Shown: in pieces, positions 1 to 64,000 of the stretch
Layout: every line of letters begins with the position of its first letter
Position numbering within the stretch: position 1 is the stretch's first letter
Assembly (NCBI GenBank): GCA_920105625.2
Contig: CAKKTE020000605.1
Coordinates: forward strand, 1,240,001-1,304,000
Origin: Clusia tigrina
Lineage: Eukaryota > Arthropoda > Insecta > Diptera > Clusiidae
Direction: 5' to 3'
Length of the DNA stretch: 64,000 bases
Program-made: the position numbers and the translations under genes
Notes under the pieces: model-generated
What the model was told of the DNA's origin: nothing
Databases searched by the model: none
Seen by the model: only the letters and a program-made list of their open reading frames with translations

Positions 1-331
1 CAAAATTTGTCTAACCGAATCGTGCTTGAGATATTGTCAACATGTTATCAAGGTTGGTACATCTATCAGTTGTTTACATGCCAATTTTGAGCACAATCTG
101 CCAGATTGTTTCGCTAGGTCGAATTTAGTTGAGCAAAGCAATTTTGTAGGGACAGCAAAAAGTCACACGGGGTCATGTCTGGTGAATACGGAGCTTGCGG
201 AACGGTATTAATGTTATTTTCGTTCGTTTTATGGACAAATTCAGGGTACTTTTTGAACATAAGGTATGTTTCAGAATTGCGAAGTTGTTCTCTGAAGCAT
301 TTTTCATCAGTTTATTATTTAATTTCCTTAC
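1..331 (-). other. PMCA intron, 5' part
   Basis: The interval begins with the GTAAGG donor at 331 (minus strand) and runs off the window. No coding sequence or recognised repeat is visible here. Confidence 0.6.
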
Positions 332-1113
332 CTTTAAATCATTACTTTGTATTAGACATCCATCAGCGGGTAACAGATCACCATATTTTATTTGGGCAAT
401 ATCACCAACAACAATATCGCCAACAGATATTTGTCGCACTTCACCACCACGTATAACAGAGAACTTGTGTTCACCTTCAATTCTATTTTGTAAACCCCGA
501 AACTGTCGTTCCTTTGAGTAATCATTAAAGGCCGTCACAAACACTACTACTATTACAGATATTAAGATAGCTAAGCCTTCTATCCAACCATGGTGATCAT
601 CTTCTTCTTGTAGAACAGCTAATATAAGGATGGAAATTGAATAGTAAATTTAAATTTTGGATGTAGGAAGCCATACGTTTAGAATTGACTCTGAAAAATA
701 TATACGTACGTGCATCCTCATCGGCGGGTTTATAAAACGATAGACCAAGTGATACTAACGCTGCTACTTCTAATATAATCAGTGTGACATCCTGCAGGGC
801 TTCCCAGACTAGCGTTAAAAATGTTTTTGGTGGCTTCGGTGGTATGACATTCGAACCAAATGTGTCACGTCTGTGATCTATATCCGACCTTGATCCATTT
901 ACCCCTTTAATAATTCAATAAGTTTATAAATACTTAACCAAAAAATCGCTACAAACCATCATTTGGAGATGTGTACAGTTTTTTACAGAGTTCTGACGCA
1001 CCGCCAACTTCGTTAATTTTCCCTATACCCTCCCTTCCCCTGTGCTCCATGAGCTCTCGTAATTGCTTGAGAGAAATCCCATATTGCGCGGGTCTTCCAT
1101 CTATTGTGGCCAT
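332..1113 (-). CDS. PMCA: plasma-membrane Ca2+-transporting ATPase, N-terminal exons (partial)
   Basis: P-type ATPase that pumps Ca2+ out of the cell. Three coding exons are seen: 1113-957 (ATG at 1113), 904-710 and 618-332, together 639 nt or 213 codons, joined by introns of 52 and 91 bp with GT/AG ends. The reading frame passes cleanly through both junctions. The protein starts [20 protein letters not shown], followed by the cation-ATPase N-terminal segment. Then come [22 protein letters not shown]1 (about residues 78-104), the acidic PADEDAPVLQEEDD loop, TM2 (about 128-146) and the start of the actuator domain (GDLLPADG). The last exon ends at SNDLK before a GTAAGG donor, where insect PMCA continues VDESSLTGE. 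The rest must lie beyond the left edge. An AG at 1129-1128 suggests that a 5'UTR intron precedes the start exon. No break is seen, so this is probably the live host gene. Confidence 0.93.
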
Positions 1114-1530
1114 TGGTTATACAAAGTCTGGATGAAAATATAACCTTACAATTAAAAAATACCAAGGAAAATGATAAAAAGGTACAGAATAACATATAAA
1201 ATGTTTATAAAAATGCTTCAATTAATTTATTCTTACATACAGCTCAGTTATATCTTCAAAAAACAAAAGCTCTTGCTTACAAACAACCGATGGATTATCA
1301 GAACAATTCAGTGCAATGTATAAATTGTATTAAAATGATACATTTCAAGAATAAGAATTTTCAAAATGTAAAAGGTTTATAATGAAAATAATCTACAATA
1401 ATTCGAATAGTTTTCCGAAAATTTCACACTGGAATAGAAGGAGAGGAACTCTCAATGCATTTAGTATGTATTATGAAGAGAAAGCATTATGTGAAAAGTA
1501 ATACCTGAGGGCGGGCTGGCTAATCAGCTC
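1114..1530. other. probable PMCA 5'UTR intron sequence, no gene seen
   Basis: AT-rich sequence upstream of the PMCA start codon. A pyrimidine-rich stretch and CAG at 1130-1128 would serve as a 3' splice site 14 nt before the ATG. Nothing else is recognised. If the intron is real, the TEs to the right may lie inside it. Confidence 0.4.
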
Positions 1531-3370
1531 TTAGTCAGTAGTAGAAAAAATGTGACGTATTATTTCATTTCTGACGAACAATAGAGCATTTACTATCATG
1601 CGTAATATTCTTACTTGGAATTTCTCAATGATTTTGATATTGGTTTTTGCCGCTGAACCCCATAGCTGAATATCATAAGTCCATATGGGTTTTAGGATTG
1701 CTTTATAAAGTAGCAGTTTATTCACAAGCGATAACTGGCATTTTTACCCCAAGGGCCAATATAAAGAAGTAAGCTTGATTCAAAGTTGTTTTCTTTTCGT
1801 AAAAATATGCTTCTGCCATGTCAGACGCCGATCAAGATGTAGCCCTAAATATTTGGCGTCTTCGGATTGTGGCAGTTGACAATCATTTAACATCATTGAT
1901 GGACAAGTCTTCTGTTTTAAGCTGAAGTTACAGACTTAGTTTCACCTTAATTCTCCACTTATTTAACCAGATTTGGAGCTTATGTAAGCTTTCTGGGAGA
2001 TAATTTGTATCGATTATATTGTGGCTGCTTGTAGCCATTATGACAGTATCATCCGCGTAGGTTGCGATTTTGGTATTCTCCGTCAGTGGCAGATCAACCG
2101 TGTAGATTGTATAGAGCACAGGACTTAGAACACCACCTTGCGGTATACCCGCCATTATGGAGAACAGTTCTGTGATTTCTTCATTGGCCTTTCTTTGAAA
2201 TGCCGCTCTTCAAGATATGATCTTAAGATATCAAAAAACGTCTGAGATAGTAACTTTTTCAGTTTAAAGAGTAAGCCAGGGTGCCATATTTTATCGAACG
2301 CCTGTGTTATATCTAGGAAAACAGTTGTACAATAACGGTTTTCCACAAGAGCGTTTCTTATTATGCTGTACACTAGGTGCACTTGTTTTGTTGTGGCGTT
2401 GTGTTCCCTACATCCAAATTGATGATTAGTATGATGAGTATTATCTCCTTTTTGAGCAGAATTGGTTTAAGTTTGTTTAACAGGAACTTTTCAAACATTT
2501 TAGAAACAATTGGCAAAAGGCTAATCAGTCTATAAGAAGTAACTTCCTCCAAGGGCTTCCCGGGTTTACGGATGACAATAATTTCGGCCACTTTCCATTG
2601 ACGCGGAAAATATCTGCATCTACTTATTGTATTGGGGAGATAGGTATGGTATTTTATTCCTTTATTTGGTAGTTCCTTTAAGATTTTACCTGTTGTCGGG
2701 TCGTAGCCCGGTGCCTTTTTCACATTCAGTGCCCAGCGTTATGTACTTCCTTTTTTGTAAAGGGCGTGTTAGGTAACTCTAGTTGTCCTGGACTATTAAG
2801 AAGATTAAATATCTCATTTTCCTGTTGCTGTGAAATTGGTGGAAACGGCTTAAAGACCCAGTAAGGTGTTTGGCAAATGTAGTTGCTTTCTCTCTATCAG
2901 TTTTTGCCCAGGAGCTTCCAAAGTGAGTAATCTGTAGTCTCTTTTGCTGACAAAGTGGATAAGTAGTGCTGTATTTCTCATTCTGCTTCTGCGCCAAGTA
3001 TCGCTTAAGGTTTTTTGCAGCTCTATTAAAATTATTTTTTTTGCGTTTTTTATCAACAATCTCCCTAATAACGAGATGGGAAGGATGCTTGTTTAGTTGA
3101 TCTTTAGGCTCCGGAGTAGAGTTCCTTGCAGCGTATTGGACAGTTTGTTACAATTTTCAACGGTAATCTCAATATCTGCAGCACATTTCAACAAATATTG
3201 AGGGGCAGAATGTCATCTACAATTTCCTTGAAGTGCAACCCGTTTGTTTTTTTCGTATGTAGTGTGGGTGGTTTTATTGTGCATTATATGTTCCAGTTCA
3301 GTGATGCAATAATAGGGGAGTGCTCTGATGGCAGATCCAGCGACGGGCATATCTCAACACAGCTTCTGAG
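1531..3370 (-). pseudogene. Jockey-type non-LTR retrotransposon ORF2, decayed
   Basis: Read on the minus strand from 3370 downward, the pieces follow ORF2 order. The end of the AP endonuclease (LDLPSEHSPIIASLN) is followed by a basic linker, then RT finger blocks (KKAPGYDPTTGKILKEL, SYRLISLLPIVSKMFEK). After these come motif A (VFLDITQAFDKIWHPGLL), motif B (GIPQGGVLSPVLY), the catalytic box YADDTVIM, and the thumb (LLLYKAILKPIWTYDIQLWG). The frame is broken at least four times and no single ORF exceeds about 120 codons. Most of the 5' half is missing. No RNase H is visible, which fits the Jockey clade. Inactive. Confidence 0.85.
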
Positions 3371-3399
3371 AACACATTTCATCGCGCAAAAGTCATTGA

Positions 3400-4690
3400 C
3401 ATCTGGAATTTGGTTTTGTTATGCTAGATTGCCAGACATCGTCTTCTCTCTCCACAAAATTACCATTCCTCAGCTGTCTCACTCGACTTCGCTAAAGCCT
3501 TTGACAAAATTTGTATCCACACTCTCTCTGTCAGTTATACGTTTTTTAATAGCTTTCAATAAATTAACTAAAAGAATAGCTCTTCATAAACAATACTTAT
3601 GTGCCTATGTAGACGACTATCAGATTATAACAAAACTACAATAAATATTTTACACTAGACATTTCCCCTCTACTTAACGATATCCTAACTCGGTTTAAAT
3701 TCTAAGGTGCAAACTTTCCTTCTCACGATCTAAACACATCCATTTTTGCTGAAAACAATCTTGTAAATTACAATTAATCTCAAACTCAACCCCAATTTAA
3801 AATTCTCGGCATCACATTTAATAGAAGAAACTCTATTTCTATCTCAATAGTAAAAAATACAACAGCAATCATCCCACTTTAATAACTCCGTACTCATATC
3901 TAAAACTGATTACGTCCTCTTCCCCTATGGTGGCGCTCCTTCGTCTCAGTGATACAAAATCAAAACAATCTACCATGCAGCTCTAAGAATGGCTCTAAGT
4001 CCCTTTAAATCGACCCCCATCATCAACATACTCTTCGATCAAAAAATTCATCCTCTAGAAATCTGCTATCAACTTTCACTCGCCATATTAAACAAATGTA
4101 TTATCCTCGCTAACGGTTTCCCACTATACAAGGCCAACAAAATCAAAAAATCTTGAAAACGACACCCCAAAGTATCATCTTCTCTATACAAAGCAATAAC
4201 ACCATCCTTATAAACCCATCCACACACAAAACAAATTAAACAGATGCTCCAGAAAAAACTTCCCTCGAATCAGGATTATCTGGTCACCTGTTGGTATCAG
4301 TGGTAATGAAACTGCTCACAAAGCAGCAAAAAATCATCCCCTTAATTTTCCATCCCAACTAGAAATCCTCCGGCATAAACAAATTTATTAAAATTAATAA
4401 TCACCTCGAGGCAAAATATATATCCATTTGGGATCAGATCAACCAGCACTACCAAACTATCAACCCCTCAAGAAACAATCTATACATCGGTTAATATAAA
4501 TTCGACAACTTTTTCCTACGTTATACTTTCTCTAAATTAATTAAACTCCGCCTCGGACACACCCTACTTACAACACCTTTTTGAAAAAACACAAACCTCA
4601 CTAACATCCTATCATTTTCTAACCAGGAGAACACCAAAGCAATAAACAATTTCCTAAAAAAAGGAAACATCCTGTGAGAACGTAAATTAT
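3400..4690 (+). pseudogene. I/LOA-type non-LTR retrotransposon ORF2 remnant with RNase H
   Basis: A highly eroded element in the opposite orientation to its left neighbour. Recognisable pieces on the plus strand are motif A (HSAVSLDFAKAFDKI, about 3475), a catalytic-box relic YVDDYQII (about 3605), a thumb relic (LKFLGITFN, about 3800), and an RNase H end block WSPVGISGNETAHKAAK (about 4280). A C-terminal IKLRLGHTLLTT block lies near 4545. Stops and frameshifts are frequent. RNase H downstream of RT points to the I/LOA group rather than Jockey. The exact ends are not visible. Confidence 0.65.
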
Positions 4691-5580
4691 TACTTATTTA
4701 CGCTCCCACATTAACTACAACGAATAAGCAAATGGCTACATGCACTTGTGCATAGGGATCCACCAACAACTATACAAGTGCACGATCATCCCCCACATAC
4801 CACAGTTTAACAATTAACAAGAAAGGTAAAGGCCCTCATGTTAATTACAACAACACTTGCAAACAACGTTGTCGCTACAGATCTACAACACAACTTCACA
4901 CACACCAGAGGTGATGACACGACAGACAATGCTCGGCAAAGGAATCCGACCAACCACACTAACAACAAAATTACGAATAGACGATAAGAGCAGCAAGAAC
5001 AACAACAACAATACAGCCACAGAAGACAACACACAGAGCAGCCACAGCAGAGAGATGTACAGGTCAACCGGCCGTAAGTACATAACACAAAGAATACAAT
5101 AGAAAATCAATGTTCTAACGCTAGAGTAAATTTAAATATTTACTAGCGCCACAACAACACTTGCAAGGCGACAACAACAACAACAACACTACAGACGCCA
5201 GTAATTGTTTCTAGCCGCGCTGACTGCAGGTAACAACACTTATGGACAATTGGAAAAGCTACAGCAAAGTGGTTGACCAGAAGCATTTGAAGGTGGTCGA
5301 AGGACAACTGGACCACAACAACAACAAGCACAGACAAAGCGGGCCGACGGAGATTGGACCACACAACGGTGTACCCACAACAAGCAGAGTGGCCCGGGCA
5401 GTGAGGTCTCTTTTATGTAGGATCACTCGGCGAAGGCCTCTTTTATGTAGGATCACTCCAAGCTCTGTCTGTTTTGTTGTTGAGTGTAAATGTCATATGG
5501 TACTTTTTTGTCCATTTACTGCGATACGCCAGCTCAAAAGCTATCTTTCAACTACATGTAGATGGACGGTGAGATCACGC
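4691..5580. repeat. CAA/ACA-rich low-complexity interval
   Basis: No gene is seen. The stretch is rich in CAA/ACA triplets (for example around 4998-5012, 5150-5190 and 5316-5330). Open frames here, such as one at 5242-5589, have biased composition and no recognisable domain. Confidence 0.6.
5408..5458. repeat. short direct duplication, period 30
   Basis: A 21-nt block (CTCTTTTATGTAGGATCACTC) occurs at 5408-5428 and again, unchanged, at 5438-5458. Origin unknown. Confidence 0.8.
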
Positions 5581-6819
5581 GATGCGTGATAGTGTGATGG
5601 TGCTGGTAGCAAGATAAAATCGCAGTGTCATCTGCATAAGTTGACGTGAGTTGGTATTTGTTTGTTGGTAGATCTGAGGTGTAAATTGTGTACAGTTTCG
5701 GGCCAAGAACACTTCATTGTGGTACTCCAGCCCTTATGTCAATTTCTGGTGAAAGGTACGTTCGCATTTGACTTGAAAACGTGTACCCTTTAAGTATGAT
5801 TCCAAGACACTGAATATTTGAAGGCAGAAGACTTTTTATTTTATAAATAAAGCCCTCGTGCCACACTTTGTCAAAGGCTTGTGCGACATCGAGGAACACT
5901 GCAGAACAGTATTGTTTCTCCTCGAACGCCTTTCTGATTTGTGACACTACTCGATGATCTTGTTCAATAGTGCCATATTTTTTTCGGAAACCCTAACTGG
6001 TGTCGAGGTATTATTGTGTGCTGTACCAGATATTGAGTTAATTTTGCTAGCAATATCTTCTCGAATAGTTCAGATACGACGGATAGCACGTTTATTGGTC
6101 TGTATGACGAGACTTGTGCTGGAGTTTTATCACGTTTCGGTATCATAGTTATGTGGGATAGTTTCCAGATTTGTGGAAAGTAGCCTTGTCTTAAAATTGA
6201 ATTAAATAGTATAGTTAAATGCTTTACTGCAGGTAAAGAGTAGGTAGCTCCGTTATTACCCTTGTGGTTATCAGGTTGCGGCCTGCCGCTTTCTTTTTGT
6301 TTAATGATATGAGATAAAATGCCACACTTCTTTCGGTTTCAACAGTAGGTCCATCTGTGAGATTTGTTTGCTCTATTTTTGGTATTTTAAAGCTATTACT
6401 AGGAGAGTTTGACTTTCCACTTCTCTTCCTTGCTTCTCGCCCATCGTCCGTCAATAAAACTTATAGGTGAGTGAGTATATTTTTGACTGCCTTCCATAAG
6501 GATTAGTTTGTGTATTCTAGGGTATTTAGGTGTGATATGTAGGTCTGTGTACCTATTTCAGTTTCGTCGGGCGTGCGTTTCGTAGTTTCTTTTTGGCTGT
6601 AGTGAGTCTTTACGTTAGCCCTGGTGATCTGTGCTCTTGCCACAATCGTCTGAGCCGTCTCTTTGCATTTATCAGTCTTTCCATTTCAATTGCGGTTGAG
6701 TACATTGATTTGCGTGAGATTTGCCTGTTTCGTGGTGTAACGTAGATTGCTGCCGATACAAGCATACAATTGAATGTTTGCACTGCGGAATATAATTCAT
6801 CCTACCAATTTTAAGTCTA
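5580..6819 (-). pseudogene. Jockey-type element, 3' half (RT), split by Transib
   Basis: This is the downstream half of the element whose upstream half lies at 8698-10090. Minus-strand order starts with the post-endonuclease linker (ELYSAVQTFNCMLVSAA, then INAKRRLRRLWQEHR). RT blocks SYRPINVLSVVSELFEK, motif A (AVFLDVAQAFDKVWHEGF), GVPQ...SVLGPKLYTIYTSDLP and the catalytic YADDTAIL follow. The element stops abruptly near 5580, just after the catalytic box, so thumb and tail are lost. Several frameshifts and stops break it. Its junction with the Transib is a clean 5-bp duplication, so the two halves were once contiguous. Confidence 0.85.
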
Positions 6820-6862
6820 CGTTGCACAGAGGGCGAAATGGTCGATCTAGCGTCGTTTAATT

Positions 6863-7529
6863 CAATTTTCAAAGAGTTTAATTATACCAAAATTGTGTCT
6901 CTATCGATTACTAATATCCCACTGAACTTAAGTATCGATTCTATTTTGATTGACATGATCTAGTTGACCAGCTGTGAGTTGTCAAACACAACATATGTTT
7001 CAGCCGGTGCATCACTAAGCTTTAACGTGTTTTCTTTTCATTGACAAATTTTCTCTAAAGTTGCATTTGTCTCAATCAAGTGAAAGAAAAGTGGGTTTAT
7101 TTATAGTTAGATGTATGTATTAAATAAAAAAAATTTTTTTTGTGACATGTGCTTAAGTGTTGTAGAAAAAAATATACTTAAAGTTGACTATACCACTAAC
7201 TGCTTGAAAAAGCCAAAATAAGGCTTTCGTGGACCGGAACTTCTGATATTCGTGGGTATTCTCGCTAGAATATTTATTTTAAATTACTATGTTGTCTTGT
7301 GATTGTAAACTATCCAAATCATCTGCACTCACCCGCAACTTTACATGATATTGCTTTTTTTAAGGAACAATGTCGGTGCTCAGACGAGAAGTTATTTGCT
7401 ATGGCGCAAGGAGCCCGTGCCTACTAAAAAATGTTCTGCCGTTGAAAGTCATATATTTAATAAAATAAGGAAATTAAAATAAATTTAATTCTAATAAGGA
7501 AAAAAATTAGAAATTTTGTAGCAAAATTG
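6863..7529. other. Transib 5' non-coding interior
   Basis: AT-rich sequence between the left inverted repeat and the first transposase remnant. No other feature is recognised. Confidence 0.5.
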
Positions 7530-7735
7530 ACTGAGAAATGGAAATTCAACCACAGAAGCAGCCACAAATTTGAAGAAAACAACAAGGAGTGGTTAGACGA
7601 AAACTTTTATTAGTTAATCCACTGACTAAACGTGGAAGACCGGATAAGATGTTCGACGAATGTTCCATCAAAACGAAATTAAGTAAAGTTTCCCAAATTG
7701 TTAAGCCAGGCGATTTTTCAGAGACCCAAAATTAG
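7530..7735 (+). pseudogene. Transib transposase N-terminal remnant
   Basis: Frame pieces HKFEENNKEWLDENF (about 7552-7608) and, after a frameshift, KRGRPDKMFDECSIKTK (about 7630-7680) look like the N-terminal part of this transposase group. In that group a tryptophan-containing block precedes a basic GRP(x)K(x)F motif. The frame ends at a TAG at 7732-7734. The large central part, which should hold the two catalytic aspartates, is absent between here and the C-terminal ORF only about 20 nt downstream. Confidence 0.6.
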
Positions 7736-7752
7736 CATCCGAAACAACCGGA

Positions 7753-8226
7753 GTGAATGAAGGGCTAATTTACAGATTCAGTGTCATTTTACGCTCGATT
7801 GCTTGTGGGCACCAAATCGATTTTGAATCTTTTAGGCAATATGCTTTACAGACCGCAGAACTTTTTATCACACAGTATCCTTGGTTTTATATGCCGTGTT
7901 CCATACATAAAATCTTAATACATGGAGCCGATATAATTAAAGTATCACCACTTCCAATAGGAAAAATGTCGGAAGAAGCGTTAGAAGCCCGGAACAAAGA
8001 TTACCGCAATTTCCGTGAGCACCATACGCGAAAGACATCCCGATTAAATATCATGGAGGACTTAATGCATGCGCTTTTGTCTTCATCAGATCCCTTGATT
8101 TCAAATTTACGCAAACCACAAGGCAACTTAAAAAAGAAGAATGTCGATAATGATATTTTACAACTTTTGTCAAAACATTGTGTACCTTGCACCTTAGATT
8201 CATGTAGTAGTTCCGAATCGGAATAA
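7753..8226 (+). CDS. Transib/RAG1-like transposase, C-terminal fragment (157 codons open)
   Basis: An open frame with the block HKILIHGADII followed by SEEALEARNKDYRNFRE, RKTSRLNIMEDLMHALLSSS and DP. The spacing and residues parallel the end of the RAG1 core (HK.LAH..EII, then E..E..NK..R.FR, then MED), which carries the third catalytic acidic residue. The start codon is nominal because the true protein began upstream. With both catalytic aspartates deleted it cannot be an active transposase. The assignment rests on remembered family motifs plus the surrounding Transib-type ends. Confidence 0.72.
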   Translation: MNEGLIYRFSVILRSIACGHQIDFESFRQYALQTAELFITQYPWFYMPCSIHKILIHGADIIKVSPLPIGKMSEEALEARNKDYRNFREHHTRKTSRLNIMEDLMHALLSSSDPLISNLRKPQGNLKKKNVDNDILQLLSKHCVPCTLDSCSSSESE

Positions 8227-8654
8227 AAAACTGTTATTACTATTGTTATTAGTATTGTAATTTTTTTTTGCGTTATAATTAAATTTTTGTTATGAACATA
8301 ACTGAAATATGTATATGAAGACTGAATAAAGCCAAAAATACTTATTTCAACAGAAAAAAATTTAAAAAGTAAATAAATAAATAAATTTTTAAAACATAAA
8401 CTGTTTTTAGTATTAAAGTTTAATATATTTTTAGCCCAAAAAAATGTGAAACATTAAATATATTAACATTATCATGTTTTCTTGAATGAAATAAGCAATG
8501 TCTAAAATATGAAAAAAAGTTGCAACTTTCACCCAAAAAAAAAATATAAGTATATTTTCAAAAAATTTTTTTTTGGTTCGACAATGTAACTTTATCTATT
8601 TTCAACTAAAAAAAATATTACACAAGCAAAAAAAAATTGTCCCTAAGCGCTATT
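8227..8654. other. Transib 3' non-coding interior
   Basis: Very AT-rich sequence with A and T homopolymers between the transposase stop and the right inverted repeat. AATAAA-like motifs occur (8324). Nothing else is seen. Confidence 0.5.
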
Positions 8655-8697
8655 AATTAAACGCCGCTAGATTAGCCTTTTCGCCCACTGTGCGTTG

Positions 8698-10090
8698 TCA
8701 GGAAGGTGGCTGCTAAAGCATTCTCGGGATTTTAGCCAGGTGGTTTTGTTTGTTGTTAAGCGAAAATGTTGGTTTATGACTACTGCATATTTCCTTAAGT
8801 GTATTATAACTGGAGAGTGGTCTGAACTCAGTTCACAGGATGATTCTGGAGACAAATATGATTGGTTGAGTCCTTTCGTTATTGCAAAATCTAGTAAGTC
8901 CAGGATCTTCCGTTGTTCCGAGGGCTAGTATGTGGGTTGACCAGAAGATACATAATCACTTTTATTCCGCCGATTCGTCAGGGCATAATATAAATGTTTA
9001 CCATTAGGATTTATAAGGCCCGAGCCCCAGTGAGTGTGCTTAGCTTTATAATCCACAGCTGCTATACATTTTTCTCCTAACGAGTTGAAAAAATGTTCAA
9101 AAGGAGCCGTTGTGACAATGTCTAGGCGACCAGTATACAGATGTCAACGTTATGTTGACATCCCAACATTGCAGGTAAATGGACGCAGCTTGGAGATATT
9201 CCTTGTCGTAATTGTCAAGTGAGTGGTGCTTGATTGGATCTTTAATGAGAATGCTTGTCCCTTTACGAGCTTTGCCACGTTTTATAGAACTTATAATCTT
9301 TTATTTTAAAATTGTGTTTTGGAGTAAGATGAGTTTCTTGTTATTAAAGAGGAAATTGTGGATTTCTAGTTGGTGTTGGCTAATACCGTTCGCGTACCAA
9401 TGACAAATTTTTAGCGTATTCATTTGTTTGCAAGTATAGATTTCAAGAATGGTTTTTGATTATTTATTATTTCTTGCATCATTACTTGCATTGAGGACAT
9501 AGATTGTGTCCTACATAGGCGTTTAAGTTAACAGCACTGCCTCTAATTTTTGCGTTTGTTTATTGGTTTCTGAGTTCGCATCTAAATTATACTTCAGTGC
9601 ATTAGAATATCTCATAATAAATGGACCATGGTTACCACTGCATATGGTACGGGCTAGGTGTTGAGGCGCGACGTTAATAACTTCGTGTCGACCTCTATCC
9701 TTTTGTGGGCGCATTTTATTTTTCAGCTCAACATACACTGGGCAACTTCTATAATTAGCTGTGTGTCTTCCGCCACAATTGTAGAATTTTTTTAGTATGT
9801 CATTATTTTTCTCGGTCCTACAGCCAGAGGAAGGGTGGAAGTCTCCACAACCAGCGCAAGTGGGGCGTAGGGTGTAATATGATTTGATATGATCAAACTC
9901 CTGACGTTGTACAGAGCCGTTGCGTTTGCGGGGTTCTTCAGCTGAAATTCGGCGGTGCATAAAGTATCGGATATTATAGATTGGATGAACTTCTTTTTTG
10001 CAGCTTTTTTGTTTCTGGTTCGAGCTCCACTCGGAACATTGGTTGAGGGGTACCTGATTCTGTGCACTTGATAAATTTACCATATTTACT
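8698..10090 (-). pseudogene. Jockey-type element, 5' half: ORF1 end and endonuclease
   Basis: On the minus strand, ORF1 (10083-9523) has two zinc knuckles of the Jockey ORF1 pattern: CAGCGDFHPSSGC, then NCGGRHTANYRSCPVYVEL (the first Cys of the second knuckle is replaced by Tyr, FYNCGG). Downstream, 9500-8698 holds a decayed AP endonuclease ending in ELSSDHSPVIIHL and the linker TTNKTTWLKSRECFSSHLPD. There the Transib interrupts it, and the frame resumes on the other side at 6819. Frameshifts and stops are present throughout the endonuclease. The element continues as 5580-6819. Confidence 0.82.
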
Positions 10091-10550
10091 ATTTATCAAT
10101 TTATTATTGCTTGTCAAGAATAAGCATTCTGAACTCAAGCACTTGATAAATTGTCAAAATTGCATATGCTACTGACAGCTGTTTACAAATTGAAACTGTG
10201 TTAAAATAAAATAGAAGATTGTTTGGTGCTTGAGGAGGACAAAAATGAAGAGAAGAGAATTAGGAGAAATAAAATAAAAAGCCTCCGTGTTCCATTTCCT
10301 TTGAGCGAAGAGGAATTTATAAAAAATTTCCGACTCACTCGAACCTAGTGCAGTCAGTTGTCACGCATACTGATTCCAATTTCACCTTTGTATGATGGTG
10401 GTGCAGATAAGTGACGTTTCCTAACCCATTCTGTTTTGTTGCGCTCTTTCGGTCTTGGTTCTGTCAAATTATGGAAACCGGTGCCATCACAAAATTGGCC
10501 CTGCTATATTTAAATTCGCGAAACACTAAATTTTGTTGGTGTTTAAAAAT
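10091..10550. other. no gene recognised
   Basis: Intergenic or TE-leader sequence. The string GCACTTGATAAATT occurs twice (about 10065 and 10138) in imperfectly repeated context. Nothing else can be supported. Confidence 0.4.
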
Positions 10551-12073
10551 TATAATTATTTATTAATTAAGTGAAAATAGGAGAAGTTGGTGTAAAGAAA
10601 ATGTGTGCTGTGTATAAGCAAGGCTACTCCTCCATATGAAGGTGAGGAGTTGTGTGAGTAAAGGAAATAATTGATTGGAATTGGGAAACTGCCTTCATTG
10701 TAGTTGTTCTTGTATGCATTTAAATTCCATTGGATGATTATCTATGTTAAGTCGTATGGGAGACATATTTTGTTCTTGCATGTCATTTGGTGCCGGAATC
10801 CTGTTTTCTGCTACTTTGTTGTAGTTTTTGATATGGATTTTAATTGTCGTAATAATCGATGTGAAGTGTTCCTAGGAACAGTTTTTATTTTTTGTTGACA
10901 GTAGGCATGGTTGTGAAGTGAGGCATGATGGGGAATTCCTTTGGTGCATTAGGTTGCTTTCTTTAAAGTATACGTTACTATTTTCAATGGTGGATTCCTG
11001 GTCATATTTGATTATATTGCGATGTTCTACGGCTGCTTTATTGGAGTTGTAATGGGGAATTAGAAGTTGTGTTGCTCCTTCAGATGTGGTTGTGGTTATC
11101 GTTTATTGGAGTTGCGTGAACAGTTATTTTGGCAATTGATGCAAAGCTGTGATCACCTTGATTGTGGCGTTCATTATATATTTTGAGAGCTGTTTTTGTT
11201 GTCAACTTTACTTAAAGTTTTGATTGTTTGATAAAAGTAGGACATGTTTTGTCGTATACATTATGGTTGTAGGGTTTGGTATTGTTGTCTTTGCTATTTA
11301 TACAAGTATCGTATATGAAACATACATGATCTTCATGATCTTCATTACAACAAATGGCGCAAAGATTTTTCTATTGCATACCTTTTCTGTATGGCCAAAG
11401 CGTAAACAGTTGTGACACCTCATTGGTAACGGGATGTGAGGACGAGTGTGTGCTTTCTCATATCCAATATCTATTTTTTCGGGTAGTGTAGGACAGGAGA
11501 ATGTAAAAATGACTAAACCGGTCTCCACGAGTATATCCCCCGATTTCTTTAGGATTTTTCTGACTTCCACAATTTTTTGATATTCTAATTCATTAAGAAT
11601 AACAAGGAAATACCACTGAGTATATTATACCCTTTGAGTTGTTGGGCGTGCTGTGTTCTAACTTTCACTTTAATATCTTCCTTAAATGCTGTGAGGGTGA
11701 TCAATTTGGTTGCTTGCTTTACATCTTTGGTTTTTATCAGGATTGTCCCGTTTTTTAGTCTTTTCGCTTCTTACACTTCTCCATCACAAATGTGATCAAT
11801 GTGACTAAGGTTCACTAGGGTTTCATTGCTGGTACTAACGCGTTCCGTTACAAGAAATTTTGTCCCACTGGAGCAATGTTTAATTGTTAATGTCTTGTCA
11901 ATTTGGATAAGCGGTTGAATACCCACCAAAACCCTATCAGGTGGATTGGCAGTAGCGCTAGTTGAAAGTGTTTTTGAAGATGTTAAATTACTTTTTGTTT
12001 GTTTTTTGTTTGTCTCTGTACTTGATAGTGAAGATTGTTTCCCTAGAACTGGTTTATAATCACTTGTTTTCAC
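10551..12073 (-). pseudogene. ORF1 (gag-like) of an I-type non-LTR element, decayed
   Basis: The minus-strand ORF from 12073 has a low-complexity Ser/Thr/Lys N-terminus (KPVLGKQSSLSSTETNKKQ). A basic RNA-binding region and a first zinc knuckle (RCHNCLRFGHTEKVC, about 11430) follow. After a frameshift near 11345 come a second cysteine block (CAICCNEDHEDHVC) and the trailing CPTFIKQS block (about 11235). A relic of the C-terminal ALKIYNERHNQ..SFASIAK block lies near 11150. This is the layout of I-factor-like ORF1 nucleic-acid-binding proteins. The 3' limit is not clear. Confidence 0.65.
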
Positions 12074-12109
12074 TGGTTTGTTTACGCACTGTGATGGAAC
12101 TTAAGGTTA

Positions 12110-13700
12110 GGTTGCGAAGGCGTGTGCGGTATCCGCATTTCCACTCGGAGACATCTATGTTTATTGCGACTGCCTTCAAAAATGCGAAGAGGAGGCATAC
12201 TCGTCCTTACCCTCGATTTTCGTATATATTAGCAGTACCATCCCTATTAAGCCATTTGGTTTTCCAGATGAAAGTGAGGAGAATATCCAATAAGTACAAG
12301 GTCGTTATTTCTGTCAAGCTTGTAAAAAAGCGCGATCCCAAACATTGAAGTCGTTTCAACTGTAGTCTTGGACATTGACATAAAAAGTTATTAATCGATT
12401 CTATCTTTTCTGTATCAATGCAACTCCTGCATAGCCCGCTCGACGGAATACGCCAACGTTGAAGTGCGATGGCAAAATCCCCGGTAATGACCCCCGTAAG
12501 CACCCTTACTGCAAGTTTGTTGAGCCCTAAGAGAACTTTGTTGTCTTCTTGTCTAACTTAGGCCATAAGGCCCGTGAGACTTCACAGGCGTCACGATTAG
12601 TCCATAAGTTGTTTGTCACCACAATAGTGAATTCATCTATGCTCCTAAACAGTTTACATATCGGGATTTGTATTGAGGTATCTGCTTTGTTAATATCCAT
12701 TTCAGAGACCCTTCTGCCCTTCTCGTCGAGAGACCCTTCTGCCTTCTATATTGCTATTTCCGGGAACCCAGCAAAGTGAGACTTTGTGGGGTCCAATGTT
12801 CAGTTGTGAGGTACGACATTCATTTCATTAACAACTTCGATTTAACTGTATTGGATTCTATTGCCTTAGCACCGCCTGACTATCCACACAGATAGTGATA
12901 TTCGAGAGTCGAATTGTACTACTTTGTATCAGCCTGGCCGCTTTCTCAATTGCATAGATTTCGGCCTGAAAGACACCGCATGCGTCAGTCAGCCGATATG
13001 ACTGTCTTGCCTCCAAGCCTTCCGAGAAGACACCCGCCCCCGTTCCACTCTCCACCATTTCAGTGTAGATGATGTCAGATATTCCCGTTACAGAGCCTGA
13101 CTCCCAGTCTTCCCTGGTTGGATAGAGTTGGAATTCTAGCTGTAAAGTCTATAGTAGAAGTCATATAGTCTGTCAGCCGTAACTATTCTTTGACCCTTCC
13201 GTTTTACTTCGGTCAAAATTGTACAGTGTTCATAGTTGGCAGATTTCCACGTGCTGCACTCCCTTAGTCTGAGAGCACAGTTGGCGACACATCCCCTAAA
13301 TAAACACCCCTAGTTGTAAGAGATGAAATAATATATTTAAGTCTTCTTGAGGTATGCTATTTACAGCCTCTTAAATTCCCAGTCTAGCAAGTCTTTGTAT
13401 TTTTCCTATACGATTTAGATTACATTTATCTCCCAACGAATTCCTCCAGACGATCGACCCGTAGGTGATAATTGGTCTAATGATTGTGGTGTACATTCCA
13501 TACACAATGTACGGTGACAATCCACATTTTTTCCCAAAGATCCTTTTACAGGTATAATATGCAGCCAAACCCTTCTTGGTTGTATCTACAATATTCCTTC
13601 TCCAATTTAACTTGGAGTCCAGAAGGGTACCTAAGTATCTTGCTTCTGAAGAAAGATTCAACGTTACCCTACCTAACTTTGGCAAAGGGAACTCAGAAAT
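12110..13700 (-). pseudogene. LOA/I-type ORF2 3' half: RT thumb, RNase H, C-terminal zinc block
   Basis: A 5'-truncated element on the minus strand. It begins inside RT (LSSEARYLGTLLDSKLNWRR and YTTIIRPIITYGSIVWRNSL at 13685-13371). An RNase H relic follows (SGTGAGVFSEGLEA, GVFQAEIYAIEKAARLI, ICVDSQAVL at 13058-12858). The C-terminal block is GLCRSCIDTEKIESINNFLC followed by CPRL (about 12430). Several frameshifts separate the pieces. Its 3' end abuts the start of the neighbouring ORF1 remnant at about 12090, so these are two elements, not one. Confidence 0.75.
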
Positions 13701-14344
13701 TTATTGGGTATTAGATATAAGGGAAATATAATAAAAACAAAATAAAATGTATTTTAACGTAATTAAATTAATTTTAACAACTGAAACGAGACACAAGCAA
13801 AAATTAAAAGTCGCGCTAAACACGGCCATGCCAAATATACATTAAAACGACAAACCAATAAAAAAAAAAACTTTAAATACTCATAATTTGGAGTAGAAAC
13901 ACTGCTGGAAAATATTTTAGAACATAAAAATGGAATATATTCACATCAAATACCAAATGCGAAATGTTAAAATATTATTTTTTCGGGCCTAAAATGTTAG
14001 CAAACATTTTAATATTGTAATCTCGAATGATTATGTGTATCTATAAGTACAAATGTATGCTAATAGAAATAGTCAGATAAAAATGTACTATATGTTGAAG
14101 TAAATACATTTGATAATCCTACACCGCATAGAATATAAATTTGTAAGGCAATATATACGAATGATGTATACCAGGGATGCCCAAAAGTTCCTTATGGAAG
14201 TGCAAACACCAATACATATAAAGTTTATTATTAAAAAGGAAAAAAAGCTGGGAAAAAAACGAATTACATTTTCTGAAAAGTTATGTGGAATGAAGAAACC
14301 AACTTATCACAAATTTCCTTTAAATCTTCCACTATCCTTCCTAT
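13701..14344. other. AT-rich, no gene recognised
   Basis: AT-rich sequence. A 78-codon plus-strand frame at 14110-14346 has no recognisable domain and overlaps the opposite-strand hAT remnant, so I treat it as chance. Confidence 0.5.
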
Positions 14345-14677
14345 AAATCATCCAAACATATGTTAACGTCATTTGTAGACAATTTCAATAAAGCCTCAAA
14401 ATATTCGTTGGTTATTCTACTCTTGCGCCTTTATTAATTTTAAATTTGAAAAACCACTTTCACAAATATAGTGCTCCCAAACATAGAAAACAAACTTATA
14501 ATTTCTTTCTAAATCAAAGGATATATATTTGATCTTATCAGCAATGTAATCTGCATGAAATGTTTTAAAATACCTTTCAATGTGATACTTTGTCTTCGTC
14601 TGAATTATTTGAAAGCATATTATGCACTGTGCCTCTGTCTTGAAATTACGAGTAAAAAACCAATCTTTTTCCCACTT
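14345..14677 (-). pseudogene. hAT-type (ZBED5/GTF2IRD2-like) transposase, internally deleted
   Basis: A continuous minus-strand frame from 14677 to the stop at 14419. It opens with KWEKDWFFTRNFKTEAQCII and a BED-like zinc finger (CIIC...YHIERYFKTFH). It then passes directly into the hAT C-terminal block (ICESGFSNLKLIKAQE). After the stop, NQRIFEALLKLSTND continues in frame to about 14345. A full protein of this class has several hundred residues between finger and dimerisation block; here about 25 remain. This is therefore an internally deleted, non-autonomous or dead copy. Confidence 0.65.
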
Positions 14678-15517
14678 CTATTTTGAAGATATGTTATTCA
14701 TTTCACAAAGTTAGAATAGTTTATATTTGAAACCTTAAACAAACACTGATTGTTCTAAGCACATCTCGGGTGTGTATTTTTAAGAGATGAAATTTACGCT
14801 ATCCTAAAACTATCAACCAATCAGATGGCGTGTTGATTTCGTAACAATATATTATTATATTTTTCTTTTATAATAAAATTTTATTGAAAGATTATAATCA
14901 TACTTTCAGTGCACTTTACACAATTCGTAAAATCTATACTACATTCGTAAAACCTACACTATATATAGAATTTATTTATGGTATCGATGTGCTGTGAAGT
15001 AGAATGAACAGCCATAAGTATTTAAATGGTATTCATTTGCCAATTTCAAGACTCAAATCCGCTAAAATAAAACAAAATCATACACACTAACCAAATAGTA
15101 GTTTAATAATGTATATCCTTAAAAAATCGTCCAGTTCTTAAAATTCAAATCCATATATGTATATATTTTCAATTTACAATATTTTGGGAGATGTCCCCTG
15201 GGGAGTACAAAGGGAGTATTCATATTGCCATGCATATTAGATTGTAAAACATTTCTGCTCTCAATAGCAATTTCGTATTGATATCAAACTTCTTGTACGT
15301 GGAAGCTACAATCCTTCTTTTCTACGAGTATCAGTTATACAATTGTATTGCTTGCAATTTTTTCCCCACTGGACGTAAACAAACAAATTCTTCATTCCCC
15401 ACTGGCCATAAACTGGTGAGTTTTGGAAAAAGCACTATTTGGGGTTGTCGTTCGTTAAGATTTTAATACTATTCTCACTCCAAAAAGTACCTAATTCAAC
15501 ATCATCAATAATGCCAG
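14678..15517. other. AT-rich, no gene recognised
   Basis: AT-rich sequence without recognisable coding potential. CCCCTGGGGAGT at about 15193 and AAAGGGAGT at about 15208 resemble strings near 43990-44060, but no element can be defined. Confidence 0.4.
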
Positions 15518-15690
15518 TTTCGGTGCTTGTACCAAAATGGCTGATGAATTGTTATATGGTGCTTGTACCAGTATAACGTAGGTTAATCACAAATTGATTA
15601 CTTAGGTTGCTATTTCGGTGCTTGTACCGATATAGCTGTTGCGATTGTTATATGGCGCATGAACCAGTATAACTTAAAAAGAACACAAAT
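15518..15690. repeat. 95-bp tandem duplication with GGTGCTTGTACC motifs
   Basis: TTTCGGTGCTTGTACC occurs at 15518-15533 and 15613-15628 (period 95). Each unit is followed by a hairpin-like GTTATATGG...CCAGTATAAC. The motif GGTGCTTGTACC appears three times, plus one degenerate copy (GGCGCATGAACC). It lies downstream of the env remnant, so it may be U3 or 3'UTR sequence of that LTR element. Confidence 0.6.
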
Positions 15691-16087
15691 TCGTGTGGTT
15701 GATGGAGTCAATTATTAAAACTGCTTGATTTATTTCATAAAGGTGTGAACTTATATACTAATTGATACACATATAATTACAATAACAATTAAGGAATTTA
15801 ACTAATGGTTACGTACAAAATAAAACGGAAATATCATGTTACTTAAAATTAACGAAATTGACAATAAATTTTCACACACATAAAAATGCTAACTTGCACA
15901 ATTGTGCATACGTATGTGCAAATATAGCTAACTGCAATTTGATGGGCATATTCGTTCGTGGAGCAGTGGGATCGCTACGCTCGGCATATGGTTAAACATC
16001 CTCCCGGCCTTGAGCGGCAGTCGCTCTACCCGATCTATCGTAAGTCGTAACGAACTCCAGGTCTGCTGATTCAGCTGAATCCTGATC

Positions 16088-16904
16088 TTAGCTGTTAGTA
16101 GATTTTCTTATATATTTCCCAACTAACACTGTTAAGAGAATTACGACTATTAAGAGTGCTAGATAACTGACCGCATACTGATGTACGTCGTGAGGGCTCG
16201 TGTTGTCGAATAGTTCGTCTCGGAGACGGCTCATGTTCTGTTGTAACGCCTCTAACTCCAGCCGATGGGAAATGTAGTGTGCGATCTCACTGCTGGGGAT
16301 GGGTGTGTTCTTTGATATTCGCGTGAAACCACTGATATTTAAGTTTGCACGTAGGATTGTCTTCAAATGGCCTTCAGGCTTGCGTAGCCTGGGATTGTAA
16401 GCCGGGCTTGTTTGACATTGCTTTTTCGTTCAATGTCAGTATTCCCGATTGTCGAATTGTTAGTTGAGTCAGGTCGCTGTTGCACACTATATTTATCAGT
16501 TGATCTCCGCTGATGGCATAGATCCAGTTCTTAGGATCGTGCAGTTGTATCCAATGTTGTCCTGGGCCGATAATTATAATGGGACATGATTCTTCTGCGA
16601 CATGATTCAGTAAATTTAATTCGCAGGAACCTTCGTCATTAGAACCTTTAGAGACCAGAGGTCGGGTTTGCCGACACAGATAGTGGTCTTCCTTCATCAG
16701 AATACAACTTCTCAATTCCGCATTTTGTAGTGGCATGTACTGGTCTGGATGAAGATTTATGATTAGGGACTGAAAATTACTGTGAATTTGTGCGAACGAA
16801 TCATTTAACTGCCACGGAACTGGTGTCATTTTAAGGAATTCAAAATTGTCGGCCATGCTCAAGGGAATTTGAATTTCAAAAATGATTTGGTCAATTAACA
16901 CTCC
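16088..16904 (-). pseudogene. errantivirus-type envelope gene, C-terminal half
   Basis: Two minus-strand frames (16901-16374 and 16366-16088) give the ectodomain and tail of an insect errantivirus (env-bearing Ty3/gypsy) envelope protein. Family-like motifs are FEIQIPLSMADNFEF near the start and PGQHWIQLHDPKNWIYAI in the middle. The final hydrophobic anchor is SYLALLIVVILLTVLVGKY, followed by a short basic tail (IRKSTNS). A frameshift near 16370 splits it. The N-terminal half lies at 17464-18121, separated by an inserted LTR segment. The gene is not functional. Confidence 0.75.
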
Positions 16905-17463
16905 CTCTTATAGTCAATATTTTGTTCGAAATTGCCCTCTTGACAATTTATTCTGTTACGAAATTGCCCTCTTGACAATTTACTCTAACTCTCTGTACTC
17001 GGATTCGTACCACTGGATCGTGTAGTAATTAAACAATCGCTGGTTAAATTAAAATAACTAACTTTATTTAATTTTGCTATTTACAAACTTAATATTAGGC
17101 TTAAAGTTTACTTTGTGAGAATTTGCACTTTATTTCACAAACTATTAGTCACTTCATTTAATAAGTAATTTTCATCACTTTGCAAATCACAATTACAAAT
17201 ACTGCTGCTTCGATTATAATGCAATATTTACACACTATTAAGATCTCTGTTCGAATGTCTTTTACTTTGCACAGTCTTGTGCTTTTATAGTTTCGAATCG
17301 TTGCGGTAGAAAATTCTACAAAAGTGTAGAATATTCTCGATGTTTCTAGAACTTTATACAGGAAGTTCTTACTTTCGAGATATTTCTTTACACCACAATC
17401 TCTACAACGAAAAAAGCTTTTATTCGAATGGATTGTGTCTTGACACACAGGGTGGTGCACTCA
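16905..17463 (-). mobile_element. LTR plus leader of a second LTR retrotransposon, inside env
   Basis: On the minus strand an LTR-like unit runs from TGAGTGCACC (17463) to ATTACTACA (17021), 443 bp with TG...CA ends. The presumed leader follows: after 8 nt comes TGGTACGAATCCGAG, in primer-binding-site position. Then GTCAAGAGGGCAATTTCG occurs twice about 33 bp apart. The env reading resumes at 16904. The body of the element is missing, so only the 5' end remains. The same leader, including the tandem repeat, occurs in the opposite orientation at about 18240-18380. Confidence 0.6.
17283..17355 (-). promoter_or_regulatory. LTR promoter: TATA box with heat-shock-element-like motifs
   Basis: Reading the minus strand, ACTATAAAAG (TATA box at 17291-17283) is preceded within about 20-70 bp by clustered GAAnnTTC modules. 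These are TTCTAGAA (about 17344-17351), GAATATTC (about 17329-17336) and GAAAATTC (about 17309-17316). This arrangement matches consensus HSF binding sites at a fly heat-shock promoter. It is inferred from motif pattern only. Confidence 0.6.
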
Positions 17464-18121
17464 TTCCTAAACTCCAGATGGGATCCTAAAAGTAAGCAAT
17501 CCCGTTTCACTGATCTGCAATCATGTTTCAATATGGTAGATAACTGAGTAGGTCATCTGAAGAAATATGTTCATATGGTCATCTGAAGAGATGTTGCGGC
17601 AGGTTTGCCATGATGTGAAGTAAGCTGTATTTGTCAGATGAAGTTCAGCTTCTATCTCTTGCTGACTTCTTTTCATAATGTTGATTGTACTATCAATAAC
17701 AGAAGTTTGCTTCTGCCAAAGGTCCTTGAGATGTTGCTCGTTTTGTTGAATTTTCTGAATGGTTTCTGCGGCGTTTTTTGCATATTCTGAGTCAAGAACG
17801 CCAAATGTGAGGGTGCAACATTACCTATGAAGTCAATTGCGCCTCGTTTCGTACGTGTATTGTGACTGGCCTGCAATAATTGATTTCTGTCCAATTCATT
17901 CGCCAATCGCTGTATTATTGTTATTGTGGTGGAGCATGCTTTCGGGTCATGGGTAGATTCACGCGATCGCTGGACATGCAATCATATCCTTCCAATATGA
18001 TTGCATGTCCACATAGCTGATGATACTCCATTGACTGGTTACAATATCTGCCTTGCCAATGTTTACGAAGTATATTCCGGGATCGGAGGAAAATTGGTGA
18101 GGTGCTAAACTTTAAGCGCAT
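17464..18121 (-). pseudogene. errantivirus-type envelope gene, N-terminal half
   Basis: Minus-strand pieces in two frames. An N-terminal block has GIYFVNIGKADIV and SQWSIISYVDMQSYW (about 18060-18000). The surface-subunit end carries a furin-type site RTKR followed by the hydrophobic GAIDFIGNVA (about 17860-17815). Then comes helical sequence typical of the transmembrane subunit. Stops and frameshifts interrupt each part. The copy is split from its C-terminal half by the LTR at 16905-17463 and is dead. Confidence 0.72.
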
Positions 18122-18179
18122 ACAAGCAACTTGTCTTAACTAAGCGGTGCATATGTATGGATAAGCGGGCGTTTTATTC

Positions 18180-18380
18180 AGACTCGCGTTGAAAGAAACG
18201 CAGCTATTAAGTGTGTAACTTGCAATCTATAAATAAAGTTAAATATTTTAATTCCACCAGCGACTGTTTGATTACTACACAATCCAGTGGTACGAATTTG
18301 AGCATTGAGAGTTAGAGTAAATTTTCAGGAGGGCAATTTCGTAATTGTATAAATTGTCAGGAGGGGAATTTCGTAACAAT
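18180..18380 (+). mobile_element. LTR end and leader of the same family as 16905-17463, opposite strand
   Basis: The plus strand from about 18235 (AATAAAGTTAAATATTTTAA) through ATTACTACACAATCCAG, TGGTACGAATTTGAGC and two copies of the GTCAGGAGGG(C/G)AATTTCG leader repeat matches the minus-strand sequence at 17090-16910. Divergence is moderate. The upstream LTR part cannot be aligned, so this is a fragment. Confidence 0.65.
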
Positions 18381-18521
18381 ATATTCAAATAAATTAGCAA
18401 CTAATTAAATAGATAAATAAAAAAATGAATTTAAAACAACTATTTTTGAGAGTATTTTAATTTCAATTCATTTGCATTTAATTTTAGAAATTAGAAGAAA
18501 ATTGTAATTATATTTTATTTA

Positions 18522-18596
18522 AAACCGGGAGAAATCAAAGGATCACGCAGCAGCAGCTGCAGGCTGCAGGCATGAAATTTCCTTTTACAATATTTA
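18522..18596 (-). repeat. short dispersed repeat module next to (TA)n
   Basis: The reverse complement matches the block at 33048-33153 (and its array copies near 36610 and 41646), with a few indels: AAATATTGTAAA, ATTTC..GCCTGCAG, GCAGCTGCTGCTGCG and CTTTGATTTCTCC. As at those sites, one side runs into a (TA)n tract. Confidence 0.7.
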
Positions 18597-18712
18597 TATA
18601 TAGATACATATATACATACACAATTAAATATAATAAAATTTTTTTATTTAATAACTTAATCAACAATAAACAATGAAAAATTATAATATATATATAATTA
18701 ATATATATCTAT

Positions 18713-18874
<162 letters not shown>

Positions 18875-18888
18875 TGTATATCTATATA

Positions 18889-19515
18889 CGAGGTGTGATC
18901 AAAAAATAACCGTTATTTTCATCTTTTCGTGAGTTACGTATGTTCGATGTTCGCATTTTTTTCTGTTATGTTGGTACACATGTCTGTTATATATGTTGGC
19001 AATACCAACCATTTTGGATTGTCAGTTTGTTTTTGACAGATAAAAAGGTTAGTCGTGTTTTGGTGTGCTCTTCGATTTTGTACTATTCGAAAAAATTGAT
19101 CAAAGAAACTGTATTCAGTTTTGTGTAAAAAATGTGCGGCAGCGAAGATTGTTCCAAAATTGCTAAATTTTGAGCAAAAACAACGTCGCATGGACATCGC
19201 TCAGGAGCTGTTTTTGGCCAAAAACAAAACTGTTATCATGCCTCAACCACCGTATTCACCGGACTTGGCCCCCGCTGACTTTTTCCTCTTTCCAAAACTG
19301 AAGACACCGATGAAAGGAAAGCGTTTTGCTACGATTGAGGAGATAAAAGAAAAATCGAAACAGGAGCTGTTGGCGATACCAAAAAAAGCGTTTCAGAAGT
19401 GTTTTGAAGATTGGAAAAAACGCTGGCATAATTGTATTATATCTGAGGGGAATTACTTTGAAGGGGACAAGATGGTTGTTGATGAATAAATAAATACTTT
19501 ATTTTTTGATCACAC
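18889..19515 (+). mobile_element. mariner copy 1, internally deleted
   Basis: The 5' end is TACGAGGTGTGATCAAAAAATA after a TA at 18887. The 3' end TTATTTTTTGATCACAC (to about 19515) is the inverted counterpart but has lost the terminal CTCG. Coding remnants run from the start of the transposase (KKLIKETVFSFV, about 19090-19126) directly to the C-terminal third (19121-19489). The middle, including the first two catalytic aspartates, is missing. The final PPYSPDLAPADFFLF block is present. It sits at the edge of a (TA)n tract. Confidence 0.85.
19121..19489 (+). pseudogene. mariner transposase, C-terminal remnant
   Basis: A 122-codon frame with KLLNFEQKQRRMDIAQEL joined directly to FLAKNKTVIMPQPPYSPDLA, then KTPMKGKRFATIEEIKEKSK and CIISEGNYFEGD. 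The join after IAQEL skips the region that should carry the GDESW and HDNA aspartate motifs. The same join is seen in copy 2 (53442-53834), so the deletion predates at least one transposition. Confidence 0.85.
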
Positions 19516-19521
19516 ATATCG

Positions 19522-19626
19522 TCCGTTACGTTTGCACTTGATTATCTCGTATGGTCCCATGTATTCGCTGATGAGTTTTTTCCCCGAAACAAATTGAGTC
19601 CTCTTTCTAGCGACAAGGTCCCCTAT

Positions 19627-19700
<74 letters not shown>

Positions 19701-19732
19701 TTCTTTCGCTTCTTGTCATAGTGCAGTTTGTA
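19522..19732 (-). pseudogene. Ty3/gypsy integrase C-terminal tail (continuation of 29983-31516)
   Basis: The minus strand reads YKLHYDKKRKKD, then a (TA)n-encoded IYIYIY stretch, then GDLVARKRTQF and MGPYEIIKCKRNGRY. This is the GPY/F-type end of a gypsy integrase. The 14 bp at 19719-19732 are duplicated at 29983-29996, where the upstream part of the same integrase stops. A LOA-type element therefore split the gene. A microsatellite has expanded inside the former coding sequence. Confidence 0.75.
19630..19698. repeat. (TA)n microsatellite inside former gypsy coding sequence
   Basis: About 68 bp of TA repeat between the codons for KKRKKD and for GDLVARK on the minus strand. Confidence 0.9.
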
Positions 19733-20247
19733 GCTGTCAGAGCCGCAGGTAACTCAAGGGGGCTAACACGTACTTAGGTACATGCCGTAATTGAGTTTCT
19801 AATGGAAGCCTGATCTATCACCTCCACGTGGTGACGGCTGGAAACAGAGGAGCGTTGGGGGACTGGTGAATGGCACATATCAGTCTCTTAATGCATAACT
19901 GGCTAAGATAGACAGACTCCTAATCCAAGGTGGAACAGCATATGCCGAGGGATGCGTGGCTAATGGGGTGATTAGTTTCGAATATGCGAACTCCGGATAC
20001 CTGGTGACCTCCGGTTTTAATTAAATTCCTTCCCATGGTACAAGGGCTATGCCATGGGTGACCTATATTCCCTAATACTCGTGGGATTTCATATGGATCT
20101 AACAAAAAAAAAGAGTTAAAAATAAACGACGATGGGCAATCATCGTCGGTCATTGCGACCGAGCCAGCTGTAGGGCTGGAGAACCTAACTTCGGTTGCGT
20201 GCAGAGTTGTTGGACATGCACCTAACCAAATTACAACAACATCTACG

Positions 20248-21534
20248 TTGGTAGGTGTTGTTGACCAACTATGCCCCGCATCAACCCCTACGGTGTTGAT
20301 TGCAGGTGCAAAGAATGAAACTTTTCGCGTTTCGATGCCACCACCACAGAATCCTGAATCGGGTCATGAGTCAATGGACTCTTCTGACACTGATACACTG
20401 TGTGGTGACAACAACAGTGTGACCTCAGAGAAATCTATGTGCACGGTTATTGGTCCAGACCTAAGTAATCTGAACTTAAAAGGGGACTTCATAAAAATAA
20501 CGTCGGCAGAGAAGAGGACCTTCAAGCAAGCGATGACAAGTGGTCAGTCTAGAGAAAAGGAGATTGCTAAAAGGAGGTCCACGGCGAAAAGGGCTCGCTC
20601 AGTAGAGTCACCAACAGAAACGCCATCTGTCAAAAAGACCAAAACGTCACCTTATGTAGGTAAGCCAACGTTCAGTCAGGTGGCCAGTATTATTCGGCTG
20701 GGAATTGTTCCGACCGATTTAGTAAGGGCACCATTCTCAAAAGAACAGTTGGTTCTTATCCAGGAGACCGTCATTGACGTGATGTTAGAGGTCAGCGACA
20801 ATAACGAAAAGCCAGTATTTGAGGGCCTAGCACACAAAAACGGATGGTTACTGTTCATATGCTCAAACGAGAATACGGCAACTTGGATGAGAAAACACAT
20901 CGGCCTGATAAAAGGGAAATGTTGTTTGGAGATGACACTCGTTGAGGAAGCAAATTTTCCAAAAACATATATGGTCAGAGGCTACTTCCCACAAAGCACC
21001 GAGCTCACCAACGAAAAAGTTCTTGCGACCATTGCGGCGCAGAATGAAATGGCAGCCAAGAATTGAAAGGTGATCCAGAGGTCAACCGAAGGTGCGTCAC
21101 TTCACCTGGTTATCGCGGTGGACGATGAATCACTGTCTAAAGTGTCACAGTGCAAGGGGAACATAGCCTATCGCTATGGACACGAGCGTCTCATTTTAAA
21201 GAGCAACAAAGGCGCAGAGTAAGCCAGCGATAGCTCAAAAGAACAAACAACGCCGACACTCGGGAGCAGTGCTGAAGGGCATGCTGGGGACACAAGGACC
21301 AACGAAGTGGAGGCCGACAAACCATCGACTAGGAAAGCCGCGCTAGAACGGCAAAAACCAATCGCACGCGCAACAACAACAAGAAAACGCGATCCCGCAG
21401 TATGGCATGCGCCGAAAGCGCCTCAGCACCAAAAACCAAAAGCCAAGAATACTGGGGGTCATAGGGACCACAAAAATAAGGGTCCTAGGGGCGCGAGGCT
21501 CCAAAAACTCGCTGCGGAAAGCCGCCGCGAATGA
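20248..21534 (+). pseudogene. ORF1 of outer LOA-type element (DUF4780-like)
   Basis: The open frame to 21066 carries a Ser/Lys-rich region (EKEIAKRRSTAKRARSVES) and a folded block. That block contains KPTFSQVASIIRLGIVPTD, then NGWLLFICSNENTATWMRKH, then FPKTYMVRGYFPQSTEL. This is the W-containing fold seen in many fly non-LTR ORF1 proteins (DUF4780-like). A TGA at 21064 and a TAA near 21220 interrupt the same frame, which otherwise runs in a basic, Lys/Arg-rich tail to 21534. No ATG is found in frame upstream, so the true start is eroded or unclear. The final stop overlaps the ORF2 ATG as ATGA. Confidence 0.75.
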
Positions 21535-23218
21535 GCACTCTTAAAGTGCTACAGCCGAACTTGCACCATGCTAAAGGAGCATCGGCCACCCTGTGCAAAA
21601 GATTCGCCGCCGAAGACCTATCCATGGCCTTAATACAAGAGCCATGGACAATTGGCGGCCAAATCAAAGGTCTTTCAAACAAGGGATGCAAGTTGGTTTA
21701 TTATCACTGTTCGCGGCCCAGAGCGGCGATCATGATTGATTATAATACTAACTATTTTCTCATTTCAGAATTCACTAGTCAAGATCTAGAAGCCATCCTT
21801 GTTGAAGTCTCAACAGAGAAGGGAACGCAGGAAATTGTTTGTGCGTCCGCCTACTTTCCAAGTGACTCCAATATTATACCTCCCGTGGAGGTGTAGGGGC
21901 TTATTGGGCACTGCCAAGGTAACAATCTGCAGTACGTGATTGGCTGCGATGCAAACGCGCATCATCATGTCTGGGGAAGCTCGGACATCAACAACAGGGG
22001 TGAGTCTCTCTTAAGTTTTCTCTTAAGCAAAAACACAAACATTTGTAATAAGGGGGCAAGACCAACCTTTATTAACCCGGTTAGAGAAGAGGTACGAGAT
22101 CTAACTCTAACCAGTCCTTACATCGCCAATTTTGTCAGAAATTGGCATGTATCTGACGAGCCCTCTCTGCCAGATCACTTGCATATAAGATTCGACCTAC
22201 CAGGTGAATCTGAATTAAAAAATGAAGTCTTCAATCCAAAAAAAACAAATTGGAGACTACATAGAGAATTATTAGAATCAAGATCCGACTCGCTGCCTAC
22301 AATTATAAGTTCTGTTGGTGAACTCGAGGAGGCGGTGTATCGACTAAACGATATAATAATCTCAGCATATCATGAAAGCACTGTGGTCAAAACTTACAAT
22401 GTGACTCGCAAGGTCCCATGGTGGAATGACAAGCTTGCAGATATGCGTACAAAGATAAGAAAACTATTCAATCGTTGTAAACGCAGGAAGGTGTGGGACG
22501 ACTATAGGGTCGCCCTGACAAATTACAACAAAGAACTAAGAAGATCCAAGCGTGAGTCTTGGAGGAAATTTTGCGAAAGCATAGTCGAAACGCCAGAGAG
22601 CGCTAGACTCCATAAAGCTTTACGCAAAGAACACTCGAACGGTGTTGCAACTTTAAGAAGACCAGATGGGTCTTATACAATGAAGAGGAGGGACACTTTA
22701 GAATACCTGCTTCAAGTGCACTTCCCGGGGTCAACTAGAGTGTCAATGACACTGGATCAGCCGTCATGCGACCAATGGGCCGTATTAGATAAAAGATCCT
22801 GGAGTTTGTCTGGAGTAATATTTACCCCAGACAAGGTTAAATGGGCTGTTGGGTCCTTTAAACCATTCAAGAGGTGAGGATAACAGTTTTCCAGCCCTCT
22901 TGATAAGAGGACAGGATATAATGCTTGAATCACTTGTTGATATTTTTAAAAACAGTTTCAGCAGGGAGTACATACCATCCATATGGCGTAAAGCCAATGT
23001 GGTATTTATTCCAAAATTGGGGAAGAGGTCCAGCGAACTGCCTAAATCTTGCAGACCTATCAGTTTCACGTCGTTTCTTCTAAAAACTATGGAAAGATTG
23101 GTGGATCTACGTATTAGAGAAACGCTAGACAGAACAACACCTCTGCACCAATCTCAGTTTGCATATAATAGGGGAAAATCCACGGAGGGAGCTTTTCATT
23201 ACATTGTAACAAAGATAG
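21531..23218 (+). pseudogene. ORF2 of outer LOA-type element, 5' half (endonuclease to RT fingers)
   Basis: The frame starts at ATG 21531 with the AP endonuclease (LKVLQPNLHHAKGA, ALIQEPWTIGG, then GCDANAHHHVWGSSDINNRG and LPDHLHIRFD). One in-frame TAG interrupts it at 21892-21894. A basic linker follows (VPWWNDKLADMRTKIRKLFN). A frameshift near 22870 precedes the first RT blocks (VFIPKLGKRSSELPKSCRPI, FLLKTMERLVD). The coding reaches YIVTKI exactly at the AAAGATAG duplication (23211-23218), where the inner element is inserted. It resumes in the same frame at 28163. Not functional. Confidence 0.85.
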
Positions 23219-23710
23219 CTCCTACGATGGGTAGTCACCTTGTTGCGGTGTAGGGGCTTACTGTGTGCTGGAACATGGCACATGAAAGACGGTGACATGG
23301 TCCAGTTACGCAAACTAAGAACTACCTTCAACGCACAGGTTGAAAGTAGTTTTCTACGATTCCTGCTCAGTCGTTAAGGCTAGTTAGTAGTCGTACTGGC
23401 CAATATCGAACGTCTCACTGAGACCGCCGGATCGCCTAGACACTAACAATTGGTCAGCCCTTCGGGGAAGTGCGGCAATTCCTTTACATACCAATGGCTC
23501 ACTTTCAGTACGGTCATGTCTCTGCTGGACTTGGGTCGCCGATTTGCCAGCTATGCTATATGGAACAGCTATGCCAGTGAGCTTGCTTGACGGGTAGAGT
23601 CAAGCTTAATAGCGAACTCCGTACGAGGTCCGGCGAACCTACGGTTTTAATTAGCCTTACCACGGCGCCCGTGAGTGACCAAAACGCAAAAGAAAATTTA
23701 AGAAAAATAT

Positions 23711-25170
23711 ATGGAAAACTTAAGCCTATATGAAAAAAAAATGGACTGCACACCTTCAAATGTGCATAGTGTGGCTACAATGAGCCAACAGCCATCATTG
23801 GCCGAGGGGGCATCTGGTCCCATCGACAATGAAAGCATGGAGCACGACCTGTTGGGGGGGGGCACCCGGCCCCTTAACCGACAGGCCGGATGAGATGGAC
23901 ATCCAACTTAGCCAGGAATCGGCTGGGGTGTCTATCTCCTCGGAACAGGAGAGAAATCTTCTTGAACCTGCTCCAGAGAAGATTCCAAAACTTAGGGTGA
24001 AGCTAGGGGCGCTGGACGTAAACGTTTTAAGGCTTTGCTTGCCAGGGGCTTATCGCTGAAAACAGCTCGGTCCTTGGCGGCAAATCCAGCAAACGTGTCT
24101 GCGCGATGGACCCCTAAAAGATCCCGTTCAGATGGCTCCACGCCGACATCGAACTCCAGGCCGACAAAGCGGTTTGCACAAGAGGGCAACAAAAACATTG
24201 ATAAAATGTCAATAGTGCCCCCAGTGTGTGGTGAGATGAAGGAGGTGGAGACCTTACTTGGGGGCGAACCTGGTCCCAGTAAGAGGGTGGCTAGTGTCTC
24301 TGAAAGACATGGCGTGCAGGGCGCCTCCTTGGGGGTCCCCTGCTCAAAGCCTACTCTAGCGGAGACAGTCTGCTCCAAAAGGATAGGGGTTATACCTAGC
24401 AATTTCCCGGAGGGCATATGGTCCACTGAAGAAATTGGGAAGGTACAACGGTGTATTCTTGACAAGATGTTCGAGACTCGTGGGGGCCCAGTGAAGCCAC
24501 ACTTTGCAGTCTGTAGTTTCAAGCCTGGATGGTTGACGATCAACTGTCTGGACGACGAAACCGTAGCCTGGGCTGAAGAAAGGATACCAGCCATGAAGCC
24601 ATGGGAGGGGGCTGTGTTGAAGGTGGTGGACGAGGCAAAAGTGCCAAAGGCCAAGATCTTCGTTGGCTACTTTCCCGGCTCGGTATCTTGGCAAAATGAC
24701 CGAATTTTGGGGCAAGTGGAGTCGCAGAATTCGGGCATTAGTGTCAGCGAGTGGCGGGTGCTCCATCGCCTACAAAAGGTGACCAGGTCGAGCTGGCAAT
24801 TGCTCTGGACCCCATCTCGTCTGAAAGGGTTGACACACTGGGTAACAAGGTCTACTATGGCTTTGGCAGTGCCCAGCTCCGACCTAGACTGAAGGGGAAC
24901 AGGGCAAAACCTGCTGTTGGTGTTGAAGAGCAACCAACAACATCTGTTGCAGCGCGGGCAAAGCAGAGTAGCCAGAAGCCGAAAACGGGGCCCATTTTCA
25001 CAAAGCCAGTACCGAGAGCGGAGAGAGGCAACACACGTGTCCAACGTCCAAAACCATCTGCTCTCTCTGGTAGGCTCAGGAGAGAAAAGACCCGGAGGCT
25101 GCGGAAACTTTGCGGAGCACAAAGGGTGGTAAGATCCGCAAGGATCGGTCTGGGAAATAATGTCCCAGGC
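23711..25170 (+). pseudogene. ORF1 of inner LOA-type element (DUF4780-like)
   Basis: ATG at 23711 begins ENLSLYEKKMDCTPSNVHSV. A frameshift falls in a run of G near 23855, another near 24050 and another near 24750. The conserved fold is clear: IGVIPSNFPEGIWSTEEIGK, FKPGWLTINCLDDETVAWAE, VLKVVDEAKVPKAKIFVGYF and, in the next frame, VYYGFGSAQLRPRLKG. A Lys/Arg/Pro-rich tail follows. The order matches the outer element's ORF1. Likely an RNA-binding gag-like protein originally. Confidence 0.75.
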
Positions 25171-25194
25171 CCCATCACGAACGCAAAACTCTTG

Positions 25195-28094
25195 GAAGCA
25201 GCTTCACTGTCTGCAAATAAATCTCCACAGGGCTATAGCAGCCTCTTACAGGCTCAATGCCTTGGTGGAACACCAGTGTCTGGACTTCGTAGCCATAAAT
25301 TAAATAATATAATAATCGAGGCTTTTGAAAGTAGTTGCAATTTAGTTGTGAAGAAACGTTCTAGGAACGTACCCTGGTGGAGCGGGGAGCTAAATGTTTT
25401 GCGCAAAAAAGCCCGTCAACTCTTTAATAGAGCCAAGTCTAATGGTGACTGGGCATCTTATAGAAGTGCCTTAACGGCCTATAATAATGAGTTGAGAAGA
25501 TCTAAGAGAGACTCATGGAAAAAGTACTGTGAGGAGATTGAAACCCTCCCAGCAGCTACCCGACTCCAGAAATCACTCAATAAAGATCACTCAAACGGCC
25601 TTTCTACACTCAAGAAGCCTGACGGAAATTTTACGGAGAGCCTGGAAGAGACGGGACAGCTTTTGTTGGACACTCACTTTCCAGGCTGTGCCACTAGCGG
25701 AGAGGATAGTTAAATCATCGAGAATACTCGTTTCTTGATGCCTACACGGAGGGAACTCTCACTGGCTCGCAGAATCTTCACCGTCAATAAAACCAAATGG
25801 GCTATCTCCACTTTTAGACCATTCAAATCGCCAGGTGTCGATAATATACAACCGTGCCTACTTCGGCAAGGTGTTGATGTATTAGCACCTGTGCTAACAA
25901 ACATTTTCAGGATAAGCCTGGAACTAGGCATAGTGCCTAAACCTTGGACGAAGGCTAGGGTGGCTTTCATACCGAAAGCAGGCAAAAAGGCGGACCACAC
26001 GCCAAAAGCCTATCGGCCCATTAGCCTAACGTCATTCCTGCTAAAAGTTATGGAAAAAATTCTGGACCAATATATCAGGGAAACTTATCTTAAAGATTCT
26101 CCTCTTCATATTGAACAATACGCTTACCAATCAGGCAAATCGACTGAGACAGCCATACATAGCTTAACGAGCAAAATTGAAAAGGTGTTTGAGGGTAAAG
26201 AAATATCTCTCTGTACATCGGTTGACATTACGGGGGCTTTTGACAATACTACTTTCAGATTGAGGAGGGGATGAACAGGAAAGGTATACAAAGACTGATC
26301 ATAACATGGGTTCTCAATATGCTGAAAAACAGAACGACAATCTTTGAAACAGGGACAGCAAATCAAATTGTCAGGTCAACCAAAGGATGTCCTCAGGGGG
26401 CGTCCTATCGCCACTCCTATGGTTATTGGTTATCGACGAGCTCTTACAAACTCTCAATGACCTCGGATACGAAGTTCAGGGCTTTGCGGATGATTTGGTA
26501 ATTATGGTCAGAGGCAAGTTTGACTCTACCATAACAGATCGCATGCAACTAGCTCTTGACATCACTCAAAACTGGTGTCAGGAGAAAGGCCTATCGATAA
26601 ATCCGAATAAAACAAACGTGGTACCCTTCACCAAGAGAAGGAAACTGAATCTGGGGACCTTAAGTTTAGGGACCACAAACTTAACAATGTCCAATGAAAT
26701 GAAATATCTGGGAGTAATCCTGGACAAAACTCTAACTTGGAAAAACCACTTATCATACATAACTAGTAAAGCCTTAAGAGCAACCTATGCTTGCCAGAGG
26801 TTGTACGGTAAAACATGGGGACTACAGCCAAAAATTATGGCGTGGTCATATAAAACAATAATAGTACCAATGATTACTTATACGTCGTTGGTATGGTGGC
26901 CAAAAGTAAACCAAACAAGAGCTCAGATGACTCTTTAACAAGATTCACCGTATAGCCTGTTTGAGTGTGACGGGAGCAATAATAACGTGCCCCACACTAG
27001 CTTTGGGAGTGATCACTGGACTGACTCCTCTACACCTTGTAGTTAAAAGGATGGCGGCCAGCGCGGCCCTAAGGCTACCTAATCTAGCCCATTTTAAAGA
27101 AGGCAACCTTTCGGGGCACGCAAAGATTCTGGACACTGTCTGGAATTCTCCGTGCCTCACGGTCTTCGACAAAATGGACAGAAAATTAGACTTCTCAAAG
27201 CAATTCAAAGTGGTCATCAGTGGCCGTTCAGCTTGGAGAAACAAGGAAATAATAATAAAACAGGACTCTCAGTTATGGTATACAGATGGGTCCAAAATGG
27301 AAGATGGCAGTGCAGGAGCTGGACTTGTAGGGCCAAATTTCCAAAAAGCAATTGCAATGGGAAAAACAGCTTCCATTTTTCAGGCGGAGGTCCACGCTTT
27401 AGAGTTATGTGCTAGAGAATGTCTACGCAGGGGTACACGCAACACCAAAATATGCATACTCTCAGATAGCCAGGCAGCTCTAAAATCATTAATTAACTTC
27501 TCATTCCAATGAAAGCTGGTCTGGGAATGCTGTAAACTTCTCAATACCTTAGCAGCGAGAAACTCTGTTACGCTAATGTGGGTAACGGGACACGAGGGAC
27601 ATGAGGGCAACGAAATGGCAGATTCTTTAGCAAAAAAGGGTGCAGACACTGCCTTTATAGGCCCAGAACCCTTCTGTGGGGTAAACAGTAGCTTCACAAA
27701 TAACTTGTTGTGCGAACAGGAAAAACGAGGTCTGCTAAACTACTGGAGAGCCCAAAAAGGCATGCGGCAGTCGAGACTACTCATTGATCCTGAACACATC
27801 AGGGTAGATGCTTCTTTAAACGTCAGCAGAAATGACATCAAACTCTACACTGAACTTTTAACAGGACACTGTAGACTAAATTACCATCTGAAAAAAATAG
27901 GCGTGGTAGAAGACGATTCCTGTCGACTCTGTCAAGAGGAGCAGGAAACGGCAGAACACATTCTATGCACTAGCCCAGCGGTGGCAAGACGCAGACATAA
28001 TTACCTAGGCAGTGGGTTCATATCTCCAAATCACCTAGTTAAAATTAAGCCCACAGCAGTTACGAGATTTATAAACAGTCTAGGATTGTTTTAG
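25195..28094 (+). pseudogene. ORF2 of inner LOA-type element: RT, RNase H, C-terminal zinc block
   Basis: Only the first about 30 codons of the endonuclease remain (LHRAIAASYRLNALVEHQCL, about 25215-25290). The sequence then jumps to the post-endonuclease linker (VPWWSGELNVLRKKARQLFN). RT follows in three frames: KARVAFIPKAGKK, motif A SVDITGAFDNT, GCPQG..GGVLSPLLW, the catalytic GFADDLVIMV, and the thumb KYLGVILDKTLTWKNHL. RNase H shows YTDGSKMEDGSAGAG, IFQAEVHALEL, LSDSQAALKSL and, after a TGA at 27510, WVTGHEGHEGNEMADSLAKK. The C-terminal block is CRLCQEEQETAEHILC. Frameshifts lie near 26270 and 26390. Confidence 0.85.
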
Positions 28095-28162
28095 TTGGGT
28101 ACGAGGCTGCACAATAGATCTTTTAGGTCGCGGTGTTCTTTTAGCCTGTTAATAATAATAAT

Positions 28163-29982
28163 AAAGATAGAGAAAGCTCAATATTCCAAGGAAATTGCTT
28201 TAGGTGCATTCTTAGATGTCGAGGGCGCCTTTGATAATACCGGTTCCGGCTCTATAGAGGGGGCTATGCTCTGCAAAAATATCGAAAAACCGACTGTTGG
28301 GTGGGTTAAAACGATATTAAAAAGCAGAGAAATTAGCTCATCTCTTGGAGACGAGGCCGTATTAGTCAAGGCAATGAAAGGCTGTCCCCAAGGCGGTGTG
28401 TTGTCACCCTTTATATGGTCTTTAGTTATTGACGATCTCTTTTTCAAACTACTTGACTCAAAAATGATACACTGGATGTACATATGTAATGATGATTAGA
28501 ATAATCATTACCTATGCATCCCTTGTGTGGTGGCCCAAGACAACAAAAGAATCTGGTAAGAAAATACTTACAAGATGTCAAAGGCAGGCTTGCGTAGCAA
28601 TCACCGGTGCCATGCGAAACTGCCCAACCGCTGCTATTGAGGCCATAATCGACACTATCCCCACTTCACGCATTCGTGAAAAAATGTGCTGCTAGAAGCG
28701 CATTAAAGATGAAGATCTTGTCTAGACAAGAACCTTATGACTATGGTCATTTCAATATTAATATAAATATAACATAATCTGCTCAATAACGGACTATATG
28801 ATTCCAAAACAACAGTTTGATCGCAATTTTGAGATTATTATCTCAGACCGTGATGAATGGGACATAGGAGGACCTTGGGTCGACCCTAGAAGTCTAGAAT
28901 GGTTCAGACGGTTCAAAAACAAACACCGGAGTCGGTGCAGGGGTCTATGGACCAAATACCAAAATCTCAGAACCAACGGGCAGGTGGCCTAGAGTCTTCC
29001 AGGCTGAAATTCAAGCAATCTCAATATGTGCGAGGACAAATCTGAAAACGGGTATCAAGGGCGCACACATAGCTATCTATTCAGATAGTCAAGCTGCATT
29101 ACAGGCATTAGCTTCATATTCTTTAGAATCGAAACTGGTGGAAGAATGCTTCAACAACCTACAATCTCTAGGGGCAACAAATAAGGTTCCAATTTGCTGG
29201 GTCCCGGGTCACTCGGGGATTGAAGGCAACGAAATTGCCGACGAGCTGGCTAGGGCCGATTCCGCAGCAAGCCTCATAGGTCCGGAGCCATACTGTGGTA
29301 TCAACTGGGCGGAGGCTAAATCTATGGTAGATAACAGGGAACATAGTCTCAGACTGTCACACTGGGAAGGGTTAGAGGGGCTTCGCCAAGCCAAAAGACT
29401 GGTAAGGCCATTCACCTACAATAAAGAATTGCGCAATATGTGCAAAGCAGACATAGGAAATATAGTAGGTTTTCTATCAGGTCATTATTAACTGAAATAT
29501 CACCTGACTAGAATCCACATTCTTGCTGATACGGAGTGCCGGCTCTGTCTAGAAGAAGATGAAACCACGGAACACATACTGTGCGACTGCATTGCGTTGG
29601 CAAGAACCAGAATGAATATATTCCACCGCGACCAGTTGGCTCTGGAGGAATTAAAGAATGCTCCGGTTATGGACATTCTCAAATTCATCCATAAAGCGGA
29701 AAAGATAATGAAAGAACATGACTTTCAGCTACTTCCTTTCTCTAGAGAAGGAACATCTAGGTAGAAAAGAAATTGAAAAATTATTGTGACGATTTGACAT
29801 CACCAAACCGACGAAATGCTATGGCATTACGGAAGAAACGCCGGTACTAAACCTATAGGGCATTGTAGATCGGACAATTGTGATCACATGGATCATAGAT
29901 GGCAAATGTAGTATGACACAAAAGATCTTTTAGGTCGCAGTGTCGGCCATTGGGCAAACTACTAAAGCTAAATTATTATAAT
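28163..29982 (+). pseudogene. ORF2 of outer LOA-type element, 3' half (RT motif A to end) and 3'UTR
   Basis: It resumes in frame from the duplicated AAAGATAG with KIEKAQYSKEIALGAFLDVE, then GAFDNT and CPQGGVLSPFIWSLVIDDL. A deletion near 28490 removes the catalytic box and part of the thumb (ICND joins IRIIITYASLVWWPK). A decayed RNase H follows (YSDSQAALQAL, CWVPGHSGIEGNEIADELAR), then the C-terminal CRLCLEEDETTEHILC (about 29540), ending near 29765. The 3'UTR runs to 29982. With the RT active-site box absent it cannot be autonomous. Confidence 0.82.
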
Positions 29983-31516
29983 TAGTGCAGTTTGTACTAA
30001 GCTTGAGCTTTAGCGATTTCTTCCTTAGCTTTGATTCTGATCTCGTCGCGTTCATTTGCAAAAATCGCCGCTGTTTCTACTTCAATCATCTTGATCTTCG
30101 TTCCAAACATTAGTTCGAATGGCGTATATTTTGTTGATTTGCTGACTGTGTTGTTAACTACGTTTTGCACTTTATGGACATATTTGTACCAAGACTCTGG
30201 CCGATCAGCTGACAATTTCGAGATTACATTAATTATAACTCTACTAAGCCGTTCAAATTTGCCGTTTCCTCTTGCCACGCCTGTTGTGATTAAAACGTGC
30301 TCAATTGATTCGGCTTCACACCACTCTTTGAATGCCCTAGACGTAAATGCTGGCCCTCTGTCGCTGATTATTCGAAGTGGTGTTCCAAAAACATTAGTCC
30401 AATCCTATAGTTTTTTGATTGCTTATTCTGCCTACGTGGTTTTTGTAGGGTAAAGCCAAGTAAATTTCGCGAAACCGTCAATTGCTGCAAATATATATTT
30501 ATACATCTTCATTGTCGAGTCCATTGGCCCCAAATGATCCATATGTATGGTAAATAGTGGAGCGTCTCCTTTTTCAATAACTTTCAGATGACCCTCTTGT
30601 TTACCCAGCTTTTTATTAAACAGTATACATTTTACGCAATTTTGAATTACCGTTTCCACTTTTTTTCGCAGGTGTGGTATGTAATACTTCTGTTCCAAAG
30701 CGTTCATGGTTTTTACCGCCGCAAAATGTCCTTTTTCATGTTCGTTTTTGATGACATCGTTTTCCATTAACCGAGGTCCGGCCAAAAGCATTAAACCATT
30801 TACGTTTTTGAACAAGACGTTATTCTTCAGTACGTAGTCTTCATATTGTGTGAGCTCCAAATTTTTTCTGATCGCCATGAAATGTGCGTCTGTCGCTTGT
30901 GCTTTACGTAAGCGAGCACTTATTTCTTCGTCAATTAACGCTATACTTACTGGCGCTCTGCTCAGAGCGTCCACATGTCTCATAGAGGTACCTTTTCTGT
31001 GCTCAATCGTATAATGGAAGTCCTGTAGATAAATTATCCATCTTGTTATTGCTGGTGATAAGTCGCTTTTACTTGTAGCGCTTTTAAATGCTTGACAATC
31101 AGTTATTAATTTAAATTTCCTTCCTAGCAAATAATGCCTTAGTTTTTGTACCGCAAAATACGCGGCTTTAGTTTCCAGATAGAAACTATGAAGCTTGCTC
31201 TCTTCTTGTGTACACTTTTTACTCCAAAAATAAATCTGGTGTAACTTTTCGTCGAACTTCTGGAGTAAAATTGGTCCAAATCCATCTTTGCAGGCGTCAG
31301 TATGTAATTCTATTGGTGCTGTCGGGGAGAAAACTCTCAAAATCGGCTGTTTCGTGAGTTTATTCTTAATATCTTCAATCGCGTTTATTTCAGCTTGTGC
31401 TATTCGAATTTTGAGTTTTTTCTGAGCAGGTCTTTCAACGGTTACGTTATTATTGCGTAGTTTTCTACAAATTTACGGAAGTATCCTGTGAGTCCGAGGA
31501 GTGATTGCAGTTTCTT
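29983..31516 (-). pseudogene. Ty3/gypsy pol: RNase H and integrase (array unit A copy)
   Basis: On the minus strand from 31516: the end of RT (KKLQSLLGLTGYFRKFVENY), then RNase H (LHTDACKDGFGPILLQKF, ETKAAYFAVQKLRHYLLG, ITDCQAF). HRKGTSMRHVDALSRAP and the integrase HHCC finger (HEKGHFAAVKTMNALEQ...CVKC) come next. The core opens at IHMDHLGPMD, and the C-terminal part runs to EEIAKAQA (30001). Parts of the integrase core near 30430-30280 are frameshifted. The tail lies at 19522-19732, beyond the LOA insertion. An mdg1/412-like lineage is my best guess. Its upstream end joins a Helitron fragment. Confidence 0.82.
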
Positions 31517-32622
31517 AATGAATGCACCATGGCACACAAGCATTCTTTACAAGCCTTAAATCACACACTCAAAGATCTTAAAGGAAATGACAGACTTTTT
31601 GGAGGCGCTTTGGTTTTGTTTTCAGGCGATTTCAGGCAAACTCTACCTGTTATTGCATGTTCAACATACACTAAAGAAATTAATGCATGCTTGAAATCAT
31701 CCTTTTTATGGCGTAGCGTGCCTAAATTGAATTTGACAACAAATATGAGAGTCCAAATATTAAACGATCCATCAGCAACCCTATTTTCTGCTCAATTATT
31801 GAAAATTGGAAATGGAACTATGAATGTTAATCCATTAAGTCAAACACTCATATTACCAGAAGATTTCGGTAATCATATCACATCAAGAGACGATTTGATA
31901 GCCAAAGTTTTTCCAAATTTACACGACAATTACAACAATCATCATTGGTTAAGCGAAAGAGCAATATTGGCAGCCAAAAAAAGTAGATGTCGATGCAATC
32001 AATATCAAAATCCATGACATGCTTCCTATCGACTTGCTTTCTTTTAAATCCATTGATACAGTGGTCGACGAGAATGAAAGTGTCGATTATCCAACAGAGT
32101 TTTTAAATTCATTGGACTTACCAGGACTACCGCCACATATATTGAATTTAAAAATTGGTTCACCAATTATTCTATAAAGAAACCGAAACGCACCTCGATT
32201 ATGTAACGGTACCAGATTGGTAATAAAAAAAAATTATGGGCAACGTCTTCGAGGCAACCATTATCACCGGAAAATTTAAAGGAGAACTCGTTCTACTCCC
32301 ACGTATACCAATAATTCCAACAGATGCCCCCATTCAATTCAAACGATTGCAATTCCCAATTCGCTTAGCATTCGCCATAACGATCAACAATTCGCAAGGT
32401 CAAACGATGAGATTTTGCAGTTTAGATTTGGAAAATCCGTGTTTTTCACACGGCAATTGTATGTGGCCTCCTCAAGAGTTGGGAAGCAGCAAAATTTTTT
32501 TATTTATACACCAGCAAGGGAAACGAAAAACACTGTCAATACATTGGCATTTCAATGAACTATTTTTCTACAACAATTTTTTTGATTCAATTAAAATTAT
32601 TAATTTCATTCAATTTTTTTGA
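31505..32622 (+). pseudogene. Helitron Pif1-like helicase fragment, unit A
   Basis: An open frame to 32017 with NECTMAHKHSLQALNHTLKD (the Walker B-like DEC of Pif1 helicases, D changed to N). It continues FGGALVLFSGDFRQTLPVI, then LNLTTNMRV and WLSERAILAAKK. A frameshift follows, and the next frame continues with VDVDAINIKIHD and LPGLPPHILNLKIGSPIIL. After a stop the C-terminal block resumes (32236-32622, GKFKGELVLLPRIP, FAITINNSQGQTMRF). The N-terminal Rep domain and Walker A are missing because the fragment begins at the gypsy junction. Dead Helitron remnant. Confidence 0.85.
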
Positions 32623-32911
32623 TACAATTAAAATTATTAATTTCACATTTTACTTTCTTTTTGTACATTAAAATAAGTTAATGATTCTATTTTATAACAT
32701 TTTAATTTTTATTTTAATAAAGTTCAATTAAAATATAACATAAGTTTATTTTTTATTTAGGACCATTTCTCTAAGTATTCTTAATATAGGATTAAACTTT
32801 ATTTAAGACAATTTATTTAGGAATTCTTTATCATATTCACATAATGCCAAACCAAACAAAAACTAAAGGCAAAACCGCGTTTGCAGAGTTCAGTTAGTAT
32901 ATATATACAAG

Positions 32912-32916
<5 letters not shown>

Positions 32917-32969
<53 letters not shown>

Positions 32970-32972
32970 TAA

Positions 32973-33022
<50 letters not shown>
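32917..33022. repeat. (TA)n tract, unit A
   Basis: Interrupted TA dinucleotide repeat, about 106 bp. The array copies at 36479-36584 and 41432-41620 differ in length. Confidence 0.95.
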
Positions 33023-33027
<5 letters not shown>

Positions 33028-33047
33028 ATATGTGTATATACTCGTAT

Positions 33048-33153
33048 AAAATATTGTAAACGCAAATTTCCTGCCTGCAGCTCCGCGTGCCTTTTGCTAA
33101 ATGCGACATAAAATTGCAGCTGCTGCTGCGTAGTCCTTTGATTTCTCCTGGTT
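33048..33153. repeat. short dispersed repeat module, unit A
   Basis: AAAATATTGTAAACGC through GCAGCTGCTGCTGCGTAG to TTTGATTTCTCCTGG. It is present in units B (about 36610-36715) and D (about 41646-41751) and in reverse at 18522-18596, always beside (TA)n. This suggests one small element family that ends in or contains the microsatellite. Confidence 0.7.
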
Positions 33154-33215
33154 AATTTTTTATTGTTTATTTGTGATTAAAATGAATTATCAAATAAAAA
33201 AAAATTAATTAATTT

Positions 33216-34735
33216 TTTATATGAATGTCGCTTGGTTGTATGGCTAAACAAATGAGGAAATTTTTATCGGGAAATGGGATTATCACTGAAAGACAATCTG
33301 GTTTTACACCAAGGCGGAGCTGCATAACGGCCCTAATTGATGTAGTAGAAGATATTCGGGTGACACTTGACTTGAGGAGTAATTCAAATACTTTAGACAA
33401 ATATGGCAAAATAGCAATTGGCCAATAGTCATTGTCTGACTTTTGCTACCTTCCAACATGTTGGAAATGTTGATGTCATTATCGCTGTATTAAAAATATG
33501 GGTAATGACCGGAAGCAGCCCAGGAAGAAGTGCCTTAACAAAAACGGGATGAATCTCATCAGTACCACAAGCATTCGACTTTACACTAAAAAAACACTCC
33601 AACCCATCCGACTCCTCTACACCACCAAAACCAAACATACACTCAGAAGACACAAGACTACAATAATCTAAATAACCATTCCCATGCACTGGTTCGATCG
33701 GGAGGTTAACAAACCTCTGATTCAGCTCGTTAAGATCAGAATCAATATTTGGAAGTGCACCGCTCTTCCCCAAGCTAATGCCCCGAATATGTCTCCACGT
33801 CTGATTGCTACTTACAGCATTAGAGAATTTACCCTCATAATATTTACATTTAGCAATCCTAACCTCCTTTATGACCTTCTTCTAAAGTTTCTATATGTTT
33901 CGCGAAAAATAGGTATCTTGTAACGTTTCCATCGTTTATATGCTGCGTCACGTAAGTCTATTAATGTCTTTATTTTATTGTTAAACCAAGGCCGTACTCC
34001 ATGGCGTATAGAGAGCACTTTTTCCGGAACAAATTCATCGAAAACTTGCTTAATGTTAGAATGCAGGTACTCCACTTTGTCATTTATTGAGGTCAACTGG
34101 ATTGAATCCCAATCGATTATTTTAAGTTTAAAATCAATTGTCAGAAAAATTAAGTCATGTTTAGAGAAACAAGTGGCTGAGAGCTGTTTATACAGTCTAA
34201 CCTTCCCTCTATCGTCAACAAAATATAAATCCAACAGTGAACTGTTAGTTTTTGTAAAATGAGTCGGTGACAATAAATTTTCCGAAACCAGACCCAATGC
34301 AGACATTTCAGATATCAATCCATTCTCAATCAAGACATTGCTGTTGTAGTCCCCTGCCACCACAATACTTTGAAAATGGTCTAGAAACAATTGCATATCA
34401 ATTCTACGATTCGGTCTATAAACACAACCAACAAGTAGACACTCAACACCATTGCAAACACTTAAGAATACATATTCAATTTCACTATCAATACCCGATT
34501 TACTGTGGATATGGCAAGCAATGTCATCCCGCACAAAAATAGCTACCCCCCATTCATCAATTTTGTTAACCAAGCTCTGTGCATTAATATGAAATATCTT
34601 TGTTCCCATTTGAATTCTGCTAAGAATACGAATCCTATCAAAGTTAGTTTCATTGGAATTCACTGAAGACTTAATTAAAGCATTCATATTTGCAGCAAGC
34701 AAGTAAAGGCATGGCAATACCGTAACGTAAGAATT
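33216..34735 (-). pseudogene. CR1/Jockey-like non-LTR fragment with internal inversion, unit A
   Basis: The minus-strand endonuclease (34717-33869) has KIFHINAQSLVNKIDE, then directly GVAIFVRDD, ECLLVGCVYRP, VVAGDYNSNVL and SKHDLIFLTIDF. The usual segment with the catalytic TETW-type Glu is missing between the first two. The linker and RT fingers (33773-33429) include SNACGTDEIHPVFVKALLPG and FPTCWKVAKV. ILPYLSKVFELLL (about 33409-33372) follows. The adjoining RT block is read on the plus strand instead (33246-33370: QMRKFLSGNGIITERQSGF, then RRSCITALIDVVEDI), so it is inverted. Nothing further of the RT is present. Confidence 0.78.
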
Positions 34736-34830
34736 AAGACTAACTAGAAGAAAATCGACCGAAAAATGACAAAGTTATAAGCAATTGAGTGAAGAAATCC
34801 AAATCCCAAATCGGTGAATCTACGTCTATT

Positions 34831-35078
34831 TTGTCGAGTCCATTGGCCCCAAATGATCCATATGTATGGTAAATAGTGGAGCGTCTCCTTTTTCAATAAC
34901 TTTCAGATGACCCTCTTGTTTACCCAGCTTTTTATTAAACAGTATACATTTTACGCAATTTTGAATTATCGTTTCCACTTTTTTTCGCAGGTGTGGTTTC
35001 AACGGTTACGTTATTATTGCGTAGTTTTCTACAAATTTACGGAAGTATCCTGTGAGTCCGAGGAGTGATTGCAGTTTC
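34831..35078 (-). pseudogene. gypsy pol fragment, unit B (757-bp deletion)
   Basis: Matches 30512-30677 joined to about 31434-31516. The join reads AGGTGTGG then TTTCAACGG. It removes most of RNase H and the start of integrase. Confidence 0.9.
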
Positions 35079-36186
35079 TTAATGAATGCACCATGGCACA
35101 CAAGCATTCTTTACAAGCCTTAAATCACACACTCAAAGATCTTAAAGGAAATGACAGACTTTTTGGAGGCGCTTTGGTTTTGTTTTCAGGCGATTTCAGG
35201 CAAACTCTACCTGTTATTGCATGTTCAACATACCCTAAAGAAATTAATGCATGCTTGAAATCATCCTTTTTATGGCGTAGCGTGCCTAAATTGAATTTGA
35301 CAACAAATATGAGAGTCCAAATATTAAACGATCCATCAGCAACCCTATTTTCTGCTCAATTATTGAAAATTGGAAATGGAACTATGAATGTTAATCCATT
35401 AAGTCAAACACTCATATTACCAGAAGATTTCGGTAATCATATCACATCAAGAGACGATTTGATAGCCAAAGTTTTTCCAAATTTACACGACAATTACAAC
35501 AATCATCATTGGTTAAGCGAAAGAGCAATATTGGCAGCCAAAAAAAGTAGATGTCGATGCAATCAATATCAAAATCCATGACATGCTTCCTATCGACTTG
35601 CTTTCTTTTAAATCCATTGATACAGTGGTCGACGAGAATGAAAGTGTCGATTATCCAACAGAGTTTTTAAATTCATTGGACTTACCAGGACTACCGCCAC
35701 ATATATTGAATTTAAAAATTGGTTCACCAATTATTCTATAAAGAAACCGAAACGCACCTCGATTATGTAACGGTACCAGATTGGTAATAAAAAAAAATTA
35801 TGGGCAACGTCTTCGAGGCAACCATTATCACCGGAAAATTTAAAGGAGAACTCGTTCTACTCCCACGTATACCAATAATTCCAACAGATGCCCCCATTCA
35901 ATTCAAACGATTGCAATTCCCAATTCGCTTAGCATTCGCCATAACGATCAACAATTCGCAAGGTCAAACGATGAGATTTTGCAGTTTAGATTTGGAAAAT
36001 CCGTGTTTTTCACACGGCAATTGTATGTGGCCTCCTCAAGAGTTGGGAAGCAGCAAAATTTTTTTATTTATACACCAGCAAGGGAAACGAAAAACACTGT
36101 CAATACATTGGCATTTCAATGAACTATTTTTCTACAACAATTTTTTTGATTCAATTAAAATTATTAATTTCATTCAATTTTTTTGA
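35069..36186 (+). pseudogene. Helitron helicase fragment, unit B
   Basis: Nearly identical to the unit A copy, with the same frameshift and stop. One visible change is Pro for Thr in the STYPKEI stretch (about 35233). The fragment starts at the same gypsy junction and has the same missing N-terminus, so it was duplicated with the unit rather than inserted independently. Confidence 0.88.
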
Positions 36187-36475
36187 TACAATTAAAATTA
36201 TTAATTTCACATTTTACTTTCTTTTTGTACATTAAAATAAGTTAATGATTCTATTTTATAACATTTTAATTTTTATTTTAATAAAGTTCAATTAAAATAT
36301 AACATAAGTTTATTTTTTATTTAGGACCATTTCTCTAAGTATTCTTAATATAGGATTAAACTTTATTTAAGACAATTTATTTAGGAATTCTTTATCATAT
36401 TCACATAATGCCAAACCAAACAAAAACTAAAGGCAAAACCGCGTTTGCAGAGTTCAGTTAGTATATATATACAAG

Positions 36476-36478
<3 letters not shown>

Positions 36479-36535
<57 letters not shown>

Positions 36536-36538
36536 TAA

Positions 36539-36589
<51 letters not shown>

Positions 36590-36715
36590 ATATGTGTATA
36601 TACTCGTATAAAATATTGTAAACGCAAATTTCCTGCCTGCAGCTCCGCGTGCCTTTTGCTAAATGCGACATAAAATTGCAGCTGCTGCTGCGTAGTCCTT
36701 TGATTTCTCCTGGTT
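36479..36715. repeat. (TA)n tract and short module, unit B
   Basis: TA tract at 36479-36584, about 20 bp shorter overall than in unit A because of microsatellite length change. The conserved module follows at 36610-36715. Confidence 0.9.
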
Positions 36716-36777
36716 AATTTTTTATTGTTTATTTGTGATTAAAATGAATTATCAAATAAAAAAAAATTAATTAATTT

Positions 36778-38297
36778 TTTATATGAATGTCGCTTGGTTG
36801 TATGGCTAAACAAATGAGGAAATTTTTATCGGGAAATGGGATTATCACTGAAAGACAATCTGGTTTTACACCAAGGCGGAGCTGCATAACGGCCCTAATT
36901 GATGTAGTAGAAGATATTCGGGTGACACTTGACTTGAGGAGTAATTCAAATACTTTAGACAAATATGGCAAAATAGCAATTGGCCAATAGTCATTGTCTG
37001 ACTTTTGCTACCTTCCAACATGTTGGAAATGTTGATGTCATTATCGCTGTATTAAAAATATGGGTAATGACCGGAAGCAGCCCAGGAAGAAGTGCCTTAA
37101 CAAAAACGGGATGAATCTCATCAGTACCACAAGCATTCGACTTTACACTAAAAAAACACTCCAACCCATCCGACTCCTCTACACCACCAAAACCAAACAT
37201 ACACTCAGAAGACACAAGACTACAATAATCTAAATAACCATTCCCATGCACTGGTTCGATCGGGAGGTTAACAAACCTCTGATTCAGCTCGTTAAGATCA
37301 GAATCAATATTTGGAAGTGCACCGCTCTTCCCCAAGCTAATGCCCCGAATATGTCTCCACGTCTGATTGCTACTTACAGCATTAGAGAATTTACCCTCAT
37401 AATATTTACATTTAGCAATCCTAACCTCCTTTATGACCTTCTTCTAAAGTTTCTATATGTTTCGCGAAAAATAGGTATCTTGTAACGTTTCCATCGTTTA
37501 TATGCTGCGTCACGTAAGTCTATTAATGTCTTTATTTTATTGTTAAACCAAGGCCGTACTCCATGGCGTATAGAGAGCACTTTTTCCGGAACAAATTCAT
37601 CGAAAACTTGCTTAATGTTAGAATGCAGGTACTCCACTTTGTCATTTATTGAGGTCAACTGGATTGAATCCCAATCGATTATTTTAAGTTTAAAATCAAT
37701 TGTCAGAAAAATTAAGTCATGTTTAGAGAAACAAGTGGCTGAGAGCTGTTTATACAGTCTAACCTTCCCTCTATCGTCAACAAAATATAAATCCAACAGT
37801 GAACTGTTAGTTTTTGTAAAATGAGTCGGTGACAATAAATTTTCCGAAACCAGACCCAATGCAGACATTTCAGATATCAATCCATTCTCAATCAAGACAT
37901 TGCTGTTGTAGTCCCCTGCCACCACAATACTTTGAAAATGGTCTAGAAACAATTGCATATCAATTCTACGATTCGGTCTATAAACACAACCAACAAGTAG
38001 ACACTCAACACCATTGCAAACACTTAAGAATACATATTCAATTTCACTATCAATACCCGATTTACTGTGGATATGGCAAGCAATGTCATCCCGCACAAAA
38101 ATAGCTACCCCCCATTCATCAATTTTGTTAACCAAGCTCTGTGCATTAATATGAAATATCTTTGTTCCCATTTGAATTCTGCTAAGAATACGAATCCTAT
38201 CAAAGTTAGTTTCATTGGAATTCACTGAAGACTTAATTAAAGCATTCATATTTGCAGCAAGCAAGTAAAGGCATGGCAATATCGTAACGTAAGAATT
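36778..38297 (-). pseudogene. CR1-like fragment with inversion, unit B
   Basis: Same structure as 33216-34735, including the inverted RT block (36787-36990, plus strand), the minus-strand linker (37335-36991) and endonuclease (38279-37431). Essentially no coding differences from unit A are visible. Confidence 0.85.
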
Positions 38298-38392
38298 AAG
38301 ACTAACTAGAAGAAAATCGACCGAAAAATGACAAAGTTATAAGCAATTGAGTGAAGAAATCCAAATCCCAAATCGGTGAATCTACGTCTATT

Positions 38393-38936
38393 TTGTCGAG
38401 TCCATTGGCCCCAAATGATCCATATGTATGGTAAATAGTGGAGCGTCTCCTTTTTCAATAACTTTCAGATGACCCTCTTGTTTACCCAGCTTTTTATTAA
38501 ACAGTATACATTTTACGCAATTTTGAATTATCGTTTCCACTTTTTTTCGCAGGTGTGGTTTCAACGGTTACGTTATTATTGCGTAGTTTTCTACAAATTT
38601 ACGGAAGTATCCTGTGAGTCCGAGGAGTGATTGCAGTTTCTTAATGAATGCACCATGGCACACAAGCATTCTTTACAAGCCTTAAATCACACACTCAAAG
38701 ATCTTAAAGGAAATGACAGACTTTTTGGAGGCGCTTTGGTTTTGTTTTCAGGCGATTTCAGGCAAACTCTACCTGTTATTGCATGTTCAACATACCCTAA
38801 AGAAATTAATGCATGCTTGAAATCATCCTTTTTATGGCGTAGCGTGCCTAAATTGAATTTGACAACAAATATGAGAGTCCAAATATTAAACGATCCATCA
38901 GCAACCCTATTTTCTGCTCAATTATTGAAAATTGGA
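38393..38936. pseudogene. array unit C: gypsy fragment plus truncated Helitron
   Basis: 38393-38640 is the deleted gypsy fragment as in B. 38631-38936 is the first about 100 codons of the Helitron frame, carrying the same STYPKEI variant as B. The copy stops at KIG where a poly-T run (the poly-A of a minus-strand insertion) begins. Confidence 0.88.
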
Positions 38937-39844
38937 ATTTTTTTTTTTTTTTTTTAATATCCAAATATTTTATTGCAATCTGTTGCATTCAATCACATTC
39001 AGCAATATTTAATAACTTAAGACTAATTTTTGTATTTACTGTCTTTTATGGACTACACCCAGTGGTGCAGCCATTGATTATTAGCACAGGAGATCTGTTG
39101 TGGATTTTCTCTTCAGTCGGATGAAAGTGAAGGGGTTGGAAGTGAGTTCCGATGTCAGTGGATTTGGGTGGACTAGGAGTCTCAGATTGTGCGAAGTAGA
39201 GAGCTTTTTTATTTCTTGAGCGACTGTAGGAACTTTGAGGTCACGATGGATTTGGTTGTTTGTGACATAATAGGGCGCGTTTACAATCATTCTTAGGGTC
39301 TTTGATTGGAATCTTTGAAGTATTTCAACATTGGAAGTTGCCGCAGTGCCCCACAGCTAAATACCGTATGTCCAAACTGGTTTTAAAATTGCTGAGTACA
39401 AGAGCAATTTGCTATCGATTGAGACTTTGGAGTTTCGATTCAAGAGCCAGTGTAGATTTCTGAGCTTTATACCAAGTGATTTTCGTTTTGTAAATATATG
39501 TGTTTTCCAAGTTAATCTTCTGTCGAGGTGCATCCCCAGGTATCTAGCCTCATTACATTGGCGTATATTTATGCCGTTGAGTTTAACGGGTGGGCAGATG
39601 TTTCGTTTGAGAGTGAATGTAACCTGGACTGATTTTGTTTCGTTCAACTTGATTTTCCATTTTTTTAGCCAGTCAGTAATTTTGTTTAGCCCACTCTGGA
39701 TTTTAGAGGATGCTAAGTGTGGGAGAGTGTCAACAGCTAAGACAGCAGTGTCATCTGCAAAGGTACCTATGGTGACTCCTTCAGCTGATGGTAAGTCGTA
39801 CGTGTGAAGTAGATAAAGTATTGGGCCCATGACACTTCCTTGGG
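38937..39844 (-). mobile_element. 5'-truncated Jockey-type insertion with poly-A
   Basis: A T-run at 38937-38955 marks the poly-A of a minus-strand element. The coding part (39830-39357, then about 39290-39081) matches the plus-strand copy at 46754-47520 very closely: MGPILYLLHTYDLPSAEGV, FADDTAVLAVD, EARYLGMHLDRRLTWKTHIF and LKPVWTYGI. It is truncated at the GVPQGSVMGP region. The 5' junction shares CCCC between element and target (39841-39844), typical microhomology of truncated target-primed insertions. A stop follows WTYGI (39357). Left and right flanks come from different array positions. Confidence 0.88.
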
Positions 39845-40033
39845 GAGAAAACTCTCAAAATTGGCTGTTTCGTGAGTTTATTCTTAATCTCTTCAATCGC
39901 GTTTATTTCAGCTTGTGCTATTTCGAATTTTGAGTTTTTTCTGAGCAGGTCTGTCAACGGTTACGTTATTATTGCGTAGTTTTCTACAAATTTACGGAAG
40001 TATCCTGTGAGTCCGAGGAGTGATTGCAGTTTC
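39845..40033 (-). pseudogene. gypsy pol fragment, unit D
   Basis: Corresponds to about 31324-31516 of unit A without the 757-bp deletion seen in B and C. A few substitutions and a one-base insertion (CTATTTCGAAT instead of CTATTCGAAT) distinguish it. Unit D therefore does not derive directly from B or C. Confidence 0.85.
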
Positions 40034-41141
40034 TTAATGAATGCACCATGGCACACAAGCATTCTTTACAAGCCTTAAATCACACACTCAAAGATCTTAA
40101 AGGAAATGACAGACTTTTTGGAGGCGCTTTGGTTTTGTTTTCAGGCGATTTCAGGCAAACTCTACCTGTTATTGCATGTTCAACATACGCTAAAGAAATG
40201 AATGCATGCTTGAAATCATCCTTTTTATGGCGTAGCGTGCCTAAATTGAATTTGACAACAAATATGAGAGTCCAAATATTAAACGATCCATCAGCAACCC
40301 TATTTTCTGCTCAATTATTGAAAATTGGAAATGGAACTATGAATGTTAATCCATTAAGTCAAACACTCATATTACCAGAAGATTTCGGTAATCATATCAC
40401 ATCAAGAGACGATTTGATAGCCAAAGTTTTTCCAAATTTACACGACAATTACAACAATCATCATTGGTTAAGCGAAAGAGCAATATTGGCAGCCAAAAAA
40501 AGTAGATGTCGATGCAATCAATATCAAAATCCATGACATGCTTCCTATCGACTTGCTTTCTTTTAAATCCATTGATACAGTGGTCGACGAGAATGAAAGT
40601 GTCGATTATCCAACAGAGTTTTTAAATTCATTGGACTTACCAGGACTACCGCCACATATATTGAATTTAAAAATTGGTTCACCAATTATTCTATAAAGAA
40701 ACCGAAACGCACCTCGATTATGTAACGGTACCAGATTGGTAATAAAAAAAAAATTATGGGCAACGTCTTCGAGGCAACCATTATCACCGGAAAATTTAAA
40801 GGAGAACTCGTTCTACTCCCACGTATACCAATAATTCCAACAGATGCCCCATTCAATTCAAACGATTGCAATTCCCAATTCGCTTAGCATTCGCCATAAC
40901 GATCAACAATTCGCAAGGTCAAACGATGAGATTTTGCAGTTTAGATTTGGAAAATCCGTGTTTTTCACACGGCAATTGTATGTGGCCTCCTCAAGAGTTG
41001 GGAAGCAGCAAAATTTATTTATATATACACCAGCAAGGGAAACGAAAAACACTGTCAATACATTGGCATTTCAATGAACTATTTTTCTACAACAATTTTT
41101 TTGATTCAATTAAAATTATTAATTTCATTCAATTTTTTTGA
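40024..41141 (+). pseudogene. Helitron helicase fragment, unit D
   Basis: Same layout as unit A. Variants include Ala in STYAKEM and a one-base loss near 40848 (GATGCCCCATTC), which puts the following C-terminal block in two frames (40844-41077 and 40866-41141). Confidence 0.87.
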
Positions 41142-41429
41142 TACAATTAAAAATATTAATTTCACATTTTACTTTCTTCTTGTACATTAAAATAAGTTAA
41201 TGATTCTATTTTATAACATTTTAATTTTTATTTTAATAAAGTTCAATTAAAATATAACATAAGTTTATTTTTTATTTAGGACCATTTCTCTAAGTATTCT
41301 TAATATAGGATTAAACTTTATTTAAGACAATTTATTTAGGAATTCTTTATCATATTTACATAATGCCAAACCAAACAAAAACTAAAGGCAAAACCGCGTT
41401 TGCAGAGTTCAGTTAGTATAGTATACAAG

Positions 41430-41751
<322 letters not shown>

Positions 41752-41813
41752 AATTTTTTATTGTTTATTTGTGATTAAAATGAATTATTAAATAAAAAAA
41801 AATTAATTAATTT

Positions 41814-43323
41814 TTTATATGAATGTCGCTTGGTTGTATGGCTAAACAAATGAGGAAATTTTTATCGGGAAATGGGATTATCACTGAAAGACAATCTGGT
41901 TTTACACCAAGGCGGAGCTGCATAACGGCCCTAATTGATGTAGTAGAAGATATTCGGGTGACACTTGACTTGAGGAGTAATTCAAATACTTTAGACAAAT
42001 ATGGCAAAATAGCAATTGGCCAATAGTCATTGTCTGACTTTTGCTACCTTCCAACATGTTGGAAATATTGATGTCATTATCGCTGTATTAAAAATAGGGG
42101 TAATGACCGGAAGCAGCCCAGGAAGAAGTGCCTTAACAAAAACGGGATGAATCTCATCAGTACCACAAGCATTCGACTTTACACTAAAAAAACACTCCAA
42201 CCCATCCGACTCCTCTACACCACCAAAACCAAACATACACTCAGAAGACACAAGACTACAATAATCTAAATAACCATTCCCATGCACTGGTTCGATCGGG
42301 AGGTTAACAAACCTCTGATTCAGCTCGTTAAGATCAGAATCAATATTTGGAAGTGCACCGCTCTTCCCCAAGCTAATGCCCCGAATATGTCTCCACGTCT
42401 GATTGCTACTTACAGCATTAGAGAATTTACCCTCATAATATTTACATTTAGCAATCCTAACCTCCTTTATGACCTTCTTCTAAAGTTTCGCGAAAAATAG
42501 GTATCTTGTAACGTTTCCATCGTTTATATGCTGCGTCACGTAAGTCTATTAATGTCTTTATTTTATTGTTAAACCAAGGCCGTACTCCATGGCGTATAGA
42601 GAGCACTTTTTCCGGAACAAATTCATCGAAAACTTGCTTAATGTTAGAATGCAGGTACTCCACTTTGTCATTTATTGAGGTCAACTGGATTGAATCCCAA
42701 TCGATTATTTTAAGTTTAAAATCAATTGTCAGAAAAATTAAGTCATGTTTAGAGAAACAAGTGGCTGAGAGCTGTTTATACAGTCTAACCTTCCCTCTAT
42801 CGTCAACAAAATATAAATCCAACAGTGAACTGTTACTTTTTGTAAAATGAGTCGGTGACAATAAATTTTCCGAAACCAGACCCAATGCAGACATTTCAGA
42901 TATCAATCCATTCTCAATCAAGACATTGCTGTTGTAGTCCCCTGCCACCACAATACTTTGAAAATGGTCTAGAAACAATTGCATATCAATTCTACGATTC
43001 GGTCTATAAACACAACCAACAAGTAGACACTCAACACCATTGCAAACACTTAAGAATACATATTCAATTTCACTATCAATACCCGATTTACTGTGGATAT
43101 GGCAAGCAATGTCATCCCGTACAAAAATAGCTACCCCCCATTCATCAATTTTGTTAACCAAGCTCTGTGCATTAATATGAAATATCTTTGTTCCCATTTG
43201 AATTCTGCTAAGAATACGAATCCTATCAAAGTTAGTTTCATTGGAATTCACTGAAGACTTAATTAAAGCATTCATATTTGCAGCAAGCAAGTAAAGGCAT
43301 GGCAATACCGTAACGTAAGAATT
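41814..43323 (-). pseudogene. CR1-like fragment with inversion, unit D
   Basis: As in units A and B, but lacking the 7-nt CTATATG stretch of AAAGTTTCTATATGTTTCGCG (here AAAGTTTCGCG, near 42485). This changes the end of the open frame. Other changes include ITPIFNTAIMTSIF in the linker frame. Confidence 0.85.
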
Positions 43324-43509
43324 AAGACCAACTAGAAGAAAATCGACCGAAAAATAACAAAGTTATAAGCAATTGAGTGAATAAATCCAAATCCCAAATC
43401 GGTGAATCTACGTCTATTTTGTTGGAGGACAAAATTGCCACACACGTAACAGAAATTATTTGGATTGTTTACGCACTTAAATTCTTTTTTTCTTTTAGGC
43501 ATTTTGGAA

Positions 43510-43770
43510 AATATGGATTGGATTTAACATGAAATGACCACAGAAGATTCAGATGATGATAATGTTGCTGAAAATACAGAGTTTATTTCATAGAACGATG
43601 CAATACGTGCGGTAAAGACACTGATCAAATGAAATGAGTACAATGAGAAGTTCTCAAATAAACATGTTTCACAGCTCCTCGAACTATGATTGAACATAGT
43701 AAAATTGCATTTTAACACATGATTCAGTCAAAAAAAAGGTCACCGATTATTTAACTGGTACAAAGACTAA
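43510..43770 (+). pseudogene. possible pogo/Tigger-type transposase C-terminal remnant
   Basis: Plus-strand frame pieces AIRAVKTLIK, NEYNEKFSNKHVSQLLEL and, at the end, QKKGHRLFNWYKD (a frameshifted version of the QKKxxDYF tail). These resemble the C-terminal end of pogo/Tigger-like transposases. Stops interrupt it. Weak assignment based on motif resemblance. Confidence 0.35.
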
Positions 43771-44729
43771 TTAAATGCCATCCAAATTCCTTTTTTATAA
43801 CTTTTTCTTGTATTTAAGAAGCCATTGTATGAAATACATACGCAAAAAGGTTGAAATATCAATAAAACATACATATATATAATGTTTGTAAATACACCGA
43901 TTTTTTCTTATTTCATGTATATTTATACATATGTACACTTTTTAAATTACACTATTGTCCTTAAAAAGTTGATAATTTAGTTGACAAAAACAAACTTTTG
44001 TGATTCTCTACTATACTCCCTTTGTGCTCCCAAAGGTTGTTAAAGGGAGTTCTATTAGAAAAAACACATTTTTCTCTCAGAGAAAACAGCTATTGAACTT
44101 TTCAATCTGACCTCCCCTCCAATGAGATGCCTATCTAAAAAGGGTGCCAAATTGAGTTCTCCAGGGAGCAATGAAAACTCGCCTTGAAGACTACGGGGAG
44201 TACTACGAGGATGATCCCCTTCCTGCTGGGTCAGGCTTACTCATACAATTAAAGGACGGAGCTACCGCTATGACATAGTTAAATGAATCAGAGAACTCAT
44301 TAGATATGCAGAGCTTAAGAAATGAAATCATTTGAAATAAATTATAAATTATATGGACTTTATCATATCACAACCACGTTTTGTATGCCTTACAAACTAT
44401 TTGCAAATAGTCTCGGGAATATATTAATTGAGTGTTTTTTGACTACTTGAATTTGTTTAAAGTAACTTAAAAGTTAAGACGTGTCAAGCATATTCATTTT
44501 TTTTTTATTTTTTTTTTTATTTTACTTTATAAAATAACAAGTTATAATAATAAAGTTGTATAACTAGCAGCACTTATTTATTTATAGATTGCTTTGGAAA
44601 CTTAAATTAAAAGAAGTTATGGCATCTATTGAGTGCAAAATATACACAACTTCCAGATACCCTTCCGTCATTCTATTTAAAAATTATCTCAAAATAAAGT
44701 TTAGTTAAATGCAATTGGCGAAATTTCTT
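43771..44729. other. AT-rich, no gene recognised
   Basis: AT-rich sequence with T-runs near 44500-44520. A GC-richer patch at 44160-44270 (GAAGACTACGGGGAGTACTA) encodes nothing I recognise. Confidence 0.5.
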
Positions 44730-45560
44730 ACAATGCTAAATAGTAAAAATGGAAGCAGCACGGAGCTGCAGTGGCTAAGACATTTAAAAGATTTCGGCTG
44801 TCAAATTATGCCATGACTTACATCAAAAATTTAGAGAAAACTTTGATCCCCAATCAATACGGAACACCTTAAAAAGAGCTGGTTATCATGGACGTATACC
44901 ATTCATTTCGGCTGTGAATAAAAAAGGGATAATTTTGGAATAGCGTGATATTTAGTGGCGAATCAAAGTTTAACCTATTTGGCTCAGATGGCCAACAAAA
45001 AATTTGGCGAAAACCAAACAGAGCTACAAGAAAATAATGTAATCACAACAGTGAAATACGGCGGCGGTAATCCTATATTGTGGGGGTATATGGCTTTATC
45101 TGGAGTCGGTAATCTCGTATTTATTGATGAGAAAATAGAGAAGCACTGTATAAGAACTTTTTAGAGGAAAATTTTAGCTCCCAGTGTTGAGAAGTTGGGG
45201 TTGAAAGGGAAACCATTTATGTTCCAACAAGCTAACGGACCCGAAGCATACATCGTTTCCTAATATACCATTGCAAACTATTTAAAACACCTCCACAGTC
45301 GCCAGATATGAATCCGTTTGAATACAATTGGTACTTATTGGAAAAAAAAATACGGAATTATCACATAACATCAAAGAATTGGCTTAAGGACGTCATACGC
45401 ACAGAATGGGCAAATATAACATCCGAGGAAACATCCAACTTAGTTGGAAGTATGTGCAGACTTTTACAAGAAGTTATTCAAGCCAACGGAGATCTAACCA
45501 AATATTGGGTGTTCAAACATAGTACCTATATTGCAATTTTTCACATGTGTGCCTAAACTT
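44730..45560 (+). pseudogene. Tc1-type transposase, decayed
   Basis: Plus-strand fragments in order. A helix-turn-helix relic (NTLKRAGYHGRIPFI, about 44860) is followed by SGESKFNLFGSDGQQKIWRK, where the first catalytic Asp of SDESKF is Gly. TTVKYGGGNPILWGYMALSG comes next. FMFQQANGPEAYIV follows, where QQDNDPKH normally holds the second Asp. Last are SPDMNPFEYNWYLLEKKI, which retains the third acidic residue, and TSNLVGSMCRLLQEVIQANG. Frameshifts separate them. Two of three catalytic residues are lost, so it is dead. Inverted repeats were not resolved. Confidence 0.75.
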
Positions 45561-45602
45561 TTTTGATTCACTTTATGTACATATTTTAACAACTTGGTTA
45601 AC

Positions 45603-47645
45603 AACTAAAGGGCTAAAGAAGACATCATTGCGGCTGTTGAACACTTCAACAACTGCCTGCAACAAGCTGCGTGGGACTCCACCCCCCCCCACTGAATGAA
45701 CGAAAATTAACGAACATCTCCAAACCTATAAAAGAAAAACTGAGAGAAAAGCGATATGCAAGAAAAAAGTGGCAACAAACTAGACATCCTGAGGACAAGA
45801 AAAAATTAACTGCGCTTACAAAAGAACTTAAAGAGATCCTTAATAACGAACGAAACACCCAACTCCATCATTACCTCAGTAATCTCGATGCAACAGCTGC
45901 TACAGAATACTCTCTCTGGAAAGCAACTAGGAATCTAAAGAGACCCACAATCTTCCAATCCGCTTTACGAATGGGCTAAAAGTGACCTTGAAAGAGCAGC
46001 CACAATTGCCCGACACTTAAAAAAAGTATTTACCCCACATGAAATCGAACCCCCAGCATGTGTAACAGAAGAAGTGAAAAGTGTTCTGAGTAATACCCAT
46101 CAGATGGACCTACCCATACGTAAATTTTCCAAATCTGAAGTGAAAGCAGCTATTGATAAGCTAAATATTAAAAAAGCCCGTGGGTACGACCTTATCACTG
46201 GAATAATAGTAAAACAACTTCCAGAAGAAGGAGTGACATATCTTACCTACTTATTTAACGCGGTACTAACATCTGGCTTTATAACTCCCCAATGGAAAGT
46301 GTCACAATTAAAATTGATTCTCAAACCCGAAAAAAGCGCTGATAATGTTGAATCGTATCGCCCAATTAGCTTGTTACCGATTGCGTCTAAACTCATGGAA
46401 ACCCTTTTCCTGAAAAGACTACTCCCAATTATAGAAGAGCGAAAGCTAATTCCAAATCATCAATTTGGATTCAGGAAAAAACACACCACAATCGAACAGG
46501 TTCATAGGATTGTTGAGTATATACACACTGCATTCGAACATAAAAAATATTGTACAGCAGCGTTTCTTGATATCTGGCAAGCATTTGATCGCGTTTGGCA
46601 CGATGGTTTGCTTTACAAAATAAAAACTACACTCCCCTTTAACTACTATGTGTTAATCAAGTCCTATCTTACAAATAGATATTTTTTCGTAAAGCAAGGT
46701 GAGGAACAATCTGAGCTCCATGAAAGCTCAGCAGGCGTACCCCAAGGAAGTGTCATGGGCCCAATACTTTATCTACTTCACACGTACGACTTACCATCAG
46801 CTGAAGGAGTCAACATAGGTACCTTTGCAGATGACACTGCTGTCTTAGCTGTTGACACTCTCCCACACTTAGCTTCCTCTAAAATCCAGAGTGGGCTAAA
46901 CAAAATTACTGACTGGCTAAAAAAATGGAAAATCAAGTTGAACGACACAAAATCAGTCCAGGTTACATTCACTCTCAAACGAAACACCTGCCCACCCGTT
47001 AAACTCAACAGCATAAATATACCCCAAAGTAATGAGGCTAGATACCTTGGGATGCACCTCGACAGAAGATTAACTTGGAAAACACATATATTTACAAAAC
47101 GACAATCACTAGGTATAAAGCTCAGAAATCTCTTGAATCGAAACTCCAAAGTATCAATCGATAGCAAATTGCTCTTGTACCCAGCAATTTTAAAACCAGT
47201 TTGGACATACGGTATTCAGCTGTGGGGCACTGCGGCAACTTCCAATGTTGAAATACTTCAAAGATTCCAATCAAAGACCCTAAGAATGATTGTAAACGCG
47301 CCCTATTATGTCACAAACAACCAAATCCATCGCGACCTCAAAGTTCCTACAGTCCTCAAGAAATAAAAAAGCTCTCTACTTCGCACAATCTGAGACTCCT
47401 AGTCCACCCAAATCCACTGACATCGGAACTCACTTCCAACCCCTTCACTTTCATCCGACTGAAGAGAAAATCCACAACAGATCTCCTGTGCTAATAATCA
47501 ATGGCTGCACCACTGGGTGTAGTCCATAAAAGACAGTAAATACAAAAATTAGTCTTAAGTTATTAAATATTTCTGAATGTGATTGAATGTAACAGATTGC
47601 AATAAAATATTTGGATATAAAAAAAAATAAAAAAAACTAAAGGGC
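45603..47645 (+). mobile_element. Jockey-type retrotransposon, 5'-truncated, with 11-bp TSD
   Basis: Element 45614-47634, flanked by AACTAAAGGGC at 45603-45613 and 47635-47645. It starts within ORF2 after the endonuclease (DIIAAVEHFNNCLQQAAWD, about 45624). It ends with AATAAA at about 47602 and an A-rich tail. A frameshift near 45960 separates the linker from the RT frame. The insertion point lies at the left end of a MITE. The minus-strand copy at 38937-39844 belongs to the same family. Confidence 0.92.
46074..47366 (+). CDS. Jockey-type reverse transcriptase, 430-codon open frame
   Basis: The longest intact RT frame in the window. Motifs in order: KKARGYDLITGIIVKQL, SYRPISLLPIASKLMETLFL, HQFGFRKKHTTIEQVHRI, motif A AAFLDIWQAFDRVWHDGLLY, GVPQGSVMGPILY, catalytic FADDTAVLAVD, ARYLGMHLDRRLTWKTHIF, and thumb AILKPVWTYGIQLWG. 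The frame extends upstream of the first codon listed (WAKSDLERAATIARHLKK from about 45970), so the nominal start is not biological. No RNase H follows. The endonuclease and ORF1 are missing, so it is not autonomous, but the RT itself appears undamaged. Confidence 0.88.
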   Translation: MKSVLSNTHQMDLPIRKFSKSEVKAAIDKLNIKKARGYDLITGIIVKQLPEEGVTYLTYLFNAVLTSGFITPQWKVSQLKLILKPEKSADNVESYRPISLLPIASKLMETLFLKRLLPIIEERKLIPNHQFGFRKKHTTIEQVHRIVEYIHTAFEHKKYCTAAFLDIWQAFDRVWHDGLLYKIKTTLPFNYYVLIKSYLTNRYFFVKQGEEQSELHESSAGVPQGSVMGPILYLLHTYDLPSAEGVNIGTFADDTAVLAVDTLPHLASSKIQSGLNKITDWLKKWKIKLNDTKSVQVTFTLKRNTCPPVKLNSINIPQSNEARYLGMHLDRRLTWKTHIFTKRQSLGIKLRNLLNRNSKVSIDSKLLLYPAILKPVWTYGIQLWGTAATSNVEILQRFQSKTLRMIVNAPYYVTNNQIHRDLKVPTVLKK

Positions 47646-48028
47646 CGACCAAAATAGACGAGACGAAACGTGACGAGTAAGTTCGAGCATATGTGAATAA
47701 ATGCTAACAGCCAAAATGGCCATACGTATTTGATCGAGACTGAACGAAACATTTAGACGTGACGATCGATTCCGTAAGAACCGAAGTGCAAACGTCTGCT
47801 ACTCGTCACAACCTCTTCTTTGTTGACACGATTGTTTTTTTTAAAGAAACTAGAATTAAAATGCTACAATTTAATCGCCGCTGTGGGGATGAGCTCGGAA
47901 TTTATGTAAAGATCCATCGATGCGTTTGATAGCGTCACATTTTGGGTTAAATGTCAAAATCGACGTAACGAGTGCAGACGTTCGTCAAATCGCTATCGTT
48001 ACGTCTCGTCTATTTTGGTCCTACCTTA
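47638..48028. mobile_element. MITE with about 28-bp terminal inverted repeats
   Basis: The left end TAAAGGGCC-GACCAAAATAGACGAGACG and the inverse of the right end TAAGGTAGGACCAAAATAGACGAGACG share 19 perfect bases (GACCAAAATAGACGAGACG). The interior (about 330 bp) has no coding potential but contains further short inverted motifs (GTGACGAG/CTCGTCAC-type). The Jockey element to the left is inserted at its first bases. Confidence 0.78.
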
Positions 48029-49557
48029 AATATATGTAGTTAGGCCCAGAGAATGCAAAAAAATCAAAAAAATTCAAATTTCTTGTTTTGCCCAATCAGC
48101 AACAACATAGATTTGCACTCTAGAAAAGCTCTTGTGCTGCGACATTGTGTTCCACAAGAATATGTGTTAAAAACGGTACAAAATAAATTTATACATATGG
48201 AAAATCAATAATAAATTTAGAATCGGACATTTTTTAAATTAAAACACAAATTGGGGTGGTTTGCGCAAACAATATCGCCTTTTTTAACCATATTTGAAGT
48301 GCTGCAATGCTACCATACAATTAAATATAGGAGTTGTTCCATTGTCAATTGTGTAATATTATTTGCATTGTATGAATGCCTGCAAAACTAAGTAAGGAAA
48401 ACGTACATTCCATAAAGCTATACACCAGGGCACACCTAACTTAGTGCACACTGCTATACAAAGCGCTCAGCTTGCATGAATCACGTACAAACAGCATGCG
48501 AACCTGCAATATATAAACATACATACATACAAACATGTATGTATGTAGAGATATAATAAATAAACGGGTAGTTTAATGATATAAATGCTTGTATAATTTA
48601 GTGATATAAATTATTGGACCCTTACGGTATTTTTTAATTATAGATTATAGATTTAGATAAATTTTCACTCTTAAAATATTTCAATCAATAACTTTTTTTA
48701 GTTAACGGAATCAATAATGTCATTGGAGATGAAATAATAATGACGTCAGAAATGAGGAGTGAAAACAGATTACCATCACAATTGTATACATACATCCATA
48801 CATACATGTATGTACATACTTATAAGTATTTTTAGGTCAAATATTAAATGAAGATGTGCAAAATAATTTTTGAATAGAGTGGAACGGTCTATAATATCGC
48901 TACACACATATGTACATATGTAAACGCGAAAAAACTCTCCTTTGGATTTTTTTTTTTAAATCGCGCAAAAAGAGATGAACTATAACATTTTCCTTTAATA
49001 GCTGTGCGCAAACTACCTAAAAATATAAAAACGTGTCAGCGGAAAAAGAATAATTAAATAATATGGCATCAAAGGCCAGAACTAATTAAATTCAAAACAA
49101 TATACAATACTTTATATGATCTGGTACGTTATTTAAAACTCGCAAGCGGAATTTAGTTACAACGTAAACTAAACATTTATTTATTTATATTTTTAGCAAT
49201 ATCAATATATAGCCCAAAAATGATTTAATTAAAAGTAGAACTATTAAATCCACTAAAAACCAACGCACCCAAGGTGTTTAGATACGCGGCAGGTAATATA
49301 TTAGGCAAATGACATGTCGGCACAAACAAGCGACGAATTTTGTTATATGTAAGTACTTCTACACGCACCACTCGACCGAACGAACTTAGTCACAATTCAA
49401 TACTAAATGACAAAGAAAAATGTGAAGATTTACAACTGAATTCAAGTAGCAACGAAATTGGCGAATACGGCAAAGTTGAGTTTATTTCAGGACGCATATA
49501 TGAGAAGATAAAGAAATGAATGTCTCTTTCGCTGCCCTTGCAGATGGTTACTAATTT
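48029..49557. other. AT-rich, no gene recognised
   Basis: AT-rich sequence with CATA/TACA microsatellite patches (about 48520-48545, 48785-48830). No coding or TE signature is found. Confidence 0.5.
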
Positions 49558-49971
49558 GGTTAGTGCTCTAGTAGAAGGTGAATTAACTTACATGGTGACA
49601 GCAAGAAATTTTTTTTAACCAATTTTGCCTCAGTAGCTGTCAAAATTGAAATTATAGAAAAATGCGATCAAAAGAAATACGCAAACAATTGCAAATATAG
49701 TTTTGATTTGAGTGAATAAGAGTTTTTTAATTTTTATTTTTGTAAAGTTTGAATATTTTGAAGAAATTATGAGTCTATTTAACTATTAAATATATTTTAT
49801 ATAAATTATGTACCACTTTAAGAAGCTTTAATGTATTCCTCCATTCCTCTCAATTTCGTTCATTTTGAACAGCATCTCATCGCACTTTGCTTATGTTTGA
49901 CAATTACGGAGGTACGAAATTCACATTGCAGCCACCATGTAAGTAAATTCACCTTGGTTAGTACTCTAGTA
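49558..49971. mobile_element. MITE-like element with 23-bp inverted repeats and 16-bp flanking repeats
   Basis: AAGGTGAATTAACTTACATGG (49575-49595, continuing TG) is inverted at 49933-49955 with one mismatch over 23 bp. Outside both ends lies GGTTAGT(G/A)CTCTAGTA (49558-49573 and 49956-49971), a 16-bp direct repeat with one difference. The interior is about 335 bp, AT-rich and non-coding. Confidence 0.7.
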
Positions 49972-50218
49972 CCAGATATATATTAGCTAAATTATTCTAT
50001 TTAATTAAAATTATTATTATTTAGTTAAAAAAATTTTAATATTTACTTGTCTTGGAATTGTTAAGGGTAATTTCGATTATAGGCTATGACACTGAGAGAC
50101 TCAAAAATAGTTCTAGTATATTCCTGAGATAGTAATGAGATTTGGTATTTTACAAAATAAATTTTATATTTTCACAATTAATTTATTTGCATTTCCTGTG
50201 TTACCGCACCACTAGAAT
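49972..50218. other. AT-rich spacer
   Basis: No feature seen. Confidence 0.5.
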
Positions 50219-50285
50219 GATGCAGTGTGGTGGCCACGGCTAGTTCACCGCAATGGTCGTGGTCCTTAACCCGCCACACTGCATC
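50219..50285. other. 67-nt stem-loop sequence
   Basis: GATGCAGTGTGGTGG (50219-50233) pairs with CCGCCACACTGCATC (50271-50285), 14 of 15 Watson-Crick plus one G-T. An inner stem CCACG/CGTGG (50234-50238, 50258-50262) follows. It is GC-rich in AT-rich surroundings. Function unknown; it could be a foldback TE end. Confidence 0.75.
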
Positions 50286-50681
50286 GGGTGGGACAACACT
50301 ACAAAAAAAAAACTTCAACTCACCATTTTTCCTAGCATCCTCCTCTACGACGACAAGCGAGCCCGCCCCATATTGTCCGCCTTAGCCTAACATTTTTAAC
50401 ATAAAATTAAACATACTAAACATTCTACTTGCTATTAAATAAATAACATACATTGTAACGACTCTTTTTTATAGCTGGGGTAAAACTCAGCGGCTCCAGG
50501 GGTCGTGTACAGAAAAATATCAAAAGTCCTGCGAGTTATATTAACAATAGCGTATTTATTTAATATAATGATGGGGAGCTCTTGCTCGAAACAATTCTAT
50601 TTTCTTAATTCTATATATATAAACTTGCTTAGTGTATACTTGTTTGCCTGTCTCTACGTCCCGGTAAGTATGTGTCTCTGT

Positions 50682-50930
50682 GACTCAGTGGGAGAACGAT
50701 TAAAAACCAGAGGCTCTCACTGAGTCCCTATGGTCTCGGTATGACTTAGTGGGAAAACGATTAAAGAACCAGAGGTTCCCTCTAAGTCCCTAAGTCTCGG
50801 TTGCGTATGTGTCTCAGTGATTCAGTGGGAGAACGATTAAAAACCAGAGGCTCTCACTGAATCCCTGTAGTCTCTGTCTGTGTATGGCTTAGCGAGAAAA
50901 CGATTAAAAACCAGAGGTTCTCGCTAAGCT
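50682..50930. repeat. array of four hairpins with covarying stems and a conserved loop
   Basis: Hairpins at 50682-50726, 50743-50788, 50819-50863 and 50886-50930. Each has two 12-13-nt arms around the nearly constant loop AACGATTAAAAACCAGAGG (one extra G in copy 2). The arms are GACTCAGTGGGAG, GACTTAGTGGGAA, GATTCAGTGGGAG and GGCTTAGCGAGAA. The partners change correspondingly (CTCTCACTGAGTC, TTCCCTCTAAGTC, CTCTCACTGAATC, TTCTCGCTAAGCT). Spacers begin TCCCTA/TCCCTG in the first three. See findings. Confidence 0.9.
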
Positions 50931-51802
50931 TTCTGTGTTCGTATTGTACTTTGTAGAGCTGTTGCTAGTCAGGATGCTGGTGATTGACGAAGAGCCCTGC
51001 TGCCTGGGCTACGTGGTTTATATAGTCCCAGGTCGCAGCGGCTGACACATGTTGTTATTGGCAGGCCACCGTTGTGTGACTTTACTTCCGTTGTGGCAGG
51101 CTTGTTGTTGTTGCAGTCAGGCTTGTTGGTGTTGTAGTCTTTTGCCCTTGGGCCACCTTCAACTTCTGGCGGTCAGCCACCTCACTCCAACGGTCCCTGG
51201 TTCGCCTGCAGTATTGTTGCCTGCCAGCAGCGCTGTCCGGAATCCTGTAGTGGTGTTGTTGTTAAATATTTAATTTAACTGACAACCAGCATTTCATTTG
51301 TATTCCTCCTTCTGCTTTGTACGTGCTGGTCGTTTGGCGTGGTGGTTGCTCTGTCGTTGTCCCTCTTGTGCTTCGCTCTCGTTTCTTCGTGTTGTTAGTG
51401 TAAAATTTCCAAGCGAGCGCACTCGGCAAATTCCACCGCTGAGTTCGTGCACTCACCTTCTCTTGTCCTGCATGTATTTGTTGTATTCCTCGTCGCTGTG
51501 TTTTGCCTCGCTCTTCGCAAGCATAGCGCTGATTGGCAAGATCGTTGGCTGTGGTGGTCGGGTTTTTTGTTGTAATTGCTATTATTCCAACTGGTCTAAT
51601 ATGCTGCTGCTGATCTGCGCTCCTACCACGGCCGCGCTAATTGGTTACAATGCTTGTAGTTCTTTTCGTTAGGTTCTCACTACAGTTGTTTCGGGTCGGG
51701 TATTTTATAGTGATGTGTGTGTGTATATAGTTTCGTAGCGCCTCTGTCATTTGTAGTGTGGGCCAAAATTTCCCACAGAAGATTTTACTCCTCACAACAT
51801 AT

Positions 51803-51884
51803 ACGCGTATACTTAATAATACATACATACATACACGCGTATACTTAATAATACATACATACACGCGTATACTTAATAAATATA
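51803..51884. repeat. minisatellite, unit ACGCGTATACTTAATAATAC...
   Basis: Three units starting ACGCGTATACTTAATAA at 51803, 51835 and 51863. They differ in the number of CATA repeats. Confidence 0.85.
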
Positions 51885-52060
51885 TACTTATCTCTAGGGG
51901 GCGGGCGGCAGCCTCCTTTTTCCTCCGATGCTCGAATGGGATGGGCCGGAAACAATCAGTTATCCCTCTTATGGGATGGGCCGGAAACAAGCGGTTATGG
52001 ATCTATTCAGCACACTCAATAATCAAGGTAAACTTCTTAACGCCAACTCTTTAAACTAAA

Positions 52061-52849
52061 CTAACACTTTAAATTGATTCAAAATTTTAACGTTTATTTT
52101 CTAGACATGTACATTGTAATTGAATTCAAAAATTTTTTTGAATCTTTCACACTTTAAATATATCCGAATAAATAACAGGACCACGGACGAGACGAGAGAC
52201 TATCCATACAAAATCCGACACGAAATGCAAATAAAAAAATCTTAATTTTTTTGCTCCAAAAATCCTCCACAGTCAAACACAAAATTCAAACGCGCGCGGC
52301 AACCAAAAATTTTCGACACAACTTCCTTCCTAAACACTTAACACCGTCTCGCCCGTTTTTTTTCTACCACTGCATTATATGATTTTTTTTCCTCTCCCCT
52401 GAAACCGTATCTTCTCCATTTCCTCGGCCTCTTCCGCTATTCCATCAGTGACCGCTCTAGCGGTCGAGTCGGTCAGTCACCTTTCTTTGGAACTTCTACT
52501 ATTCTGAGGCAGCGCCATCTGTACCTCAGAATCGTCTGGTAGGTTTCAGCCTGGCCGCATTCACCAGCAAAGCGGACAAGTGGAAGGAACAAAAGAAGCA
52601 GAAAAGCAAAACAAACATACAGACGGCAGACGCCAAAAACAACGATCGCAACACCTGCTATGAATACATGGTGAACTCGACTACTCACGTCCGTGTGCTT
52701 TATTTCGCTGCATTGCCCTTTGACGTTTAAGTTTCGATTATCTTTCTTCTTTGCCGCATAAACAAAGGTGGTGCCGATTTGTGATATTCCCTTTTGCATT
52801 CAATTTTATTGTGCACATACATAAGAGTGTCATTCTATCCAAGTGGCCA
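52061..52849. other. no gene recognised
   Basis: AT-rich, then a GC-richer section with the palindrome GACCGCTCTAGCGGTC at about 52451-52466. A 108-codon minus-strand frame (52799-52473) has one hydrophobic stretch but no recognised domain. I cannot call it a gene. Confidence 0.4.
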
Positions 52850-52983
52850 ACCCGCGTACTGGCGGACCAGCGTTAAATCCCTGATCTTGTTGATTTCGCT
52901 CTGATCAAAAACATAAACAGGGCACTATTTTCCTCTGAAGCAATTTTCGACTTGTTCTCCGATCATTCACTTGTCTTCATATA

Positions 52984-53891
52984 CGAGGTGTGATAAAAAA
53001 ATAACCGTTATTTTCGTGAGTTACGTATGTTCGATGTTCGCATTTTTATGTTGGCAATACCAACAATTTTGGATTGTCAGTTTGTTTTTGACAGATAAAA
53101 AGGTTAGTCGTGTTTTGGTGTGCTCTTCGATTTTGTACTATTCAAAAAAATGGATCAAAGAAACTGTATTCAGTTTTGTGTAAAAAATGAAATTAAATGC
53201 GCAAGGACATTTGAAATGTTGACTGTGGCCTTTGGCGAGTCTACTATGAGCAGAACACAAGTTCAATTGTGGTATAACCGGTTTAAGGAAGGCCGAGAAG
53301 ATGTCAATGACGATGCTCGTCCTGGTCGCCCGAGCACGTCAACAACCGATGAAAACTTTGACGCAGTGAAGAAAATGATTTGGATAATCGTCGAATCACT
53401 ATCAGAGAGGTTGCTGATGATGTTGGCATATCGTTCGGCTCATGCCAAGCAATTTTTACGGATGTTTTAGGCATGAAACGTGCGGCAGCGAAGATGTTCC
53501 AAAATTGCTAAATTTTGAGCAAAAACAACGTCGCATGGACATCGCTCAGGAGCTGTTTTTGGCCAAAAACAAAACCGTTATCATGCCTCAACCACCGTAT
53601 TCACCCGACTTGGCCCCCGCTGACTTTTTCCTCTGTCCAAAACTGAAGACACCGATGAAAGGAAAGCGTTTTGCTACGATTGAGGAGATAAAAGAAAAAT
53701 CGAAACAGGAGCTGTTGGCGATACCAAAAAAAGCGTTTCAGAAGTGTTTCGAGGATTGGAAAAAACGCTGGCATAAGTGTATTATATCTGAGGGGAATTA
53801 CTTTGAAGGGGACAAGATAGTTTGTGATGAATAATCAAATACTTTATTTTTTGATCACACAATAACGGTTATTTTTTTTTATCAAACCTCG
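52984..53891 (+). mobile_element. mariner copy 2, internally deleted, with TA target duplication
   Basis: 908 bp between TA dinucleotides (52982-52983, 53892-53893). Ends CGAGGTGTGATAAAAAAATA and, inverted, CGAGGTTTGATAAAAAAAAT. The N-terminal transposase (about 53150-53470) has MDQRNCIQFCVKNEIKCART and the helix-turn-helix block SRTQVQLWYNRFKEGRED, then DDARPGRPSTSTTDEN. The C-terminal third follows (53442-53834). The join IAQEL/FLAKNKTV is the same as in copy 1, and the catalytic middle is missing. A one-base loss near 53494 shifts the frame. Non-autonomous. Confidence 0.92.
53442..53834 (+). pseudogene. mariner transposase, C-terminal part of copy 2
   Basis: KLLNFEQKQRRMDIAQEL is joined directly to FLAKNKTVIMPQPPYSPDLA. 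The frame ends CIISEGNYFEGDKIVCDE at TAA 53832. It retains only the third catalytic Asp (SPD). It is nearly identical to copy 1 over the shared stretch. Confidence 0.88.
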
Positions 53892-54520
53892 TACTTCAAC
53901 AAAACTCCTGAACTTGTACATAAATCGCCCAAATTGACCACCAACAAAACGAACTGGCTCAAGTATAAGAAATACGTGAGTACACGTATTTGCCTGGAAT
54001 ATCCCCCTAAAAACAAGGATGACTTAGAGAGAGCGCTCCACGAATTTAATTCCCTGTTAGCATCAGCGACTGCGTGCGCAACACCAGCAGAAAAAATGAT
54101 GCAGTTTGCTACCCGTTATATAATTTCGACCCATGTGCAGTGCCTCGTTAAGGAGAGAAGTCGCCTAAGACGAGAATGGCAGAAATATAGGTCACTTGCC
54201 CGAAAGAGGAAATTAAAATTGTCACAAAATCACCTTAGAGATGTACTTCAAAAGGAAGCTGAAAGCAAGTATTGAAATGGAAGTTGGGCCAAAAGCGATA
54301 AAAAAGGAGCAGCATTTGCACATCTACAAAACGTGTTTGCCTAATGCTCCGTGCAATAACTTCGAAGTCGCTACTTTCCCTAGTACCAAAGTGACTCAGC
54401 CGCTTCAACTAAAAATGAAAAACTTAGAGTGTGTCAATAAAACAGGTCTTAATGCAAAAAAATACAGTGGATATGACCTAATCACAAATAAACAATAGAG
54501 CAGGTGCACCGTATAACAAG

Positions 54521-55027
54521 TGTTGTGAGTTAGGACCATACTACCTACGTGTAGTTTACTCACAGCACCGACTCCTAATAGATGCCACACTATGTTGAAT
54601 TAGCATGTGCTAAAACGGTGTTATAATAAGGCATACTTCTAGGGTTTAAGTATTTCAGGTTAATGTGATCTGTGCAACGTTATTATGTAAGCTTTTAGGG
54701 TGTTACAGTTCCGCAGTCTAGTCGACGAGGGCAGCGTAATGCACCGTCGCCACTTTTGAAGTGGGTCAGTTGGATTGACCAACTGACACCAATTAGCAGG
54801 TGCAGAACTGGAACACCAGAAAGGTCAGTTCACAGACTGAGATAAATGTTTATTGGTAAATAGTATATAAGAACTAGTATTTTTAAGAATAAAGCTCTCT
54901 TGTGTTTTGAAACCGAAAAGTGGCAGTGTTTAAATTCTACGTTAGGGCTCTTGATTTTTCAGCCACTCGCCTGAAAACGGCGACAGGACGTCTCTCTCGC
55001 CGACAAGCAGACACGAGGACCCCAACA
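54521..55027 (+). repeat. 5' LTR (507 bp)
   Basis: Starts TGTTG and ends CAACA, a 5-bp terminal inversion. It contains TATATAA at 54864-54870 and the polyadenylation signal AATAAA at 54888-54893, in U3-R order. It is followed after 3 nt by the primer-binding site. The start also coincides with the abrupt end of the Jockey host sequence. Confidence 0.8.
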
Positions 55028-55030
55028 TTT

Positions 55031-55050
55031 TGGCGCAGCCGGTAGGATCC
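55031..55050 (+). promoter_or_regulatory. primer-binding site
   Basis: TGGCGCAGCCGGTAGGATCC begins 3 nt after the LTR. It closely resembles the tRNA-Ser-type site (TGGCGCAGTCGGTAGG) used by 17.6/297-like elements. Confidence 0.75.
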
Positions 55051-55134
55051 AACGTCGAGTGCCAGGAAAAGAGCACTCCTACGCGGGAATCCACCAATAG
55101 GAAACCACCAGGATAACCATTCCAAAGGAGGGCA

Positions 55135-56006
55135 ATGGAGGGAACGAACATGGTGAGTATGTCTATAGTAGGACATCTTAGTATTTAAGAAAACTTTGCC
55201 GACGATTCTTCGGTGACCGTGTGGGCGCTTTTGCGCCGGTCATGCAGAAGAAGCAGCATTGGGGCTGATTAGCCGCTGCGGTTAGGTAACAATAGGTCGA
55301 TTTAAAAGAAAACTTTCTACTTACGGTCAGGTTGCATAGGGTTGTTTCACTGAAATCAGGTTCATTCTTTTTACAATAACCACTTATTTCAGCATTCTCG
55401 GGGGGCGTGAAACATATGAAGTTTTGTCTAAAGGAAACAAAGTTCCTCTCTAATCCCTGTTGTGTTGCGCACTCGTGCATACCGGCTGGTTTGGTTCAGG
55501 CAGAACGTGCCACGGTATAGATCTTACGCATTCAAAATAGTGGTTGGGGCTTCATATGTTCATTCGTGGGATTAACGTTTGATTTTTCTGTCCGTGTCAA
55601 GTACCGGAATGAAGTTAAGGTTTACTTTTTGGGGCATCGCGTGTATTTTGTTTGGCAGCGTGTTTCGTGGCTGCGGTTAGGGTAATTCTAATCTCAAGTC
55701 ATTTAGTAAAACTGGCTATTTATTTTCTTTGAATATCAGGAAATAAATGACCAGGGTACCAAAGACGTAACGGGTGCGGAAGGTCGGAGGATTGAGCTAA
55801 GGCCAATTGCAGAAGTGCCGCGCACGCATCCCTATTGGCATAGACGTGGTGGAAAAGCAGCACGGGAGAGAAAGCGGCTGGCTTTTCTAAGGAAGTTTCT
55901 GGCAGAACAGGCAAACCTGGAAGTGCCTCTGCCTTGGAGCGAAGCTAACAGATTATGGCAGGAAAGATTCAGACTGGAAGAGGCGAACACTGGATTTTAT
56001 AATTAG
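55135..56006 (+). CDS. predicted spliced small basic ORF upstream of gag (94 aa)
   Basis: Predicted join of 55135-55152 and 55740-56006. The first exon is ATG plus five codons (MEGTNM), followed by a perfect GTGAGTATG donor. The acceptor is a T-rich tract ending TTTGAATATCAG at 55739. The second exon stays in phase to TAG 56004-56006. The product has a basic centre (HPYWHRRGGKAARERKRLAF) and a Trp-containing end (LPWSEANRLWQERFRLEEAN). The second exon alone has no ATG at its start, which supports splicing. No known family is recognised; an RNA-binding or accessory role would be a guess. The intron would be 587 bp. Confidence 0.55.
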
Positions 56007-56529
56007 CTGTAAGAATTTTCGTAAATTAAACCGAAGTGTTATTTATATTTTTGTTAGCGAGAACTTGCAAATTTAAGTTAAGTCAATAAATAAATTGTGG
56101 AACAATTCAAATGGTTGCTTTAGATTGTTGACATTTGGAGTAGGATAAGTAAGAATATTTGGAGAAGTGCCATCTACATATGTTGTCACATCATAGCTTG
56201 TGTAGTCTCGAAACTACAATTTGCGCAGCGAAAATGCACCAATGCTACGCACGGAAAAGCGAAACAGCTTAACCGAGCGATGTTCAGAAATAGATATGAG
56301 TAAAGTTCCGCGGTAAAATGCTTCTTGAATACGAAGATTTTCTGGTAGTACTTTTGTGAAATAAAGTAAATGCGATTGCGAATAAATTAAAATTGGGTAT
56401 ACTAATATGCTTATATTTGGGGTAGTCATGTTGGATTTTCTAATGGAATTTTCAAGTGAGGTTTAAAAATTAGGTACGGTAAAACTTGGTTTTTGGAGTT
56501 TGGGTTAAAAGTAGAGATTATTTCGGTCT
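56007..56529 (+). other. gag leader, no gene recognised
   Basis: AT-rich sequence between the small ORF and the gag ATG. No protein domain is seen. Confidence 0.5.
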
Positions 56530-58791
56530 ATGGAAACGCCAAGGGAAGCGATAAAATTGCTGAAAGCTCAAAAGCTACAGAGCGAGGCAATTCAGAAGAG
56601 GATCAGAAATTGTAGGAAGGATAGCAAAGCAAGGAAAAACAGCGCGTACTACCGCAAACGCATAACGGAGTTAGAAGCTTTGTTGACTGTGTTTAATAGC
56701 AGCAACGAGGAGTTACTAAAATTTAAGGACTGTTGTGGTGAAAAGGATTACTTCACCAAGGATTACGCGTTACACGTCAACGGTTTGACACGAGACTGGT
56801 TGACTAAATTCAAGTTGGATTTAGAAGAGCTGGAAGCACAGGAGGATAGTCCTAGTTCGCAGGAGGACAGGGCTCGAGACAAGCTTAGGTCTCTGCAAAC
56901 TGAGGTGAAATTGTTAGCAGAAAAATTGTTTGAACAATTGGAAGCGGCAACCAGCAAGAGTGAAGCCCAGGTACTCTGGAGATTAGCGAGAGACGGTGGA
57001 AACCTGTCAACTCTGGAAGCAGCAGACCAAGCGTTAGCTACTATTCAGAGTCGGACGGAAGAAAAGTTATTCCAAGTCTTCAAAGATACTGAGGAATTGA
57101 AGATAAATACGGAGTTCCTTGAAAATAAAACTAGAGTACTTTCTAGGCAACTCCGGGAAACTGAGGAAGCCGCATCGCACCTGGAGAAGGAAAACTTGGA
57201 GCTCAAAAGAATCGGGGCAACCACTAAGCCCGCAAGAGTGAGATCGGCTTCAACTTCTCAAATTCAAACGCAGACAGTATTAGCTCTGCCACCAGAAGTT
57301 CGCTGGCCGGAGTATTTAACTCCGGAAGGGATAGGTCGTGTGGTAAAGCCTAGATTAAACTTGACTGGAGAGAGTGAAGCGGAGTTTTTATTTGACGCGT
57401 CGGAAATCGGTGTCGAGCCATTTACTCCAGGAAGTCCGATTAATAATAGAAATCGGGGTTATCCGCCAAAGGAGCCAGAAGTGGACAGTATTTCGCCGAT
57501 AGGAACAAACGGTCGAAGGCTAATAAGTTTGAGTCCGTCACTGGTTAAGTACCTCTCAGATTCGGGAGAAGAAAATCTGGAAACCCCCACAGAGGTTAAC
57601 GCTAATTTATCACCAAAACTTAAGCAAGCAAATAGAAGTAAAATGGGCATTCTGGAAGTAGCTCATGCAGTGGAGAAGCTGGTGCCCATGTTCTCAGGGG
57701 TCGAGTTGTATGATCTGAGAACTGAGATACGGCGCTTCAAAGAAGGTTGTGAGTTGGCGCAACAGAGTCTTCCGGAAGCAGAAGGGGAACACTTGATAAG
57801 ATGTATAAGACAAAGGACCACAGGTGATGCGTTTGATTTACTAGCGCATAGCTCAGTAAGCACCCTGCCGGAGTTATACGCACTTTTAGATCGAACATAT
57901 TTGAAACAAAAGTCGTACGACTGTCTTGTACGGGAAATACAGGAATCAACTCAGAAACCAGGGGAGGAATTGAGAGCCTGGGGACGAAGGATCCAGTCTC
58001 TGGGGAACGCTGCTGAGACAGAAGCTAACAGGCAGTTTCCAGGAAATGTCGCAGCATACAAGGCTCAAGTAGAACGAGCCATGATTTCTGTGTTTAAGGC
58101 AGGTCTGATAAATAGGGACTTGGCGAATTATACTCTTAATCTCACGCAGAGGAGTATGGCAGAATTAGTCGAAGCGGTTTCTTCCGCCGAAGAAGCAATC
58201 CAACAGCGAGCGACAACAGGTGGAATCTGTTGGAATAATGCTCCTGCAGAGGTAGGACCGGTACAGCAGCGGAACCCAAGGGGAATCGGCAGATTTTCCC
58301 TCCCGCAACAAAGAGAACAAGGTTGCCTAGTCGAGAGTTTCCAGCCGAGCAAACCCATTTGTTCATTTTGCCATAAGTCGGGACATACAAGGGATGAATG
58401 CATTACACGCAAGAATACGCCCTATTGTATGGAGTGCCAAACATATGGTCATGAGGCAAGTAGACAGTGTCAATTAGACAATAAATGGGATCAAAGTAGA
58501 AGGCAGCCAGCTACGAGGCGCCCAGATCCAACCTTAAGGGACAGCAGGGGTAATGGTCCTCGAGTCAACTCAACGGAAGGGATTAACCAAGGAAGAAATC
58601 CTTTCAGCACTGGGAATGGTCAACAGCGGCCAAACTGGGATACTAGAGGAGGACAAAGGTTAGGCAACACCCAACAGGGGTTGAAATGTTTTTCATGTGG
58701 TCGGATGGGACATCGAGCTGCGGAGTGCAGGGATAGGCAGTTCCAACAGAAGAACCAGGGAAACTTCCAGCGGCCCAGTCGAGGCCAGTAG
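56530..58791 (+). CDS. gag polyprotein, 753 aa, three zinc knuckles
   Basis: An intact frame from ATG 56530 to TAG. Residues 1 to about 240 are highly charged and predicted to be long coiled coil (for example TEELKINTEFLENKTRVLSR). A low-complexity Pro/Ser region follows (about 270-370). The capsid region (about 378-560) has LVPMFSGVELYDLRTEIRRF and ELRAWGRRIQSLGNAAE, typical of retroelement capsid C-terminal parts. The nucleocapsid has three CCHC knuckles: CSFCHKSGHTRDEC (about residue 616), CMECQTYGHEASRQC (H-x5-C spacing) and CFSCGRMGHRAAEC (about 718). It packages element RNA. It is longer than most fly gypsy gags because of the coiled-coil extension. The stop precedes a separate pol frame. 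Confidence 0.85.
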   Translation: METPREAIKLLKAQKLQSEAIQKRIRNCRKDSKARKNSAYYRKRITELEALLTVFNSSNEELLKFKDCCGEKDYFTKDYALHVNGLTRDWLTKFKLDLEELEAQEDSPSSQEDRARDKLRSLQTEVKLLAEKLFEQLEAATSKSEAQVLWRLARDGGNLSTLEAADQALATIQSRTEEKLFQVFKDTEELKINTEFLENKTRVLSRQLRETEEAASHLEKENLELKRIGATTKPARVRSASTSQIQTQTVLALPPEVRWPEYLTPEGIGRVVKPRLNLTGESEAEFLFDASEIGVEPFTPGSPINNRNRGYPPKEPEVDSISPIGTNGRRLISLSPSLVKYLSDSGEENLETPTEVNANLSPKLKQANRSKMGILEVAHAVEKLVPMFSGVELYDLRTEIRRFKEGCELAQQSLPEAEGEHLIRCIRQRTTGDAFDLLAHSSVSTLPELYALLDRTYLKQKSYDCLVREIQESTQKPGEELRAWGRRIQSLGNAAETEANRQFPGNVAAYKAQVERAMISVFKAGLINRDLANYTLNLTQRSMAELVEAVSSAEEAIQQRATTGGICWNNAPAEVGPVQQRNPRGIGRFSLPQQREQGCLVESFQPSKPICSFCHKSGHTRDECITRKNTPYCMECQTYGHEASRQCQLDNKWDQSRRQPATRRPDPTLRDSRGNGPRVNSTEGINQGRNPFSTGNGQQRPNWDTRGGQRLGNTQQGLKCFSCGRMGHRAAECRDRQFQQKNQGNFQRPSRGQ

Positions 58792-58838
58792 ACTGGAAAG
58801 CCAAAAGAAAGGAAGCAACAGTTAGGCCGAAGGTACGT

Positions 58839-59879
58839 GTGACTGGTAATGTAGGAAGTACAGTCCAGGAAAAGGAGGAGCAAGAGGCTCTCCAATACCA
58901 CGTACCAAGTAACGTAAGCACAATGGTTCAAATTACGGAGGAGCAAGAGTCTCTCCGGGGGAAAATTTTTGATTGCGTATTGATTTGGGTAACTGTGATG
59001 ATTCTAGCACTTAGATTAAGTTTTAATAAGATTAGAGAGTATAGGCCAATCGCCGCGTACGTGGTACGAGGATGTATAGTTAAGGTATTAGCGGTAATTT
59101 TGAGGGAGTATAGGGTTGTAAGGCATAACTGTGGTGCATGGAGGAGAAAATTGGAAGAGCTAGGAAGTAGATACGCGTCCATTTTGGAGTCAAAAGGGCG
59201 TTGTTTCGTTGTGAGCAGGGTAGGAGATGCTTTCATCGAGATACCCTGCAAGGAGGCAGCTAGTGGAAAGCTAGTGCTTTTGGTAGATTCAGGGGCGGAT
59301 ACTAGCCTCGTAAAATGTAGTGTTTTACGGAAAGGACTAGTTATTAACCCAAAAGATGTAAGAACGCTTAATGGAGCGTTCGGAGGTTGCATCAGAACAC
59401 TGGGGTCACTTAAAATAGGGCACAGTAAAGTTAAGGAAATGAGTTTTAGAGTGCACGCAGTTGAATTGGATAGGAAAGGTATCCCGGCCGATGGGATAGT
59501 TGGCCGCGATAATCTCTGGGGCCGCACCATACTTGATGCGCTAGAGAAACAGTTATCATTTTATGATGATAATAAGAATAGAATCCTTACTCTCCCATTA
59601 AAGTCATGGCAGGAAGGAACCGTGAATAGGGTTAAGAATTGTATAGAGGTAGTGAACGCAAGGTCAACCAGAGTAGTTTCTATTCGTGTAAACACGAAAC
59701 TTAGGACTGTTGTTTTGCACAAGCAGCAGCTAGCGGATGGCGTAAGGATACGCAACACCAAACAGGGGTTAAGATGCTTCTCATGTGGACAGATTGGACA
59801 TCGGGCAGCGGAATGCAGAGATAGACAATCCCAACAAAGAAACCAGGGAAACTTCCAGCGGCCCAGTCGAGGCCAATAG
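58839..59879 (+). CDS. pol N-terminal part: protease copy 1, fused to a second zinc knuckle
   Basis: A 346-codon frame. One hydrophobic stretch (IFDCVLIWVTVMILALRLSF, about residues 43-62) could be membrane-active. The aspartic protease follows, with active site LLVDSGADTSLVK and flap/C-terminal RDNLWGRTILDAL. After VVLHKQQLADGV the expected pol continuation is missing. Instead the frame re-enters gag-end sequence: RNTKQGLRCFSCGQIGHRAA and a copy of the final gag residues QRPSRGQ plus stop. It is therefore the product of an internal duplication. The nominal start is uncertain. Confidence 0.75.
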   Translation: MTGNVGSTVQEKEEQEALQYHVPSNVSTMVQITEEQESLRGKIFDCVLIWVTVMILALRLSFNKIREYRPIAAYVVRGCIVKVLAVILREYRVVRHNCGAWRRKLEELGSRYASILESKGRCFVVSRVGDAFIEIPCKEAASGKLVLLVDSGADTSLVKCSVLRKGLVINPKDVRTLNGAFGGCIRTLGSLKIGHSKVKEMSFRVHAVELDRKGIPADGIVGRDNLWGRTILDALEKQLSFYDDNKNRILTLPLKSWQEGTVNRVKNCIEVVNARSTRVVSIRVNTKLRTVVLHKQQLADGVRIRNTKQGLRCFSCGQIGHRAAECRDRQSQQRNQGNFQRPSRGQ

Positions 59880-60019
59880 ACTGGAAAGCCAAAAGAAAGG
59901 AAGTAATAATAAGGCCGGAAGTACGTGGGACTAGTAATGTAGGAACTACAGTCCAGGAGAAGGAGGAGCAGGAGGCTCTCCAGTATCACGAAGAGTTAGG
60001 GAATAGATACACGTCCATA

Positions 60020-61303
60020 TTGGGAACAAAAGGAGGTTGCTTCGCTATGAGTAGGATAGGTGATGCCTTCATCGAGATGCCCTGCGAGGAGGCGGTGAGT
60101 GGAAAGCTAGTGCTATTAGTAGATTCAGGGGCGTACACTAGCCTCGTAAAATCTAGTGTTTTACGGAAGGGGCTAGACATTAATCAAATGGACTTAAGAA
60201 CGCTTAACGGAGCGTTTGGAGGGTGCATTAGGGCATTGGGGTCGCTCAGAATAGGGCATAGTGGAGTTAAGGGTATGAGTTTTAGAGTGCACGCAGTGGA
60301 AGTGGATAGGAAAGGTATCTCGGCTGATGGGATAATTGGCCGCGATAATCTTTGGGGACGCACCAGACTGGATGCGCTTGACAAGCAGTCATCATTCTAT
60401 GATAACAATAAGCATAGAATCCTTACTTTTCCATTAAAGTCATGGCAGGAAGGAACCGTGAATAGGGTTAAGAATTGTATAGAGGTAGTGAACGCAAGGT
60501 CAACCAGAGTAGTTTCTATTCGTGTAAACACGAAACTTAGGACTGTTGTTTTGCACAAGCAGCAGCTAGCGGATGGCGTATATATGGGAGAGACCATAAC
60601 GCACGTTAATAAGGGTAAAGTGTACGCTTGTGTACTAAATGCGTCAGGAGAGGACTACTATATGGATAAGGATTTTAGGCCTAAGTTCACTAGTTATGAT
60701 AGTTTTAAGGAACCGAATTATGGAACGGTTAATCAGATTAAGCAGGTAGATATAAGGAAAAGAATGGAGAGAGTGCTAGAATCAATGAGGTTGGACCCAA
60801 GCGTAAATTTAGAAGAAAAGGCATCAATAGAGGCCATTTGTATGTCATTCCATGACATATTTTTGCTGGAAGGAGACCAGTTAACGTATACACCAGAGGT
60901 AGAGCATGAAATACCTACTAGGGTGGATCAAGCACCAATTAACCAGAAGCAATACAGGTTGCCACAGGCTCACAAAGATGAGGTTAATAGGCAAGTGGAA
61001 GGAATGTTAAAGGATAACATTATTTCGCCGAGTATCTCGCCTTGGAATTCACCAATAATTTTGGTGCCAAAGAAGGGAGGTGCTCACGGTCAGAAGAAGT
61101 GGAGAATGGTCGTTGATTTTAGGAAATTGAACGACGCCACTATCAAGCAGGTGTTCCCAATACCAAGGATAGAAGAGATACTGGATCAATTGGGAAGATA
61201 TAAGGAAAAGAATGGAGAGAGTGCTAGAATCACTGAGGTTGGACCCAAGCGTAAATTTAGAAGAAAAGGAATCAATAGAGGCCATTTGTATGTCATTCCA
61301 TGA
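60020..61303 (+). pseudogene. pol: protease copy 2 and start of RT, ended by a 448-bp duplication
   Basis: Protease copy 2 has LLVDSGAYTSLVK, with Tyr replacing Asp in DSGAD. RDNLWGRTRLDAL follows, then VVLHKQQLADGVYMGETITH, a pol linker and the RT start (INQKQYRLPQAHKDEVNRQV, SPWNSPIILVPKKGG, WRMVVDFRKLNDATIKQVFP). At 61196 the sequence jumps back to repeat 60748 onward. The 448-bp shift is not a multiple of three, so the frame is lost and ends at 61303. The active-site Asp-Ser-Gly is retained. Confidence 0.8.
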
Positions 61304-61370
61304 CATATTTTTGCTGGAAGGAGACCAGTTAACGTAGACACCAGAGGTAGAGCATGAAATACCTACTAGG

Positions 61371-62015
61371 GTGGATCAAGCACCGATTAACCAGAAGCAA
61401 TACAGGTTGCCACAGGCTCACAAAGATGAGGTTAATAGGCAAGTGGAAGGAATGTTAAAGGATAACATTATTTCGCCGAGTATCTCGCCTTGGAATTCAC
61501 CAATAATTTTGGTGCCAAAGAAGGGAGGTGCTCACGGTCAGAAGAAGTGGAGAATGGTCGTTGATTTTAGGAAATTGAACGACGCCACTATCAAGCAGGT
61601 GTTCCCAATACCAAGGATAGAAGAGATACTGGATCAATTGGGATACAGTAGATATTTTTCTACACTTGATTTAGCGAGTGGCTACCACCAGGTTCTGGTG
61701 GATACCCAAGATAAGCAGAAAACCGCGTTCAGCACCGGCTTAGGCCATTATGAGTTCAATAGAATGCCGTTTGGATTAACAGGAGCACCGGCTACCTTCC
61801 AACGGCTAATGAACCATGTGCTAACAGGCTTACAAGGGTTAGATTGTTTTGTGTATCTCGATGATATTGTAATTTATGGGAAGAACTTGCAGAACTCGCC
61901 ACCAATTTTGGCATACCCCGACTTTGAACAAACTTTTTTGTTGACCACTGATGCTAGCAATGAAGCGTTAGGGGCAGTATTGTCACAAGGGAAGTCGGTA
62001 ATGACCGATCAATAG
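61371..62015 (+). pseudogene. pol: RT core, joined to RNase H by a deletion
   Basis: The second copy of the RT start continues correctly: YFSTLDLASGYHQVLV (motif A), RMPFGLTGAPATFQRLMNHV and the catalytic CFVYLDDIVIYGKN. It then joins directly to RNase H sequence (PPILAYPDFEQTFLLTTDAS, NEALGAVLSQG), so the RT thumb and connection are deleted near 61892. A frameshift near 61995 ends this frame. An in-frame TAG near 61336 separates it from upstream pol. Confidence 0.82.
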
Positions 62016-62530
62016 CATTCGCAAGCAGAGCGCTTAGCGACACGGAGAAGAGATACTCCACAATAGAAAAGGAATTTCTAGCCATAGTATGGGCTACCAA
62101 GAATTTTAGGGCATATCTGCTAGGACGCCCATTCAAGATATACACTGATCACCAGCCGTTGAGAGGCATAGCCAATTTGAAAGACCAAACGTCTAGGCTA
62201 GCCAGGTTCAGACATAAATTGTCTGAGTATTATTTTGAAATCATTTACAAACCTGGGAAAAAGAATCTGAATGCGGATGCACTCAGCAGAGTACCGCAGG
62301 CACAGAAGGTATCAGTAGTGCAAACGAGGGCCAAAGCACGGTCAGATAAGGAGAAGACCGAGAGAATTCAAGGGGATAAAATTGATGCAACAGGAAATGT
62401 TAGCAATGCGGGTGACGTTGCTAATGAACAAAGAGCCAGTAGTGTGGAATGGCTGAAGGATATAAAGGATATCCAGGCTGTGTTAAAGGGTTTCCATAGG
62501 TGGACACCAGGGATTCTGGAAAACCCATGA
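62016..62530 (+). pseudogene. pol: RNase H end and linker
   Basis: After the frameshift: SIAFASRALSDTEKRYSTIE, KEFLAIVWATKNFRAYLLGR, IYTDHQPLRG, and YKPGKKNLNADALSRVPQ. This is the gypsy RNase H end followed by a Lys/Glu-rich linker (RAKARSDKEKTERIQG). The frame ends at TGA 62528 because of an indel near 62500. Confidence 0.82.
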
Positions 62531-63493
62531 CAGAATTAGGCGAGTATACGGATGGAAAGGTATGCTCAAGGACATAAAAAAATATGTAAGAAGTTGCCCA
62601 AAGTGCCAGGCCAACAAAAGTTCAAGGCTGACAAAGATGCCCATGGTGTTAACGGACACACCAAAGCAACCATTTGATAAGGTTCATATGGATATTGTAG
62701 GTATTTTACCTGAGACTGTTTCGGGCAATAAATACATCTTGACGTTCCAAGACGATTTCTCAAAGTATATGGCGTGCGTGGCTATACCCGATGCTGAAGC
62801 AAGTACGGTGGCCAAAGCATTCTTTGATAAAATTATAGCAAGATACAACATACCTAAGGTTTTGATAACCGACAATGGTTCAAATTTCGTATCAAAAAAA
62901 TAAAATGTAAAATGCTGGGAATCAAGAAGTTGCACATAACACCATATCATCCACAGGCGAATGGCTCATTGGAACGTAGTCATCGACCTCTGGCCGAGTA
63001 CTTGCGCAGTTTTGCCAAAGAAGACGGCTCGAATTGGGATCAATGGTTAACCACTGCAATGCATGTACACAACAATACTGTGCATGTATCAACGAAGCAA
63101 ACTCCGTTTAGAACACTCTACGGGTTTGATTTCAACATGCCAGCGAATTTGAAGTGCAAATGTGCGCCTGTATACAATGCTGATGATCCCAATAAAGTAC
63201 AAAAATATCAGTTGCAGCGAGCGCACGAGTTGGTTAGAGAAAACCAGGAATGTGCAAAACGAGTGGCCAGGGAAGCCTATAACAAGGTACTAAACCCAGT
63301 AGTTTTTCATGTGGGTGATCAAGTACTAATGAAGAATCAGGCTAGGAGAAACAAATTCTCACCTGTGTGGATAGGTCCGTATGTAGTAGCAGAGATCCGA
63401 AGCCCAGTTACAACAGTCGTAACGATTAAGGGAAAAAATAAAAAGCTACATAATAATTTATTGAAATTATTCCACATTAGACCACACAAATAA
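62500..63493 (+). pseudogene. pol: integrase
   Basis: The zinc finger in the alternate frame has GGHQGFWKTHDRIRR, then CPKC (62590-62610). The catalytic core has HMDIVG (first Asp, about 62686), TDNGSNF (second Asp, about 62870) and NGSLERSHRPLAEYLRSF (Glu, about 62965). The C-terminal GPY/F-type block is KFSPVWIGPYVVAEI (about 63356), and the ORF ends FHIRPHK at 63493. A frameshift or small deletion at 62890-62915 splits the core. All catalytic residues are present but not in one frame. Confidence 0.83.
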
Positions 63494-64000
63494 AGACATG
63501 TGTTAGCAGTGTCTTAGAAGTGTAAACACAAAAATAACAACGTAAACAAGTACGTGTGTGTATCAAATAACACACACAGCTCCGATTTTCAAAGTCAAGA
63601 CCAGCAGAAGTGTGCAAATTAAACTCGAGCAAGTAAAGTTGACGTAATAAAAATGTGCTTATTATGCACTGTGGTCGAACGAAGCACAGTAGGGAAAAAT
63701 ATATTTTTTTAAAATATTCAATGATAAATATTGCACGTAATTTAAAAAATAAAATAAAATAATAAGACAGTCGTGGGTAAGTAATATAAAACTTAACTTC
63801 AAATATGTACATACATACATACGGCAGTGTATGCACTGAAATTCGATGCATGAGCGTTAACGCCAGGCAACGGAACTGCTGGTGAAGTAAGTATATATAC
63901 GAGTATGTATATATGTGTATAAGATAAAGAATGAATGTACGAATGTATATTTAAAGAAGTAATTATTCTAATTAGGAGGAATGGGTATGTGCGTATGTAT
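63494..64000 (+). other. LTR element 3' untranslated sequence, no gene
   Basis: No env and no sequence matching the 5' LTR. It contains ACATACATACATAC and TATATGTGTAT microsatellite-like patches (about 63810, 63895-63925). The 3' LTR may lie beyond the edge. Confidence 0.5.

Follow-up and report, generated by a model that had tools for sequence, protein, structure and literature searches.

A tandem array of hairpins with covarying stems and a near-constant loop in the LTR of a Ty3/gypsy element of Clusia tigrina

The LTR and its landmarks

The window is the whole stretch of DNA that was analysed: 64,000 nucleotides of Clusia tigrina (Diptera, Clusiidae), positions 1,240,001 to 1,304,000 of contig CAKKTE020000605.1 (assembly GCA_920105625.2). 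Positions are those of the window unless a locus is named; loci fetched from the genome are given L numbers. The window carries a solo LTR of Ty3/gypsy type that contains four tandem hairpins. Plus: window strand. Minus: sense strand of the element.

50450..50453, no strand: target-site duplication ACAT, one side
50454..51796, minus strand (sense position 1 is 51796): solo LTR, Ty3/gypsy, 1343 nt, delimited by alignment of copies and by the LTR ends with their flanks
50555..50560, minus strand: AATAAA, probable poly(A) signal, recurrent in other LTRs
50682..50726, minus strand: hairpin 1 (window order); stem of 13 bp with one plus-strand G-T; loop 50695-50713
50743..50788, minus strand: hairpin 2; stem with a T-T mismatch; loop 50756-50775, 20 nt, one G being extra
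50819..50863, minus strand: hairpin 3; stem of 13 bp with one plus-strand G-T; loop 50832-50850
50886..50930, minus strand: hairpin 4; stem of 12 bp plus an outermost plus-strand G-T; loop 50899-50917
51715..51729, minus strand: TATATACACACACAC, TATA-like, putative promoter element; TATACACACACAC is found likewise in a B-type LTR (see below)
51797..51800, no strand: target-site duplication ACAT, other side

An LTR had been among the candidate locations of the array in an earlier reading made from the sequence alone (the sequence-only reading), and copies fetched from the genome, which align to window 50454-51796, support it. The second LTR that this reading had proposed to look for is lacking here because the window copy is a solo LTR. 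A right end near 51649, drawn from an inverted repeat, was corrected to 51796 by the copies and their flanks. The LTR ends read TGTAAC..CACA on the window strand (TG..CA type). Duplications of 4 bp are found at 13 of the 14 loci between L009 and L028 for which both outer flanks are readable; L026 is the exception.

The orientation is given by the complete copies. On the minus strand, the LTR end GTTACA is followed by GTGGCGCCCGAGCAGGGACT, the primer-binding site, and AAGTGGGGAGGGCG, the polypurine tract, precedes the other LTR end; the ORFs encoding gag, protease, RT, RNaseH and the integrase zinc-binding domain run in the same direction. The strand on which the hairpins had originally been described is therefore antisense to the element, and a promoter/splice-donor reading of that strand was dropped once the coding strand was established.

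Counted on the sense strand, the array spans positions 867-1115 of 1343 and sits 229 nt from the LTR end; AATAAA follows it after about 120 nt. Of 41 LTRs, 32 have this motif in their last 320 nt, mostly 105-109 nt from the LTR end, and both it and TATACACACACAC are carried on the sense strand by LTRs of types A and B. Judged by these landmarks, TATA-like sequence on one side and AATAAA on the other, the array should lie in the transcribed R region.

Other elements in the window

A different gypsy-type element (zinc-finger gag, protease, RT) occupies 54498-64000 on the plus strand, its left border being set by eye. It contains internal tandem duplications: 59154-59744/59990-60580 (88%), 60745-61195/61193-61643 (99%) and 58656-58902/59744-59990 (86%). 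Tandem units of about 3.56 kb, 97-99.5% alike, fill 31324-43422, and inverted copies of a part of them lie near 46740-47636. An insertion with near-terminal inverted repeats, presumably mariner-like, is found at about 52979-53890; L028 carries a 91% copy. The ORF at 16374-16901 (minus strand) matches the envelope-type family Baculo_F (PF12259, E 1.6e-10) and probably comes from an endogenous insect element. Those at 20248-21066 and 21936-22877 (plus strand), with DUF4780 (E 2.7e-20) and an endonuclease-reverse transcriptase domain (E 4.7e-15), are probably parts of one LINE.

Element family and coding content

The exact loop, AACGATTAAAAACCAGAGG, occurs at 2141 places in the genome to which the window belongs (1.214 Gb, 666 contigs); the reversed control occurs at none. 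Divergence between paired LTRs is 0.36% in L009, 0 in L010, 0.14-0.62% in L011 and 0.57% in L014, so the family moved recently.

In L013, a copy with RT that carries the array, a domain scan placed protease and RT at 2946-4196 and RNaseH and the integrase zinc-binding domain at 4370-5335. This is the order of Ty3/gypsy elements, the integrase being seen as its zinc-binding domain; the LTRs, primer-binding site, polypurine tract and target-site duplications are likewise those of a Ty3/gypsy LTR retrotransposon. Among the 120 matches listed for the protease-RT ORF, the best named relatives are from Drosophila, Eurosta, Rhagoletis and Glossina. The interior of L009 has a single long ORF, gag-protease only, and this element also carries the array. 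A zinc-knuckle match was obtained in gag-protease ORFs; it is weak, below the Pfam cut-off in two of the three long ORFs scanned.

At 10 genome places, CTTTTAATC precedes an exact complement of the primer-binding site, an arrangement expected of a tRNA-Lys(UUU) gene; the primer site is thus complementary to tRNA-Lys. The LTR measures 1343 nt here and 1318-1616 nt at other loci (from a search for ends, which were partly checked). Osvaldo-lineage LTRs measure 997-2055 bp, and a tRNA-Lys primer, a long LTR and a 4-bp duplication are given for the lineage in the available text of PMC3286476; that of PMC3630058 also gives the duplication. The element thus appears to carry the marks of the Osvaldo lineage (primer, LTR length, duplication), the placement being made by these marks.

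An ORF encoding a Ulp1-type C48 peptidase (E 2.8e-26) lies directly before the 3' LTR of a complete copy (L013:6180-7367, plus strand). The available part of PMC2836005 attributes Ulp1 domains to Ginger1 and Mutator transposons; a narrow literature search listed no gypsy element with a Ulp1-type peptidase. L014 has a 175-aa ORF in a comparable position (6303-6827), which matches no Pfam family at E 0.01.

Structure of the hairpins

The four hairpins at 50682-50930, 45-46 nt each, were confirmed from the sequence and by a script re-check. Most of what had been said of them holds. The loop is AACGATTAAAAACCAGAGG in copies 1, 3 and 4 and the same with one more G (20 nt) in copy 2; both arms change together at stem positions 2, 3, 5, 8 and 13; the imperfections are the T-T mismatch of copy 2 and a few G-T pairs (one each in copies 1 and 3, the outermost pair in copy 4). 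The start spacings of 61 and 76 nt stand, and the third becomes 67 nt instead of 68; with a 12-bp stem, hairpin 4 starts at 50887. The loop, proposed to be the recognised part, is indeed the most conserved part of the hairpin.

The LTR contains four inverted repeats in which 11 or more of 12 positions are complementary and the gap is 18-21 nt, against a mean of 0.01 and a maximum of 1 in 300 dinucleotide shuffles of the LTR; the same criterion gives 28 matches across the whole window. The stem is predicted on both strands. The 321 nt around the array fold better than their shuffles, with a z of -2.68 for the plus strand (equalled by 1 shuffle in 100) and of -3.29 for the minus strand (equalled by none in 100).

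In sense orientation, the loop is C(C/A)UCUGGUUUU(U/C)AAUCGUU, which contains UCUG. A 5-bp inner helix of this loop was considered and rejected: it is predicted in 7 of 8 hairpins, yet it also arises in 153 (A) and 380 (B) of 2000 shuffled loops. The idea that the loop pairs with the interior of the element was also discarded, as the five interiors tried have no shared partner.

Covariation of the stems

The covariation seen among the four hairpins of the window is found again, at the level of lineages, in other copies in the genome. Across 23 distinct hairpins, hand-picked for variety from this genome, 95.3% of stem cells pair, against a mean of 87.0 in shuffles that leave relatedness in place. 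Two-sided changes affect 7 of the 12 pairs, a number reached by 14 of 500 shuffles; neither the 36 two-sided cells nor the covariation score of 0.389 is reached by any of the 500, and the score is at most 0.101 when the register is slid. Further pair types, 13 in number, are not in excess, 472 of 500 shuffles reaching as many.

Larger sets give the same picture for single pairs. In 246 hairpins from 79 loci, a non-random sample, mostly the first listed on contig C1 and picked through exact loop matches, pair 9 is T-A in 120, C-G in 117, C-A in 7 and T-G in 2; pair 6 of the same set, within one core context, is T-A in 69, C-G in 35 and C-A in 4. Counts over the whole genome, in one fixed context, give 368 T-A, 12 T-G and 342 C-G for pair 6; among 100 matches listed for C-G, 41 sit in one tandem array.

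The changes can be followed on an LTR tree built with the array removed. The last hairpin has the arms GTGAGAA/TTCTCAC in the old copies L031 and L035, GCGAGAA/TTCTCGC in many copies and GCAAGAA/TTCTTGC in one group; one-sided states are found in L020 and L043. At pair 11 the one-sided state is found in L014, L032, L036 and L044 and the two-sided one in L039. The arms GCAAGAA/TTCTTGC are also found outside the main tree group, in L027 and L046, so recombination or repetition occurs.

Rarer copies behave differently from the lineages. There are 14 arm pairs shared by at least three loci; of 74 copies with other arms, 72 show no two-sided change, and the other two, L031 and L035, are of one old type. 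Hairpins pairing at under 7 of the 12 positions were set aside before this count, so that it omits strongly decayed copies and raises the paired share. Among 44 single departures, 37 leave Watson-Crick pairing (15 to a mismatch, 13 to A-C, 9 to G-T) and 2 restore it, one of them being that of L039. At the level of lineages, then, stem changes are compensated, and in rare copies they mostly are not, as expected of selection on active elements.

The sequence-only reading had named two outcomes that would speak against selection on folding: stems diverged without covariation in other copies, and one palindromic duplication followed by conversion. Both were examined: covarying stems are kept at the lineage level, and the one-sided intermediates speak against the second. 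Because changes are compensated at the lineage level and 72 of the 74 rare copies lack a two-sided change, the comparison of copies favours selection for pairing over an artefact of palindromic duplication. Wobble pairs do not single out a strand: four common arm pairs have them only on the plus strand and three only on the sense strand, which is about even. In hairpins 1 and 3, pair 4 is a fixed G-T on the plus strand; read in sense orientation it becomes A-C, a point against the explanation preferred below.

Two LTR subfamilies and the number of units

The LTR of the window is of type A. Type B has the loop AACGATTGAAAACCAGATG, found exactly at 680 genome places; one to four hairpins were detected per fetched stretch, the commonest spacing being 67 nt. 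By blastn, the B LTR L089 and the window LTR align only at LTR 1-63 and 212-475, the latter being the array; a more permissive search with another B copy gave weak matches elsewhere in A-type LTRs too. Five A LTRs, two of which belong to a single element, were aligned pairwise with L089 and L090, B LTRs that come from one place; L089 is the cleaner, the start of L090 being set about 90 nt too far out. Identity is 0.66-0.92 in the array, where the repeated units allow a choice of register that can raise it, and 0.44-0.51 outside. The array exceeds the best outside window of equal length in 10 of 10 comparisons, with a margin of just 0.02 in two. On these alignments, the array is kept in two diverged subfamilies whose LTRs have otherwise diverged more.

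The number of units varies. A covariance model (R2) gave 441 matches at E 0.1 or lower in 80 loci, with at least six in one LTR of L010; unit counts made beside the LTR tree are underestimates, since the loop pattern used caught three of the four units of the window. At B-type loci, some hairpins mix arms of different units, by deletion between identical loops.

Some copies are rearranged. A hairpin of L035 (about 1779-1823, plus strand) has lost about 10 nt of its loop, the stem being still paired. L022:893-2448 is an LTR copy in two oppositely oriented parts, split inside the array. L108 (G000:C1:137384094-137506479) is a tandem array of about 122 kb made of this LTR and about 1.2 kb of interior; 41 hairpins are listed in it, mostly about 2.7 kb apart, and two adjacent units are 99.9% identical over 887 nt.

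Interpretation of the array

As pairing is kept and the loop is nearly fixed, the loop is likely the recognised part and the stem its holder. The explanation preferred here, tentatively and at somewhat less than an even chance, is that the genomic RNA of an Osvaldo-type Ty3/gypsy element carries the array in its R region as multivalent stem-loops, read at the loop, most likely by Gag. The array would act as RNA of the sense strand and would be present at both ends of the genomic RNA, as R is. Each stem would hold up an almost invariant loop for a protein to recognise, and several hairpin copies would give avidity. The likeliest reader would be the Gag of the element itself, choosing its RNA for packaging through the UCUG of the loop; a host export protein or another RNA-binding protein would be the next candidate. 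Recognition by Gag is favoured by the UCUG in the loop, by the weak zinc-knuckle match in Gag and by the array of L009, since a gag-protease-only element that keeps the array is what a cis signal used in trans would require. According to the available text of PMC7599994, MoMuLV NC uses its single zinc knuckle to bind UCUG. The weight of this motif is lessened by its being a common 4-mer, present elsewhere in the LTR and in about 6% of random 19-mers. A more specific form of the preferred explanation, considered unlikely, is a coat-protein operator array: from one to at least six interchangeable handles in R, in complete and gag-only copies alike, whose number and loop type would decide packaging and keep A and B apart.

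The same sequence and folding evidence would suit an RNA element read by a host factor, comparable to a CTE, which would recruit an export receptor or another RNA-binding protein for export, stability or translation of unspliced RNA. This is possible, if on the unlikely side: in the available text of PMC7551171, the structured RNA of simple retroviruses binds NXF1 through repeated recognition loops, but the CTE is there one long stem with two internal loops, whereas the array consists of separate hairpins of 45-46 nt with terminal loops. It is quite unlikely that the array acts as DNA, the loop being a double-stranded site for a host protein (an enhancer or insulator, as with Su(Hw) in gypsy) and the palindromes being incidental or extruded as cruciforms. 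A variable copy number, a conserved 19-nt core and a position in an LTR would fit an array of binding sites, but a double-stranded site gives no reason for two-sided stem changes that keep pairing. Still less probable is an absence of function, one arm being copied from the other at reverse transcription or replication and units multiplying by slippage. The varying unit number, the mixed arms of B-type hairpins and the GCAAGAA/TTCTTGC arms of L027 and L046 are what such events would leave. However, the one-sided intermediates (L020 and L043; L014, L032, L036 and L044) and the fixed mismatches (the T-T of hairpin 2, the T-C of one B-type hairpin) indicate that arm copying is not efficient, two-sided change is limited to 2 of 74 rare copies, and arm copying would not protect the loop, which is nearly fixed.

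Two further proposals are given very little credence. The HIV-1 tRNA-like element reportedly binds lysyl-tRNA synthetase, and the loop might similarly mimic the anticodon loop of tRNA-Lys, drawing the synthetase or the primer near the primer-binding site. The 10 genome places with CTTTTAATC before the primer-site complement agree with this, as does the A-type sense loop, which holds TTTTAATC and whose match to the tRNA piece is equalled by 40 of 5000 shuffled loops. The resemblance does not extend to both subfamilies: the B-type loop has TTTTCAATC, and its match, equalled by 907 of 5000 shuffled loops, is at chance level. In addition, the sense RNA would resemble the anticodon loop itself instead of pairing with it. 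The other proposal, already among the candidates of the sequence-only reading, is an antisense or hairpin RNA feeding small-RNA silencing. Stems form on both strands and TATATATATAAA lies beside the array on the plus strand, at window 50612; but this sequence is absent, as judged by eye, from 420 nt of one B-type copy (L089), silencing gives no reason for a conserved loop, and stems of 12-13 bp are short for Dicer.

Comparison with known systems

The array had been said to belong to no named family, and searches of Rfam and of published papers agree: Rfam 15 gives no match in the window at the gathering threshold, and the 19-nt loop string occurs in none of the papers searched. A narrow search of titles and starts of abstracts found no description of such a hairpin array. 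The loop occurs in none of the viral contigs searched, and a phage search gave none. Forms of the loop are found in 16 bacterial or archaeal stretches, with a single match in each; about 7-8 are expected by chance (257 Gb, even composition).

To our knowledge, little is known of how insect LTR retrotransposons mark their own RNA. The family offers a large set of readable copies, with stems compensated stepwise, a constant loop and a varied number of units, and a signal that is directly testable. The array could account for the spread of gag-only copies with the aid of complete ones, and for what keeps related subfamilies separate.

In operator hairpins of MS2-type phages, the coat protein reads the loop on a stem of fairly free sequence, and tandem copies give avidity in laboratory constructs; sequence and host are unrelated to those of the array, and the likeness is by analogy only. 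The Su(Hw) array of gypsy consists of several repeated sites in a non-coding part of a Ty3/gypsy element. Those sites act as double-stranded DNA, whereas the arms covary here.

With the Osvaldo lineage (Osvaldo, Isis-like and mosquito Osvaldo-like elements), the element shares a long LTR, a tRNA-Lys primer site and a 4-bp duplication; it differs by the C48-peptidase ORF before the 3' LTR of L013 and by the hairpin array, which is not mentioned for Osvaldo elements in the available text of PMC3286476 and PMC3630058. The packaging signal of MoMuLV, as described in the accessible part of PMC7599994, is made of stem-loops in the leader of genomic RNA and offers UCUG to a single zinc knuckle, as is proposed for the array. 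Unlike it, the array is made of tandem, near-identical hairpins inside the LTR; it is known here from sequence, and no homology is claimed. The CTE of MPMV, following the available text of PMC7551171, is one long stem-loop with two internal loops and thus differs from a row of separate hairpins; what the two have in common is the presentation of repeated conserved loops on a structured RNA.
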